DNA from: Strigamia acuminata
Taxonomy: Eukaryota > Arthropoda > Chilopoda > Geophilomorpha > Linotaeniidae
DNA length: 64,000 nucleotides
NCBI GenBank assembly: GCA_949358305.1
Contig: OX442314.1
Span: forward strand, 42,044,581-42,108,580
Reading direction: 5' to 3'
In this document: piece after piece, positions 1 through 64,000 of the stretch
How the letters are laid out: each line of letters begins with the position of its first letter
Position numbering within the stretch: the stretch's first letter is position 1
Notes under the pieces: model-generated
Seen by the model: only the letters and a program-made list of their open reading frames with translations
Told to the model about the DNA's origin: nothing
Databases searched by the model: none
Made by a program: the position numbers and the translations under genes

Positions 1-845
1 GCCAATGGACGAATAGAATGGTCAGATTCAGACAATAGTTTCCTCGTCACATGCTTGGTGTTCTCAGCCTTCCCAGCTTTAAGGGATATCAATGATATCA
101 GCTGGAGGTAACGCATGGTCCACAAACATGCTAGCAATGTTCTCTTCTGGTGTACAATCATAGGCTTGAATGTCACTCAGATATTTTCTCCTCCATGCCA
201 CAATGTCATTGCGCTCAATCAGCGCAGGATTACGCTTATGTCGCATAAATTTGAATCCAATATCGATTAACAATAATCGTAATGCGCTTTTCTTTAAATT
301 CGGAAGTGACTCATCATTCTGAATTTCAAGAACAATCTTCTGCAGTGTTGGAACCTCTCTTCTTCTAAATAATTCGTGCACTTTTGAGCGAATAGCACAT
401 TGCATGAACGAATCATATCTATGTATTCGCTTCTTATGCTTGTTGCACCTCTTCTTTCCAGGTGTTTTCAATTTACCTAATCAAAAAAGATTTTGTAATT
501 ATTAATTATGATTTATTTATTAAATTTTTATAATTATATTTCTCACATATCTCTCTTTTGATTTTTTTTAATGTTTTGTAATCCCACATCTGAGTGATCA
601 GACTAGGCCAATGGGAGCCAAGCTTCAGGGGGTGCTTTTTGAGTGTGGAAAGAGTATAGCAATGTTCTCTTCTGGTGTACAACCATTGCTCATCACTCTG
701 CAAATGAACAACGCAGAAGTAGGTTCATTGCTTTCAATTCTAGACAAATTTGCTGACTCAACTGGGTCGATGTATTTGCTAAAATCGGCCACGACTCATG
801 TGACATTTTGTGCCTCGAGATTGTGATATAAGCTCTTGTGTATGT
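1..845 (-). repeat. dispersed repeat, two segments also present at 17736-18053
   Basis: Bases 1-155 match 17736-17890 and bases 661-845 match 17871-18053 with scattered substitutions, so this is a rearranged copy of a dispersed family. Read on the minus strand, both copies encode fragments of the same unknown protein (shared short motif CTPEEN). Between the two segments lies a piece of a transposase exon (79-471). I do not recognise the family. The junction falls at a shared TCTTCTGGTGTACAA, which suggests a microhomology-mediated rearrangement (inference). Confidence 0.7.
79..471 (-). pseudogene. transposase N-terminal helix-turn-helix fragment (IS630/Tc1-like DDE type)
   Basis: The reading frame carries a basic start (KTPGKKRCNKHKKR) and then the pattern VHELFRRREVPTLQKI, ending with IERNDIVAWRRKYLSDI. 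That pattern is typical of the DNA-binding, helix-turn-helix part of IS630/Tc1-related transposases that are abundant in invertebrates. A splice acceptor (TGATTAG) lies directly upstream on the minus strand, so this is probably the second exon. The same exon recurs at 55444-55560 and 59560-59650, and its likely first exon is seen at 55651-56019. No DDE catalytic region follows; the frame switches to the unknown dispersed ORF and stops. A dead fragment. Confidence 0.6.
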
Positions 846-2019
846 AAGGGAACTCTTTGGAAATTCATTCACACTTTGGAGGCATTTTATACCGGCCAGC
901 AAGACATGACGCATACCACAGTGATTCGAGCAACTCCTAGTGAGGTTTTTTCGCATATTTAGGTGGCCGCTTGTCCTTAGCTGTAAACAATGACAAGTCG
1001 TACGCTTTGCAGAAATTGACGTTTATTCAATGAACTCAGGGTCTGCATGGAGCCTGGAGTCAGCTTTATTAAAGATGGCCTCATGTAATGCAACATGGTG
1101 AATGTCTGGGCATGGGAGCGAATGAAATAGCTTCAAGAAGTCTGCTTTTGCACATGCGTCTAATTTGAATCAATTCACTAATTGCTCCCATGAGTCATTG
1201 CTTGGATAATGTTCCAACACAGTAGCTGCTAACCTTTTATCACGTTCTTCCCATCTACAATTTACTGCTGCACCTTCCTCGCCTATGGAATTTTGCATTC
1301 GAACATATACCAGATGCATATGTCGTGCCAATGCTTCATATTTTGTGGGATGTGCCATTTGCTTCGCCAGCCATTTATGGGATCGGTTTGATTCTGGAGG
1401 AGTCATCGGTTCTTTTTTCACGCGATCTGTGGGTTCCGGATCGGATTCTTTGCTTAGTGACTCAGTCGTTACTTGGACGTTCGTTGGAGTGATTTGGATC
1501 GTTCGAGCAGGCCATTGGCTTTGATAGCTGTTTTTTTTTTAAGAACGATATTAACATAACTTAAGAGAAGAATTTCTCCATTGAATGCAACTGCTTGTGC
1601 CTTACAACAATTAAGCACTAGCGGTAAGATTATTGCTCTTTCATAGTCAGCAATCTCTATTGACAAAAACAACTAGGATTATAACAAAATAACTCTTAAA
1701 ATTGTGACAAAACAGTTGTTGCCAGCAACATATGGAAAAGAATTAATTTCAAATTAGTTCTTACCTTTTTTTTAAGGTGGTTTTTCATGTTGTTGCCTTT
1801 TTCCCTGATGTTGATTTTTCCCAGAAATGGTTTACAATGCTTTAAATAATTGTTCTTTTGTAATAAAAAATTGATTCCTTCATTTTCCTTTTGTTGAGTG
1901 GGGCGTGGCTCCTTTGTCTGCATCATTCATTTCGTTTTGGCCACGTTTCTTCTTTCTATTAATTTAGAAATGTCTAATTAGCGTTTTTGTTCGTTTTTGC
2001 GTAATGTTTGTTCGATTTA
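846..2019. other. no recognisable gene; repeat-derived remnants
   Basis: There are short open frames on both strands (for example 1170-1421 minus and 1696-1926 minus), but none shows a motif I recognise, codon bias or a good start context. I regard the stretch as decayed transposon or intergenic sequence. Confidence 0.4.
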
Positions 2020-2211
2020 TTCTTAGGAAACGGATATAACGAGCATAACTTTTGGTATGCCGTCAGGTATGACGAAACGTCGGATCCTCGTTCCAAACGC
2101 GGTGAGTCTTTGGATGGAGGAGGTAGCAGTGGAGATTTCTTGCAAATCGAGAGCATCTCGATCGTCGAATGGCTGGGTTGCGCTCTTTGGCCTCATAGTC
2201 TTGACACGTAG
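2020..2211 (-). pseudogene. older relative of the unknown ORF of the LTR element, 3' fragment
   Basis: On the minus strand a frame contains LSICKKSPLLPPPSKDSP followed shortly by YLTAYQKLCSLY. It matches the plus-strand ORF of the adjacent intact element (LSICKKSPPPPPPPKDSP and YLTAYQRLRSVY, about 9390-9525). The match is diverged and includes a frame change near 2150. The young element starts at 2212, and the same minus-strand frame resumes beyond its far end at 11107 once the GTAG duplication is counted once. The young element has therefore inserted into an older, inverted copy of its own cargo gene. Confidence 0.75.
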
Positions 2212-2789
2212 TGTGGTGACCTCAAATATTCCTATTTGAGGACGCACCATAATTCCAATTTGTCTTAGAAACATATTCAACAAGTTTATATGTTTTGTTT
2301 CAATGTAAATTGAAATAAAATATATATTAATTAAATATAAAACAAGACACAATATTACCCAAATAATATTGTGTTTTGCAGCAAGTTTTGGCCCAGCAAC
2401 AGCGTCAACCAATCGCGCTGCAGCATGCATTGCTTTGATGATGCTGCTAGGCGTGTGCCTGGGCGGAGCATCCCTTCCCCTCGCGCGTGCCCGGCTCAAT
2501 TGTTGCACACGACCCGAAGGCAGCCGTGTGTGATCTTTGTGCAACTCGTCATCTGCGCAGCTTTTCTGAGCAGATTTAGGAGTGAGCCAAACGGTTTTGG
2601 CCCACTCTTCCCGCATTCTTGATTCTGCTTCCAAACCATTCACATCTGTGTCAAACTTATGCCAACCATTGCTAAGTGTGATCTGTGATATCTGGAAGAG
2701 TTGAGATTCATTGCTGGTCCGTGCCAACTGTACGGAATAGCGCCTTTCTGCTTGAATTACTACGCGTAATTTAAGCCATTTCTGTGTGG

Positions 2790-3001
2790 AATTGACATTG
2801 AGCTTGCTCTGTCAATTTGAAGGCTTTGTGTTGAGTTTAACTCCACAAGGCGAACTGTGTTAAGACGGATTGTTACGTCGAGCTTGCTCCGTAATAATCA
2901 AACCGCTGTGTGCAAGACGTATTCTCGTGTTGAGCTTGCTCCGCGAGGATTTTAGTATATTTTAGCAACGTATTTTAGCGTTGAGTTTACTCCGCTAAAA
3001 T
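2790..3001 (+). other. array of five bulged stem-loops in the LTR
   Basis: Five consecutive hairpins are seen at 2790-2817, 2823-2851, 2868-2899, 2921-2950 and 2972-3001. Each has an outer stem of 8-10 bp (a few G-U pairs), a 2-nt pyrimidine bulge on the 5' side (TT or TC), an inner GAG/CTC stem and a 4-5 nt loop (CTTG, TTTAA, CTTG, CTTG, TTTA). Outer stems differ in sequence, for example AATTGACA/TGTCAATT and TTTTAGCG/CGCTAAAA, yet remain paired. That is the covariation expected of selected RNA structure. The position between a TATA-like region and a donor-like site suggests a transcribed leader or R region. Function is unknown; packaging, export or translation are possibilities only. Confidence 0.8.
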
Positions 3002-3051
3002 CCCGCGCTCACGCGACGCCATCGACGCCATCTTGGAGCCAACGGTCAACC

Positions 3052-3057
3052 GTGAGT
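3052..3057 (+). promoter_or_regulatory. possible splice donor in the 5' LTR
   Basis: GTGAGT in the context CAACCGTGAGTGTA. It lies upstream of gag and could pair with the acceptor-like AG at 7630-7631 to make a subgenomic mRNA for the cargo ORF. Inferred from consensus only. Confidence 0.35.
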
Positions 3058-3288
3058 GTAGATACTGAAGAAGAAGCCAGATCGACCCCCAAACATTATC
3101 TTTTTGCTGAATAATACCTCCTTTGTATTTTGAACGATTAAAACTATCTAATTTTTCCTTTACTCTGTGTAAAATCATTCCCCTAGACAAACATTTGGCC
3201 ACAGAGTAGAAGTCCTGTACGGCATCTCTATGACGATTGCTTGATAAGTCTCCTCGATTTATTAAGTAAAAACCCGGATCGCCGCACT

Positions 3289-3306
3289 TGGGGGCCTGTC
3301 CGGGAT
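3289..3306 (+). promoter_or_regulatory. primer binding site, tRNA-Pro-like
   Basis: TGGGGGCCTGTCCGGGAT starts two bases after the 5' LTR. It matches the complement of the 3' end of animal tRNA-Pro at 16 of 18 positions (two adjacent bases differ). This would prime minus-strand DNA synthesis. Confidence 0.75.
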
Positions 3307-3378
3307 AGTTTTGATTGTTAAAATCCGATTTTTGTAAAAAGATCCTTTATTTCCTTTGTTCTTTTTCAATTTGACAAA

Positions 3379-6270
3379 ATGGCGACGCCAATGCAAATTG
3401 TGAAACGACAGCGAGGTCGACCAAGCACTCAGAAACGAGCAGCGACGGTTTTGCCGGCTCTCGAGCCTGAAATGCTTGAGGAGAAAATTATTTCCGAAGA
3501 AATAACACCAGTTCCAGATCCGAAACAACTTAAGGATGCTGAAAATGAAGTTGCTCGAGCCCTGAGCGCATCAAGTGCGAGTTCTAACGAACAAGAACTC
3601 CCGCCACTTCCACTGGAGGAAGTGGAAAATACTTTAAAAGAAATGGAAAGTGAATCGTCTCACGAATCACCTCCTCGCATGACCATGCTGGATGCTTTGA
3701 GAAATCAAGCACGCTAGGATGGCGCCCAAATAACGGACGACATGACGGTGGAAGAGATTCATCGCGCCATGATACGACTTCACACTAATCGTGCCGTTTC
3801 AAATTTACAATTTGAAATGGAACGAAAAGAAGCTGAGCTTCAACAACAAAAAGCGGAGGTTGAGCTCCAACACATGGAACTCAATCGACAAAATGAGGAA
3901 TTTCTAGCCCAAAAAGCTAGAGAATACAGATTAAAAAGTGAAGTGGAAGATCTTTCTAAAATAAACGTTAGAAATGAACTTTCAATTCGCTCACATCAAG
4001 AGGCGCGAAGACAGCTCGAACTTACCAAAAGTAAGTTAGAGCTGAAAAACAAAGAGTTGATTGATTTGGCAGATCACTACCAACGCAATCATAATCAACT
4101 AGTGAGATATGCTGCTGAATTAGACACACGTGCTAAAACACAGCGTACTCGCGAAAGCAAAATAGCTAAGCGTGAAGATGAGATTTTCCACTCGCTGGAT
4201 CAACCCAGTACGAGCGGACAAGTCAAGTCTAGCGGCCCTGCTAAGCGATTACAACCGGACGAATCGCAAAATCAAATAAATGAGAATGAAATTCTCCGAG
4301 CTGATTTGTTGCGCACACAAGAAGAGCTTGCAGAAATGAAAGATTGTTTACAAGCAAGAAACTACACTGACCAATTGGTGCAACCAGAAATGGCTGCGCC
4401 AACTGTCCCTATTTTGACTCCCGAAACAATAACAATTTCTGTTGTTTCAGAGTTAAGTAGCCAATCTGGATTATCGAGTGATGACGACCAACGTTCGCGT
4501 CGTCGCCATCGCTCAAAAAGAAAACGTCCTTCAGATTCTGAGGAACGGAGAGCTGATCGCAATCCGCTCCCTGGTAATCGAAACCCTATTTTTCACAATA
4601 GTGACCGACTGTTGGGAATGGTAGACGATCGAAACAGACAGCATGAAACAGGTATTCACGTTGCCCGAACGATACCACTGGCTCAACAGCAAGATTCGTC
4701 GAAAAGAAGTCGACGAGAAATGAATCCAGCATGCGAACCACCCGACGGACATGAAAGCCCGCCAGGTGGGGGTCAGTATAGAAGAAATCCACCAGATGGA
4801 GGAAATCCAGATGGACATGGAGATGGACCACCTGGAGGTGGACGCCGACCGCCAAACGATGGTGACGGCGACCCACTCGACCCACCTGAAACGCCACATT
4901 TTAACACGCCTTCAAATTCACAATCTGATTCAAGGTCGGATTCTGATGTGAATGCGCAGCAAGAACGCGATAATCGACATCGATCTCATCGACGTCGACA
5001 TCGAGGCCATTCTTCTCGGCGTAATACACATTATTACACTGCTGAAGAAATTGATCGATTATTAGCTGATCGTCGATCTGCTGATCGATCTGACGCTACT
5101 GCCGATAACGCTGACATTGCATTACGACAGAAAATTGCACAATACACTGCCAACAACTGGACTCACGATCTAGTTGATGAAAGAACTATTAGATGGGATC
5201 ACATTAAACCCGCTTTATTCGATGGAGAATGGGAAGCTGGATCCACTCTTTTAGACAAAGTTTTACGAATTTCAAGGTTGAATGGCATTGCATGTCACAC
5301 TGCTTTGAAAAGAGTAGTACCAAAAGCTCTTATAGACCGAGCTGAGAAATGGTTTTATTCTAAACAATTTCAAAATTGGAATCACTTTGTAGAAGAATTC
5401 ATGACTGAGTATGGAGAGTCAAGTGAAGACTTATTACAAATGTGGGATAATCTTTCTCAAAATAAAGGCGAAAGTCTTCGCTCTTATTTAAGAAGGACTG
5501 AAGATTAATTGGTAACTCTCCCTTATACGATGGGAGACGCAGCCATTGATCGTCAATTCCGTCGTGGATTGACCGATTATTCAAAAAATGTTCTACTTTC
5601 TGTACGAGCACCTTATCCGGGTGGTTTCGCTGAATTAGCCAAATTTATGCGAGCCAATCAGATAAGGATTGACGAAAATTACAAAGCTTACTTACCAGCT
5701 GATGAAAAAGTTGCGTACGCTAAGCGACAGCAACGGAGAAAGGAGTTGGCAAAAGACACACGTTTTGCTAACACCCCTCTTTTGCAACCCCCAAAACGAG
5801 GAGATTTTTTGGCAGAGACTGCCAAGGAATCGAAAAAGGGATCGGATGGAAAAAATCCTCATCCAACCCCTAAAGCTCACTTGGCTGAAGTGACCGAAAT
5901 GGAAACTGCTTCTGAACCAGAGAAATCTGACTCGGAGCCAGAAAGTGAAGCAGCAGCTGCATTATTAGCAGTAGCAGTAGCAAGAAAATTTGGACCAAAG
6001 ATGGCGCCTAAAAACGTTACTTTTGGTTCACCAAAGACGGACGCGCTCAGTAGATCGAAGTCACCGACCCCTAAAAAAGATGAAGCCAAACGTTCAAGTT
6101 CACCTTCATCAAAGGTCGCTAAATCGCCCGCTACTGATCCATGTAACATCTGCAAAAAATTGGGACATTGGGCTAAAGAATGTCCTGATAGGAAATCGAG
6201 CAAAGACAAGATTATAGAAGAGTTCGAGAAATCGATGAAATCAATCGGCGAACTTCTAAAAAACTTGTAA
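3379..6270 (+). pseudogene. gag: gag, one frame broken by two in-frame stop codons
   Basis: The ATG at 3379 has a good context (AAAATGG). The frame runs to TAA at 6268 but is interrupted by TAG at 3715-3717 and TAA at 5506-5508, so three pieces (3379-3717, 3742-5508, 5509-6270) share one frame. The N-terminal half is charged and coiled-coil-like (runs of E, K, Q, L at about 3750-4150). Next come RS-rich and G/P/D-rich low-complexity stretches. A gypsy-type capsid region lies at about 5150-5700 (pattern LIDRAEKWF, FVEEFMTEYG, SLRSYLRRTE). A CCHC zinc knuckle, CNICKKLGHWAKEC, is at 6142-6183. Gag would form the particle and bind RNA. Either the copy is damaged or the stops are suppressed; the near-identical LTRs make the two nonsense codons notable. 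Confidence 0.85.
6258..6264 (+). promoter_or_regulatory. -1 ribosomal frameshift slippery heptamer A AAA AAC
   Basis: The heptamer sits in the gag frame exactly as A-AAA-AAC, one codon before the gag TAA at 6268. The -1 frame from here is the protease frame, which stays open to 7325. This is the classic retroviral slippery sequence. The downstream pseudoknot was not worked out. Confidence 0.8.
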
Positions 6271-7325
6271 GCGCGCATCCAGACGGTCTAGTGGATGCGA
6301 CGCCTACCGCCTCGGAAAATGAACTAACACCATCTCAAATTTTAGATGAATTTTTGAATACTCAGATTAAATTAGAAATTGAAAATAATTTAGTATTTCC
6401 AAAAATTGATGTTTCCAGTTTAAGGCTTGTGCTGCAAAATGAAAACATCACTGAAGAATTTTTTAAAGAAAAAGTTCAACAAATAAAAGTTGATTGGGAA
6501 TCTAAAATAAAAGATGCTGTTACTTTGCTAGATGGAAAAGCTAGGCCAACACCTGAAATTGTTGAAAGGTCAGATAAAATTGATTTACCTGGTCTTGATG
6601 AATGCATTGAAAAATTAATGGCTACAACGGTAGTCACTAATGATTTATTGGACGAATTACCATTGGATCCGCCGATAGAAATTAAGCCACCGCGACGTTT
6701 TAAGTGCAAGTACGCGGACATACCAAACAGCAATGATTTGCCGACGATTCGATTGCAGACGGCAAACGGTATGATAACAGGGATGTTAGACTCTGGAGCT
6801 AATCGAAGCTTCATGGCCTACTCCGTAGTAATTTCGCTGAAACTGGAAGATGAAATTCGACCAATTGGACCGGATGTGAGAGTTACGACTGCTTCAGAAG
6901 ATGTAGTCCCCGAAGGAACTCTCCTGCTTTCTTTTGCGTGGACACACGGGATGTTAAGTCATCCATTCATAATTTTGAGAAATAAATATCCTATTATTTT
7001 ATTAGGATGTGATTTCATGAATCGACTCAATATTCAACCAAATCCTAAGACCATGTCTTGGAATTTTGTTAAGACTTTGAAAGAAGATTTACCTTTTGTT
7101 CCTCAAGCGATTCTTGATCGTTATCAAGAGTTCCTTGATCCACCCGAAGAAGTAATGAAACGCGACTTTATTAAAGCAAATCACATGAAAGCTGGTTCCG
7201 CCACTGCATGTCAAGCTAAAGTTGCCAATGAAGAAAATATAGTACAAAGACTTGTTAGCGACGCTAATTTGTCAATGGAAAATAATTTAATGCTTGAAAA
7301 AGTATTAAAGAAACATGAAAAGTAA
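6264..7325 (+). CDS. pro: retroelement aspartic protease, expressed by -1 frameshift from gag
   Basis: The frame is open from the slippery site; no ATG is needed if it is made by frameshifting. The catalytic motif LDSGANRSFMA (about 6785-6817) fits the D-S-G-A signature of retropepsins. The flap-distal hydrophobic motif IILLGCDFM (about 6993-7019) fits the conserved ILG strand. The N-terminal about 150 residues are an acidic linker. The protein stops at TAA 7323-7325 with no reverse transcriptase following, which is highly unusual because gypsy protease is normally fused to pol. Expected role: cleavage of Gag. Confidence 0.8.
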   Translation, partial: LVSAHPDGLVDATPTASENELTPSQILDEFLNTQIKLEIENNLVFPKIDVSSLRLVLQNENITEEFFKEKVQQIKVDWESKIKDAVTLLDGKARPTPEIVERSDKIDLPGLDECIEKLMATTVVTNDLLDELPLDPPIEIKPPRRFKCKYADIPNSNDLPTIRLQTANGMITGMLDSGANRSFMAYSVVISLKLEDEIRPIGPDVRVTTASEDVVPEGTLLLSFAWTHGMLSHPFIILRNKYPIILLGCDFMNRLNIQPNPKTMSWNFVKTLKEDLPFVPQAILDRYQEFLDPPEEVMKRDFIKANHMKAGSATACQAKVANEENIVQRLVSDANLSMENNLMLEKVLKKHEK

Positions 7326-7631
7326 TTAAAAGTGCATTTTCACTCGGAAAAAGCGAAAAATTCGTTGGTAACGCCTTCGCAAGAAGGCGCCGCCATTTTT
7401 ATCATCAGATGGCGCTGTGTCTCGTTTTTGAGGCGTTGCTACGGTAACGCTCCAACATTGAAACATAGCCGTCGGAAACAACGTTTTTCACGATTTTTCA
7501 AACATTTTGAAAAATTTAACGAATCTAAACTGTCGAATGAAATCTCACCGTGATTTTATTCACTGAAAATTCGGAAATAATTATTTTACACGAAAAAATG
7601 GATTTTAATTATTTCTTCGAATATTTTACAG
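7326..7631 (+). promoter_or_regulatory. linker between protease and cargo ORF, ending in a splice-acceptor-like site
   Basis: There is no ORF with a recognisable motif. The stretch ends in a pyrimidine-rich run and TTTTACAG (AG at 7630-7631). The cargo frame is open from 7632 but has no in-frame ATG near its start. That arrangement is what a spliced, env-like subgenomic message would need (inference). Confidence 0.5.
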
Positions 7632-9854
7632 ATCATCCAGCTTCGGGAGACGCATCTCGAACTGCACCCCGATGTTCCGACCGATCCTGGAGTCTGGCGA
7701 CATGCATTGCCGCCGGAAATCATCAAGTCCAAGGGGAGACTGACGTTTTGGGCGGCCCGACACAAATTCTCCAGAACCTTAAACAAGCGATGGGGAACGA
7801 AGTTTCGGATCGCCTATTTAATCGATGGATTCGGTCATCGCGACGCCCTCGAGTGGGCAATGAAGCGCGACACCTTCGGACCACTGCGAAATGAGTTGCT
7901 AGACTTCGCCTTCGCAGTGATCGCTCAAGAAACGCGAGACCATCGCCGTTACTTCAACGCTCCTGCGTGGGAGCGTCGACAGATTTTGGAGGACATCTTC
8001 CAACGTCTTGACCAAACCAAGGCCGAGGTTGTACGCCTCTACCACGAATCTTTCCGTGTAACCACAGACGGAAAGAAACGTTGGATACCGACATGCCAGT
8101 CGGAAATGCATCAATTAGCCATGGGCGGATGTTTCCATGCTAACTTCGTGCCGAACCCGTATCCAGAGCCCGAGCCGCGGGTACCAATCGCATCCACCAT
8201 CCACGTGGTGCCACCGCGCTCCACGTCGAGGTCACGATCATCGAGGTCGCCCTACAGTGGCCGTCGCTCCTCCCCAACACAGTCGTCGGGGGAAGGCGCC
8301 ATTGGAGGGTTACCTCCACTTCAAAAGACTCGTCATCGCTCACATCATCGACGCGAGTCAACACCACCAAAAAGACATTCGAAGTCCGTGTCGAAACCCG
8401 CATCCCGAAGCCGACCTCGAGTGCAATCGCGCCAATCTTCCACGAGGAGTTCACTCTCGTCGCGTGAAGAAAGATCCAACGCTTCACAGCTTAGCGCTTC
8501 CTCCTCCGGCCGGATTGACTGGTCGGACGAGATAGCGAAAGAAGATCGACGCATCGCCGCATTGCAAGCCGGTCAAGGAGACGTCAACACCTCTTTGCCG
8601 TTCGCTTGCCGTCCAGTCATCAGCGACATGCGACCCGATACGTCTATGCCAGTGCCACAAGTGACGACGGTCATTCGTTTCGAGGGATCCCACATCTCGC
8701 CGGAACCATTTCCAGCACAGGAGTGCGCTGATCTCTGGAGGCGATTCTCATCGTTTCCCGAGACAGCCCAAACGATGTACCTCGCGCATCTGGACGAATA
8801 CTAGCACGCTCAGATCCGCGAAGGTGAGAAGGAATGGCAATGGCTTGCCCGAGAGTTGGAGTCGTGCAAGTCCGACAAGCAACTGCAACGGAAGCTGCAG
8901 AAGATGCACAGGAAGCTGTCGGAAGGACTACTTAGAATCCTGTTCCAAGGAGTCTTTCCTGACCTACGAATGGCTCTGGCGGCCGCCACTCGATTGTGGA
9001 CCGTGCCGTTAGGGCTTCCACGAGCCTTGCTGGACGATTGGGAGTCAGTTCGCCCCGATCCTCCAACGATGCTCGCCGAATTGACGCAACGAGCCGAGGC
9101 GACTGGCGAAACTCCGGCTGGATCCGCCATTCGACTACGGCAGGAATGGGCTACACTGAAGCAGCAGCGCGCAACGGAACGAGCCACCGCCCGTCCCGCT
9201 GGCGCACCACCGTCATCCGCAGCTCCACTCCACACTGCCATCACGGCAACGTCGAGTGTTTCCCGTGCAACCGAGGCACCAAGTTGCAACATCTCGTCTC
9301 CAATGGAGTGGCTCGACAGCGACGATCGCGAGTTCGTCGTGCCTGTGGCCAGCGGTGCCAGACCAAAGACGCGCGCCCCGGCTTCGCGCAGATCCAGATC
9401 CCTCTCGATCTGCAAAAAGTCGCCGCCACCGCCGCCACCGCCAAAGGATTCGCCGCCGAGAGATAGGGGATTGAACATGGCCACCTACCTCACCGCCTAT
9501 CAACGCTTGCGCTCGGTATACGCCTTCTGCTACATAACGAGTGCAACGAAGACGATTCTCCAGAACAACGAGGATCTCTGCAACCGAGTCTTCGCGTGGT
9601 TGGAGAATCACATCAAGGAGCAGCAGCCATGGATCCTCCATCAACGTCTCGTTTTTGCCAGGATCACGCCGAAAGACCCGCAAGAGTATTTCGAAATGGG
9701 GTTTGGACGAAGGGATGGTGTGAGACACATTAAGCAAGTGTGGCTTCACATCAACCCTGGCTTCCAGTCAGGACCGAACGCCGGCCGATCTTTGTGCACC
9801 GTCACAGAGCACAAGGATCCAAATGATCATTCGACGGACATGTTGCCTAAATAA
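7632..9854 (+). pseudogene. cargo ORF of unknown function with one in-frame TAG
   Basis: One frame runs from 7632 to the TAA at 9852, broken only by TAG at 8802-8804 (pieces 7707-8804 and 8856-9854). The first about 170 residues are a compact, W- and R-rich domain (for example FWAARHKFSRTLNKRWG, RYFNAPAWERRQILEDIF). An RS-rich, probably disordered region follows (about 8190-8480). After the stop comes a basic coiled-coil-like segment (KQLQRKLQKMHRKL), an A/T/P linker, a polyproline patch (SPPPPPPPKDSP, about 9410) and a C-terminal domain beginning YLTAYQRLRSVY. I recognise no family: it is not RT, integrase, a typical envelope (no signal peptide or membrane segment) or a transposase. GC content is higher than in gag. 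A diverged relative flanks the element on the other strand, so the gene belongs to a family. Confidence 0.7.
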
Positions 9855-10017
9855 TTAGGGAACATACCCGTCCATTAAAAAATAATTACTTTTTTATTTT
9901 TTTTTATATTGTAATAAAAAAGAATAAATATATATCCTGTTCCATTTTACTTTGAAACCTTGTGTTTTTATTCTCATACTTACCTGTCTCTTCTGGAAAA
10001 GAATAAGATTCTTTCTT
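9855..10017 (+). other. 3' untranslated part of the LTR element
   Basis: AT-rich sequence after the cargo stop with several AATAAA-like runs (near 9915-9925). No ORF. Confidence 0.5.
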
Positions 10018-10031
10018 AAAAGGGGGGGAAG
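10018..10031 (+). promoter_or_regulatory. polypurine tract
   Basis: AAAAGGGGGGGAAG directly abuts the 3' LTR at 10032, the standard position of the plus-strand primer in LTR elements. Confidence 0.85.
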
Positions 10032-11106
10032 TGTGGTGACCTCAAATATTCCTATTTGAGGACGCACCATAATTCCAATTTGTCTTAGAAACATATTCAA
10101 CAAGTTTATATGTTTTGTTTCAATGTAAATTGAAATAAAATATATATTAATTAAATATAAAACAAGACACAATATTACCCAAATAATATTGTGTTTTGCA
10201 GCAAGTTTTGGCCCAGCAACAGCGTCAACCAATCGCGCTGCAGCATGCATTGCTTTGATGATGCTGCTAGGCGTGTGCCTGGGCGGAGCATCTTTTCCCC
10301 TCGCGCGTGCCCGGCTCAATTGTTGCACACGACCCGAAGGCGGCCGTGTGTGATCTTTGTGCAACTCGTCATCTGCGCAGCTTTTCTGAGCAGATTTAGG
10401 AGTGAGCCAAACGGTTTTGGCCCACTCTTCCCGCATTCTTGATTCTGCTTCCAAACCATTCACATCTGTGTCAAACTTATGCCAACCATTGCTAAGTGTG
10501 ATCTGTGATATCTGGAAGAGTTGAGATTCATTGCTGGTCCGTGCCAACTGTACGGAATAGCGCCTTTCTGCTTGAATTACTACGCGTAATTTAAGCCATT
10601 TCTGTGTGGAATTGACATTGAGCTTGCTCTGTCAATTTGAAGGCTTTGTGTTGAGTTTAACTCCACAAGGCGAACTGTGTTAAGACGGATTGTTACGTCG
10701 AGCTTGCTCCGTAATAATCAAATCGCTGTGTGCAAGACGTATTCTCGTGTTGAGCTTGCTCCGCGAGGATTTTTGTATATTTTAGCAACGTATTTTAGCG
10801 TTGAGTTTACTCCGCTAAAATCCCGCGCTCACGCGACGCCATCGACGCCATCTTGGAGCCAACGGTCAACCGTGAGTGTAGATACTGAAGAAGAAGCCAG
10901 ATCGACCCCCAAACATTATCTTTTTGCTGAATAATACCTCCTTTGTATTTTGAACGATTAATACTATCTAATTTTTCCTTTACTCTGTGTAAAATCATTC
11001 CCCTAGACAAACATTTGGCCACAGAGTAGAAGTCCTGTACGGCATCTCTACGACGATTGCTTGATAAGTCTCCTCGATTTATTAAGTAAAAACCCGGATC
11101 GCCGCA
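10032..11106 (+). repeat. 3' LTR, 1075 bp
   Basis: Same length and termini as the 5' LTR; about seven substitutions by eye. It is followed by GTAG, matching the GTAG before 2212 (target-site duplication). Confidence 0.9.
10610..10821 (+). other. second copy of the five-hairpin array
   Basis: All five bulged stem-loops are preserved. The few LTR differences fall outside the stems, for example in the spacer after hairpin 3 and just after hairpin 4. Confidence 0.8.
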
Positions 11107-12240
11107 GTAGACGGGGCAGTTCGCTGACGACGTCTGATGTGGACGTTACAGAACGGATAAATTGAAGGGGGTTGTCACTCAATTTTAGTGGGGACGTGAT
11201 CGCCAAGGGGACAGGGGCGGTAAAGCCGCTATCATCTTGAGAGCATGTCCACTGCCAGAGTTTTCTGGCGGCATTGTTCACTGACTCTAAATCAACGATC
11301 ACGGAATGTTCTCTTGTGGAATCGTACCCCAGGGTCGGAAAGCTAACGCTCCGAACGCGTCTGAGACAGCACCTTGCAACAGAGAAGCTACTGTGCCCTC
11401 TGTGGAATTCAGGGTCGTTATCTGTCCAGACGACCCCTTCTCATCAAGGGAGGTTAATGACTCCATCTTTGCAACGAGGCCAACGCGGTTTTGCGCTAGT
11501 ATCTTAGTCGCTAACCGTCTACCACAACATTTAAGTGCACGCAGATAGGTCCCCAATCAATAGTGCCCATGGGGGCATTTGGTTGAATGGTCTGGTGGAG
11601 TCGCTCGAGCTGTTCACTAACAGGAAAGTGTTGGACGATCCATATGTTTGCACGCTGATTGTCTTTCAGCCTAGCGCGTCGGCAACAATTTGGTTGCGTT
11701 CACGATAATGTTCGAGGGTCTCGGCTTCTAAAGGCGGAGGTACGCCCTCGAGGTGGATATCCACATGTGCAGTCCTCCAACATGGTGGCATGATCCAGAT
11801 AATCTAAAAAAATTGAGATTGTTACACCGGCGTCCTCGTTCAGTTCCAATTGCAAGTAGTTTAGCCAAAACTTCGTAATGTTTCGCCACATCGTTCTGGA
11901 TGACAGAAATACTCGCAAACATTGATGATACCATTGTTGTAAGATGAGCAAGGGTTTGGAATCAGGCAGAGTGCCTGTGGTAAGCTCTCTGCTGAAATCC
12001 ATTGGATCTTCCGGTCAGGATATCTACTGTGGGGACGAGCAATGCATTGGGATCAGGCAGAGTGTCGTTCACTGGAGTCGAGGTTGTTGAACCTTCTTGG
12101 CTCGATAATGGCAGACTCGCTTCATTTTGAGAATTTGAAGGGGGCGATGGTAAAACTGCACTTGTTAAGGGTATATTCGGGTTTGGTAGGGGCTGACACA
12201 TATCTGCATTTTTCTTAAAACGCTTTCTATGTTTGCATTG
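11107..12240 (-). pseudogene. older inverted relative of the cargo ORF, 5' portion, decayed
   Basis: The minus-strand frame entering the insertion (ending SDVVSELPRL) continues beyond the young element into 2211-2020 once one GTAG is removed. Further upstream the minus strand holds broken frames: 11299-11556 (SLLQGAVSDAFGALAF, resembling ILFQGVFPDLRMALAA of the intact ORF), 11700-12002, and a P/S/T-rich stretch at 11962-12201. The overall order resembles the intact cargo gene, but only short blocks can be matched by eye. Several frameshifts make it a pseudogene. Confidence 0.5.
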
Positions 12241-12382
12241 TCTTCATTGAGACGAATGTGGTGGTTTTCTAGCTCACACAGTTCTTCGTGAACTGCTGAG
12301 CACAGCGTAACAACCCTAGAAAATAAATTTGCAGTCAGAACATGATTTACATATATATTTTAAGATTTAAATTTTATCTGGT

Positions 12383-12628
12383 TGTGACCTCTGGTCACCC
12401 TCTCGTCGGGTTCACGTTACCCCTTCGTCGCCACTCCGGCGCCTCGTCTTCCGGGTGGCACACTTGATGGTCGGTGACCCGATGACACGTCGGCATTCCG
12501 TCACATTTGACCTATCACAACGTTACACGATCGTTCCTTATTGTTCTTTTTGTATTTAAGTTTGTTCTTGTCAAATAAAAGTCAGTCAACCTGGTTTATA
12601 CCAACACAACGCTTCGTACAGACTCACA
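12383..12628 (+). mobile_element. solo LTR, 246 bp, 5-bp duplication CTGGT
   Basis: Begins TGTGACC, ends CTCACA, and is flanked on both sides by CTGGT (12378-12382, 12629-12633). Bases 12384-12398 form a hairpin, GTGACC-TCT-GGTCAC, right at the terminus. A TATA-like TGTATTTAAG (12551) and AATAAA (12574) support an LTR. Family not determined. Confidence 0.7.
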
Positions 12629-12649
12629 CTGGTGAAGCCTGCATTCGAT

Positions 12650-12905
12650 CTGCTACGGACATTTTGCCCAGAAGTTGACGCCACGGGTGAAGGCAATGAT
12701 GATGGGTTTTGTCTCTGGGTGAACCGAGCTTGTGGCCCAAGAAAATCGCGAGATAATGCACTTGGTTTTGTCAGACACACTGCCTGCCGGTAATGGTGGC
12801 AGAATTGCTGATATTAGTTGCATCGAATTTCTGTGTACACTGTACGTGTCTCTTGGCGAAAGGTTCAAAACATTGAACGTAACATCAGTATTGTTCTTGG
12901 AATCC
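12650..12905 (-). repeat. dispersed repeat related to 38240-38370
   Basis: The segment from about 12780 matches the triplicated unit at about 38240 and encodes a similar minus-strand peptide (TYSVHRNSMQ against TYSVHGNSTQ, both followed by AILPPLP). It is an older copy of an unknown element ORF. Confidence 0.65.
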
Positions 12906-13738
12906 GGCCATGTGTGTTAGAAAAAGTGAGTTTCCTCAGATCTGTGATGAAAAAGGATTTTAAATAAATTATTACAAAAACAACAAAAACACAAATCAAT
13001 ACAAGGGTTAAGGATTGGGTTTATTTGGAACACAACAAAACAAACTCAAATTAATAGAAATGGGAACAAACGAGGGGAAGAGCACGTTATACTCGAATTA
13101 GGGTAAACGCGTGAAACTCGGACCGTGACACGCCTTCAGAGCCAGAGTTTTATTACTCTGCTGAACAAAAGGAGAAATGAAGCGATACAAGAAATAAATC
13201 AATAAATAAAATCAATCGTTAAATTTCAACAACGATCATCGCGACATTAGTGGATTTAAGACTAGACTAGGAAAAACATCAATAAATGATTACACTCGCA
13301 TATAACGCGTAATTAACAACAATGGCGCCATGCGCAACAAAAAATAAATATTAACACTAGCGCAACCTGCGCAAGTCACAAAAAGCACTGTACAAAAAAT
13401 GTCCAACTTGTCGGGGACAAGGCGCGTTACAAAAATATCAACCTGGAAAGAAAACATGATTAAATATTAAGAACACCAGACAAAACACTAAAAATGAACA
13501 AAAAATAAATAATCTTAGTCAGGGAAAACAAATATGAAGCACTAAGACAAAAAAAATAAAAAAAAGTCACAATTGGGAATAAAAGTCATAATGGAGGATC
13601 GATGTTATATGTTTCTAAAGCTTCCCGGCCATAACTACTGATTGGTATGTGACCGCGTCCTCCTTCTGAGCTGTAAATTGGTTTCTCGTGATGTCTATGG
13701 TGCCATCGTTGTGGATCGGTTCTGGAGTTTTTCAATAC
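12906..13738. other. nothing recognisable
   Basis: AT-rich, A-rich runs, no long ORF, no motif seen. Confidence 0.4.
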
Positions 13739-14182
13739 TCACAGCCAACATTTGGTTTTTTTGGGAGGTGGTAAAGCTTCAACGGGTGAAGTCGATTGAT
13801 TAATTGTGCGATAATGTTCTGTTACTTCTAACAGTAACTCATCAATAATCGATGGCAATAGTTGCGAATGCTCCATTTTTCTAAATATGTCATGCGGAAA
13901 CGGGGGTCTAAAAGAGAAGCTTTGCACAACAATCTATACGCCACTTTTAAACTTTCGTAATATTTCTGGAACGCTGTAACTATACGTATATCGGTAATGA
14001 TTTTGTGTGGGTTTTTTGCTGACATTACACGAACTGCAGCTGTAATGATTTTGGCTGAAGCTGTGTGGCAGTAATAATTCTAGTAATTCTAGTAATTTTG
14101 TGCGTTGCCTGATCTCATCAGACGCGGCGTCTCTCCACTGGTAATAGACAATATATAACAATATATGTAACGAATTAATCAA
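13739..14182 (-). pseudogene. hAT transposase C-terminal fragment
   Basis: Two overlapping minus frames contain KASLLDPRFRMTYL, the LDPRF signature near the end of the hAT/ZBED transposase catalytic region. Stops and frame shifts break the region, and no BED finger or dimerisation motif remains. A relic. Confidence 0.55.
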
Positions 14183-16373
14183 GGTAAAAGAATCCTACTG
14201 GATTTCCATCGATGTCCTAAAATATAAATATAAATATGAAGATAAAAAAATAAAAAAAATAATAAAAAAGCACGTACAAATCCTACCCAACTGTCACAAT
14301 TGTCACAAACGGTACATGTCCCACAGAAATTAATTTGAATGAGTGGATATTCGTAGATAACGTTGGGCCACAATAGGGAGTGGTTGCAGTAAAAACCCAG
14401 ACAACTGAAAAGATAAAATAAAATTAAAATTAAAATGCTAATTTATGGCGAAATGTAAGCAATTTTATCTACCTAGCAAGTTGTGAGGAAAAAAATGTTC
14501 TTTGATGATCATCGTTTTCAAATGGATTAAATGTTGGCTTAAAAATTCGATTCTATTAACTGTGGGGTCATTTTTGATGATGGATTCCATTAGCGAAGCG
14601 CCAAATGGTAGTGGATAATTATCCATGAACCAGGTAATAATTCTCAGCTGATTGTTCAAAGTTGCTGGTGCTGCATCATTCATTTCAAAATCTGGATGTC
14701 AATAACTTTGAAGTTAGCAAGTGAATGACCTTGAAAATGACCTTCAAGGTCAAATTTGATGACGTCATTGGATTGCTCTCAGTTAACTTCTTATACGGTC
14801 GCTTCATCAAAGTTGGCCTAGATGCAATTGCTCAGGAAATATTTGGAGGGAACCATACTTTTAGAACACCCTGTATACCCCTAAACACTGTAATATACTT
14901 GTACAGTACACTGTAACGTTTTTATACACTAGTTGACGTTACGATGCGCGGAACTGGCGGGAATGTTTGATAATCCAATACTCCCGTTCAAATCTTTACA
15001 CTTTTAAGTTATCTGTATAAGTCTCATCTCTGAAATAAATTTCTTCTCCAGACTCGTATTAAACAAACTGCACGCTTTAGCAACTAGCTCATCATCATCA
15101 TCAGTGTGATGAAAAAAGAGCTAGGAATGCATTACTCGCTTGATTGATATTTCTGGGTTTGTCATATACACCTGCCATAATGCAGCTATGTGCAAGAATT
15201 ATAATAAAATGGGACTTTCACGCGTTGCTTAATGAATTTAAAGCACTTAGTGATGAATGTCTTGCTAAGATGTACCTCAATGAGTACCACGTAGCTCCGT
15301 TAAACTCTTGACAACACCCACGACTCGGGATTCGCCGGCACGTGCGACAATCCTTGACGACGGGTTGCCAGGTTTGGCTAAACAAAATATCTCGTCGCTA
15401 AAAATGTTCAGCAACAAGAAGAAATCTCGCAACAACAGCTTTATTGTTGCAAGAATGGGAATTCTCGTGATAACAAGTGGGTTATCACAAGAATAGTGAG
15501 TCTTATTTTGGCAAATTGGCCTCAAATTTAACAGCAGTTTTCAAGGTTTCTGGAGTAAATTTCAAGCGACTGGATTTGACAAGGTTTTACATAAGACTGG
15601 AGTTTTCCTCCTGGAGACAGGAAACACTTCCTGTCTGCTCCAGCTTGTGGGCTGGTTGCCCTGGCAACCACCCACATTGCTGCTTTTGCACATTTATACA
15701 AAATTGGCAAAGTTCCAGGAAATATCTTCAAAACGGATTTAATTGGCCAAAATAAAATTAATTACTATTAAATAAATAAAAAGAGAAATAATAAAATGCA
15801 AACTTTTGCTAAATTAAATCTCACGACTCATTTTAATGCAAAACAAACTTGAATATTTTTTAATACTGATAAATACAAAAAATAAAATAATAAAAGTAAA
15901 TATTGCGGAATTGGCTTTTTTCCTTTCTCGGTGGCCATCGGCTCACCGCAATGTATGCTTTCTCTTCCCGATTGATGATCTTGAGCTCGTTCAGTTCAGA
16001 CATCCACATGTGAGCATGCATGGTCATGTCCGATGTTGCTGGCCATCCTTCACGATCACGATCACGATCTTCAGAGTGATCCCGCATCTTATATTATATG
16101 ACTAGACAGCAGAAATAAAACTCCTATTTCTTCTACCATGCAAATGGGGCACAGCAACATATCTTTTAATTGCTTTTGGCTTGAAATAAAATTTTTTAAA
16201 AAAATAACTATTTTTAAAAAAATATATTATTTTTTCAATTTTTAAAAAAATTAAATAGGTATCGAGTTATTCGTACCGACACAGGGTTCAGGAGGCATTG
16301 TTAACTTTTCGTTACTGGGCAAGTGTAGGAAGTTGTCTTGTTTCCATTGTTGGAAAATTGGCTATTTTTTCTT
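14183..16373. other. no assigned gene; short unknown minus frames
   Basis: The minus frames at 14465-14683 (72 codons), 15277-15525 and 15860-16087 have no motif I recognise. Short repeats of CATCATCAT (15085) and CACGAT (16051) are present. The 15860-16087 frame lies just beyond the MBT exon on the same strand and could be a further exon, but I see no proof. Confidence 0.35.
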
Positions 16374-16841
16374 TTAAAAAAAATCAAAAATCAAAAAAAT
16401 CATAAAATTAAAACTAAATTTTAGATGTTTTCCTACAAGGCAACTGCAGTTCATGATCATTTCTGCTGGACCATCCGACTGGAAAAATCTCTCTCTCTCT
16501 CTCTTTGAATATTTAAAAAGTTTTTTCAAAACCTTATGAAAATATTTATCTTTCAGCGGGTTTATATCGTTCATACAAATATCGTTCTTCTTAATCTTCT
16601 TTATCTTGTGGCCCGCTGCTGTATAAACGCTTTTGTTATGCTTTTCTGAATGTCCTAAAGCATGGATGTCCCCGGAATCCACGAGTTTCCATAAGTCCTC
16701 TTGACTATCTGTGCCATAAATATGTAGCTGCAACCTTGGACCTTGTATGGCAATGACCAAGGCAACGCAAGTGTGACCACGGATGCCTTGGATTTCTAGC
16801 TTCATTCCAAGTTTGAAATAATTTTTGTACGCCGTCAGACT
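16374..16841 (-). CDS. MBT-repeat domain exon (partial gene)
   Basis: The exon appears to start after a clear acceptor (TTATCTTTAG, exon from 16841). It encodes YFKLGMKLEIQGIRG, then VALVIAIQGPRLQLHIYG, then DIHALGH. These are the three hallmark parts of a malignant-brain-tumor repeat (F-x-GMKLE start, the RLLLH strand, and DIHPVGW with GH here). MBT repeats bind mono- and dimethyl-lysine in histone tails (Polycomb-type repressors). The aromatic residues of the methyl-lysine cage are not clearly in place. The exon end is uncertain and no other exon was found, so it could be part of a host l(3)mbt/SFMBT-like gene or a captured fragment. Confidence 0.6.
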   Translation of the reverse strand, partial: SLTAYKNYFKLGMKLEIQGIRGHTCVALVIAIQGPRLQLHIYGTDSQEDLWKLVDSGDIHALGHSEKHNKSVYTAAGHKIKKIKKNDICMNDINPLKDKYFHKVLKKLFKYSKRERERFFQSDGPAEMIMNCSCLVGKHLKFSFNFMIFLIFDFF

Positions 16842-16986
16842 CTAAAGATAAATAACAAAATAAATTTGTTTTTGAATTGCAGTGATGATATTTCACTAGT
16901 TGATTGTTTTTTCCTAGCTTGTAATCCAATTTCAAATTTTAGATGTTATTTTTGAGTAATGAAAGAAAACTGAACTGCAGTAGTTG

Positions 16987-17177
16987 ACAATTTTAATTTT
17001 GGATATTTTGCTGTTCTTCAATTTTAATTTTGGGTATTAAGCTGTTCTTCAATTTTAATTTTGGGTATTAAACTGTTCTTCAATTTTAATTTTGGGTATT
17101 AAGCTGTTCTTCAATTTTAATTTTGGGTATTAAGCTGTTCTTCAATTTTAATTTTGGGTATATTGCTGTTATTCAGC
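16987..17177. repeat. 31-bp minisatellite, about 5.5 units
   Basis: A unit starting GCTGTTCTTCAATTTTAATT repeats at 17010, 17041, 17072, 17103 and 17134, with a degenerate half unit on each side. Confidence 0.9.
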
Positions 17178-17506
17178 AATGATTATGTAGTCGACCTCGC
17201 CCAGGCATGTGGGGCACCTAGTGACAAATGCAGCGTTGTTGATGGGAATCGACGGGAGTTGAATTCGGGTTAAGATGTTGGGGTATTACGTCATGATTTG
17301 TGCTTTGTGTGCACGATTGTCACAGGGTGGGTCACAATGCGGGGAGAATTGTGATGTCTTTTTTTTTTAAGCATGCAATTCATAGAATTCGAAACATTTT
17401 GTCTGTATTTGATGGTTAGCAGTGCGGTTGGCTTTCTCGCATCGCAACACACATTGTACTGCTTTGTGTCTAAGCCTCGCTTAGACACAAACAAAACGAG
17501 CTCAAT

Positions 17507-18053
17507 CTAAAACTTTGCGATCATTTCAGGGCATGGGCATTCGGTGGTTTCTAGTGCATACAACTGCCATGCAAAGAACCACAGCCTATCCATTGATGGA
17601 GACCACCCAGTGATGCCTGTACTGGTTGCAGAAGCAATGGCAACAATGGTTGCTACTAGTAGGGCGGCCATTTTGAACATCTGACGATTTAGCTTGATCG
17701 CGTCAGCTCTTATGGTTGCTCCAGGCACTAGTGCTGCCAATGGACGAATAGAATGGTCAGATTCAGACAATAGTTTTCTCGTCACATGCTTGGTGTTCTC
17801 AGCCTTCTCAGCTTCAAGGGATATCATTTATATCAGCTGGTGATGACACATGGTCTACAAACATTCTAGCAACGTTCTCTTCTGGTGTACAACCATTGAT
17901 CATCACTCTGCCAATGAACAACGCAGAAGTAAGGTCATTGCTTTCAATTCTAGACAAATTCGCTGACCCAACTGGGTCGATGTATTTGCTAAAATCGGCT
18001 ACGACTCGTGGGACATCTTGTGCTTCGAGATTGTGGTATAAGCTCTTGTGTGT
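17507..18053 (-). pseudogene. dispersed unknown ORF (second copy of the 1-845 family)
   Basis: The minus strand encodes a peptide with ARMFVDHVSSPADINDIP ending at TGA. A second frame starts at an ATG overlapping that end and runs to 17507 (through KHVTRKLLSESDHSIRP, then a hydrophobic stretch MAALLVATIVAIASAT and a C-terminal CPCP). The same stop/ATG overlap exists in the copy at 1-130, so both descend from one ancestor with this arrangement. No family recognised. Confidence 0.5.
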
Positions 18054-18780
18054 GATGTGTGCATGAAACTAAACTAATTAACTTTCAAGAGTGTAGTAAA
18101 TTATAGATGTAAACTTTGAAATTTGACTGTCAAATTCATTGTTTTAGCAACCCTTACATCCCATTGTGTAACCAATAGCAAGAAATATCAAAAGGGTGAA
18201 AAATACCATCCATTTCCTTTGTGAAATCATCAAGTAGCAAAACTACAAAGAAAAGGGAAAAAAATGTAATTACATTTTAAATAAATCTTATAAAATGTTA
18301 ATTTATATTACCATAAATTTTAGTTTGTAGATTGCAGATTCTTTCGGATGCATGGTGGTTTCATTCGTTTCATTCACATCTAAAGGAATCTGATTACCTT
18401 GTAAAGCAATTTTAGAAAAATTGTCACCAACTGCAACAACTTCACCCATGGTGGAGGAAATGAATGTTTCACTTTTTAAACAATGAAAACAGGAAAAGGA
18501 AAGGTTAAATATATGGAAGGGGTGAAATAAAAATAACTACTTCCATGTTGAGGAAATCTGATGGTGGAATTGTGAACTATATTAAAAGTAATGTTTGAAA
18601 ATTAAAGATAAAAGATGGAAAAAAATATTAATTGATGAATGGAAATGAGAAATTAATTTAAAAGATTAGATTAAACAAATTAAAAAATTAAAAAGTAAAA
18701 AAAAAAAAAAAAAAAAAATTTAAAAATTAAAAAAATAAAAAAATAAATAAAAAAATTCATATTTTTCATCCACGCCCCCC
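18054..18780. repeat. AT-rich dispersed repeat, second copy at 33150-33670
   Basis: Bases from about 18240 to 18800 share long matching blocks with 33150-33670, including the ATTACATTTTAAAT run and the C-rich end (CTTGCTCCAGTGT). In the second copy it lies upstream of a CACTA-like transposase fragment on the minus strand, so it may be the 5' part of that element. Confidence 0.6.
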
Positions 18781-19239
18781 TGCCCCTCCTTGCTCCAGTG
18801 TTCCAGACCGCCCCATAACTCACTACTTGTCCATTGTTGGCATTGTTGACTGCTAGAAAGATGCTGGAAAGTGGAAAAACTGTATTTCTTGCTTGCGGCA
18901 CGAACATGGCCAACATAGCCGTCAAACATTTATTCAAGAGTGACAAGAACATAAGTGCGGTTTGAGAGTATATTTGCTCAACCAAAAAGACCGCTATAAA
19001 AATAGCTGAACAAATCAACCACACATCAGATTGATTTGTTCTTCACAAAATGTTAAATCTAAAGAACCCGTCATTAAACCCATAAATGACAACAAAGTAT
19101 TTGCACCAATAATAAATTAAATACAAAACAACTGAAACACACAAACGTGCGCAATTATGCTGCCAAGTGCAAAGTTAACACACGCCTACAAACGACAATG
19201 CAACTAATGAACAATACAATTCGCGCACATTATATCTTA

Positions 19240-19497
19240 TTAAATCAAATATGTCGCATATGGGCAAATGGGTAAACACATTCCTTTGGTCTTTACTTCT
19301 ATTAGGGGGGAATGTTTAAATTTCGTGCTCTCAATCCTAGGACATACATCACAGCATGGGAGATTTTTATCCGAGAGTTTAACCCCATAAACCTCTTCGG
19401 ATCTTTCCATTTTGGCAATTTCCTTGGCATTTAAATGTCCCAACCGTGAATGCCAAATCTCCATCGTTTTGTTGAATTTTTTCCCCATTGATAACAT
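19240..19497 (-). pseudogene. Ty1/copia integrase N-terminal fragment
   Basis: The frame contains IWHSRLGHLNAKEIAKM followed by CCDVCPRIESTKFKHSP. This is the GAG-pre-integrase/zinc-binding region (H-x-RLGH-x-N and C-x2-C) found between protease and integrase in copia elements. About 85 codons remain, with no catalytic core. An isolated relic. Confidence 0.75.
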
Positions 19498-20040
19498 GTT
19501 TCATTAATGCACAGACATAAACAATGATGAGCAAATGCTTGTATTGTTCAAACGCTGCGTAACATCAGCGGTTTTCCAAATGTTCTAATTAGTTTTGTTT
19601 ATTATAATTGAATACATTTTGCCGAAACCGATATTTCTATACATAAAATCGCATTTACATGGTCGAAAATTTCATTTTTACTCTACATAAATCACTGCAT
19701 TTTCTGCTAATAAATAAATGCAACAAATTACACCGATCTACCTCCTAAATATCACAATTAATCTCATTATTTTCCCTTTGATGGCGCATGGGAACATTAA
19801 TATCAGTCCTGTTGCTGTTTACTACAAAAAAATCATACCATAACTACGAATTCTTTAACAAATCAAATCACTAGTTTTCGAAGACCCGAGTGCCATTTTA
19901 CAGACGATTCTTGTTGCCATGCCAACAATGTCAAAACGTGCGACGAACAACGTTCATCACACGTTGCACCCAATAAACAAGGTTTATCATTCGCAACCGC
20001 GTCGTTAACCGACCACAAACAATCTGTTTCGCACGTCGAC

Positions 20041-21339
20041 ATGCCGCGCAGGAAATCAGCTTCCACTCTGCAAGAACTGTGTTTAAATGTTGCGACAACA
20101 CGATTCGACGAGGAAGAAATACAAGATGAACTCGAAAACCAACCGTCCAGAATCAAAAACAGCGTATTTGAAACGCTGTGTAACAAATTCCAACGTACCG
20201 ATCTGTGCTTGCCGTCAGACATTTTCGTGCACGCCGGCGCCGTGTCCCTCCGCCGGTTGAACATGTTCGACCTGCCCATCCGTCACCTGTGCTGGAAAAT
20301 AGGAAAAACCTGTCACAACCTCGTGGATTTAAGCTTGGAAAAAGTTTTCGGCGACGAATCCCTCTCGATTTCATCCGCAGTCAAACTGGTGCGAAGTTTA
20401 CCGAAACTTCAGCGATTAAGCCTCGAGTTCAGAGAAGAATTCACGGACGACGTTGCGGCGGCGATCGGAAACAATTGTCCGGCGATGACAAACCTCAACA
20501 TGGCGGGTTGCTTCGAAATCACCGACGTCGGGCTGCACTCGTTAATCCGCTGCGACAAGCTGCAATATTTGAACGTCGAATCAACTCGTGTCACGGCCAA
20601 TGGGTGTTTGTTCATTCTCAACCGACTGCCGCGTTTAAAAGTGTTCGAACACGAATATTGGCCCGAACTATTTTCCGAGTTGGCGCAACAGTCGAATAGA
20701 AACAGTTATTACTCGATCGAAAAGGTTCCGGAGATAAATAACGAACACATTCCTATCCTGAGCGCCATTTTTCCGAATTTACGAAGCATTCATTTGAAGA
20801 GTCGTCCGGATTTTGATCATTTAAAATGGTCGCCACGAGTGACGAGTCTTCACATGTTTAGGGTTACGTCCGTCGATGTTGGACTTATTAATCGCGCTTG
20901 GCCAATGTTAGGGAAATTAACGTTAGTGCATTGTACAATTGCCAACGGAAGTGGCGGTATTGTTGAGGCTCCGTTGAAAAATCTTCGTCAGCTGTTTCTA
21001 CATTGCGGCGAAGATCTCATTATTGAACAGCAAATGAAAGCATTGTTGGTGCGGTGTAAACGTTTGGAGATATTGTGCGTTGGTAATTGTCAAATAGTTT
21101 TCGACGATTTGGTTTCGAAGCTTGTTGAGTCGAATGCGCTTCAATGTCTAAAAATATTGGCTTTTACGTCGTGCCACTGTTTGACTTCCGGTTCGGTCAT
21201 AAAATTGCTGGGAATTCGAAATCCATTGAACGAGTTGTACTTCTGGTGTTGTGATAATATTGGCGCTTGTGCCTACGATGAAATCAGACGTTACGTCGAA
21301 AGTAAAAACTTAGATTTGCGCACACACTTGGAGTTCTAG
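20041..21339 (+). CDS. leucine-rich-repeat protein, FBXL-like, intronless
   Basis: 432 codons from an ATG in GTCGACATG context to TAG. From about residue 75 onward it has irregular LRRs of the ribonuclease-inhibitor/AMN1 type, including LVDLSLEKV, LPKLQRLSLEF, MTNLNMAGCFEITDVGL, LQYLNVESTRVT and LEILCVGNCQIV, down to about residue 400. No convincing F-box is seen at the N terminus, so the link to SCF ubiquitin ligases is by LRR type only. The polyadenylation signal AATAAA is at 21364. GC content and codon use stand out from the AT-rich surroundings, as expected of a real gene. Intact and probably expressed; whether it is retroposed cannot be told. Confidence 0.8.
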   Translation: MPRRKSASTLQELCLNVATTRFDEEEIQDELENQPSRIKNSVFETLCNKFQRTDLCLPSDIFVHAGAVSLRRLNMFDLPIRHLCWKIGKTCHNLVDLSLEKVFGDESLSISSAVKLVRSLPKLQRLSLEFREEFTDDVAAAIGNNCPAMTNLNMAGCFEITDVGLHSLIRCDKLQYLNVESTRVTANGCLFILNRLPRLKVFEHEYWPELFSELAQQSNRNSYYSIEKVPEINNEHIPILSAIFPNLRSIHLKSRPDFDHLKWSPRVTSLHMFRVTSVDVGLINRAWPMLGKLTLVHCTIANGSGGIVEAPLKNLRQLFLHCGEDLIIEQQMKALLVRCKRLEILCVGNCQIVFDDLVSKLVESNALQCLKILAFTSCHCLTSGSVIKLLGIRNPLNELYFWCCDNIGACAYDEIRRYVESKNLDLRTHLEF

Positions 21340-21363
21340 ATTACAAAATGTATATTTTAATAT

Positions 21364-21369
21364 AATAAA
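21364..21369 (+). terminator. polyadenylation signal of the LRR gene
   Basis: AATAAA 25 bases after the stop codon. Confidence 0.6.
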
Positions 21370-21713
21370 AATCTTACTTTATTTCAAAATTAAAAAAAAA
21401 TCTCGTTTTTATACTATTTTGCAATATGTCGGCTGCACCTTGCGAAGAAAATTAAAAGCAATCGAAGCGGGTTAATCGCTTCACTGCGATACACCTCACA
21501 AATCATAGAATTAAATTTCCTTTGGGCGCAGATCAGGTTTAGTTATCCGAAATACGTTCAAAAAACGTTCACATTTCAATATATGTAAACAACACACATG
21601 ACAATTAATTTTCATTCGATTGTTGCAGTTTTTGAGATTGTTGCAATGTTGGGTTTAATCGATGTCGTGGTGCGTTGTATTGTTAGTTTGCAGTGTTTTT
21701 GCTTATCCGGATT

Positions 21714-22118
21714 ATGGTTGTAGCGACCGGAACAATGTTTATTGTTTTGTTGACAGTGCATTTTTTTGTTGTAAGTCTGCGTATGATTGTTCGCCTGACT
21801 GGTGGAGACAACGAAACAATCGTTGCGGTCAACGAAGCACTTCGCTCGGTCGTACCTTTGATGGCTTCTATTGACGAATTGACAAAGTCGATTGTTCGGC
21901 TAATTGTTCAGGTTTTGATGTTAGTGGTTTTCTTTGCTGTGCATTCGTTTGTTGCAGCCACAGTGGCTCAGTATTGGGCACGTTGGGGTGTTGATACATT
22001 TGACCCGTTACATTGGGCTCAAACGCAACGTCTTCGGGCCGATTTACTAAGGTGTAGAGAATTTTTATTCGATGATAGTGTAGTGCGGGCCTTATTACCG
22101 TCACTATTATTAGATTAA
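21714..22118 (+). CDS. hypothetical small membrane protein
   Basis: 134 codons from ATG 21714. A first hydrophobic stretch (MFIVLLTVHFFVVSLRMIV) and a second (LIVQVLMLVVFFAVHSFVAA) suggest two membrane segments, with an R-rich cytoplasmic-type tail ending LLPSLLLD. An alternative upstream ATG at 21646 would need a splice across a stop, for which the TTTGCAG near 21690 could serve as acceptor. It lies 375 bp after the LRR gene on the same strand. No family recognised. Confidence 0.4.
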   Translation: MVVATGTMFIVLLTVHFFVVSLRMIVRLTGGDNETIVAVNEALRSVVPLMASIDELTKSIVRLIVQVLMLVVFFAVHSFVAATVAQYWARWGVDTFDPLHWAQTQRLRADLLRCREFLFDDSVVRALLPSLLLD

Positions 22119-23185
22119 TATTTTATTATTTTTTGTATCATTATGAAGTACACCAATCCTTCTCTCGCAAGTCCATTTTTGTATGTTATGGTTGCTTGCT
22201 CATTGTTAAATAAATCAGTTTCATCAAAATTAGCTATTAGGTCTTACTCATCACGTCATCAGGTTATTATTCTTACTTTGAAGAAAATTTGTTTCCTTGC
22301 TGAAAGCTTTGGAGAAAAGTTATTTCATTTAAATTCTGAAAGAAGTACTTCTTCATTTATATAAACACTTCTAATCAGAGAATTGAGTGCTTTTGGAACA
22401 TTTTGGATGAATACATTTCAGAAATTAAAAGTTGAAAGTTTTTCTTTTCTGGAATCATTATTGATAAACAATTGATCCGATTTTGGTTCATGCCATTGGT
22501 CCAGGTAATGATATAAAAAAAGACATTGAAAATACACGATTAAGAAATTATCATTTTTTAGACTTGGCTGAATTGTGAATGAAATGAAACGAATTTGGAA
22601 TTGCTGTATAATAAGAAATCCAAAAATGCAATTTCACTATATGGCCTTCTCATCTCCCATCTAACAAATTATACACTACACTTATTTCGTCTAGGACATT
22701 CATAGTCACTCAAAAGGTCGGTTAAATCATCCTCTTCTTCTTCAGTCAAATTTTACTGGTCCCAGAAAAGAGCTTTTTTAATTTTATAACAACAGCAGTT
22801 TTTGCGTATAAACTAATTAACACCAGATGGGGCAACCAACAACCCGAACCACGTTCTCTCAACCAAGGCCACACTAATCCCCAAATTTTCTAAAACGATT
22901 ATTGTCCATAACATGCTTAGAACAAACAGGAAAGAATGCAAAATGCCTTTTAATTTAATTGCTTAGACAAGCATTGCATGAAGAAATCAAAAAATTAATT
23001 AATGCAAATGCAGATAAGTTTGGTACTTAAAATTTGATTTATTATCGAAAATTAGCAATACAAACGAATAAAACTTTTGTTATTTTACATATATTGCCTC
23101 CATAATAGTTGATCGCTGAGTCTGGTTGTGGTTATTGCTGCAAACCTGGCGGCAACTGTAGAAGTTATCCCCCTGGGCTACCGTA
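22119..23185. other. no recognisable gene
   Basis: One 73-codon ORF at 22143-22364 (plus) has an ATG but no motif. The rest is AT-rich without coding signal. Confidence 0.35.
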
Positions 23186-23345
23186 CTGAAAGATTCGTTC
23201 TGTCGAGAACAGTGCCCACGATTTATGTCCTGTAATCCCCGTAGCACATAAACTAGCCACTACCGTACGTAGTTAAGCTGAAAGATTCGTTCTGTCGAGA
23301 ACAGTGCCCACGGTTTATGCCTTGTATCCCCGTAGCCACGTAAAG
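23186..23345. repeat. tandem duplication of an about 95-bp segment with a hairpin
   Basis: CTGAAAGATTCGTTCTGTCG begins both copies (about 23186 and 23279). Each contains the perfect hairpin GTTCT-GTCG-AGAAC. Downstream, CGAGGTAAGT at about 23512 looks like a splice donor, so the region could be a promoter and untranslated first exon (weak inference). Confidence 0.6.
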
Positions 23346-24120
23346 TAGCCACGTTGATCCACGCCAAGTCAAAGCAGGTGGTTTTATTTGTCGCGTCGTG
23401 TCGTCGCTTTATCTTGAATTTGTCTTGTCTTGTCTATCGATCGTTTATTCAATTTCAGTGGTTTTCATTTCCCGTTCTAACAAACTGCATATATTTTTAG
23501 GGCCAACAAAACGAGGTAAGTTTTCATCCTTTGATCAAACCACAATTTTGTCGGTCGGTGATTAAACACACATCTACCGTAACCTTCAATTAATTATTCA
23601 CATTTCACGGTAATTTATGTGTTTATTTATATATATTTAAGTGTTTAATACAGCCATCCGACTTAAGCACGAAATGCATGGTTTTTATTAACGGAGTGTC
23701 TATATCCACCCCCTTAGAGGGTGAAAATAGCCCCTGGGCTATTTTCACCCCCTTTTGAGAAGAGCGTTTGATTGGCTAATCCCACCCACTTTTTGCTTAT
23801 TTGAAAACTTCAAACTGACGTTATTGTAAGTTGTTAATAGGGTTGCACCGAATATTAAAAAAGCCGAATAACCGAATACCGAATATTCGGAACCGAATAC
23901 AGTGGCTGAATATTCGGTATTCGGCCGAATAACGGAATAATAAAAAATAATAAACATTTGCTGTGAAAAAAGTTATTTTATGGTGGAGAAGTCATTTTAT
24001 TGTGGAAAAGTGTTTTATTATTGAAGAAAAAAGCCATTTTGTGTTGTCGTTATGTTTAAAAAGTCAAATTTGCTATAAAAATTCAGTTAAAATCGCAAAT
24101 TTTAATGTAAAAATGGCTTT

Positions 24121-24360
24121 TTAAATGTAAAAACCGCAATTTTTATGTAAAAATGACATTTTAAATGTAAAAATGTCATTTTAAATGTAAAAAAGTCATT
24201 TTAAACGTAAAAACGTCATTTTAAACGTAAAAACGTCATTTTAAACGTAAAAACGTCATTTTAAACGTAAAAACGTCATTTTAAACGTAAAAACGTCATT
24301 TTAAACGTAAAAACGTCATTTTAAACGTAAAAACGTCATTTTAAACGTAAAAACGTCACT
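24121..24360. repeat. 20-bp minisatellite, 12 units
   Basis: Units of exactly 20 bp; from 24201 they are almost identical (TTAAACGTAAAAACGTCATT). Earlier units are degenerate. On the other strand each unit shows TGACGT, a CREB/ATF half-site-like word. Confidence 0.95.
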
Positions 24361-24593
24361 TTTTCACCGTAAAAACGACTTTTTCCCCATATAATGACTT
24401 CATAAAGCCAAAATTAAAATTATTTTGTCAAAATTGCATTTTTTCATCGAAAAATATAAAGTTTTCTGATGAAATGCAATTTATATAGTAGAAACTACGT
24501 AACATAATCAGTATTTGTCCTAAAAAGGCAAAACTTTCCATTGAAATGTGAAAGTTATTCTAATTTTCAAATTATTATGTATTTGGCCGAAGG

Positions 24594-24715
24594 GGGTGAA
24601 AATAGCCACCAATATATTTCCACCCTCCAAGAAGGTGAAAATAGCCACCAATATATTTCCACCCTCCAAGAAGGTGAAAATAGCCACCCAACTATTTCCA
24701 CCCTCCAAGGGGGTG
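24594..24715. repeat. 39-bp minisatellite, three units
   Basis: The unit beginning GGTGAAAATAGCCACCAATA repeats three times just inside the right end of the MITE and is related to the left end near 23715. Confidence 0.9.
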
Positions 24716-24739
24716 GATATAGCCACCGCCTTTTATTAA

Positions 24740-27667
24740 TTTTTTTAAATGTCTATAGCCCAGCATCTGTCTGACAAATCGGCAGCTTTTATCTAATATT
24801 TTTAAAAAAAAACTAGAATGACTTTATTATTAATTTCCGCATTTCTTTTTAGTCTTTTGTATGATGTGACATCAACTGGAAAAGTGATCTAAAACGGGCG
24901 CGTCTAAAAACAGGCCTGTTTATACGCCAACCACACCGAACAGAGGAACAACATTCCGTTTGCTATTTCCTAAGTCTCGTAAGGAGGATGTGATTTGGTT
25001 CTGAAACTTCACATTACAACCAAAAACCTTGCACATAACTATTCGAAGCCATAAATAGATTTGTTTGCGGGGGTGTAAAATCCAACTCTCTACCTCCACG
25101 TGGTCACCCCTGGATAAACTGAGCACATTACTTGTCTCGGTGAAACCAGAAGAGAGCTCTGGTCATTGGAAAAGTTCTGTCACTTCTTCTAGTTGTATTG
25201 TTAGCCCACATTCATGAAGGAATGTGGCATTTACAATTCTCGTTGTATTGTTAGCCCGCATTCTTCCACGATTGTGGCATTTACATGACCGTATTGTAAG
25301 ACTGCATTCCTACATGAATGTAGCATTTACATTTTGTAAAGTTTCTAAATATTTGTGCTGGATCTTCATTTTTGCTGAAAAGGTTATATAAATTTAAACC
25401 AATTTAACCCTTATTTTCCTAAGAAACGTTGGTATTCTAAATCGAGCGTACAAATCCTCTGCTAATGGCAAACTCGTAAAAAAAAATTTTGGTTGATTTA
25501 CCCAATGACACTGGTTTCGTCAGTCCGATTAAGTCGTTTCACACAAGGGTAGTCCAGATTTTACTCTCTGCAGTAGGATTTCTGGAACAAATGCAAGTTT
25601 TAAAAAGTGCATTAATTGTTGCGTGCAGTTGATGCGTGCATTTGATTAACGTTGCTAGATTTAGATCTTTGTCTAACTTGATTATTCGACGGACTATTAT
25701 TCAGGGAAACAGGTGTTTTGTTTCCTGAACTATGCTGACTTTGTGATCGATTGAAAGAAGATTGAAACATCGTTTTTATACTGTATCTCGCTGCGGAGTC
25801 TACAATATTCTAGCCTGATGTCCCAACTTCTTTTTAGGAGAAGGGAATCGTAACTGTCGATTCGTAGGAACCGTTTTTTGAGGTGTTTGGTAAGAATTCA
25901 GAGAATTCTGGCTTTCTTCCTCTGACATTTCAATATCATCAGGCCTAATTCGTTGATTCCTTTTTTCAAGTCGACGCACGTGGGTGACCGCTTCAGTTAT
26001 AGTTCTGAAGTCGGCTCGATTTAAATTGTAAAGTTGACAGTATTCTGTCAAATCATCCGGAATTAATTCCGTTTGGTCTTCAATTAGAATGTAACTTAAC
26101 TCTTAAGTTTTCTTCCTCGACCTCTTTTTCATTCATATGAAGATTATCTTCAGCCATTTAAAGTAAATTTAGAATGAAAAATACACTTTACAAAATAATA
26201 CACTTTTCAAAAGTAGGTTTAAACTCCGCGTGGCTTAAAACGCGTTAAACTAGTGGAAAAAAGGGATCAGCTACAATTCTCTGCACACGAAGGTCGCCTA
26301 TAAAAATGGCAAAATCGCACCATTTTCTTTCTGTTATTGCCATCGGTCCTTGAACCTAAGATTAATCATTTATCTTAACACTTCTCATGTTATTGTGGCA
26401 AAGTGGTTTTCTTAGGTTTGGCGGAAATTGGGTTTTAAATAAGGTAGACATTTGAAACAGAAATCAGAATGAATTAAAATGTTTTATTAATTTCTACTCA
26501 CTAATATTTAAGTAAAGAAAGGTATTTCATTTGCCTTTGTATAAAAAGGCTGGTTCACACCAAAAAGTTCTAACACAATTCTACCAAATGGTATATGCAA
26601 TTACAGGACAAAATACCATGCTAAACTAACTTGCAATTACACACAACTAACATTGGGTATGTCTAAACAATTTCAAGAAATAGAAAGATGCAAATGGTGA
26701 CAAAAACTTGGTACTCACTATTCTTTTCCTTTGTCTATTTCACACACAAAGACTTAACACTTATTGTTCTCCACAGAAATGTTCAATGTTTCAATTTTGG
26801 GGTAAATTGCTGGATTTCTTAGTGGATAACTTTTGGTTGCTCTGGTTGCTTTCTACCTTGGCCATACTTCTATTTGCTTTTGGATACAAACTGGAACATG
26901 GTCCTGAAGTGGATCACTTCTACTTTGGATCACACTGGACTGAAGTGGTCACTGCTTACTGCACTCTGGAACTCTGCATACTGACTGCTACACTGGATTC
27001 TGCACACTGTGATTCCGCACACTGTGATTCCACTGTCTCTTTCACAAGTGTAGGAATGTTAGTTTCCACCCTTGCTAATCCCAACAGTGTCATCGCCAAT
27101 GCTATTTCCCATGTGTCATAGAGAGTTGATGACTCCCTCGGCTCCCCTGCTGTTTAGTCCTTTCAGCTGATTGGTTCCCTGTATTCTTGGAATTGGTGAC
27201 TCATCACTTAGTCACTAACAGGTGTCAAAATGTTTCAAAGTGAGGCTGGCCAATCAAAGTGCCTCTCTTGTGTGTCCCACAGAGATGTATGGGCAGCCAA
27301 TGGTTGCTTGTGACATTACGCAAGCCACATCAAAAGTTATTGAATCAAAAATAAATTATTACATGCTAGAAATACCGAAAACAAAAATTCACAAGAACAT
27401 TCAATGCAAGAAGTTGTACAAGACTTATAATTTCCCTGCTTCACTGTATCTCGCAGGCAATAAACAGACAGAAATCATAACTGCTTAACCGTTCCCATAA
27501 AGCTCAAGCTACGCATTCTCTAGCATATACAATATCTGAAGTTTAAAACATTAAACAGGTCATAGAAAATCAAACGTTTTAGCATCTCCTATACAGTTAA
27601 TCCTACACAGTTAGTGTAAAACCACTAATCACTTTGAACCTAATTATTCCAGTTCTCATGTCTTTTA
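24740..27667. other. repeat-derived region without a clear gene
   Basis: Bases 25551-25640 recur at 29981-30066 and 27318-27500 recur at 30208-30400, so this is mobile-element debris shared with the piggyBac area. The minus frame 25800-26051 (charged, gag-like composition) and the plus frame 26708-27121 (hydrophobic start, CDSAHCDSAHCDS repeat) have no recognised family. Confidence 0.4.
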
Positions 27668-27963
27668 TTAAGAACATAAGCCCACTATAAATTTGTAAAT
27701 TATTTCTCTAAAATCATTGGGTTTTACTGTGTCAGTTAAAGACTTGTTTATAATTAACTGATAAACATACCAACAAATGTAAACACCACAACTACTACTG
27801 TCAGTCTGTAATGAATGAGTTGGTACATCCCATCCCCATTCTTTTATTTTATGTTTTGAATTGTTTATGTCAACCGATGCTGGGCCTTTTCCTAAGGAAT
27901 CAAGATAAACTACTTTCCCGTGTTCAATGTCAGCTACATGTAATGTCCAATGATTGTGACTGA
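27668..27963 (-). pseudogene. Ulp1-type (C48) cysteine protease domain fragment
   Basis: The minus strand encodes SHNHWTLHVADIEHGKVVYL followed at once by DSLG, and later SLQTDSSSCGVYICWYV, then a stop. This matches the catalytic layout of SUMO-protease-like C48 peptidases: His-Trp, Asp, then Gln about five residues before the Cys-Gly pair. A pyrimidine-rich CATTTCAG precedes the exon (acceptor-like). Upstream minus-strand sequence to about 28040 is probably the previous exon, and that piece recurs at 52541-52615. Ulp1 proteases are common passengers of DNA transposons, so I read it as an element fragment rather than a host SENP gene. Confidence 0.75.
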
Positions 27964-28154
27964 AATGAAAATCCCACTCTCTTTAGTCTGAGAATTAGAA
28001 TAATTGGTATCTATGAAACTTGGATCTTCCCAACTTTGAAGATATAAGTTAAAGCAAAAGGCCGTATAAGAAAGAAGTAAAATATTTACTATTAATCTTG
28101 TGTCACTAGTTGATGTGCAAAGATTGAGGTCTTCATTTCTTTTCCGTTTCCCTT

Positions 28155-28376
28155 CTAAGCAATTAACTTACGCATGTTAAACATATCAAACCAGCAATTG
28201 AAACGTGAAATGAATTGTTGTGTTTCACTTGATTCATCACCACAGTATCTAGCAAACGTTTTTTCCACTGATTTGCTTAAAATCTGTAATTTTGGCATTT
28301 TCAATGTGGTCCCAGATAATATTCTTTCCATTGTTGAAAAGGAGCCTTTTCTTGCTGGTGCTTCTGCTGCTGTCAA
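28155..28376 (-). pseudogene. possible P-element/THAP9-like transposase fragment
   Basis: The frame holds LQILSKSVEKTFARYC and then FISRFNCWFDMFNMR. The combination of LSxSV and a later WFDMFN-type motif is seen in the middle of P-element-related transposases. Only about 70 codons; no THAP finger. Tentative. Confidence 0.4.
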
Positions 28377-28608
28377 GTCCCCTCAAAAAATTTCCAACAA
28401 TTATACAAAAAATGCTAATATTTTTATTATTAAAAATTAAATATTTTTATTTACATGTACGTAATTAATGGACGGCCCCATATTGCATGTAGCAATTTAA
28501 ATTTTTATTTTTAAAAAAACCGGGGAATTAAATTAAGCCAATCCGATGAGACCGCGATGAAAAGCGGACGAGACATCATTTGTCATGACGTAAAAAGTGC
28601 TTCGTATG

Positions 28609-29183
28609 TCACCAGCATGATACAGTTGTCGTCGCTTTCCTCGGCGGCCGAGTTGATGCTGGGGAACGTGCTTGATTGCTTCCACTTTGCCATAGTTTGG
28701 GACCAATGATGCTATTGCAAAATGCTGAGTCTTCCTTGCTCACATTAGTATCTGCTTTATTTCTGTCTGCAATGCAGCTAGCTGCATCTTTAATAGCTTG
28801 CAGAGCATCTAATACACTTTTATCAGTCTCTGGAAAGGTGAAAAAAAAATTCTAAAATTGATTGTGCATTCAATTGTCAAAACTTAATTACCATTTGAAT
28901 TTGCTTGCTGTGAATTTAGTGGCTTAAATCGCCTAATTTGTGGTGTAGTTTGGATAATTTGTGATGGAGTTGGGCTCGTTGTTTGGGTGTGTTCCTTTAT
29001 TCCTGATGAGTGTTGTGGTAGTAGTGATGATGTGCGTGACAAATTAATTTCTAGATATCCTCGATTTTGTTGATTTTCTTGCACATCATCATAGTCATCA
29101 TGAGAATCTTCAATCTGTTCTTCTTTCGGATCATCCAACAGGGTCCGTTCTAATATTTCTTGGCAGGTGTAGCAAGAAAGTGT
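28609..29183 (-). CDS. spliced gene of unknown function, two adjoining exons
   Basis: The 5' exon (29183-28892) opens after TTTTGTAG and encodes LSCYTCQEILERTLL, an acidic patch and a T/S/Q-rich linker. It ends at ATG|GTAATT. The intron of about 62 bp ends TTCACCTTTCCAG. The 3' exon (28829-28609) continues in phase (G|AG gives Glu) through ETDKSVLDALQAIKDAA and DSAFCNSIIGPKLW to TGA. The end resembles a BESS-type motif as in MADF-BESS proteins, but this is weak. The first exon(s) are not identified. The clean intron argues for a gene that works or did recently; it could also be the accessory protein of a DNA transposon. Confidence 0.5.
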
Positions 29184-29515
29184 CTACAAAATTTAAAATT
29201 TTCCGGTATCCACACGGTGAAAAAGCTCAGCCAATGGGAACAATTGACCAAAACTCACCGTAAACTTAACTTTAGAACATTGTATAGCTTAATTGGAACT
29301 GATGATAGGGTTCCTCTCTGATGTTGGCCCTTCATTCAGATCCTGAACAATCCCATCAAAGTTTACATCTAAAAAAAATAAATAAAAGGTATTTAACTAT
29401 ATATATTTTTCTTAAAATAATACTCCATATTTGGTTACCATTTGCATCAGTGTCTCCAACTACTTCCTCGGCTTTTTCTTCCTTATCCCTTTTGGATTTC
29501 TTTTTGTGCCTCCAC

Positions 29516-29854
29516 CACCTTTAGTCCGGGTGTTATCCAGTATAATATCCGGTTTTTTCATTGGATTTGTAATTTCAGATATACTTTTATCTGCATGCAT
29601 GGTTCAAAGTAAAATTACGGATTTTGTTGGTTTGTCCTTGCACACACATTCCAAAAGTATGAAGTGTTTGGAAAAGAGAAATTCTGAGTCGTGTGCAGCC
29701 TTGCTCTTTGCAAATTTGAAATAAGCTTGGGCAATTGTTTTTGATTTTTTCTAATGGTGCCTAGCAGAGTCAAGCATCGGGCGTACAAATCCTCTGCTAA
29801 TGGCAAACCCGTAAAACAATTGTCGGTTGATTTGTCCAATGACTTTGGTGTCAT
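29516..29854 (-). pseudogene. piggyBac transposase fragment
   Basis: The minus strand shows DNCFTGLPLAEDLYARCLT and LLGTIRKNQKQLP (the DN-Fxx-PL and GT-RxN motifs of the piggyBac DDE domain), then NPMKKPDIILDNTRTKGG, after which similarity stops abruptly. The same family occurs in the triplicated unit. The catalytic domain is incomplete. Confidence 0.75.
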
Positions 29855-30396
29855 CGGTCCGATTAAGTCTAAGTGCCATGTACTTTAACAAACTTTAAAC
29901 TTACCCTTGCAAAGCATAAAAATGAGTAAAACTTCAATTTATAACTTACTGAAATAAACTGGAATTACAATTCGTATCATACAAGGGTAGTCCAGATTTT
30001 ACTCTCTGCAGTAGGATTTCTGGAACAAATGCAAATTTTATAAAGTGCATTAATGGTTGCGTGCAGTTATGCTGAAAAAAGGGATCAGCTACAATTCTCT
30101 GCACATGAAGGTCGCCTATAAAAATGGCAAAATCGCACAATTTTCTTTCTGTTATTGCCATCGGTCCTTGAACCTAAGATTAATCATTTATCTTAACACT
30201 TATCATGTTATGCAAGCCACATCAAAAGTTATTGAATCAAAAATAAATTATTACATACTAGAAATACCCAAACCAAAAATTCACAAGAACATTCAATGCA
30301 AGAAGTTGTACAAGACTTATAATTTCCCTGCTTCACTGTATCTCACAGGCAATAAACAGACAGAAATCATAACTGCTTAACCATTTCCAATAAAGC
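29855..30396. repeat. repeat segments duplicated from 25551-25640 and 27318-27500
   Basis: Two blocks near-identical to sequence about 4.4 kb and 2.9 kb to the left. Together with the piggyBac fragment this suggests they belong to one element family. Confidence 0.6.
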
Positions 30397-30930
30397 TCAA
30401 ACTACGCATTTTCTAGCATTTGACTGTCCAGCCGCCACCATGCTGTCGACGATAGCCTTTTGACTGGCTAGCATCTTCAGCAAGCTTTCATTGGATAATT
30501 TAGCCGAATCTAACTCTTGCAATGCATGAGTTAAACGATCGCTGATATCAACAAATTCTGCGCACGATTGTGTTAATTGACGCATAGTGTTATCTGATTT
30601 GTCTTGGAGTTCCACCAAGTGATCGGCCACTTTTAAAAGCGTGTCTTCCCACACTTCGTAGATCGTCATGTCTTCGATAACTAAATTGAAAACGGCATTG
30701 CTTGATCCAACAATTTTAGTTTAGGAAGCGACATATCGTCGTTTGATGAAGTAATCGATGCGTTATCCGAATCGTTCAAATCTGATTCCATTGCGTTCGC
30801 AAAAGAAATATTTGCAGGAGAGTCCCACGTTTTCTTACCAGTTCTGGTTGATGGCATTGACCAAATGTGACCAAAAGCAGGACCGCATGCAAAGTGAACA
30901 CAATGGAAATAAGTCACGACCAATGAGGAG
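30397..30930 (-). pseudogene. unknown acidic/coiled-coil protein fragments
   Basis: The minus frame 30681-30860 from ATG encodes a polar, S/N/D-rich peptide (MPSTRTGKKTWDSPANISF...). The frame 30397-30669 is coiled-coil-like (LTHALQELDSAKLSNESLL). A pyrimidine run ending TTTTCAATTTAG lies between them. They may be consecutive exons of one small gene or of an element; no family recognised. Confidence 0.35.
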
Positions 30931-31080
30931 ACAGGTGATTGGGCTCAAGTAGCCATTCTCGAGAGAGGGATTAGTGATGTCACTTCCCCCCCCCCTGGTT
31001 TCCCATTGGTAGAAAATTTGGACTACCATTCCAAACTTTCTCGTCTCGAAGTTGTGGCTCTGGCACACTCGAATCAGGGT

Positions 31081-31647
31081 TTATTGAATCGGTAAAAGGT
31101 CTGCACTCCACGGGAATCGAACCGCTGGAATCGGAAGTGACTGTAAAACAGTCGTGGAAAGGACGGTTTCCGTCGGTATGCTCGTCTCAGTTGATACGAT
31201 CGCGATGGGATCGAAAATTTTTCCTGCCAAATCGTCTTCAGAGTGGTCGATAATTTCTCTGTTGATTGCGTACACGACGTTATTGTAGCGGAAGGGGTCG
31301 CTCGTTAAATCAAAGCGAGAGCGGTCTGTCGCTGCTTATAATCAGCAACTTTCTCCCATTTGAGTCGTTCTTTGGCTAGTGCGTTTACGGTCTCTTCCGA
31401 CATCTTTGGATTTCGTTCGCGGACCTTTAATCGCATTTGCGATGAGAACTGCCGAAATCTCAGAGCGTGGTTTGACCGGCGCCTGTTTACTTTTCGATTC
31501 TGTCACCGTCGAACATGACTGTTTTACAGTCGCTTTCTTCGGTAGTCGAAGGACTTTGATCGAATTTGTAACCGAAGGTTTTGATGTTTGCGTCGTTTGC
31601 GAACTATTAGTTGCAAGTTCGGCGAGTTTCTTCATAACTGAGTTCAT
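31081..31647 (-). pseudogene. unknown repeated ORF, family also at 34997, 53981 and 55279
   Basis: The motif RSEISAVLIANAIKG aligns with RPEISAALLKMKETL (55300) and RSDILSALLKMRETL (35250), each followed by a basic helix and a T/S/P-rich tail. It is a multicopy protein, probably a structural or DNA-binding protein of a mobile element. No named domain seen. Confidence 0.4.
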
Positions 31648-31711
31648 TTGAAGAATATGCTAATTTCTGGATAATCTCCAATGCTAAATCTCGTTTACCC
31701 CAACTTTTCAG

Positions 31712-32020
31712 TCATGATCTCACACTTACTATAAATGATCTCAAGAAATGAAATAAACACAAATGTGAATTACAAAATATTTCAGATAAAACCTTTTGCT
31801 CTACAAAATCTTTGTCTGTCATGAAACATTTTGTACTGTAAGCTATTGCATTATTTTTTTGAAAAATTTTTAACATGTGATGTATGGTCTGTTCATCTTC
31901 TGATCCCACCAAAAAAAAAAAAACAATTTCACCATCAGTTGTTCTGGAGTACAATTTTCTCAGTTTATATTTACTGATGAATTGCTCTATCTCCTCAACT
32001 GAGGGGATATTTGGTGGTAA
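31712..32020 (-). pseudogene. Mutator-like (ZSWIM-type) transposase fragment
   Basis: The frame contains FLVGSEDEQTIHHMLKIF and CFMTDKDFVEQKVLSEIF, followed by CLFHFLRSF. The TDKDFxE motif and the CLFH-x-LR word are the core of the MULE-like catalytic domain found in ZSWIM1/3-type proteins. It lacks the SWIM finger here; a SWIM fragment of this type is at 49788. Confidence 0.7.
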
Positions 32021-32025
32021 AATTG

Positions 32026-32985
32026 CAAATGTTGAATGAGAATATTTTACAAAGAAACATTTTTTACAAGCATCTGATACAGTAACAGCAATTTTGGCAA
32101 CAGAATCTTGTAAATTATAAAAAATATTTTTAACTGAACATTCACTAGAGTTATTATCAAATAAATTCGGAAGTGGGAATTTGGCATACAAATTAATAAT
32201 TAAAATAGGGGTACCAAATTGAATTAATTTCCACAATTAATAAATCAATAATTTTTCCAAAAGTCTCATTTTTCAATTGAACAACACAATCATTTCTTTT
32301 TTTGTTATTACAATAACTGAAGGTTGAATACATACAATTTTTTTAAAAAAACCTTTTAAAAGATAAAACATTTGTAACACTTAATGCAATGTTGAATTTA
32401 ATTTCAATTAAGATTTTATATTCAATACTCAACTTCATGGTTTTCTCTGCTCCTAAAGTAATAACATTATCATAAATTCCAGTTCCAGTCAAAGTTTTTT
32501 TTATCATTAAATTCTGAAAAAGCAAATTACATTTTTCTTTAATTCCAATGCAGGATTTGTTATTACCCATTGTTTACAAATATGTTGCGTGCCAAAAAAC
32601 ATTTGAGTTATTTGAAAGTTATTGCTTTCAAATAAAAATGTTGAAGTCACTCTTAAAGGCACCCAATTTCTAACACTATCTACAAGATGTGATAGCTGAT
32701 GATGGACATTAAATGAACACTTATTAACACCATACAATAGTTTCATTTTTAATATAAAGTCACAGAGCCCTGAATGAATAATGTTTAAATTTGTTTTTTT
32801 AGTACAAACAAACAATTTTTTTTTTTTTTTTAAAAAGAACCAAATTAAATTCAGTCATCAGGGAAGATGTGTTTGGGAGAAGGCCATTCAATTTGCCTCT
32901 TAGTAGATGATGCCACTTTTGGAAAAAAAAAGGATTCACAGATGGAGCATGCATGGATGGAACATTTTCTGCTGACCCCATCATA
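32026..32985 (-). pseudogene. CACTA/EnSpm-like transposase C-terminal fragment
   Basis: The minus strand carries CSFNVHHQLSHLVDSVRNW, then TSTFLFESNNFQITQMF and FGTQHICKQ. These are hallmarks of the C-terminal region shared by animal CACTA-type transposase-domain proteins (N-V-H-x-LxH and the F-E-x-N motif). Frame breaks occur near 32340 and 32240. A second copy is at 50212-51135, where the segment between the motifs is internally duplicated. Confidence 0.65.
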
Positions 32986-33828
32986 CTTGGTGTAAAATCT
33001 AAGAAGAAACAAAAAAATTAATTAATGACAGAAAAAATAAAAAATAAATTAAAATAACCCTTACAACCCAAAATATAGGCAAAAGCAATGCAGAAGGCAA
33101 GGATGGAAACAATCATCCATCTTTTTTGCAATACAATCCTGGAGCAAAACTGTAAAGCAAAAATATAATTACATTTTAAATCAAACTTATAAAATATTAA
33201 TTTAAATTACCATGAAATTAAGTATAAAGCTTATTTGAACATCATTCTCTGGCAAATTTTCCACCTGATTCTCTGATAAACATTCTCCACTTGTAAAATA
33301 ACTTCTCCCATCTTTGCAGGTAATACTTTTTCCTCAAAAACAGTTTTTCAAACAAAGAAGACAACAGGAAAAAGAAGAGTTAAATAGATGACAGGAGTGA
33401 AATAAAAATAAATAACATGGGGAAATCTGATGATGGATATCAGAACTTCATTAAAAATATTTTTGAACTAATTTGAAAATTAAAAATAAAAGATGGGAAA
33501 AAATATTAAATTATTATTAAATTAATGAGAAATTAATTGAAAAGAATAGATTAAACAAATTAAAAAATTAAAAAAATAAAAAATAAAAAATTTTCAAAAA
33601 ATTAAAAAAATTAAAAAATTAATACTTTTCACCCACACCTTCCTGCCCCCCTTGCTCCTTGCTCCAGTGTGCTAGTAATGCCACTTACCCCCTACTTGTG
33701 GCATTTATAATTTTTATTGTATTTTGAGCCCACATTCGTCAGTGATTGTGGCACAAACATGACGGCATATACATGATTATATTGTAAGTTTGCATTCTTA
33801 CATTTACCCAACTCCTTCCCCCGTTAAT
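32986..33828. repeat. AT-rich dispersed repeat, partner of 18240-18780
   Basis: 33150-33670 matches the earlier copy. Short A/T homopolymer runs, no ORF. Confidence 0.6.
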
Positions 33829-34020
33829 TTATCTATAACAGCACCATCTGAAGACATGATCTTCAAACGATGTTAGGCCACAGCTTTTAACCATAAATGG
33901 GCTTTTTTCTTTGTTTAAAATAGCAGAATATTGGTTGCGTGCAACACGTTCACATTTTTTACCCCGTTCCATGCCTGTTGTTTGTGGCATTACTTCATAT
34001 TTAACCTGACAATAATACAC
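33829..34020 (-). pseudogene. YqaJ-like nuclease fragment
   Basis: The frame reads VMPQTTGMERGKKCERVARN then QYSAI and FMVKSCGL. The G-x-x-x-E-x-x-A-x-x-x-Y pattern and the following strand are the N-terminal part of the YqaJ/lambda-exonuclease fold. In invertebrates this fold is often fused behind a SWIM finger in mobile elements. A twin lies at 35731-35925 beside the SWIM ORF. Confidence 0.6.
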
Positions 34021-34058
34021 ATCATACTAGTAACCATTCGATAGGCGCGTTTTTTTTT

Positions 34059-34290
34059 TTGTTCCTAGAGGACAGACAGATTCACACATCTTTAAGAAAA
34101 GAAATCGCGCTGTTATTTGACTTAACTTTGTCATGGACTTCAGTTCGATGTTTTGATAAATTTGCACTAGATTTGAAAAACTTTATGCACACATTACATT
34201 CATGCTCTAATTTGCATTCTTTTTGGTGGAAGTTTAAATGACGCAAGTGACTAAAGTTTCTCCCATATCTGTCGCACTGTATCTATAAAA
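34059..34290 (-). pseudogene. C2H2 zinc-finger fragment
   Basis: The minus strand encodes HECNVCIKFFKSSANLSKHR followed by TEVH, a complete C-x2-C-x12-H-x4-H finger. It is preceded by a degenerate finger in which the second Cys is Tyr (QCDRYGRNF...HLNFHQKEC). The frame is broken upstream. Probably element-derived. Confidence 0.55.
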
Positions 34291-34996
34291 GTATATTAAT
34301 AATGACAACGTATTTATCAAATGGATTTATTAAAGTTTAATCTTACCATTTCATTTGTACAAAGCTTTAGAAGCATTTCATTGTGGGCAATGCTTTTATA
34401 CAACCAAAGGAAAATATAATCAACATTCATAATGTTTTATTTGTGGTTAAAGAATGTCATCCATGCTTACTTGTTTGCTGTCAGATATCATATCCTTGCA
34501 TTTCTGACTGGCCAGTCAGAAATCAACGAATGTTCAGGAAAAGGCTTACAAATGATTTTTTCGCCTCTACTTCATTTCGGATGGTTGTTTCCATCTCTAT
34601 TAACTCTTCTTTCTTTTCAGCAGGCAATACAAACGTCAGTTTAATTTCCTCTTCCCATGGGGAATTGAACTCTCGTCCACCTTAGCTTGTTATTAGAAGT
34701 CTTTGAGCCAACATTTCTTTGTTTTGTCTTATTTCAGCCTTAATGAGGGCAACATTTGCAAACATAGAATTCACCAAGGTGGAAGGGACATGCACTGCTC
34801 CCTGGTCAATGGCTCGGACGGTTCGATCTCCATGGCGCTGAGCGTCTCGGCCATGCCTTCGACGGCAATTTCGTTCGCATCATTGGTCGATGGATCGGTC
34901 AAAAATGCCTGAAAGGTGACGTTTGTCGGCCTTTCGCCAAAGATTGGAGGTATAATAACTGCCGGAGGCTTGACAGATTCTGTCGGTGCGTCTGTT
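34291..34996. other. no assigned gene
   Basis: The plus frames at 34383-34685 and 34703-34912 lack motifs. The region is a junction between repeat fragments. Confidence 0.3.
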
Positions 34997-35480
34997 TCAG
35001 CCGAAGTGACCGTGTAGTGGCGGCGAAGGAGCGGAAAATGTGGATTGCCAGACCGTTTGTAAAGTAGTCAGCGATCTTTCCATTGGTTGCGTAGTTGAAG
35101 TACTCGTGGTTGAAGGCGTGGTTCGTCCGGCTGCGGCGAGGGCGTTGCGAAGTCTTGCTTCTAATTTGTGGTCAGCGATCTTCTGCCACTTCAGTTTTTC
35201 TTTTGCTACAGTCACTACCTTGTCCTTCAACCAGGTTGGGTTCTTGGCCCGGAGTGTCTCCCTCATTTTCAAGAGAGCCGACAAGATGTCGGATCGCGAT
35301 GCATTCACGATTTGGCGGGTTCAGATTCTGGCAAACATTTGCCTTTTGGCCCTTTGGTCACCGTCGACGATGCAGTTTTGGAAATCTTTGTCGAGTTTCG
35401 TGGTGGACGGGCGGCGGTGGTGAAGTTGGTGTCGTCGTTCACGTTTGACGAGGTTGATGATTTCGACTTCTGTGTGTAGC
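34997..35480 (-). pseudogene. unknown repeated ORF, second family copy
   Basis: The sequence includes LLKMRETLRAKNPTWLKDKV and EKLKWQKIADHKLEARLRNA, then a T/S/P-rich tail. The upstream minus sequence to about 35480 keeps the same composition. Colinear with 53981-54340 plus 55279-55440, where a solo LTR splits it. Confidence 0.5.
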
Positions 35481-35730
35481 TAGTCGTTATTTGCGACGGT
35501 CTAGCGGAGGTTATGGTCGCAGATACGGACTTTATCTCACACTGTATTTGGTCTTGTCTTGTGATTCAGCTGTTTCACACCTGTATGCATGGTTGTTGTT
35601 GTTGAATCTTGTAGGTTTCACTATTGCTCTTCTGGGTGGGGTACCCGCAACACTAGTGCCCTGGTCTACAACAACACCATCTGAAGATGCACCAAGACAT
35701 GGATGATCTTTTAACCATGAATGGGCTTTA

Positions 35731-36064
35731 TTATTTTTTTATAATAGCAGAATATTGGTTGCGTGCAACACGTTCATATTTTTTACCCCATTCCAGACCT
35801 GTTGTTTGTGGCATTACTTCATATTTAAGTATCATTTTCAATTTGTTATTGGGGTTAGTGTTGGGTAGTGTTTTACAAATGTTACCAAAATTAGAGCTAG
35901 TTAATCTAGCCTTATGTAAATCCAACTATAGCTTGCAATTGCCTGTTTGTTGTTCTATAGTTTTAATAGTTTATAAATTAATTGTCATTAAACTTTCTAA
36001 CTGAATCTAAATTCAGGCACAATGTAGTTTTCAATGAAATTATCATAAGACACACAAGATCCCG
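35731..36064 (-). pseudogene. YqaJ fragment and SWIM-protein tail, left of the triplication
   Basis: 35731-35925 holds EVMPQTTGLEWGKKYERVAR, the YqaJ start. Bases 36000-36064 encode the last residues of the SWIM protein tail (ending IVPEFRFS). The left triplication breakpoint at 36064/36065 cuts this tail. Confidence 0.6.
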
Positions 36065-36740
36065 TAAGCAAAATCTGGCTAAACACACACACCAGCTTGG
36101 ATTCATCTAAAATTTTAAGAAAAAATTCATTTGCAGAACACAGTTGCTTTTCTCCATTAAAAAATTATGGGATTGTAAGGTTTAGTTTTAAGTTTACCGT
36201 ATTCAATTCTTTCAAGATCAATTTCTGTAAAATTTTTTTCCTTGGCTGATTCCAAGATTGTAATTTGTCTGTACATGTATCAGTGTCACCTTTATAACCA
36301 AGTCTTACAAATTCCCTAATACCAAAACAAAATGCTGCAATGTGTTTGCAGGACCCATGAGCTGCTAGACCAGCTGGGCATCTACAGCTAGCATAAATTA
36401 TACTACAGACATTGTTCATAGCTAACTTAATTTTATAATCGCTACATCTTTTCTCATTGTAGGCAGACATATACATCTAAAATAAACAACTTCATTCAAT
36501 TTTTTGAATGTGTCTCTTCTTAAATAAACCCAGAGACTGGCTATTCATTTTTTTAAAATCCTGCACAGATTCTTCATTTATGTATTTCTTATCAACGAAG
36601 TAGGCGAACATACAGTATTCAGAATGGTAAATCCCGGAATTCATGGGAAGCCAGGTTGCATTGTCAACAAAGGTTGAATCTTCATGATTAGCAGCATCCG
36701 ATGTACTTCGTGCATTCACTGCTTTTGTAGTTCCAGTTGT
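36065..36740 (-). pseudogene. SWIM zinc-finger protein of a YqaJ-type element, unit 1
   Basis: An upstream segment (36492-36719) has the pattern DNATWLPMNSGIYHSEYCMF. The SWIM segment (36165-36476) has ASCRCPAGLAAHGSCKHIAA, the C-x-C-xn-C-x-H SWIM signature. A TGA separates the two segments, and the C-terminal half ends early at a TAA (36165), after which the old tail continues (GEKQLCSANEFFLKILDESK). The paralogue at 58951 reads through that position, so the TAA is a true nonsense change. SWIM plus YqaJ proteins are typical multicopy element proteins of invertebrates. Confidence 0.7.
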
Positions 36741-36840
36741 TGGTTCAGTAACTATTACTTGAACAGTTATTGCAGAAATTCCAAGAAAATTCTTGATTCT
36801 ATAAAAATAAATAAAATTATTAGTTATCTGCTTTAAAAAT

Positions 36841-37000
36841 TGGGGAAAATGTCACATGTCATGACAGAATGGTATGAAAAATGTGACAAAATATCACAAA
36901 AAAATGTGGGAATATGTCACGAAACAAATGACAGAACGACAACACAAATGTGACAGAATATCACAAAAAAATGTTATTCCACACCGTCTATTCATACGCC
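36841..37000. repeat. TGTGACA/ATATCACA-rich short repeat
   Basis: Repeated words ATGTGACA and ATATCACAAAAAAATG; also at 53870-54000 in the older copy. Confidence 0.5.
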
Positions 37001-37474
37001 ACTCGTTGCCAATCTTTTATGGCTTCACCGATCTGGGCACTCTGATAAGTGTCCAATACAGGCAAAGCATATTGCTGTTCGTGGACCGGACATTGTTTGT
37101 ATCGAACCCACTGCACACGAGAAAATTCGTCTGGGCTCAATCTGTGAGTGTGAGCTCCTCCGCTCGGACGTGCACACTGTGGTTGGTGACGGTGTCGCTG
37201 ACCACTTTATGCATTGCATAAGGAGGGATTGGATTTTCCGGGAGATACCATAATCGCTCCGGATCTTCTTTAGCTGACTCAAACGTCATGTCTGAGTCAA
37301 ATCTAGGATCAATTGCTTTCCAAACATCTTTTTCTTCCAATATCGAACATTCATACGGGAAAAACTAGTTGATTTAATACGTTTCTCGTGAATTTTCCAG
37401 TTAATCCCGGAATTGCGAGTTTTCACATTTGTAGTATGCATCTGAAACATGTTTTCATAAAATGTCCATCCCAT
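37001..37474 (-). pseudogene. unknown repeated ORF, C-terminal part, unit 1
   Basis: The frame ends in YQSAQIGEAIKDWQRVAYE, shared with YQSAQISEAIKDWQRVAYE at 54005-54065. Preceding pieces (DPERLWYLPENPIPPYAMHK; KTRNSGINWKIHEKR) are in shifted frames. Homologous to the family at 53981, but with a different upstream part. Confidence 0.4.
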
Positions 37475-38122
37475 ACCACATTAGTCGAGGTTTGCAGTAT
37501 TCATTGCTGTGTTCAAAACATTTTCATATCGATTTTCTAATATGACAAGGATCAATTATAATGAATATTGGCCCGTTTTGACAAATTGGATTGATACGTT
37601 TGTAATGCACACCCTTAAACATCTCGTTATTTTCTTCAGTATTTGCTTCATTCTCATTGCATTCTGAGAGTGCAAAGGTTTCAAGTTGAAACTTTCAACA
37701 AACATGTTCTGTTTATAGAATGTGCATCACCAATACTATGAACTCTCAGCACCTTAAATGTTACCAAACACTTGGCATGTCATGTTTACTACACAGTTTG
37801 CAGCTGGTTTCTCAACACATCACCGTATTTTGTGAATTCCACATCAAAGGTTGTCCAAAATGTCCCTGCTCCTACTTTTCTACCAATTATTAATTCTGTT
37901 TCAAATTTTGGAAGCCATAACTATTTCCCATGAAGTCGTGTGAACTTTAAGTTGTGGACTTTCTTATCTTATCAACTATAGAAAAAAAAGTTGGTGATTT
38001 AGGCCACGTCTTTACAACACTTCTCCTAGAGCTGCAGTGACCAGTGACTTTCCGATAGTTGTGTTTCAGCTGTTTCACACCTGTATGCATGTTGTTGTTG
38101 TTGTTGAATCATGTAGGTTTCA

Positions 38123-38488
38123 CTATCGCTCTTCATGGTGGGGTACCTGCAACATTAGTGCCCTGGTTACTTGATTGGAATAGATGATGTTTAATGTTTG
38201 CATTTGCTTCTGTAAGGGAGAAAATGCACCTGGTGTTGGCACACTTGCTACCGGTAGTGGTGGCAGAATTGCTGTTGTTGGTTGCGTCGAATTTCCGTGT
38301 ACACTGTACGTGTTTCTTGGCAAAAGGTTCAAACCATTGAACTTACCATCAGTATCGTTCTCGAAATACTGGAATCTGGCCAGGTCTGTTAGAAATATTT
38401 CAGTTGGTCTTCCATATTTGAATCTAATATTGTCATGATATAATTTGTACCATTCTACATGCAGCATGATGCGTGTTTTACTTTCCAA
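38123..38488 (-). pseudogene. unknown repeated ORF related to 12650-12905, unit 1
   Basis: 121 codons with TYSVHGNSTQPTTAILPPLP near the middle. A diverged copy exists at 12653-12868. No domain recognised; flanked by decayed AT-rich sequence without motif (37475-38122 and 38489-39178). Confidence 0.4.
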
Positions 38489-39178
38489 GCTGATGGTTGT
38501 GTATCAAGATGTTTATGATTTTCCCGGGTCGTAATTTATCTGAAATAATCTCAATATTGCCATTAGACGCAGACCAATTGGCAAGAATGTACGATGTTTG
38601 GTGATTCTTGATTTTTGAGTACCAAATAAATTTTGTCCATTTCTAAGACATATTACGGTACTCGCTTTGCAGATGAAGGAATAAAGAGAGTTGCGTGTTG
38701 ATTATGATTATACATGAAATGGTACACATTCTTTAGCGTAAGTCCGATTCTGAAAATGTGTAATTTTCTTTTTTTGCTATTGTATAGGATGTTAAGTCGA
38801 CAGACCAATCAATCATTGCCAGTAATTGGATATGAACAAAAACTAAACTTTAGAACATTGATCAAACAATCGCAAGTGTTATAAAACTTAGTCCATATAT
38901 GCAACAGTTGTTTGATTTTGCCGTGGTGGTGTGCTTAATGTTAACAAACGCACGATATCAACAAAAGCACATGTTGTACAACAAACTAAGTTAAAACAAT
39001 GAATTCAAAATGTCCTTACCCGATCTTCTCCATTCGTCGGTGATTTCTCCATTGCAATAGCCTTAGGCAGGTTGCATGTAGGCAGCATGGACGACACGAT
39101 GCAGTAATTGGCGCATGAAATTGTGGAAGAAATATCGGTGGTGGGCGTCAGGATCGGTGATTAGGCGCTAGGCGGTGA

Positions 39179-39650
39179 TTATTTAAATTTTACATTCGTT
39201 TTTGTAATACAAAATTCACACAAATGTTTAATGTAACATGTTGCTATTACTGTTAGTGCAAAGGTACGAGTATGGTCTAGGTCCATTCTTTTAAGTAATA
39301 TGCGCCACCTGGCAGAGTGGAACCACTGCTCGCAAAACATGATTTTGAATTTTTCTCGAAATTCCATCTTGTTTGTCGACAGGTGTACTCACGGAGTAAT
39401 TTGTTTAAGGTATCAACACCACCTTTAGTCCGGGTGTTATCCAGTATAATATCCGGTTTTTTCATTGGATTTGTAATTACAGATATACTTTTATCTGCAT
39501 GCATGGTTCAAAGTAAAATTACGGATTTTTTTGGTTTGTCCTTGCGCACACATTCCAAAAGTATGCAGTCTTGCTCTTTTCAAATTCGAAATGAGCTTGG
39601 GCAATTGTTTTCGATTTTTTCTAATGGTGCCTAGTAGAGTCAAGCATCAG
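39179..39650 (-). pseudogene. piggyBac transposase C-terminal fragment, unit 1
   Basis: Carries NPMKKPDIILDNTRTKGGVD then TLNKLLREYTCRQTRWNF, the end of the piggyBac DDE domain (KGGVD, R-x-TRRW). Upstream sequence to about 39750 matches the piggyBac fragment near 29615-29870 but is frameshifted. Confidence 0.75.
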
Positions 39651-39836
39651 GCGTACAAATCCTCTGCTAATGGCAACCCCGTAAAAAAAATTGTCGGTTG
39701 ATTTGCCCAATGACACTGGTTTCAGCGGTCCGATTAAGTCTAAGTGTCGTGTACTTTAAACTTTAAACTTACTCTTGCAAAGCATAAAAATGAGTAAAAC
39801 TACAATTTGTAACTTATTGAAATAAACTGGAATTAC

Positions 39837-40012
39837 AATTCGTATCATATATCATCGGCCAGACGTTGCAACGTCGGTGTTTGACGTGGAAGTAGGATTC
39901 GATCCCGTTCGTGGCGATTGGGTAGATGTCGAGGCGGAAAACGCATTCTCCGCCGTCCTTCTTTCGGTACGAGAGCGAACTCGAATCCAACCTACCTCTC
40001 GGTTTCTTTCCG
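39837..40012 (-). pseudogene. gypsy pol C-terminal end, unit 1
   Basis: The minus frame RNREVGWIRVRSRTERRTAE matches the C-terminal end of the gypsy integrase ORF at 47748-47908, the only place where the rest of that gene is attached. Confidence 0.7.
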
Positions 40013-43000
40013 TAAGCAAAATCTGGCTAAACACACACACCAGCTTGGATTCATCTAAAATTTTAAGAAAAAATTCATTTGCAGAACACAGTTGCTTTTC
40101 TCCATTAAAAAATTATGGGATTGTAAGGTTTAGTTTTAAGTTTACCGTATTCAATTCTTTCAAGATCAATTTCTGTAAAATTTTTTTCCTTGGCTGATTC
40201 CAAGATTGTAATTTGTCTGTACATGTATCAGTGTCACCTTTATAACCAAGTCTTACAAATTCCCTAATACCAAAACAAAATGCTGCAATGTGTTTGCAGG
40301 ACCCATGAGCTGCTAGACCAGCTGGGCATCTACAGCTAGCATAAATTATACTACAGACATTGTTCATAGCTAACTTAATTTTATAATCGCTACATCTTTT
40401 CTCATTGTAGGCAGACATATACATCTAAAATAAACAACTTCATTCAATTTTTTGAATGTGTCTCTTCTTAAATAAACCCAGAGACTGGCTATTCATTTTT
40501 TTAAAATCCTGCACAGATTCTTCATTTATGTATTTCTTATCAACGAAGTAGGCGAACATACAGTATTCAGAATGGTAAATCCCGGAATTCATGGGAAGCC
40601 AGGTTGCATTGTCAACAAAGGTTGAATCTTCATGATTAGCAGCATCCGATGTACTTCGTGCATTCACTGCTTTTGTAGTTCCAGTTGTTGGTTCAGTAAC
40701 TATTACTTGAACAGTTATTGCAGAAATTCCAAGAAAATTCTTGATTCTATAAAAATAAATAAAATTATTAGTTATCTGCTTTAAAAATTGGGGAAAATGT
40801 CACATGTCATGACAGAATGGTATGAAAAATGTGACAAAATATCACAAAAAAATGTGGGAATATGTCACGAAACAAATGACAGAACGACAACACAAATGTG
40901 ACAGAATATCACAAAAAAATGTTATTCCACACCGTCTATTCATACGCCACTCGTTGCCAATCTTTTATGGCTTCACCGATCTGGGCACTCTGATAAGTGT
41001 CCAATACAGGCAAAGCATATTGCTGTTCGTGGACCGGACATTGTTTGTATCGAACCCACTGCACACGAGAAAATTCGTCTGGGCTCAATCTGTGAGTGTG
41101 AGCTCCTCCGCTCGGACGTGCACACTGTGGTTGGTGACGGTGTCGCTGACCACTTTATGCATTGCATAAGGAGGGATTGGATTTTCCGGGAGATACCATA
41201 ATCGCTCCGGATCTTCTTTAGCTGACTCATACGTCATGTCTGAGTCAAATCTAGGATCAATTGCTTTCCAAACATCTTTTTCTTCCAATATCGAACATTC
41301 ATACGGGAAAAACTAGTTGATTTAATACGTTTCTCGTGAATTTTCCAGTTAATCCCGGAATTGCGAGTTTTCACATTTGTAGTATGCATCTGAAACATGT
41401 TTTCATAAAATGTCCATCCCATACCACATTAGTCGAGGTTTGCAGTATTCATTGCTGTGTTCAAAACATTTTCATATCGATTTTCTAATATGACAAGGAT
41501 CAATTATAATGAATATTGGCCCGTTTTGACAAATTGGATTGATACGTTTGTAATGCACACCCTTAAACATCTCGTTATTTTCTTCAGTATTTGCTTCATT
41601 CTCATTGCATTCTGAGAGTGCAAAGGTTTCAAGTTGAAACTTTCAACAAACATGTTCTGTTTATAGAATGTGCATCACCAATACTATGAACTCTCAGCAC
41701 CTTAAATGTTACCAAACACTTGGCATGTCATGTTTACTACACAGTTTGCAGCTGGTTTCTCAACACATCACCGTATTTTGTGAATTCCACATCAAAGGTT
41801 GTCCAAAATGTCCCTGCTCCTACTTTTCTACCAATTATTAATTCTGTTTCAAATTTTGGAAGCCATAACTATTTCCCATGAAGTCGTGTGAACTTTAAGT
41901 TGTGGACTTTCTTATCTTATCAACTATAGAAAAAAAAGTTGGTGATTTAGGCCACGTCTTTACAACACTTCTCCTAGAGCTGCAGTGACCAGTGACTTTC
42001 CGATAGTTGTGTTTCAGCTGTTTCACACCTGTATGCATGTTGTTGTTGTTGTTGAATCATGTAGGTTTCACTATCGCTCTTCATGGTGGGGTACCTGCAA
42101 CATTAGTGCCCTGGTTACTTGATTGGAATAGATGATGTTTAATGTTTGCATTTGCTTCTGTAAGGGAGAAAATGCACCTGGTGTTGGCACACTTGCTACC
42201 GGTAGTGGTGGCAGAATTGCTGTTGTTGGTTGCGTCGAATTTCCGTGTACACTGTACGTGTTTCTTGGCAAAAGGTTCAAACCATTGAACTTACCATCAG
42301 TATCGTTCTCGAAATACTGGAATCTGGCCAGGTCTGTTAGAAATATTTCAGTTGGTCTTCCATATTTGAATCTAATATTGTCATGATATAATTTGTACCA
42401 TTCTACATGCAGCATGATGCGTGTTTTACTTTCCAAGCTGATGGTTGTGTATCAAGATGTTTATGATTTTCCCGGGTCGTAATTTATCTGAAATAATCTC
42501 AATATTGCCATTAGACGCAGACCAATTGGCAAGAATGTACGATGTTTGGTGATTCTTGATTTTTGAGTACCAAATAAATTTTGTCCATTTCTAAGACATA
42601 TTACGGTACTCGCTTTGCAGATGAAGGAATAAAGAGAGTTGCGTGTTGATTATGATTATACATGAAATGGTACACATTCTTTAGCGTAAGTCCGATTCTG
42701 AAAATGTGTAATTTTCTTTTTTTGCTATTGTATAGGATGTTAAGTCGACAGACCAATCAATCATTGCCAGTAATTGGATATGAACAAAAACTAAACTTTA
42801 GAACATTGATCAAACAATCGCAAGTGTTATAAAACTTAGTCCATATATGCAACAGTTGTTTGATTTTGCCGTGGTGGTGTGCTTAATGTTAACAAACGCA
42901 CGATATCAACAAAAGCACATGTTGTACAACAAACTAAGTTAAAACAATGAATTCAAAATGTCCTTACCCGATCTTCTCCATTCGTCGGTGATTTCTCCAT

Positions 43001-43960
43001 TGCAATAGCCTTAGGCAGGTTGCATGTAGGCAGCATGGACGACACGATGCAGTAATTGGCGCATGAAATTGTGGAAGAAATATCGGTGGTGGGCGTCAGG
43101 ATCGGTGATTAGGCGCTAGGCGGTGATTATTTAAATTTTACATTCGTTTTTGTAATACAAAATTCACACAAATGTTTAATGTAACATGTTGCTATTACTG
43201 TTAGTGCAAAGGTACGAGTATGGTCTAGGTCCATTCTTTTAAGTAATATGCGCCACCTGGCAGAGTGGAACCACTGCTCGCAAAACATGATTTTGAATTT
43301 TTCTCGAAATTCCATCTTGTTTGTCGACAGGTGTACTCACGGAGTAATTTGTTTAAGGTATCAACACCACCTTTAGTCCGGGTGTTATCCAGTATAATAT
43401 CCGGTTTTTTCATTGGATTTGTAATTACAGATATACTTTTATCTGCATGCATGGTTCAAAGTAAAATTACGGATTTTTTTGGTTTGTCCTTGCGCACACA
43501 TTCCAAAAGTATGCAGTCTTGCTCTTTTCAAATTCGAAATGAGCTTGGGCAATTGTTTTCGATTTTTTCTAATGGTGCCTAGTAGAGTCAAGCATCAGGC
43601 GTACAAATCCTCTGCTAATGGCAACCCCGTAAAAAAAATTGTCGGTTGATTTGCCCAATGACACTGGTTTCAGCGGTCCGATTAAGTCTAAGTGTCGTGT
43701 ACTTTAAACTTTAAACTTACTCTTGCAAAGCATAAAAATGAGTAAAACTACAATTTGTAACTTATTGAAATAAACTGGAATTACAATTCGTATCATATAT
43801 CATCGGCCAGACGTTGCAACGTCGGTGTTTGACGTGGAAGTAGGATTCGATCCCGTTCGTGGCGATTGGGTAGATGTCGAGGCGGAAAACGCATTCTCCG
43901 CCGTCCTTCTTTCGGTACGAGAGCGAACTCGAATCCAACCTACCTCTCGGTTTCTTTCCG
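40013..43960. repeat. triplication unit 2 (same gene relics as unit 1)
   Basis: The SWIM ORF is at 40113-40667, the unknown ORF tail at 40949-41422, the second unknown ORF at 42071-42436, piggyBac at 43127-43590 and the gypsy end at 43785-43960, all minus strand and with the same stops as in unit 1. Confidence 0.9.
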
Positions 43961-46900
43961 TAAGCAAAATCTGGCTAAACACACACACCAGCTTGGATTC
44001 ATCTAAAATTTTAAGAAAAAATTCATTTGCAGAACACAGTTGCTTTTCTCCATTAAAAAATTATGGGATTGTAAGGTTTAGTTTTAAGTTTACCGTATTC
44101 AATTCTTTCAAGATCAATTTCTGTAAAATTTTTTTCCTTGGCTGATTCCAAGATTGTAATTTGTCTGTACATGTATCAGTGTCACCTTTATAACCAAGTC
44201 TTACAAATTCCCTAATACCAAAACAAAATGCTGCAATGTGTTTGCAGGACCCATGAGCTGCTAGACCAGCTGGGCATCTACAGCTAGCATAAATTATACT
44301 ACAGACATTGTTCATAGCTAACTTAATTTTATAATCGCTACATCTTTTCTCATTGTAGGCAGACATATACATCTAAAATAAACAACTTCATTCAATTTTT
44401 TGAATGTGTCTCTTCTTAAATAAACCCAGAGACTGGCTATTCATTTTTTTAAAATCCTGCACAGATTCTTCATTTATGTATTTCTTATCAACGAAGTAGG
44501 CGAACATACAGTATTCAGAATGGTAAATCCCGGAATTCATGGGAAGCCAGGTTGCATTGTCAACAAAGGTTGAATCTTCATGATTAGCAGCATCCGATGT
44601 ACTTCGTGCATTCACTGCTTTTGTAGTTCCAGTTGTTGGTTCAGTAACTATTACTTGAACAGTTATTGCAGAAATTCCAAGAAAATTCTTGATTCTATAA
44701 AAATAAATAAAATTATTAGTTATCTGCTTTAAAAATTGGGGAAAATGTCACATGTCATGACAGAATGGTATGAAAAATGTGACAAAATATCACAAAAAAA
44801 TGTGGGAATATGTCACGAAACAAATGACAGAACGACAACACAAATGTGACAGAATATCACAAAAAAATGTTATTCCACACCGTCTATTCATACGCCACTC
44901 GTTGCCAATCTTTTATGGCTTCACCGATCTGGGCACTCTGATAAGTGTCCAATACAGGCAAAGCATATTGCTGTTCGTGGACCGGACATTGTTTGTATCG
45001 AACCCACTGCACACGAGAAAATTCGTCTGGGCTCAATCTGTGAGTGTGAGCTCCTCCGCTCGGACGTGCACACTGTGGTTGGTGACGGTGTCGCTGACCA
45101 CTTTATGCATTGCATAAGGAGGGATTGGATTTTCCGGGAGATACCATAATCGCTCCGGATCTTCTTTAGCTGACTCATACGTCATGTCTGAGTCAAATCT
45201 AGGATCAATTGCTTTCCAAACATCTTTTTCTTCCAATATCGAACATTCATACGGGAAAAACTAGTTGATTTAATACGTTTCTCGTGAATTTTCCAGTTAA
45301 TCCCGGAATTGCGAGTTTTCACATTTGTAGTATGCATCTGAAACATGTTTTCATAAAATGTCCATCCCATACCACATTAGTCGAGGTTTGCAGTATTCAT
45401 TGCTGTGTTCAAAACATTTTCATATCGATTTTCTAATATGACAAGGATCAATTATAATGAATATTGGCCCGTTTTGACAAATTGGATTGATACGTTTGTA
45501 ATGCACACCCTTAAACATCTCGTTATTTTCTTCAGTATTTGCTTCATTCTCATTGCATTCTGAGAGTGCAAAGGTTTCAAGTTGAAACTTTCAACAAACA
45601 TGTTCTGTTTATAGAATGTGCATCACCAATACTATGAACTCTCAGCACCTTAAATGTTACCAAACACTTGGCATGTCATGTTTACTACACAGTTTGCAGC
45701 TGGTTTCTCAACACATCACCGTATTTTGTGAATTCCACATCAAAGGTTGTCCAAAATGTCCCTGCTCCTACTTTTCTACCAATTATTAATTCTGTTTCAA
45801 ATTTTGGAAGCCATAACTATTTCCCATGAAGTCGTGTGAACTTTAAGTTGTGGACTTTCTTATCTTATCAACTATAGAAAAAAAAGTTGGTGATTTAGGC
45901 CACGTCTTTACAACACTTCTCCTAGAGCTGCAGTGACCAGTGACTTTCCGATAGTTGTGTTTCAGCTGTTTCACACCTGTATGCATGTTGTTGTTGTTGT
46001 TGAATCATGTAGGTTTCACTATCGCTCTTCATGGTGGGGTACCTGCAACATTAGTGCCCTGGTTACTTGATTGGAATAGATGATGTTTAATGTTTGCATT
46101 TGCTTCTGTAAGGGAGAAAATGCACCTGGTGTTGGCACACTTGCTACCGGTAGTGGTGGCAGAATTGCTGTTGTTGGTTGCGTCGAATTTCCGTGTACAC
46201 TGTACGTGTTTCTTGGCAAAAGGTTCAAACCATTGAACTTACCATCAGTATCGTTCTCGAAATACTGGAATCTGGCCAGGTCTGTTAGAAATATTTCAGT
46301 TGGTCTTCCATATTTGAATCTAATATTGTCATGATATAATTTGTACCATTCTACATGCAGCATGATGCGTGTTTTACTTTCCAAGCTGATGGTTGTGTAT
46401 CAAGATGTTTATGATTTTCCCGGGTCGTAATTTATCTGAAATAATCTCAATATTGCCATTAGACGCAGACCAATTGGCAAGAATGTACGATGTTTGGTGA
46501 TTCTTGATTTTTGAGTACCAAATAAATTTTGTCCATTTCTAAGACATATTACGGTACTCGCTTTGCAGATGAAGGAATAAAGAGAGTTGCGTGTTGATTA
46601 TGATTATACATGAAATGGTACACATTCTTTAGCGTAAGTCCGATTCTGAAAATGTGTAATTTTCTTTTTTTGCTATTGTATAGGATGTTAAGTCGACAGA
46701 CCAATCAATCATTGCCAGTAATTGGATATGAACAAAAACTAAACTTTAGAACATTGATCAAACAATCGCAAGTGTTATAAAACTTAGTCCATATATGCAA
46801 CAGTTGTTTGATTTTGCCGTGGTGGTGTGCTTAATGTTAACAAACGCACGATATCAACAAAAGCACATGTTGTACAACAAACTAAGTTAAAACAATGAAT

Positions 46901-47908
46901 TCAAAATGTCCTTACCCGATCTTCTCCATTCGTCGGTGATTTCTCCATTGCAATAGCCTTAGGCAGGTTGCATGTAGGCAGCATGGACGACACGATGCAG
47001 TAATTGGCGCATGAAATTGTGGAAGAAATATCGGTGGTGGGCGTCAGGATCGGTGATTAGGCGCTAGGCGGTGATTATTTAAATTTTACATTCGTTTTTG
47101 TAATACAAAATTCACACAAATGTTTAATGTAACATGTTGCTATTACTGTTAGTGCAAAGGTACGAGTATGGTCTAGGTCCATTCTTTTAAGTAATATGCG
47201 CCACCTGGCAGAGTGGAACCACTGCTCGCAAAACATGATTTTGAATTTTTCTCGAAATTCCATCTTGTTTGTCGACAGGTGTACTCACGGAGTAATTTGT
47301 TTAAGGTATCAACACCACCTTTAGTCCGGGTGTTATCCAGTATAATATCCGGTTTTTTCATTGGATTTGTAATTACAGATATACTTTTATCTGCATGCAT
47401 GGTTCAAAGTAAAATTACGGATTTTTTTGGTTTGTCCTTGCGCACACATTCCAAAAGTATGCAGTCTTGCTCTTTTCAAATTCGAAATGAGCTTGGGCAA
47501 TTGTTTTCGATTTTTTCTAATGGTGCCTAGTAGAGTCAAGCATCAGGCGTACAAATCCTCTGCTAATGGCAACCCCGTAAAAAAAATTGTCGGTTGATTT
47601 GCCCAATGACACTGGTTTCAGCGGTCCGATTAAGTCTAAGTGTCGTGTACTTTAAACTTTAAACTTACTCTTGCAAAGCATAAAAATGAGTAAAACTACA
47701 ATTTGTAACTTATTGAAATAAACTGGAATTACAATTCGTATCATATATCATCGGCCAGACGTTGCAACGTCGGTGTTTGACGTGGAAGTAGGATTCGATC
47801 CCGTTCGTGGCGATTGGGTAGATGTCGAGGCGGAAAACGCATTCTCCGCCGTCCTTCTTTCGGTACGAGAGCGAACTCGAATCCAACCTACCTCTCGGTT
47901 TCTTTCCG
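43961..47908. repeat. triplication unit 3 (same gene relics, continuous with gypsy pol)
   Basis: The SWIM ORF is at 44061-44615, unknown ORFs at 44897-45370 and 46019-46384, piggyBac at 47075-47540 and the gypsy end at 47748-47908. Only here does the gypsy reading frame continue beyond the unit, so unit 3 holds the original right junction. Confidence 0.9.
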
Positions 47909-49851
47909 GAATTGGGTGTCCAGGCACCGTCATAAAATGGGGGAACCAGAGTTCCAATGGTTCATTACGATCCACGTGTCCTTTTCCTAAACAGTTTTTG
48001 CAAGGCGTTAACGCGCAATTGTGTCGTTTGGTTAAACAACTTATTATTTTAACATTTCTGTTTACTCGTTCAGTGAGGTTAGTCTGGGGTTGATAAGGTG
48101 TTGTTTTCAAAGGGACAACCCCCGCATCATCACACAGTCTGGTAAACGTCGGAAATAAATTGGGGGCCATTGTCACTTAACATATAGCGAGGGCACCCAT
48201 GACAGCTAAAGAAACGTTTCAAAATTGGTGCTATGGCAGTCATCTTTGAAGATCTTAGCGGTGTCGCTTCCATCCAGCCAGTGGCGTAATCCACTATAAC
48301 TAGAATAAAACGATTCCTGTTTGAGGTTCTAGGAAGTGGACCTGTTAGATCAATTCCTATCTTTTCAAATCGGCCAATTTTTGGGGAGGTTGGGATCATA
48401 AATTGCTTTGGTTTCTTTTGAATTGGTTTACAACGTTGGCAGCGATCGCAGCTAGTTACGTAAAGTTTTACTCCTTTTTGCATACCAGGCCAGAAATAAA
48501 CTTTTTCTAATCGCTCTAAAGTCACTTCATGATCATGATCATGAATTAATTTTGAGTGCTGCCAATCGAAGAGATGGTGGGATAAAAATTTTAAATCCAG
48601 TTCCCATATCTTCTTCTTCTACAAATAAATTTTTATTAAAGGGTGCATAAACGATAAGCATTACTTTTCTCGTGAGCGCGCAGTCGTACTGCCTGTTCTC
48701 CAAAAACTTAGGAAGTTCTGGACGGAGTTGGCCATTATCCAATTTTAACCATTTGATTAATTTGGAAAGATGTTTGTCTGCACGCTGCTGCAACATGATA
48801 TTTTCAAAAGACATAGAATCATCAGATTCATTGGTGAGATGTGCAAGAGCAACAGGCTCCATAATCTCTGTCAATGTCGCTTTTCCTTCTGATGGATTGC
48901 CATTATCAAGGGAGATTCTAGATAGGGCATCTGCGACTTGGTTGTCGGTTCCTTTTCTGTACTTCATGGTGAAATTTTCATTTTGCAATTTTATTGCCCA
49001 TCGAGCCAATCTTCCGGCTGGATTTTCCATCGGCATGAGAAATCTCAAAGCATGATGGTCAGTCTCTTCCTGGTAATCAGAATATTCAATGGACGGTTTG
49101 AACTTATCAACAGCCCAAACCACAGCTAAACATTCCAAATCAGTGGCACTGTAATTGTTTTCTGCGCCCTGCAGAGTTCTGCTGGCGTTAGCAACTGGTC
49201 TTAGAGCACCATAGTCATCGATTTGCATAAGGACTGCACCGAGCCTGCTGCCACTTGCATCTATATGAATGGTAAAGTTGCGAGCGAAATCAGGCAGAGG
49301 TAGCATAATTCCTGTAGCAAGGCTCAGCCCAACCATCTTTTAGCAATTCAGCAACCAACTCGCTGTAAATCTCAGCTTTTTTGGGATTCATTGGTCGATC
49401 CTTGCATTTGAATGGAAGTTTATCTCCAGTTGGAATTGGATGTTCCAACGTGTGGGGTGGCTAAACACATGTTTGTGTTTACGGTATTCACAAGTTGTGA
49501 GATTTGATATCTCTGTCTTGCTGACAAATTGCTTTGAGCTAGTTTCTGGCTTAAGTCAGCCGTGGAGATAGTGGGTGTTTTTGATTCTGTAATCAATGCA
49601 TCTCATTTTTCCATCACTGCATTCCCCATTTCTTCAGGTGACGGAGGATCGTCAAAAGGAAATATCTCACATGGAAAATCAATGTGGAAATATTCTCTCT
49701 TTTTTAAATTGAGAACAATTTCATTTTCTATTATCCGATTTGGCGGGTGCCGATTTCTGCAAGGGTTCGCTACTTGAATCTTTCGGTTCAATCGCTTTTT
49801 TTTACAAATGGTTTCGAACCTTTTGTCGATTTGCGAGACACTTGCTTGCAA
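47748..49851 (-). pseudogene. pol: gypsy-type pol relic: truncated RT, RNase H, integrase
   Basis: Minus order: a protease-RT linker (DLSQKLAQSNLSARQRYQ), the first residues of RT (NPKKAEIYSELVAELLKDGW), then directly the RNase H domain (FTIHIDASGSRLGAVLMQID; DHHALRFL; VADALSRI). After that come the integrase zinc finger (VYFWPGMQKGV, SCDRCQRCK) and the core (IDLTGPLPR, LSDNGPQF, YQPQTNLTERVNR). Most of RT is deleted at about 49320. Frame shifts occur near 48540 and 48160. The 3' end at 47748 is abrupt, with no LTR found. Inactive. Confidence 0.85.
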
Positions 49852-50210
49852 GTGTATGTTTTAGCAAATACGGGACATGTGCAAGTACCCTTTTCCCACT
49901 CCTGATTTTCTATTATCACAAGCCACAGGCGTTTTAGCGATTGACAATATGTATCAAATCGCCTCCAATTCCGAACTTCATTCTGCCGCAAATACTTATT
50001 TATATCTACGTCTCCAACAACAGCCTGTTCACGTGGTTTAATAAAATAAAAAATTCTGCCACCATCTGTACGTGTTTTTACGGTCGGTTTTGCTCTTTTC
50101 TAATGGTACGCTGCTGTTATTTGATTTAACGAAAACGTGGGTGTTGTTGCAAACAATTTTGCGTTAACAGCATTAGGATCTCTCTCAATTGACCAGTTAC
50201 GAACCATTTC
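49788..50210 (-). pseudogene. Mutator-like transposase SWIM end
   Basis: The frame reads NRSS-free WRRFDTYCQSLKRLWLVI then WEKGTCTCPVFAKTYTCKQV, a SWIM finger in which the final His is replaced by Gln (CKH to CKQ). Upstream, broken frames keep REQAVVGDVD-like and SIERDPNAVN-like words typical of this family. The N-terminal half is probably the FLYWCH segment at 51461-51870, separated by an inserted CACTA fragment. Confidence 0.65.
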
Positions 50211-50211
50211 T

Positions 50212-51135
50212 TTTAAATGTTGAATGAGAAGATTCTACAAAGAAACATTTTTTACAAACATCTGATACAGTAACAGCAATTTTGGCAACAGAATCTTGTA
50301 AATTATAAAAAATATTATCAAATATTATCAAATAAATTTGGAAGTGGAGACTTGGCATACAAATTAATAATTAAAATAGGGGTACAAATTTCCACAATTA
50401 ATAAATCAATAATTTTTTCCAAAAGTCTCATTTTTCAATTGAACAACACAATCATTTCTTTTTTTGTTATTACAATAACTGAAGGTTGAATACATACAAT
50501 TTAAAAAAAAAACCTTTTAAAAGATAAAACATTTGTAACACTTAATACAATGTTGAATTTAATTTCAATTAAGATTTTATATTCAATACTCAACTTTATG
50601 GTTTTCCCTACTCCCAAAGTAATAACATTATCATAAATTCCAGTTCCAGTCAAAGTTTTTTTTATTATTAAATTCTGAAAAAGCGAATTACATTTTTCTT
50701 TAATTCCAATGCAGGAATTGTTATTACCCATTGTTGTAATAAAAAACTTTTACAAATTTGTTTACAAATATGTTGCGTGCCAAAAAACATTTGAGTTATT
50801 TGAAAGTTATTGCTTTTAAATAAAAATGTTGAATTTGTTATTACCCATTGTTGTAATAAAAACCTTTTACAAATTTGTCTACAAATATGTTGCGTGCCAA
50901 AAAACATTTGAGTTATTTGAAAGTTATTGCTTTCAAATAAAAATGTTGAAGTGACTCCTAAAGGCCTCCAATTTCTAACACTATCTACAAGATGTGATAG
51001 TTGATGATGGACATTAAATGAACACTTATTAACACCATACAATAGTTCCATTTTTAATATAAAGTCACAAAGCACTGAATGAATAATGTTTATATTTGTT
51101 TTTTTAAATAATTTCCTGCAATAAACTGTGGACAC
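50212..51135 (-). pseudogene. CACTA/EnSpm-like fragment, second copy
   Basis: Matches 32026-32830. Contains CSFNVHHQLSHLVDSVRNW and FESNNFQITQMFFGTQHI. The NNFQITQMFFGTQHICKQIC segment occurs twice in tandem (about 50770-50830 and 50880-50950), an internal duplication absent from the first copy. Inserted between the two halves of a Mutator-like gene. Confidence 0.65.
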
Positions 51136-51460
51136 AAAATACTAAGGTCATGAAGTGTTTAAAATACTTATTTGGTAAAATATCATTTACTGGTCCATAA
51201 AAAAGCAAAAATGTTCTCCAATCAGATGCTTTAAAGTAATGTTGCATTTGCAGAGGTCTTGGCAATCTAATAATTTCTTTAGGTGGTTTAATTTTTTCTA
51301 ATTCTCTAATAACTTTTAAAATTTTTTTTTCTATGTATTATTTGTATTTATGATTGTCATTGCTAGGATTTAACCAAAGTTCAACCAATTGGTTCATCAC
51401 ACCTAGGTAGCAAATAATCAGGAACAAAACTTAGAATTATATTAAAATACATTAATTTAG

Positions 51461-51870
51461 TCAAAATAGAATCGGAAACTCTGCGAAAAGACTATCATAC
51501 TGTTGACTACGAAAAAGAGCGGCTGGTGGCAAATTCCTGCAGCGTTTAATCATTCGTTCTCTGAATTTCTGCTTCAGAACCTCGAGTTCAGACCCCCCAA
51601 TGCATTCGTGTTCTTTTGTCACGTTGAGATGAGAGTCTGAAAACCTCGTCCGCAACAATTGGGTTGAAGGCATCGAAAAAATTTATGTCTAGCTTCGGGG
51701 TTTAAAGGAGAAGTGCCCTCACGGTAGCTGAAGAACATTTCGTCATGCCAGTGATAACGACCGGCTTGCCCAACAGGTGTGTTAAATCGGGTGATTGTTG
51801 TGGTTTGGATTACTTTAGACGTAGACATGATACAGGAATGACTTGAAATACAAACTAATGTATTCTGCAC
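51461..51870 (-). pseudogene. FLYWCH/Mutator-like transposase N-terminal fragment
   Basis: One frame gives HKFFRCLQPNCCGRGFQTLI after a GRYHWHDEMFFSYR start, resembling the FLYWCH zinc-binding fold. The next frame gives HECIGGSELEVLKQKFRERM and then PPAALFR, the typical segment between the finger and the MULE catalytic domain. A frameshift near 51640 joins the two. Confidence 0.55.
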
Positions 51871-51935
51871 ACTTTAGAGGTTTATATATGCCAAAATACA
51901 CTAACACGGAATGTGGACGTTGCCTAAGGTCACTT

Positions 51936-51989
51936 AGCTGTGATTGGCTGTGGAAAAACAGAAATATTTTTCTGCAGCCAATCACAGCT
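51936..51989. repeat. 54-bp near-perfect hairpin
   Basis: AGCTGTGATTGGCTG pairs with CAGCCAATCACAGCT around an AGAAATATTTTTCT-like centre. It may be the remains of a foldback MITE. Confidence 0.7.
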
Positions 51990-52868
51990 CATTTGCAGCT
52001 AAAAAAGGCTGACAAATAAAGGCTACAATTTAGTTATTATATTTATTTATTTTAATTTTTTTAAATAAAGAAAAGGCTAAAATGAAAAAGGCTAAATAAA
52101 AAAAGGCTAAATCCACGGAAGGCCGGCGAAGAAAAAGGCTGGCATGGTGCCGCACCCCTCTGTTCTTAATGCACTATTTTGTTGAAATGGATATGCCCTA
52201 AAATACAAACTTTGTATATATAGACTGCATGTTCTACTGTATGTGTGAGTGTTTGGACGGACGCCACGTGGTCAGGGGAGGGCCAAGAGGCATATTAAAT
52301 CGCCATCGTAAATCTTTAAACAATAGGCCCAATTGCAATCGCATTTAAATTAATAATAATTGATCGGGGAAATTTAGCTTAGTAGGTGCATTCAATAAGT
52401 CTAAAACGTATGGATAGTTTTTTTAGGTTTAGGGCAAAGGCTTGGTGCCAAGGCAAAAAAAAACAATTGCTTTTTTAAAGAAGTAAAAAATGAAAATTCA
52501 CATTCACTGAGTAATCAATACTAAAGTACGGCAAATTTGAAATGAAAATCCCACTTTCTTTAGTCTGAGAATTAGAATTATTGTGATCTATCAAACTTGG
52601 ATCTTCCCAACTTTAGATTTTAGTGGGTTATTGACGCAGATTGTGCGGATTTGGTCGACGTCTTGGTCGTCAACTTTTGTGATGATCGGACGGTTTTTGG
52701 GTTTGATCATCGGTTGGGTGGAAGTCGATGCTGCAGATTTAGCGTTAAACTGTCATATTTTTCAATTGTGGTCTAGCTGTGAAAAAGCCAGATAGGAAGA
52801 AAGTCGTAAACCCTGTTTTAAGAGACCCAAAAATTTAGGCAAACTCGAAAAAAATTAACATTTTGGAC
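51990..52868. other. no assigned gene; short repeat debris
   Basis: Contains repeated AAAGGCTAAA words (52000-52140) and a 75-bp copy (52541-52615) of sequence next to the Ulp1 fragment (27960-28040). The plus frame at 52583-52795 has no motif. Confidence 0.4.
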
Positions 52869-54055
52869 AATGTTGGGTAGTGTTTTACAAATGTTACCAA
52901 AATTAGAGCTAGTTAATCTAGCCCTATGTAAATCCAAATATAGCTTGCAATTGCCTGTGTTTGTTGTTCTGTAGTTTTAATAGTTTATAAATTAATTGTC
53001 ATTAAACTTTCTAACTAAATCTAAATTCAGGCACAATGTAGTTTTCATATTTCAATGAAATTATCATAAGACACACAAGATCCAGTAAGCAAAATCTGGC
53101 TACACCCACACACCAGCTTGGATTCATCTAAAATTTTAAGAAAAAATTCATTTGCAGAACACAGTTGCTTTTCTCCAATAAAAAATCATAGGGTTGTAAG
53201 GTTTAGTTTTAAGTTTACCATATTCAATTATTTCAAGATCAATTTCTGTAATTTTTTTTTCCTTGGCTGATTCCAAGATTGTAATTTGTTTGTACATGTA
53301 TCAGTGTCACCTTTATAACCAAGTCTTACAAATTCCTCAATACCAAAACAAAATGCTGCAATGTGTTTGCAGGACCCATGAGGTGCTAGACCAGCTGGGC
53401 ATCCACAGCTAGCATAAATTATACTACAGACATTGTTCATTGCTAACTTGATTTTATAATCTCTATCTTTTCTCATTGTAGGCAGACATATACATCTAAA
53501 ATAAACAACTTCATTCATTTTTTTGAATGTGCCCCTTTTTAAATAAACCCAGAGACTGGCAATTCATGTTTTTAAAATATTGCACAGATTCTTCATCCAT
53601 GTATTTCCTATCAACGAAGTAGGCGAACATACAGTATTCGGAATGGTAAATTCCGGAATTCATGGGAAGCCAGGTTGCATTGTCAACAAAGGTTGAATCT
53701 TCATGATTAGCAGCATCCGATGTACTTGGTGCATTCACTGCTTTTGTAGTTCCAGTTGTTGGTTCAGTAACTATTACCTATTACAGTTATTGCAGAATTT
53801 CCAAGAAAATTCTTGATTCTATAAAAATAAATAAAATTATTAGTTATCTGCTTTAAAAATTGGGGAAAATGTCACATATCATGACAGAATGGTATGAAAA
53901 ATGTGACAAAATATCACAAAAAAATATGGGAATATGTCACGAAAAAAATGACAGAATGACACCAAAAATGTGACAGAATATCACAAAAAAATGTTATTCC
54001 ACACCGTCAATTCATACGCCACTCGTTGCCAATCTTTTATGGCCTCGCTGATCTG
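52869..54055 (-). pseudogene. older copy of the SWIM/YqaJ-element segment
   Basis: Colinear with 35853-37040 but diverged. It keeps the SWIM signature (ASCGCPAGLAPHGSCKHIAA) at 53228-53518. Here the frame around MNEVVYFRCICLPTMRKDRD is better preserved than in the triplicated units, showing that the split in those units is secondary. It serves as an outgroup for the triplication. Confidence 0.7.
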
Positions 54056-55500
54056 GGCACTCTGATAAGTGTCTGTCGGTTCTTCAATCTCACCCGACGT
54101 GATCGTATGTGGTAATGAAGAGATCGACAACTTTATTTTCCAAACCATTTGTAGTTCGGTCGGCAATTTTTCCGTTGTGGTTGAAGGCGTGGGACGCTCA
54201 GCTGCGGTGAAAGCGGCACGAAGCTTTCTTTGAAGCTTTCTTTCCAGCTTATGATCGGCAATTTTTTGCCATTTCAATTTCTCTTTTGCTACTGTTACCA
54301 CCTTATCTTTCGACCAGGTCGGGTTTTTAGCGCGAAGAGTTGTGGTGATCTCAAAATAATTTCACCACTTAGGAGAAAAATATTAATTATTTCCTAATTA
54401 ATTTGGCTTGGCACACGCCAAGTCAGGTCATGTGACCGAGGGGAGAAATCCTCTCTTGGCACATATCACCCCAGGTTGTCCGGGGTGAAAACGGTAATTC
54501 ACCGTTATGGTGCAATAATCCTTTGTTGCACCAGTTTTAGCTAATTGCGCAGGATCTGCGCAATATTGAAGCGTGCCGGGCTCGCGCCCTAGCTTCAATC
54601 GGGACTCGTAAAAATACAACACAACCCTCAACATCACTGCTTTTGCTCGTGAAGAAAAGTATTGATAGAGGATCGTGTTCTTTCCAGTTTCATCAAGCTT
54701 ATCTTGTGCCGTTCGTGCAAGGCCAGCTTATCCGCGAGAATTAGCCGCAGCTAATTTCCCGCATCGAAAAGAGACGTTTCCCGATCGACGTGAACCATCG
54801 CCATCGCTGACGCGCGAACGTCAGCCATCGTCATCGTACGCCGAACGGACGCCTGCCCGCCGTGAACCACCGCCACCGCGCCGTCGTACGCCGAGCAGAA
54901 GAGCTCGCGAGAACCATCGTCGCTCGCCCGACCATCGTTCGTGAGTTAGGAGAAGGCCTAGCCTTCAAACAACACTCGTTGTTAAGCGCCATTACAGCGC
55001 TTTGACTCGTAACAGTCGTTACGAGTACTTCCATTATTTTCTATTTTTTATTCCGCGACTTGTCGCTTATATCGTATATATTCATTATTACTAGTCATTT
55101 ATTATTGTATTTAACCGAATAAAAGATTTGTGTGATTCTATTGATAAAACTTGTGTCTTTCTTCCTAATAAATTAACCCTAGATAATTTAAGACTGCGAT
55201 ATAAGTCTTTTATAGCATTCACCTGCGGTTTCAGGCTTATTTATTAGAAATAAGCGTGATAAAAACCCGGATTGCAGCAGAGTTTCTTTCATTTTCAGGA
55301 GAGCTGCTGAAATTTCGGGTCTTGATGCAGTCGCCGATTTGGCGGGTGCAGAATTGGGCAAGGGTTCGCCAATATCGTGCAACAATAGCAGTAATGCGGA
55401 TATACTTAAATTCGGCAGTGTGTCGTCACTCCGAATAACAGTAGCAACCTTTTGCAGAGTTGGAACCTCCCGTCTTCGATAAAATTCATGCACTTTGGAA
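53981..55500 (-). pseudogene. unknown repeated ORF fused to a transposase exon, split by a solo LTR
   Basis: Right part (55279-55560): a transposase exon (MHEFYRRREVPTLQKVATV, DTLPNLSISAL) followed by RPEISAALLKMKETL. Left part (53981-54340): KLKWQKIADHKLERKLQRKL and the YQSAQISEAIKDWQRVAYE tail. The 938-bp solo LTR lies exactly in the middle, with GAGT duplicated. The unknown ORF has no named domain. Confidence 0.55.
54341..55278 (+). mobile_element. solo LTR, 938 bp, hairpin-rich, duplication GAGT
   Basis: Begins TGTGGTGATC, ends GGATTGCAGCA, and is flanked by GAGT (54337-54340, 55279-55282). Both termini resemble the 1075-bp LTR (TGTGGTGAC; AAAACCCGGAT), so it is a related family. At least twelve hairpins are visible, for example GTGGTGA/TCACCAC at the very start, CTTGGC/GCCAAG (54407), CACCCC/GGGGTG (54467), TGGTGCAA/TTGCACCA (54508), TTGCGCA/TGCGCAA (54545), TTGAAGC/GCTTCAA (54566), AAGCGC/GCGCTT (54984), ACTCGTAA/TTACGAGT (55005) and GCTTATTT/AAATAAGC (55235). 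The middle (54675-54944) has an R/P/E-rich open frame of unclear meaning. Confidence 0.85.
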
Positions 55501-55650
55501 CGAATGGCAGTTTGCTTAAACGAATCATATTTACGTAGACGCTTCTTGTGGTCATTGCACCTCCTCTTGCCAGGTGTCTTCAGATGTCCTAACCAAAAAA
55601 AAGTTCTGAATTAATGTTTAAGCTTTATTTTTATTAAATATTAAATCTTT

Positions 55651-56019
55651 TTACTCACCCTTATCAAGCAACTCCTTTCTAATTTTGCGTACGGAATTTA
55701 ATCCTATTCCAGTGAGACACGACACAATTTTTTCCAGTTTTTTATATCCAATTTGCGGTTGATTATTAATAACTTTGTTGTAGATATTCAACACGATTTG
55801 TTTCGTCTGCCTATTTATAGGTCGACCACTCTTGAATTTTTGAAATTCGGCCACTGGAATTGAAGGAGCATGGCCACCACGTCTAGTTCCTTGCTTACGT
55901 AATCCAACAACAGGAAATTCCAAAAGGTTAATAAGATCGGGCGATGAACAGAAACTGCTACAGTTACTTGTTGACATTTTGTTTGTTATTCTAGAAAAAG
56001 CATCCAATAAATAATTCAA
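55651..56019 (-). pseudogene. transposase first exon (helix-turn-helix)
   Basis: From an ATG at about 55977 the frame runs through RPINRQTKQIVLNIYNKVIN and IGLNSVRKIRKELLDKGE to a splice donor (AAGGGTGAGT). The next exon begins after TTGGTTAG near 55590 with the KTPGKRRCN-type basic segment. Homeodomain-like HTH of IS630/Tc1-related transposases. This explains the fragment at 79-471. Confidence 0.6.
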
Positions 56020-56466
56020 AAATTGTGTTCGGTCCAGACCAAAAAACCGATAAACAGAATAAAAATGAGTTTTTGATTTATATGTTCATATAACTTTATT
56101 TCTTCAAAGGAAGTAACATTTATGGATACAAATAATCGAAATTATATTAACCTAAATGGTTATAGCAATCACAAATGATAATAAAAATAAAAACTACTTC
56201 TCCTAGTGGTAGTAATACAAACTAGAGGTAGGAGTAATGCGGCTCGACCAATGGGAGAAGGGCACCCTCTTGAGTCAAACAAGAGTATAGTTAACCTAGC
56301 CCTATATAAATCTAAATATAGCTTGCAATAGCTCTGTGCCTGTTTGTTGTTCTATAGTTTTAACAGTTAATAAATTAATTGTCATTAAATTTTCTAACTC
56401 TAAATCAGATAACACTTTTTGTTCAGGCACAATGTTAGTTTTCTACCGGGTGGCCCACACAAAAGT

Positions 56467-57990
56467 TGTGATGATTCTACTTTTGGCCGAATAATTAGCC
56501 ATTACAAGAGATAAATCGGTTTAAAGCTTTAAACAAGACATTGTTAAGCCTAACATTAACCTAACCGAGATAAGCTACGGAAGTCTGTACAACGTGAATA
56601 TGTGACCAAATATAATAACTTACGATTTTCGTGTGATTCAAATACATGTTTATTAACATTACAACTGGAGTTGGGGTTCTGGATAAGTGTAACGGCGGCT
56701 ACACTGGTTGAGGATCCGGGCGATGCTGTTCGAGTGGTGCGGCTGACTTGGCGGCATCGTCACAGTTAGCGCTACGGAGACGTATTCGGTCCCGCAGCTC
56801 GGATATCTATTAATACGAAGAATCCTTCGTATTCGGTCGGGGATGTTCATTGGAATATTCTGTGTTCAAATCAACAAAACATTATTGGGGACAGTCACGA
56901 CAGTCGAGGGGACCATCGCGGGAGTTGTTGAGACTCCATCCGCCAGCATGCCTTACGACGACAAGATCTCGTGATCAGGCGCCGGGTATTTGTTTTCTGC
57001 GTCAAGTCGCTTTCAGTGGTACCAACCACTGGGTAAACAGTTCCTGGGGGACTACCAGATCGGCATTACCAATACCCGAGTATTTGTTTAGCGCAAGGTA
57101 TGAATGCAATTGCTCACGGGCTACCAACCCGGTGTGTCGCCTGTGGATAAGGCTTTTACCGACCTCAGACAAGTCTTGCCTACTTAACGGAAGGACCAGT
57201 GCACTGCACCGGAACCCTGGGAATACAGTTGTCCATATTTGTTAAACGGGTTTGACTTCCCGTATATGCGCTCTGGCAGAGCATCTGACCTATGATCGGA
57301 GAATCGCGCAAATAGATGCGACTATCACCGATCATATAATTTGATATTTATTTAACGGGTTAATCAATCCCGTGCATGGACGATATACTATGCCATCGTA
57401 CGAAATCTAACTGTCCCTTGGAACAGCAAGCCAGCGCTACGGGGCCATTTCATGTGTGAAACATGTCTACAAGGTTAGCCTTCCCAGATGGGCCCTACAA
57501 CAAGCAATAACGTGATAGTAATAATACATATCCATTGAGAGCTGAGGAGGCCCGATGTGTCGTGAGAGAAAGTGAGATCATACGATAACAACAATGCAAT
57601 ACAACAATATTCATTCAAGCCAAGGGGGTCGCGCTGGTGAAAACCAGAGCTTATATAGTTCTAGAGAACAATCAGATTGGCGACAGCCAATCAGGTGCCT
57701 GAATCCATGGATTCGTGGATTACTAGTCCGGACCTAATATTGAACTGGGTCCAGAAGAGTCCGATTGGTTCTCTTCAAAAGGTAAGTACAACAGGATATT
57801 GATTCGATAGAATCAATATCTCAAGTAAATAATACTTTGTGGAGTTTAATAAAATACTGTATATTTTATTCGCAACGTTTATATTAATTCTTTAATATAA
57901 CTCGTAACTTATCGAGTTTAAACTGCGCGCGTTAGATAAACAGCGCCATCCAGTGTGAACATTGGATAATACGGTTTTATAACCGTCACA
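56467..57990 (+). mobile_element. solo LTR, 1524 bp, hairpin-rich, duplication AAGT
   Basis: TGTGATGATT to ACCGTCACA with AAGT on both sides (56463-56466, 57991-57994). Perfect hairpins include AATACGAAG/CTTCGTATT (56814-56835), ATGATCGG/CCGATCAT (about 57292-57338), ACGGG/CCCGT twice (57246 and 57354), GATTGGC/GCCAATC (57674), GATATTGATTC/GAATCAATATC (about 57797) and ACGGTT/AACCGT at the 3' end. The strand is chosen only to match the other LTRs. No interior remains. The plus frame 56850-57245 is not a recognisable protein. Confidence 0.7.
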
Positions 57991-58261
57991 AAGTGGCCTG
58001 ACAATGCAAGGGTGTCTCCCAAAATGTATGTATTCTTCAATTAAATATATATTAATCATTAGTGGCTCTTTCATTTGGTGTTTAGTTTTTGACGATCCGA
58101 GCTTTCATTCTCGAGATATTTGGGTTTTAAATCAATTTTTGTCCCAATTTGCCAAATGTGATTGGACTAGTCATACCTGAATTTCTTCAGCGGTACTGGT
58201 TCAGACACACAGTACTTTTCAAAAAATACTGCATCTCGTACCACACCACTCTACTTTAGAT

Positions 58262-58450
58262 AACATCTCACAAAATCTAACAAAATCGTACAAAATCGCA
58301 CAAAATCAAACAAAACCTAGCAAAATTGTACAAAATCTAGGAAAATTGTCTAAAACCTAGCAAAATTGCACAAAATCTAGCCAAATTGTACAAAATCTTG
58401 GAAAATTGTCTAAAACCTAGCAAAATTGCACAAAATCTTGCAAAATCTCG
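58262..58450. repeat. about 11-bp minisatellite inside the MITE
   Basis: Degenerate CAAAATCTAGC-like units with a higher-order period of about 64 bp. Confidence 0.85.
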
Positions 58451-59105
58451 CCAAAAAAATTCATAAAGTACCACAATCTGAAATTGAATGACTAGTACAA
58501 TCAAACCGGGCGAATTGGGATAAAAATAGATTAAAATCGCAATTATTTTGAGAACGCAGATTCGGATCATCAAAAACTAAACACCAAATGAAAGAGCGGA
58601 AAAAACTGCACTAGAAACGTTAATACTAATATACCGGTACAAATACTAAACACAACTAATGATCAATATATGTTTAATTGAACTAAACATACATTTTTGG
58701 AGACACCCTGGGAACCCTCCTCGGATTGTCGGGCCGCTTTTATGTGGGCCACCCGGTATGTAATTAACATAAGACACATAAAATCCAGTATGCAAAATCT
58801 GGCTAAACCCACACACCAGCTTGGATTCATCTAAAATTTTAAGAAATAATTCATTTGCAGAACAAAGTTGCCTTTCTCCATTAAAAATTAAAGAATTGTA
58901 AGGAAAATCAGGTTTAGTTTTAGCTTTACCTACCATATTCAATTCTTTCAATATTATTTTCTGAAACTTTTTGGGAATTTAGTTTTTTATTCCTTGGCTT
59001 GATTCAAAGTTTGTAATTTGTCGGTACATGTATCAGTGTAACCAAGTCTTACAAATTCCTCAACAGCATAACAAAATGCTGCCATGTGTTCACTGCATGA
59101 AAGAA

Positions 59106-59895
59106 AAAATTAACATTTGTTTACTTCATGTAAATGAAATGGGAAATATGTAAGTTTACACTGTGTGTAAATGGCTGGAAATTAACTACGGACGGACGGA
59201 CAGGCAGACGGATGAGCATTTTAATTTTAGTTAAAGTTACAATTGGTAGAAAGGGAAAGTTTGATTTTGGAAAGAGTTTGTTTGTTAAAATATATCACAG
59301 TGTGCTTTATTATTTCTTGTACAGGAGTGTTTACATTATTAAATGCACTCTGCTGACACAATATAACAGCAATAACATCTGCAATGGCGGTATAGATTTG
59401 GATTAATACTGCCAATTAATTTCAACATTAGCTATAACACTTATATGATGCAGAGACACTTCCAGAGGGGATTAAAGTCTGAAAAAATGCAGAGGTGACC
59501 CACACTGACAAATTATGTTCAGTTGAATTAAAATGAAATAAAATAAATTGGGGAATCTTTAGCACATTGTATGAATGAATCATATCTGTCCACACGCTTC
59601 TTATGGTCATTGCATCTCTTCTTGCCAGGTGTTTTCAATTTACCTAGGTATTTATAAACCATTTTATAATTATTAATCAAGATTTATTTAATAAAAATTT
59701 TTTATTACTTTTTTCACACATCTGTCTTCTGATTTTTTTATGCTCTTCACTCCCAAACCAGTCACGGATGACACCAGTTTAATCAAATCATTTACCGCGG
59801 CTCCTTTTGAATGTGGAAAGAAGTATACGATGCACCTTGTACGTCCAGTCGACGTTTCACAACTGAACGCTATACGTATACGGTAGTAGTAGTAG
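59106..59895. other. intergenic; includes a transposase exon fragment
   Basis: 59560-59650 (minus) is a short copy of the KTPGKKRCN-type transposase exon. The rest has no motif. Confidence 0.5.
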
Positions 59896-59902
59896 TATAT
59901 AA
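59896..59902 (+). promoter_or_regulatory. possible TATA box of RPB5
   Basis: TATATAA 51 bases before the ATG, after a short TAG trinucleotide run. Spacing is compatible with a short 5' leader. Confidence 0.4.
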
Positions 59903-59952
59903 CCTGTGATATAACTACAGTTTGGTAGATCCATCACACAGCACGACTTAAC

Positions 59953-60585
59953 ATGGACGACGACGCGGAGACACACAAATTATGGCGAATCAGGAAAACG
60001 GTGCTGCAGTTGTGCCACGATCGAGGATATTTGGTCACTCAGGACGAATTAGACCAAACTCTGCATGGTTTTATATCGCAGTACGGAGATAAACCGAGTG
60101 AAAATCGACCTGGCAGGAACGATTTGACGGTTCTGGTCGCGCACAACGACGATCCGACGAACCAAATGTTTGTCTTCTTTCCGGACGAGCCGAAAATCGG
60201 GATTAAAACCATCAAGTTGTACTGCCAGCGCATGCAGGAGGAATCCATTTCAAACGCCATCATTGTCGTGCAGCAAGGAATTACTCCGTCGGCGAAACAA
60301 GCTTTGGTCGAAATGGCGCCCAAATACATTCTCGAGCAGTTTCTGCAATCGGAGCTTCTCATTAACATCACGGAACACGAGTTGGTTCCGGAACATGTGG
60401 TCATGACTCCCGAGGAGAAAAAAGAACTGTTGCTTAGGTACAAGCTGAAGGAATCGCAGTTGATGAGGATCCAATCGGGAGACCCGGTTGCACGATACTT
60501 CGGTTTAAAGCGCGGACAAGTTGTGAAAATCATCAGGACGAGTGAGACGGCTGGCAGATATATTTCATACAGAATAGTTATGTAA
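59953..60585 (+). CDS. POLR2E: RNA polymerases I, II and III subunit RPABC1 (RPB5)
   Basis: 210 codons, exactly the length of animal RPB5, with ATG in an AACATGG context. The N-terminal jaw domain (about 1-135) includes [31 protein letters not shown] and [17 protein letters not shown]. The C-terminal assembly domain (about 136-210), conserved to archaeal RpoH, includes [30 protein letters not shown] and TAGRYISYR. The protein is the shared subunit at the DNA-entry jaw of all three nuclear polymerases. No introns and no disruptions. AATAAA at 60603. GC content is higher than in the flanks. A retrocopy cannot be excluded but would have to be very young. Confidence 0.97.
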
Positions 60586-60602
60586 TTTCGCATTTTTGTG
60601 TC

Positions 60603-60608
60603 AATAAA
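60603..60608 (+). terminator. polyadenylation signal of RPB5
   Basis: AATAAA 17 bases after the stop codon. Confidence 0.6.
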
Positions 60609-60684
60609 AATACACCATTTAACATAATAATACCGTGCTTCTTGCTGTAAAAATAAAAAAAATTACGAGGCGGAAAATGAAACT

Positions 60685-61116
60685 CGCCCGAACAGGGACT
60701 CGAACCCTGGACCCTTATACCTTGTTCGCACCAGAATGTTTGGGCTAGCCCAAAGTTTAAATCTAGTTCTTTTTCTTGGTGCGAACGCATCTGGCCCAAA
60801 ATTATCTAGTTTAAAAATGTTTAAACTAGATAATTCTAATCCAGTTGTGTGAACTAGATAATTGTCAAAGAACTAGATAACTGTCAAGGTCACTTCCCAC
60901 AATTCCATGCGTAACCTGGTCAGTTGATTGTCTATTGGCTGCATGCTAGCCTAGATATGTGGCTTTTTGCTTTTTGGTGCGAACGCTCTAGCCTGAACTT
61001 TTTAAGCCAACATCAGGCCAGAACTAGATTTAAACTTTGGGCTAGCCCAAACTTTCTGGTGCGAACATGGTATTAGGTTAAAAGCCTAATGCTCTACCGA
61101 CTGAGCTATCCGGGCT
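60685..61116 (-). pseudogene. tRNA-Lys (UUU) gene split by a MITE
   Basis: The 5' part (61116-61074) gives the acceptor GCCCGGA, D arm AGCTCAGTCGGTAGAGC and anticodon stem-loop with TTT. The 3' part (60717-60685) gives the variable loop, T arm with GGTTCGAGTCC and acceptor TTCGGGC. With one copy of the TTA duplication counted, the parts add up to 73 nt with all four stems paired. The insertion is in the 3' side of the anticodon stem, not at the 37/38 intron position, so it is not a tRNA intron and the gene should be dead. Confidence 0.9.
60718..61073. mobile_element. PIF/Harbinger-like MITE, 356 bp, TTA duplication
   Basis: Inverted ends TACCWTGTTCGCACCAGAA continue for about 50 bp with few mismatches (through GGGCTAGCCC and AAATCTAGTTCT). 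They are flanked by TTA on both sides (60715-60717, 61074-61076), the hallmark of PIF/Harbinger. The interior has repeats of ACTAGATAAT and internal copies of GGTGCGAACGC. No ORF. Confidence 0.85.
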
Positions 61117-61964
61117 CTGTTTGATGTTGTCGTTAGTAATGATGGTGTGTTAGGCTTATGGTTTTTCAGTGGCCGTTTGATCATTGAATGATTTTACTGT
61201 CTGGATTGTGTACAGTTTGGTGGTTTTTGTGTTGTCTACCCTCTACAATTAATTTAATAATTTACTAGCAAATTTAATTCAGCACATTTCGCCATTAATG
61301 TTTTTTAAATTTATTTCATATATGAATTGTATATTGTATATTTGGTTTTAATTTAATTTTGAAGTTTTGGAAATTTTAAAAAATAATTTAATTTATTATT
61401 GTTATGATTTTTACAATTTCTTGGTTTCTTGGTTTCTTGGTTTTTTCAATTTTAATTGTAGAAATAAGATCAAACGTGTGGTTTTTGTTGTGAAGGATGA
61501 TTGCGCATTTTACCGAACGTTGGCGCTGCCATTAGTATCTCGATCTCGAACCTGAAAAAATTCAGAAAGTCCTTTATAGGCCATGGTACAAGTATGTGAA
61601 AACTGGCGTTTTACTCCAGGTTCACATTCCCTTTAATGTGTTGATTTTATTTAATATTTGTGTATTTTATTTCCTTTGATTCTACATTTAACATTTGTGT
61701 ATTTTTATTTGTTTTGATGTAATATTCAGTGTCATTTGCTCATTTATATTTCATTTATATTTGCTGACCTTGCATTTAGTGTTGTATGGTTTATCCAATT
61801 ATTCTAGTGTTTTAATGTCGTTTATTTGATTTTATATACTCCTTTTAATGTTCCATTGTTTTATTATTCTGTAAAACTCAATTTAATATTTTGTATTCAA
61901 TTTTAACATGTTTATCTTTCACATTTAGTGTCATTAACCTTTTATTTAAAGAGGGTTAGATTAT
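61117..61964. other. AT-rich intergenic sequence
   Basis: T-rich with CTTGGTTT repeats near 61420. A 62-codon frame at 61367 has no motif. Confidence 0.5.
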
Positions 61965-62205
61965 TGTCACATGACCTGGCTTCAGCTCTCCTTCTAGGAA
62001 TGCAGCTGAAGCCAATTATCGGATTAGTGGTGCTCCAATAGGAGCGGTTTTGTATATATCTTTTTGAAGACAATAAAGTTTAACCCCAGTGAGTGTACAA
62101 AATTCATGGTGGAAGCAAGCTGCAGATTTATTTCTAAAACTTACACTTAAATTACAAAGAAGCCAGAGACTTTAGAAGACCAACTAAAAGCGATTGGAAT
62201 CTACA
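61965..62205 (+). repeat. probable 5' LTR of a Bel/Pao element
   Basis: TGTCACATGACC to GGAATCTACA gives TGT...ACA ends and about 241 bp, followed at once by a primer site. It contains a perfect 10-bp hairpin GGCTTCAGCT/AGCTGAAGCC (61978-62013), TATA-like TGTATATAT (62051) and AATAAA (62071). The 3' LTR is outside the window, so the left border is an estimate. Confidence 0.6.
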
Positions 62206-62208
62206 TTT

Positions 62209-62226
62209 TGGTGCCGAAACCCGGGA
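62209..62226 (+). promoter_or_regulatory. primer binding site complementary to tRNA-Phe
   Basis: TGGTGCCGAAACCCGGGA is an exact complement of the 3' end of animal tRNA-Phe including CCA. Confidence 0.85.
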
Positions 62227-62250
62227 GTACCCCAAACTGCAAGTAAAAAA

Positions 62251-64000
62251 ATGCCTCCGAAATTTGAATTGAAAAGAAGGGCCTTGACCACAGCCATCCA
62301 GGCTGCAGAGACATTAATGGCCGCCATTACAACTGCCTTTGCTGGCGTGCCGGTGGTGACCAAAGACGTGCTCAGCATCTGGACAGATCAACTGGCGGGC
62401 AAAATGCTCCGCGTTACAAAAGCCAGTGATTTGGCCATGGACTTGGCAAAAAGTGACCTTGAGGTGGACGAGGTGAGCAACGCAATCGACGCCGTAGAGG
62501 ACCGCGCTGCATCAACTAGAGCCGCCATTATGACGTACACTGCTCGGAATTATCCAGTTCAGCCCGCTGTGCCTCAAAATTTACCGCTACCATTGAATCC
62601 AACAATTAACAATTTTATAAAACGAAAACCGTTGGAAGTGCCAAAATTTGACGGTAGGCGGCCAGAGGATTGGAGTGGGTTCTGGAGAACATTTAGCGTG
62701 CAGTATGGAGACGATGCACAGTTGGACAATATAAACAAATTACTTCACCTGCGCACGTATCTGCACGGGGACGCTTTGAATGACATCAAAGCGTTAGAAA
62801 TTACCGAACCAAATTACCTGGTCGCAATTGATCGCTTAAAAAGAAAATACGGCGATAAAATTTTGTTGGAAAACCGATTCATAAATAATTTGTCTGTTTT
62901 ACCTGCAGTGAAGGACGAGAAAGATCAAGCTGGGCTGCAGCGTTTGCATCGCCACGTCGAAATAAACATTGAAAATTTAAGCAATATCGACGTGAACCTC
63001 GAGGAGTACCAAAGAACACTGTTTCCCACGCTGGCCACGGCAATCCCACGAGCACTGATGCGTGAGTACGATCGAGAGAACGCTGCAGAACGATCGGTTC
63101 CCCGCCTCATGAAGTGGCTGCATGATTTCGTGACGAAAGAAGCGCAATACGAAATGATGGCGAGCCAATCAAAACAGACTGCATCACATCAAAAATCAAA
63201 CGTGACTCCCGACGCCCCGAGCTTCAAGAAGGAAAAGAGACGATTCGACAAGAAAGACAAAAGAGTTCAAGAAAGCTCCGCGTCGATGATGTCGATTGCA
63301 GTCAAGACCTGCCAATTTTGCGAATCGAAGAGCCATGATCGAAAAGTCTGCCCACTCAACGCCGAGGAACGAATGGCGAAGTTAAAAGCAAAAAACGTTT
63401 GTTTTCGGTGTCTCGGACGAACACCGCACCCGACCAAAGAATGCCGCACGTCAATGAAGTGCTTTCGATGCGAGGGACAGCACCACACGTATTTGTGCAC
63501 CAAGCCGAAATCGACAGCAAACAACGAATCGAATTCCGACAGACAAATTGAGGTGACTGAAATTAAACAAAATGCAGTTGTCAGCGTAAACCGACCAGCT
63601 GTCGAATTTTTGATGATCCAAATGGCGAATTTGAGCGGAGAGAAGCTGCAAACCAAGGGTGTCTGCTACATAGACGGCGGAGCGCAACGCACATTTATTC
63701 GCGCCGACGTGGCCCAGAAATTGAAATTGAAGAAATTGGGCACGGAAAAAATAAACCTCGCCACTTTTGGTCAGCATCCCAAGATGGAAGTGAGAAACCG
63801 AGTCCAGGTGAAGATACAACCGATCAATGGAACGTCTCCAGCCATATTAATCGACGCAATTGAAACGCCACGATGCACAACCACTCCGACTGAAATTCCG
63901 ACCACCTTGCTAAGCAACAAATTGAGAGACTTGGGAATCCAAGTGAACTGCAAACAAGCCGCCTTACATTCGAGCGAAGTGGACATTCTTCTTGGCGTAG
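62251..64000 (+). CDS. gag-pol: Bel/Pao gag-protease polyprotein, partial (runs off the window)
   Basis: ATG 62251 opens an uninterrupted frame of more than 580 codons. The gag capsid-like region (about residues 125-310; VPKFDGRRPEDWSGFWRTF start) is the DUF1759 type. Three zinc knuckles follow: CQFCESKSHDRKVC, CFRCLGRTPHPTKEC and CFRCEGQHHTYLC. The DUF1758-type protease has VCYIDGGAQRTFIRADVA, in which the usual D-S/T-G is D-G-G, and VDILLGV at the window edge. Fusion of gag and protease in one frame is normal for Bel/Pao. Intact so far, so it may belong to a recent element. Confidence 0.9.
   Translation, partial: MPPKFELKRRALTTAIQAAETLMAAITTAFAGVPVVTKDVLSIWTDQLAGKMLRVTKASDLAMDLAKSDLEVDEVSNAIDAVEDRAASTRAAIMTYTARNYPVQPAVPQNLPLPLNPTINNFIKRKPLEVPKFDGRRPEDWSGFWRTFSVQYGDDAQLDNINKLLHLRTYLHGDALNDIKALEITEPNYLVAIDRLKRKYGDKILLENRFINNLSVLPAVKDEKDQAGLQRLHRHVEINIENLSNIDVNLEEYQRTLFPTLATAIPRALMREYDRENAAERSVPRLMKWLHDFVTKEAQYEMMASQSKQTASHQKSNVTPDAPSFKKEKRRFDKKDKRVQESSASMMSIAVKTCQFCESKSHDRKVCPLNAEERMAKLKAKNVCFRCLGRTPHPTKECRTSMKCFRCEGQHHTYLCTKPKSTANNESNSDRQIEVTEIKQNAVVSVNRPAVEFLMIQMANLSGEKLQTKGVCYIDGGAQRTFIRADVAQKLKLKKLGTEKINLATFGQHPKMEVRNRVQVKIQPINGTSPAILIDAIETPRCTTTPTEIPTTLLSNKLRDLGIQVNCKQAALHSSEVDILLGV

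Follow-up and report, generated by a model that had tools for sequence, protein, structure and literature searches.

The closest described systems to the hairpin array reported here are the TAR hairpins of HIV-1 and HIV-2, stem-loop 1 of 7SK RNA, the core encapsidation signal of MoMuLV, and Ty3 with other Ty3/gypsy elements. The parts of HIV TAR that are critical for Tat are a bulge U followed by a G-C and an A-U pair (PMC7599994). TAR starts at +1 of the transcript, and the HIV-2 Tat site AGAUUG has a UU bulge, as is found in the array (PMC10970485). In the arginine sandwich the bulge pyrimidine forms a triple with the stem and stacks on the nucleotide that precedes the bulge; in 7SK the UU bulge engages in U40:A43-U66 (PMC6189040); the account in PMC10083321, however, has the Tat and HEXIM peptides contacting the adjacent pairs instead of the 7SK triples, which were weak and transient in simulations. 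A comparable grouping of hairpins is the MoMuLV core encapsidation signal, in which three stem-loops are jointly needed for tight nucleocapsid binding (PMC7599994). For the Ty elements, packaging sequences were not precisely defined and the structure of Ty3 RNA was uncharacterised as of 2016, and what that account says on these elements includes no hairpin array (PMC4974528).

The array in Strigamia acuminata shares with TAR a 5' pyrimidine bulge with U as its first base, the G-C and A-U pairs that follow, and its place in LTR-derived RNA, but it consists of five tandem short hairpins, has no hexaloop and belongs to a Ty3/gypsy element without a known Tat. The hexaloop of TAR is read by cyclin T1; a TAR-type hexaloop is absent from the loops of the array, all of which have at most 5 nt. 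The MoMuLV signal is not known to have a repeated identical bulge core and is sited downstream of the 5' LTR. With 7SK stem-loop 1 the array has in common a two-base pyrimidine bulge and a U that may cap a triple formed with upper pair 2, A-U (PMC6189040), whereas 7SK carries four motifs in one helix with GAUC and the array one motif per hairpin in five hairpins with GAGY. No match to 7SK was obtained in the Rfam searches. The array is neither HIV TAR nor 7SK, and a limited search of the open-licence literature did not find a comparable LTR hairpin array. An LTR of the retrozyme type with a hammerhead ribozyme was likewise rejected, as the Rfam search gave no ribozyme family match.

The window, i.e., the whole stretch of 64,000 bases that was analysed (C1:42044581-42108580 of a 237.5-Mb genome), contains a retroelement with LTRs and a short target duplication, a PBS and a polypurine tract, as in Ty3/gypsy elements (Table 1). 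Its internal region spans 6.7 kb between the LTRs and has at its start the PBS-like TTGGGGGCCTGTCCGGGA, similar to TGGGGGCCG, which is termed a tRNA-Pro site in PMC10309623. The open reading frames on either side of the Gag segment share its frame, and gag therefore looks interrupted by the stops at 3715-3717 and 5506-5508. The protease-like segment had no protein hits in the search, and the five main open reading frames of the element no match to RT, RNase H or integrase. For the 3' reading frame there was no Pfam match to either of its two pieces, and its C-terminal piece had no relatives in the protein database. This 3' region of the element is present at all 40 places scored, the window included, one of which lies between the integrase and the 3' LTR of a longer relative (L039).

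Table 1. Position and make-up of the retroelement, its hairpin array and neighbouring features in the window
Feature	Position	Strand	Details
5' LTR	2212..3286	+	TG...CA ends; 4-bp target duplication GTAG at 2208-2211 and 11107-11110
U1, upstream unbulged covarying hairpin	2718..2736	+	C-G, U-A and U-G at one pair
U2, upstream unbulged covarying hairpin	2755..2771	+	U-A to C-G at one pair
H1	2789..2818	+	9-bp outer stem, UU bulge, GAG/CUC, CUUG loop
H2	2823..2851	+	8-bp outer stem, UU bulge (UC in 42 of 68 sequences), GAG/CUC, UUUAA loop
H3	2868..2899	+	10-bp outer stem, UC bulge, GAG/CUC, CUUG loop
H4	2921..2950	+	9-bp outer stem, UU bulge (some copies UC), GAG/CUC, CUUG loop (some CGUG)
H5	2972..3001	+	9-bp outer stem, UU bulge (some copies UC), GAG/CUC, UUUA loop
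ATTAAA, candidate poly(A) signal	3137..3142	+	kept in five aligned LTR sequences
Primer-binding-site-like TTGGGGGCCTGTCCGGGA	3288..3305	+	
Gag segment (open reading frame)	3742..5508	+	Retrotrans_gag 22.7 bits, under the 24.1 cut-off
Gag arginine-rich block 1, RSRRRHRSKRKRPS	4492..4533	+	candidate RNA-binding partner
Gag arginine-rich block 2, RHRSHRRRHRGHSSRR	4975..5022	+	
Gag C-terminal segment	5509..6270	+	CCHC zinc knuckle (above cut-off)
Aspartic-protease-like segment	6291..7325	+	matches under cut-off
3' reading frame	7707..9854	+	Arg/Ser-rich, function unassigned; in-frame stop 8802-8804
Polypurine tract preceding 3' LTR	10018..10031	+	
3' LTR	10032..11106	+	7 differences to 5' LTR over 1074 compared sites
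Second array copy, in 3' LTR	10609..10821	+	

Many LTR-array pairs of the genome are spaced 11.4-11.8 kb apart, compared to 7.8 kb in the window, and spacings of 9.0 to 18.4 kb occur as well. The one longer relative examined, L039, has an open frame with RVT_1, RT_RNaseH, Integrase_H2C2 and rve, and the best solved chain for its Pol is Ty3 Gag-Pol. Judged from these sequences the LTR is a member of a large Ty3/gypsy family, with the RT-RNase H-integrase order and the Ty3-like RT taken from L039 only and the 4-bp target duplication from the window copy. The window element itself looks recent and non-autonomous. A search with Pol returned 1030 hits, and among the 120 listed, most of them unnamed, those with names were largely from arthropods, plus two fishes; the RT search of viral contigs found nothing. 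Elsewhere in the window, an open reading frame at 48539-49336 (- strand) resembles by eye the RNase H-integrase segment of a different Ty3/gypsy element, and one of 432 aa at 20041-21339 (+ strand) appears leucine-rich-repeat-like by eye. Rfam gave a tRNA match of 40.7 bits at 61044-61115 (- strand), where ARAGORN (bacterial settings) gave none. Arrays of a 67-bp repeat recur at 36835-36973, 40783-40921, 44731-44869 and 53855-53992, and the spacing of exactly 3948 bases between the first three suggests a large tandem duplication.

Within the 5' LTR a TATA-like sequence and an AATAAA are found around 2316-2341, GCCATCTTGG at 3027-3036 is YY1-like, and the ATTAAA at 3137 reads ATTAAT in the 3' LTR of the window. 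These signals allow the array to be situated in R, U5 or U3. As every LTR position falls into one of these three, the array would be present in the genomic RNA at one or both ends. The LTR's first 200 bases (2212-2411) fold on the + strand far beyond shuffled sequences (z -7.7), more strongly than the array, and their hairpins are distinct from those of the array: inverted repeats lie at 2287-2326 (containing AATAAA) and 2343-2378, and a hairpin is seen by eye near 2220-2250.

The array itself occupies 2789-3001 and comprises five hairpins on one strand, each with an outer stem of 8-10 bp, a 2-nt pyrimidine bulge on the 5' side, a GAG/CTC inner stem and a short loop. The first-pass annotation had described five tandem bulged stem-loops of one architecture, and both the + strand fold and the module scan bear this out; H2 had to be corrected to an outer stem of 8 bp and a loop of 5 nt. 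On the + strand, 2780-3010 has a minimum-energy fold (-73.5 kcal/mol, z -3.81) that contains all five hairpins together with a closing helix, a helix around H4 and a small hairpin. None of 200 shuffled sequences folded equally well; equal folding of shuffles would have spoken against the array. The - strand also folds (z -2.90, 1 of 200 shuffles as good), which is partly a necessary consequence of inverted repeats. In folds of sliding 150-nt windows over the LTR, with 60 shuffles each, the two best + strand windows over the array reached z -5.2 and -3.4 and the others overlapping it -1.65 to -2.9, while - strand windows overlapping the array ranged from +0.9 to -3.5. Folded singly, the hairpins form the 2-nt 5' bulge in 59 of 66 (H1), 65 of 68 (H2), 62 of 68 (H3), 62 of 67 (H4) and 66 of 68 (H5) sequences.

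A scan of both strands of the 64,000 bases for YY-GAG-N3-6-CTC with at least 6 outer pairs recovered 10 sites, all on the + strand and all in the two LTR arrays, with none on the - strand and none outside these arrays. Genome-wide, a strict two-module pattern had 162 matches (up to two per array), against 0 when read backwards. As a negative control, a similar two-module pattern occurred in 6 contigs of the IMG/VR viral collection, none of which (0 of 6) formed the hairpin. Rfam gave no family match over the array (three hits below threshold at other places in 1-12000 were disregarded), and the suggestion of a tRNA-binding module found no support. The array is also not unchanged between the two LTRs, as had been stated, but differs at 2903 and 2954, both in linkers.

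The five hairpins probably share ancestry, and their shared core thus partly reflects descent. H3-H5 have a 30-nt direct repeat in common at a spacing of 51-52 nt, which identifies them as diverged tandem duplicates. Copies also exist in which H1 is absent or damaged (L104, L109) or H4 is missing (L105).

Covariation was assessed in 68 sequences of the region 2690-3060 (alignment A2), drawn from 99 loci that represent 85 places. Similarity searches, some with L104 as query and each scoring the best 40 of 267-337 candidates, supplied 64 of these sequences; the remaining four (L104-L107) were chosen from pattern hits demanding an intact core in two modules. Another set of pattern hits (L074-L103; 19 places, 12 of them already in the alignment) was excluded before counting. 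The structure scored has 76 pairs and includes the upstream hairpins U1 and U2. Standard pairs occupy 99.1% of the 5135 cells, compared to 35-47% with the partner slid, and changes on both sides of a pair occur in 117 cells; shuffles have 29.4 (sd 3.9) such cells and the slid versions 4-12. Eleven pairs show two-sided changes, as opposed to 7.5 in shuffles, of which 5 of 500 reach 11. Nine of the eleven lie in the array: two in the H1 stem, the loop-closing pairs of H1 and H2, the outermost pair of H2, two in H3 and two in H5; U1 and U2 contribute one covarying pair each, and H4 has no two-sided pair change in the 68 sequences. Further pair types did not exceed the shuffles (49 vs 52.4). Restricted to the array, the count is 4354 paired cells out of 4390, with 92 two-sided cells.

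One place is represented twice in this alignment, by L128 and by the shorter cut L120. Little changes when L120 is removed: in the remaining 67 sequences 5015 of 5059 cells are paired and 115 are two-sided, G.U and A.C mispairs number 308 and 24, and the core is present in 325 of 332 modules. Four further sequences from the excluded pattern hits have 297 of 303 cells paired, G.U 20, A.C 0 and the core in 18 of 20. Parsimony requires between 35 and 49 steps, according to the tree used; as copies may recombine, we rely on at least one event per pair only, so that about 11 two-sided changes are secure. RNAalifold, unaided, recovered H2, H3 and H5 nearly whole, H1 and H4 partially, and both upstream hairpins.

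Strand-symmetric transitions in a palindrome are expected to yield equal numbers of G.U and A.C mispairs. On the + strand we counted 317 G.U but 24 A.C cells. Distinct mispair types, which are the safer figures because cells are not independent, number 39 for G.U and 17 for A.C (p 0.005), and those common to at least two sequences 24 and 6 (p 0.001). This excess of G.U points to sense-strand RNA rather than cruciform DNA as the selected molecule. By its substitution pattern among copies from one genome, the array is a sense-strand RNA structure under selection.

The most conserved part of the module is its core. A U occupies bulge base 1 in 336 of 337 modules (1 of 337 cells non-consensus), whereas base 2 drifts, with C in 171 and U in 162 (97 of 337 non-consensus). 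Non-consensus cells are similarly rare in the upper pairs (7 of 675 in the first, 1 of 675 in the second, A-U, and 6 of 675 in the third) and amount to 71 of 1403 in the loop, 369 of 6097 in the outer stem and 515 of 4155 in the linkers. Below the bulge, H1 has an A-U pair and H2-H4 have G-C in nearly all copies, while H5 has G-C in 47 and A-U in 20 of 68. Loops are mainly CUUG, UUUA, CGUG or UUUAA (maximum 5 nt), closed by a Y-R pair whose covariation indicates that loop stability is under selection. The covarying RNA module with constant bulge and inner stem that had been proposed from the single locus is therefore upheld by the two-sided changes, the excess of G.U over A.C and the near-invariant core, although the constancy applies to the first bulge base and, in the loop, to the Y-R closing pair only, not to bulge base 2. 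U followed by G-C and A-U is present in 330 of 337 modules, and at the level of sequence the module has what TAR-type and arginine sandwich sites require. By analogy we claim that the array would work like a TAR or sandwich site, and claim no descent from one.

The evidence favours an arginine-rich protein as the binding partner of the array. Gag contains two arginine-rich blocks, both upstream of the zinc knuckle. Thirteen Gag sequences were compared, namely the window and 12 of the best 40 Gag places listed (the window being among the 40), which are 96-98% identical to the window. Distinct single-base codon changes in their block region number 55 synonymous and 17 nonsynonymous (rough omega about 0.11). 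Twelve of the 13 sequences share an identical block 1 and 11 of the 13 an identical block 2; the departures from block 2 are one in-frame stop and one short deletion. The arginine-rich 3' frame is a second candidate. The host genome has two HEXIM family matches above the curated cut-off, where 14 control genomes have none.

With moderate confidence we interpret the array as a multivalent docking platform on the genomic RNA for an arginine-rich protein, most likely the family's own Gag. It would be an RNA element acting in cis on the genomic RNA of the retrotransposon itself, in which each hairpin may provide one site of the arginine-sandwich type, the 5' bulge U forming a predicted U.A-U triple with the G-C pair in between. 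Five such sites in tandem could bind an arginine-rich protein multivalently and selectively. The likeliest partner would be Gag with its two conserved arginine-rich blocks, and, Gag being the likeliest partner, the likeliest job would be to mark the genomic RNA for export or for packaging into particles. That the window element has no RT match in its five main open reading frames and keeps the array in both LTRs is what one expects when a cis signal is used in trans. The choice of Gag is the least certain part of this account. Arginine-rich blocks are common, and arginine-richness is also a property of the 3' frame. Further points against the account are the conservation of upper pair 3 and of the loop pair, which the sandwich model does not need, the probable common ancestry of the hairpins, the lack of two-sided changes in H4, the number of further pair types, the copies with H1 or H4 missing or damaged, and the peptide contacts beside the 7SK triples (PMC10083321). 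It is conceivable, and we propose it more tentatively, that an LTR lineage outside the retroviruses independently evolved a system like Tat/TAR or Rev/RRE, in which an arginine-rich protein encoded by the element reads the five-hairpin array for elongation, export or packaging.

The HEXIM family matches in the host make a transcriptional role similar to that of TAR a live rival, though an unlikely one. In this alternative the array on the nascent RNA would recruit P-TEFb, via an arginine-rich protein of the element or by mimicking 7SK toward HEXIM, and so drive elongation from the LTR. Its location in the LTR and the match of the core to TAR and 7SK sandwich elements agree with such a role. 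However, TAR sits at +1 of the transcript (PMC10970485), whereas no start site was identified from the sequence of this LTR; the loops CUUG and UUUA differ from the TAR hexaloop; and the 7SK core GAUC is missing, with GAGY instead. In addition, a fully formed classical sandwich is described as not bound by HEXIM (PMC6189040).

We likewise regard it as improbable that the hairpins are a structural element without a dedicated protein, aiding strand transfer, dimerisation, packaging or stability, with the core kept by folding alone. The same roles have been proposed for TAR, which according to a study cited in PMC7599994 can be replaced by any stable stem-loop when the transcription need is removed, and the covarying loop-closing pair fits this explanation. 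Folding alone, however, accounts neither for the U at bulge base 1 in 336 of 337 modules beside a drifting base 2 nor for the retention of the bulge.

An origin of the pattern at the DNA level, as palindromic or repeated transcription-factor sites or cruciforms in a U3 enhancer, is very improbable. Tandem repeats are common in LTR enhancers, and a transcription start downstream of 3001 would put the array in U3. The excess of G.U over A.C on the + strand is, however, not expected from DNA palindromes, and it leads us to reject the cruciform or factor-site reading; moreover, the outer stems vary between hairpins yet remain complementary, a pairing that factor sites do not need. Least probable of all is a neutral by-product of the tandem duplication of a palindrome, which the 30-nt repeat of H3-H5 and its regular spacing would suit, but which is at odds with the two-sided changes in the stems and with the contrast in variation between the linkers (12.4% of cells) and the core positions, i.e., bulge base 1 and the upper pairs (0.1-1.0%).

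How Ty3/gypsy-type elements select their own RNA is poorly defined, at least for the yeast Ty elements as of 2016 (PMC4974528). The natural alignment of many copies in the genome of Strigamia acuminata isolates a compact site of precise chemistry, for which the element itself encodes a candidate partner. Should binding be shown, a TAR-like recognition core would exist outside lentiviruses and 7SK, and the array would offer a handle on RNA selection in a very large group of retroelements.
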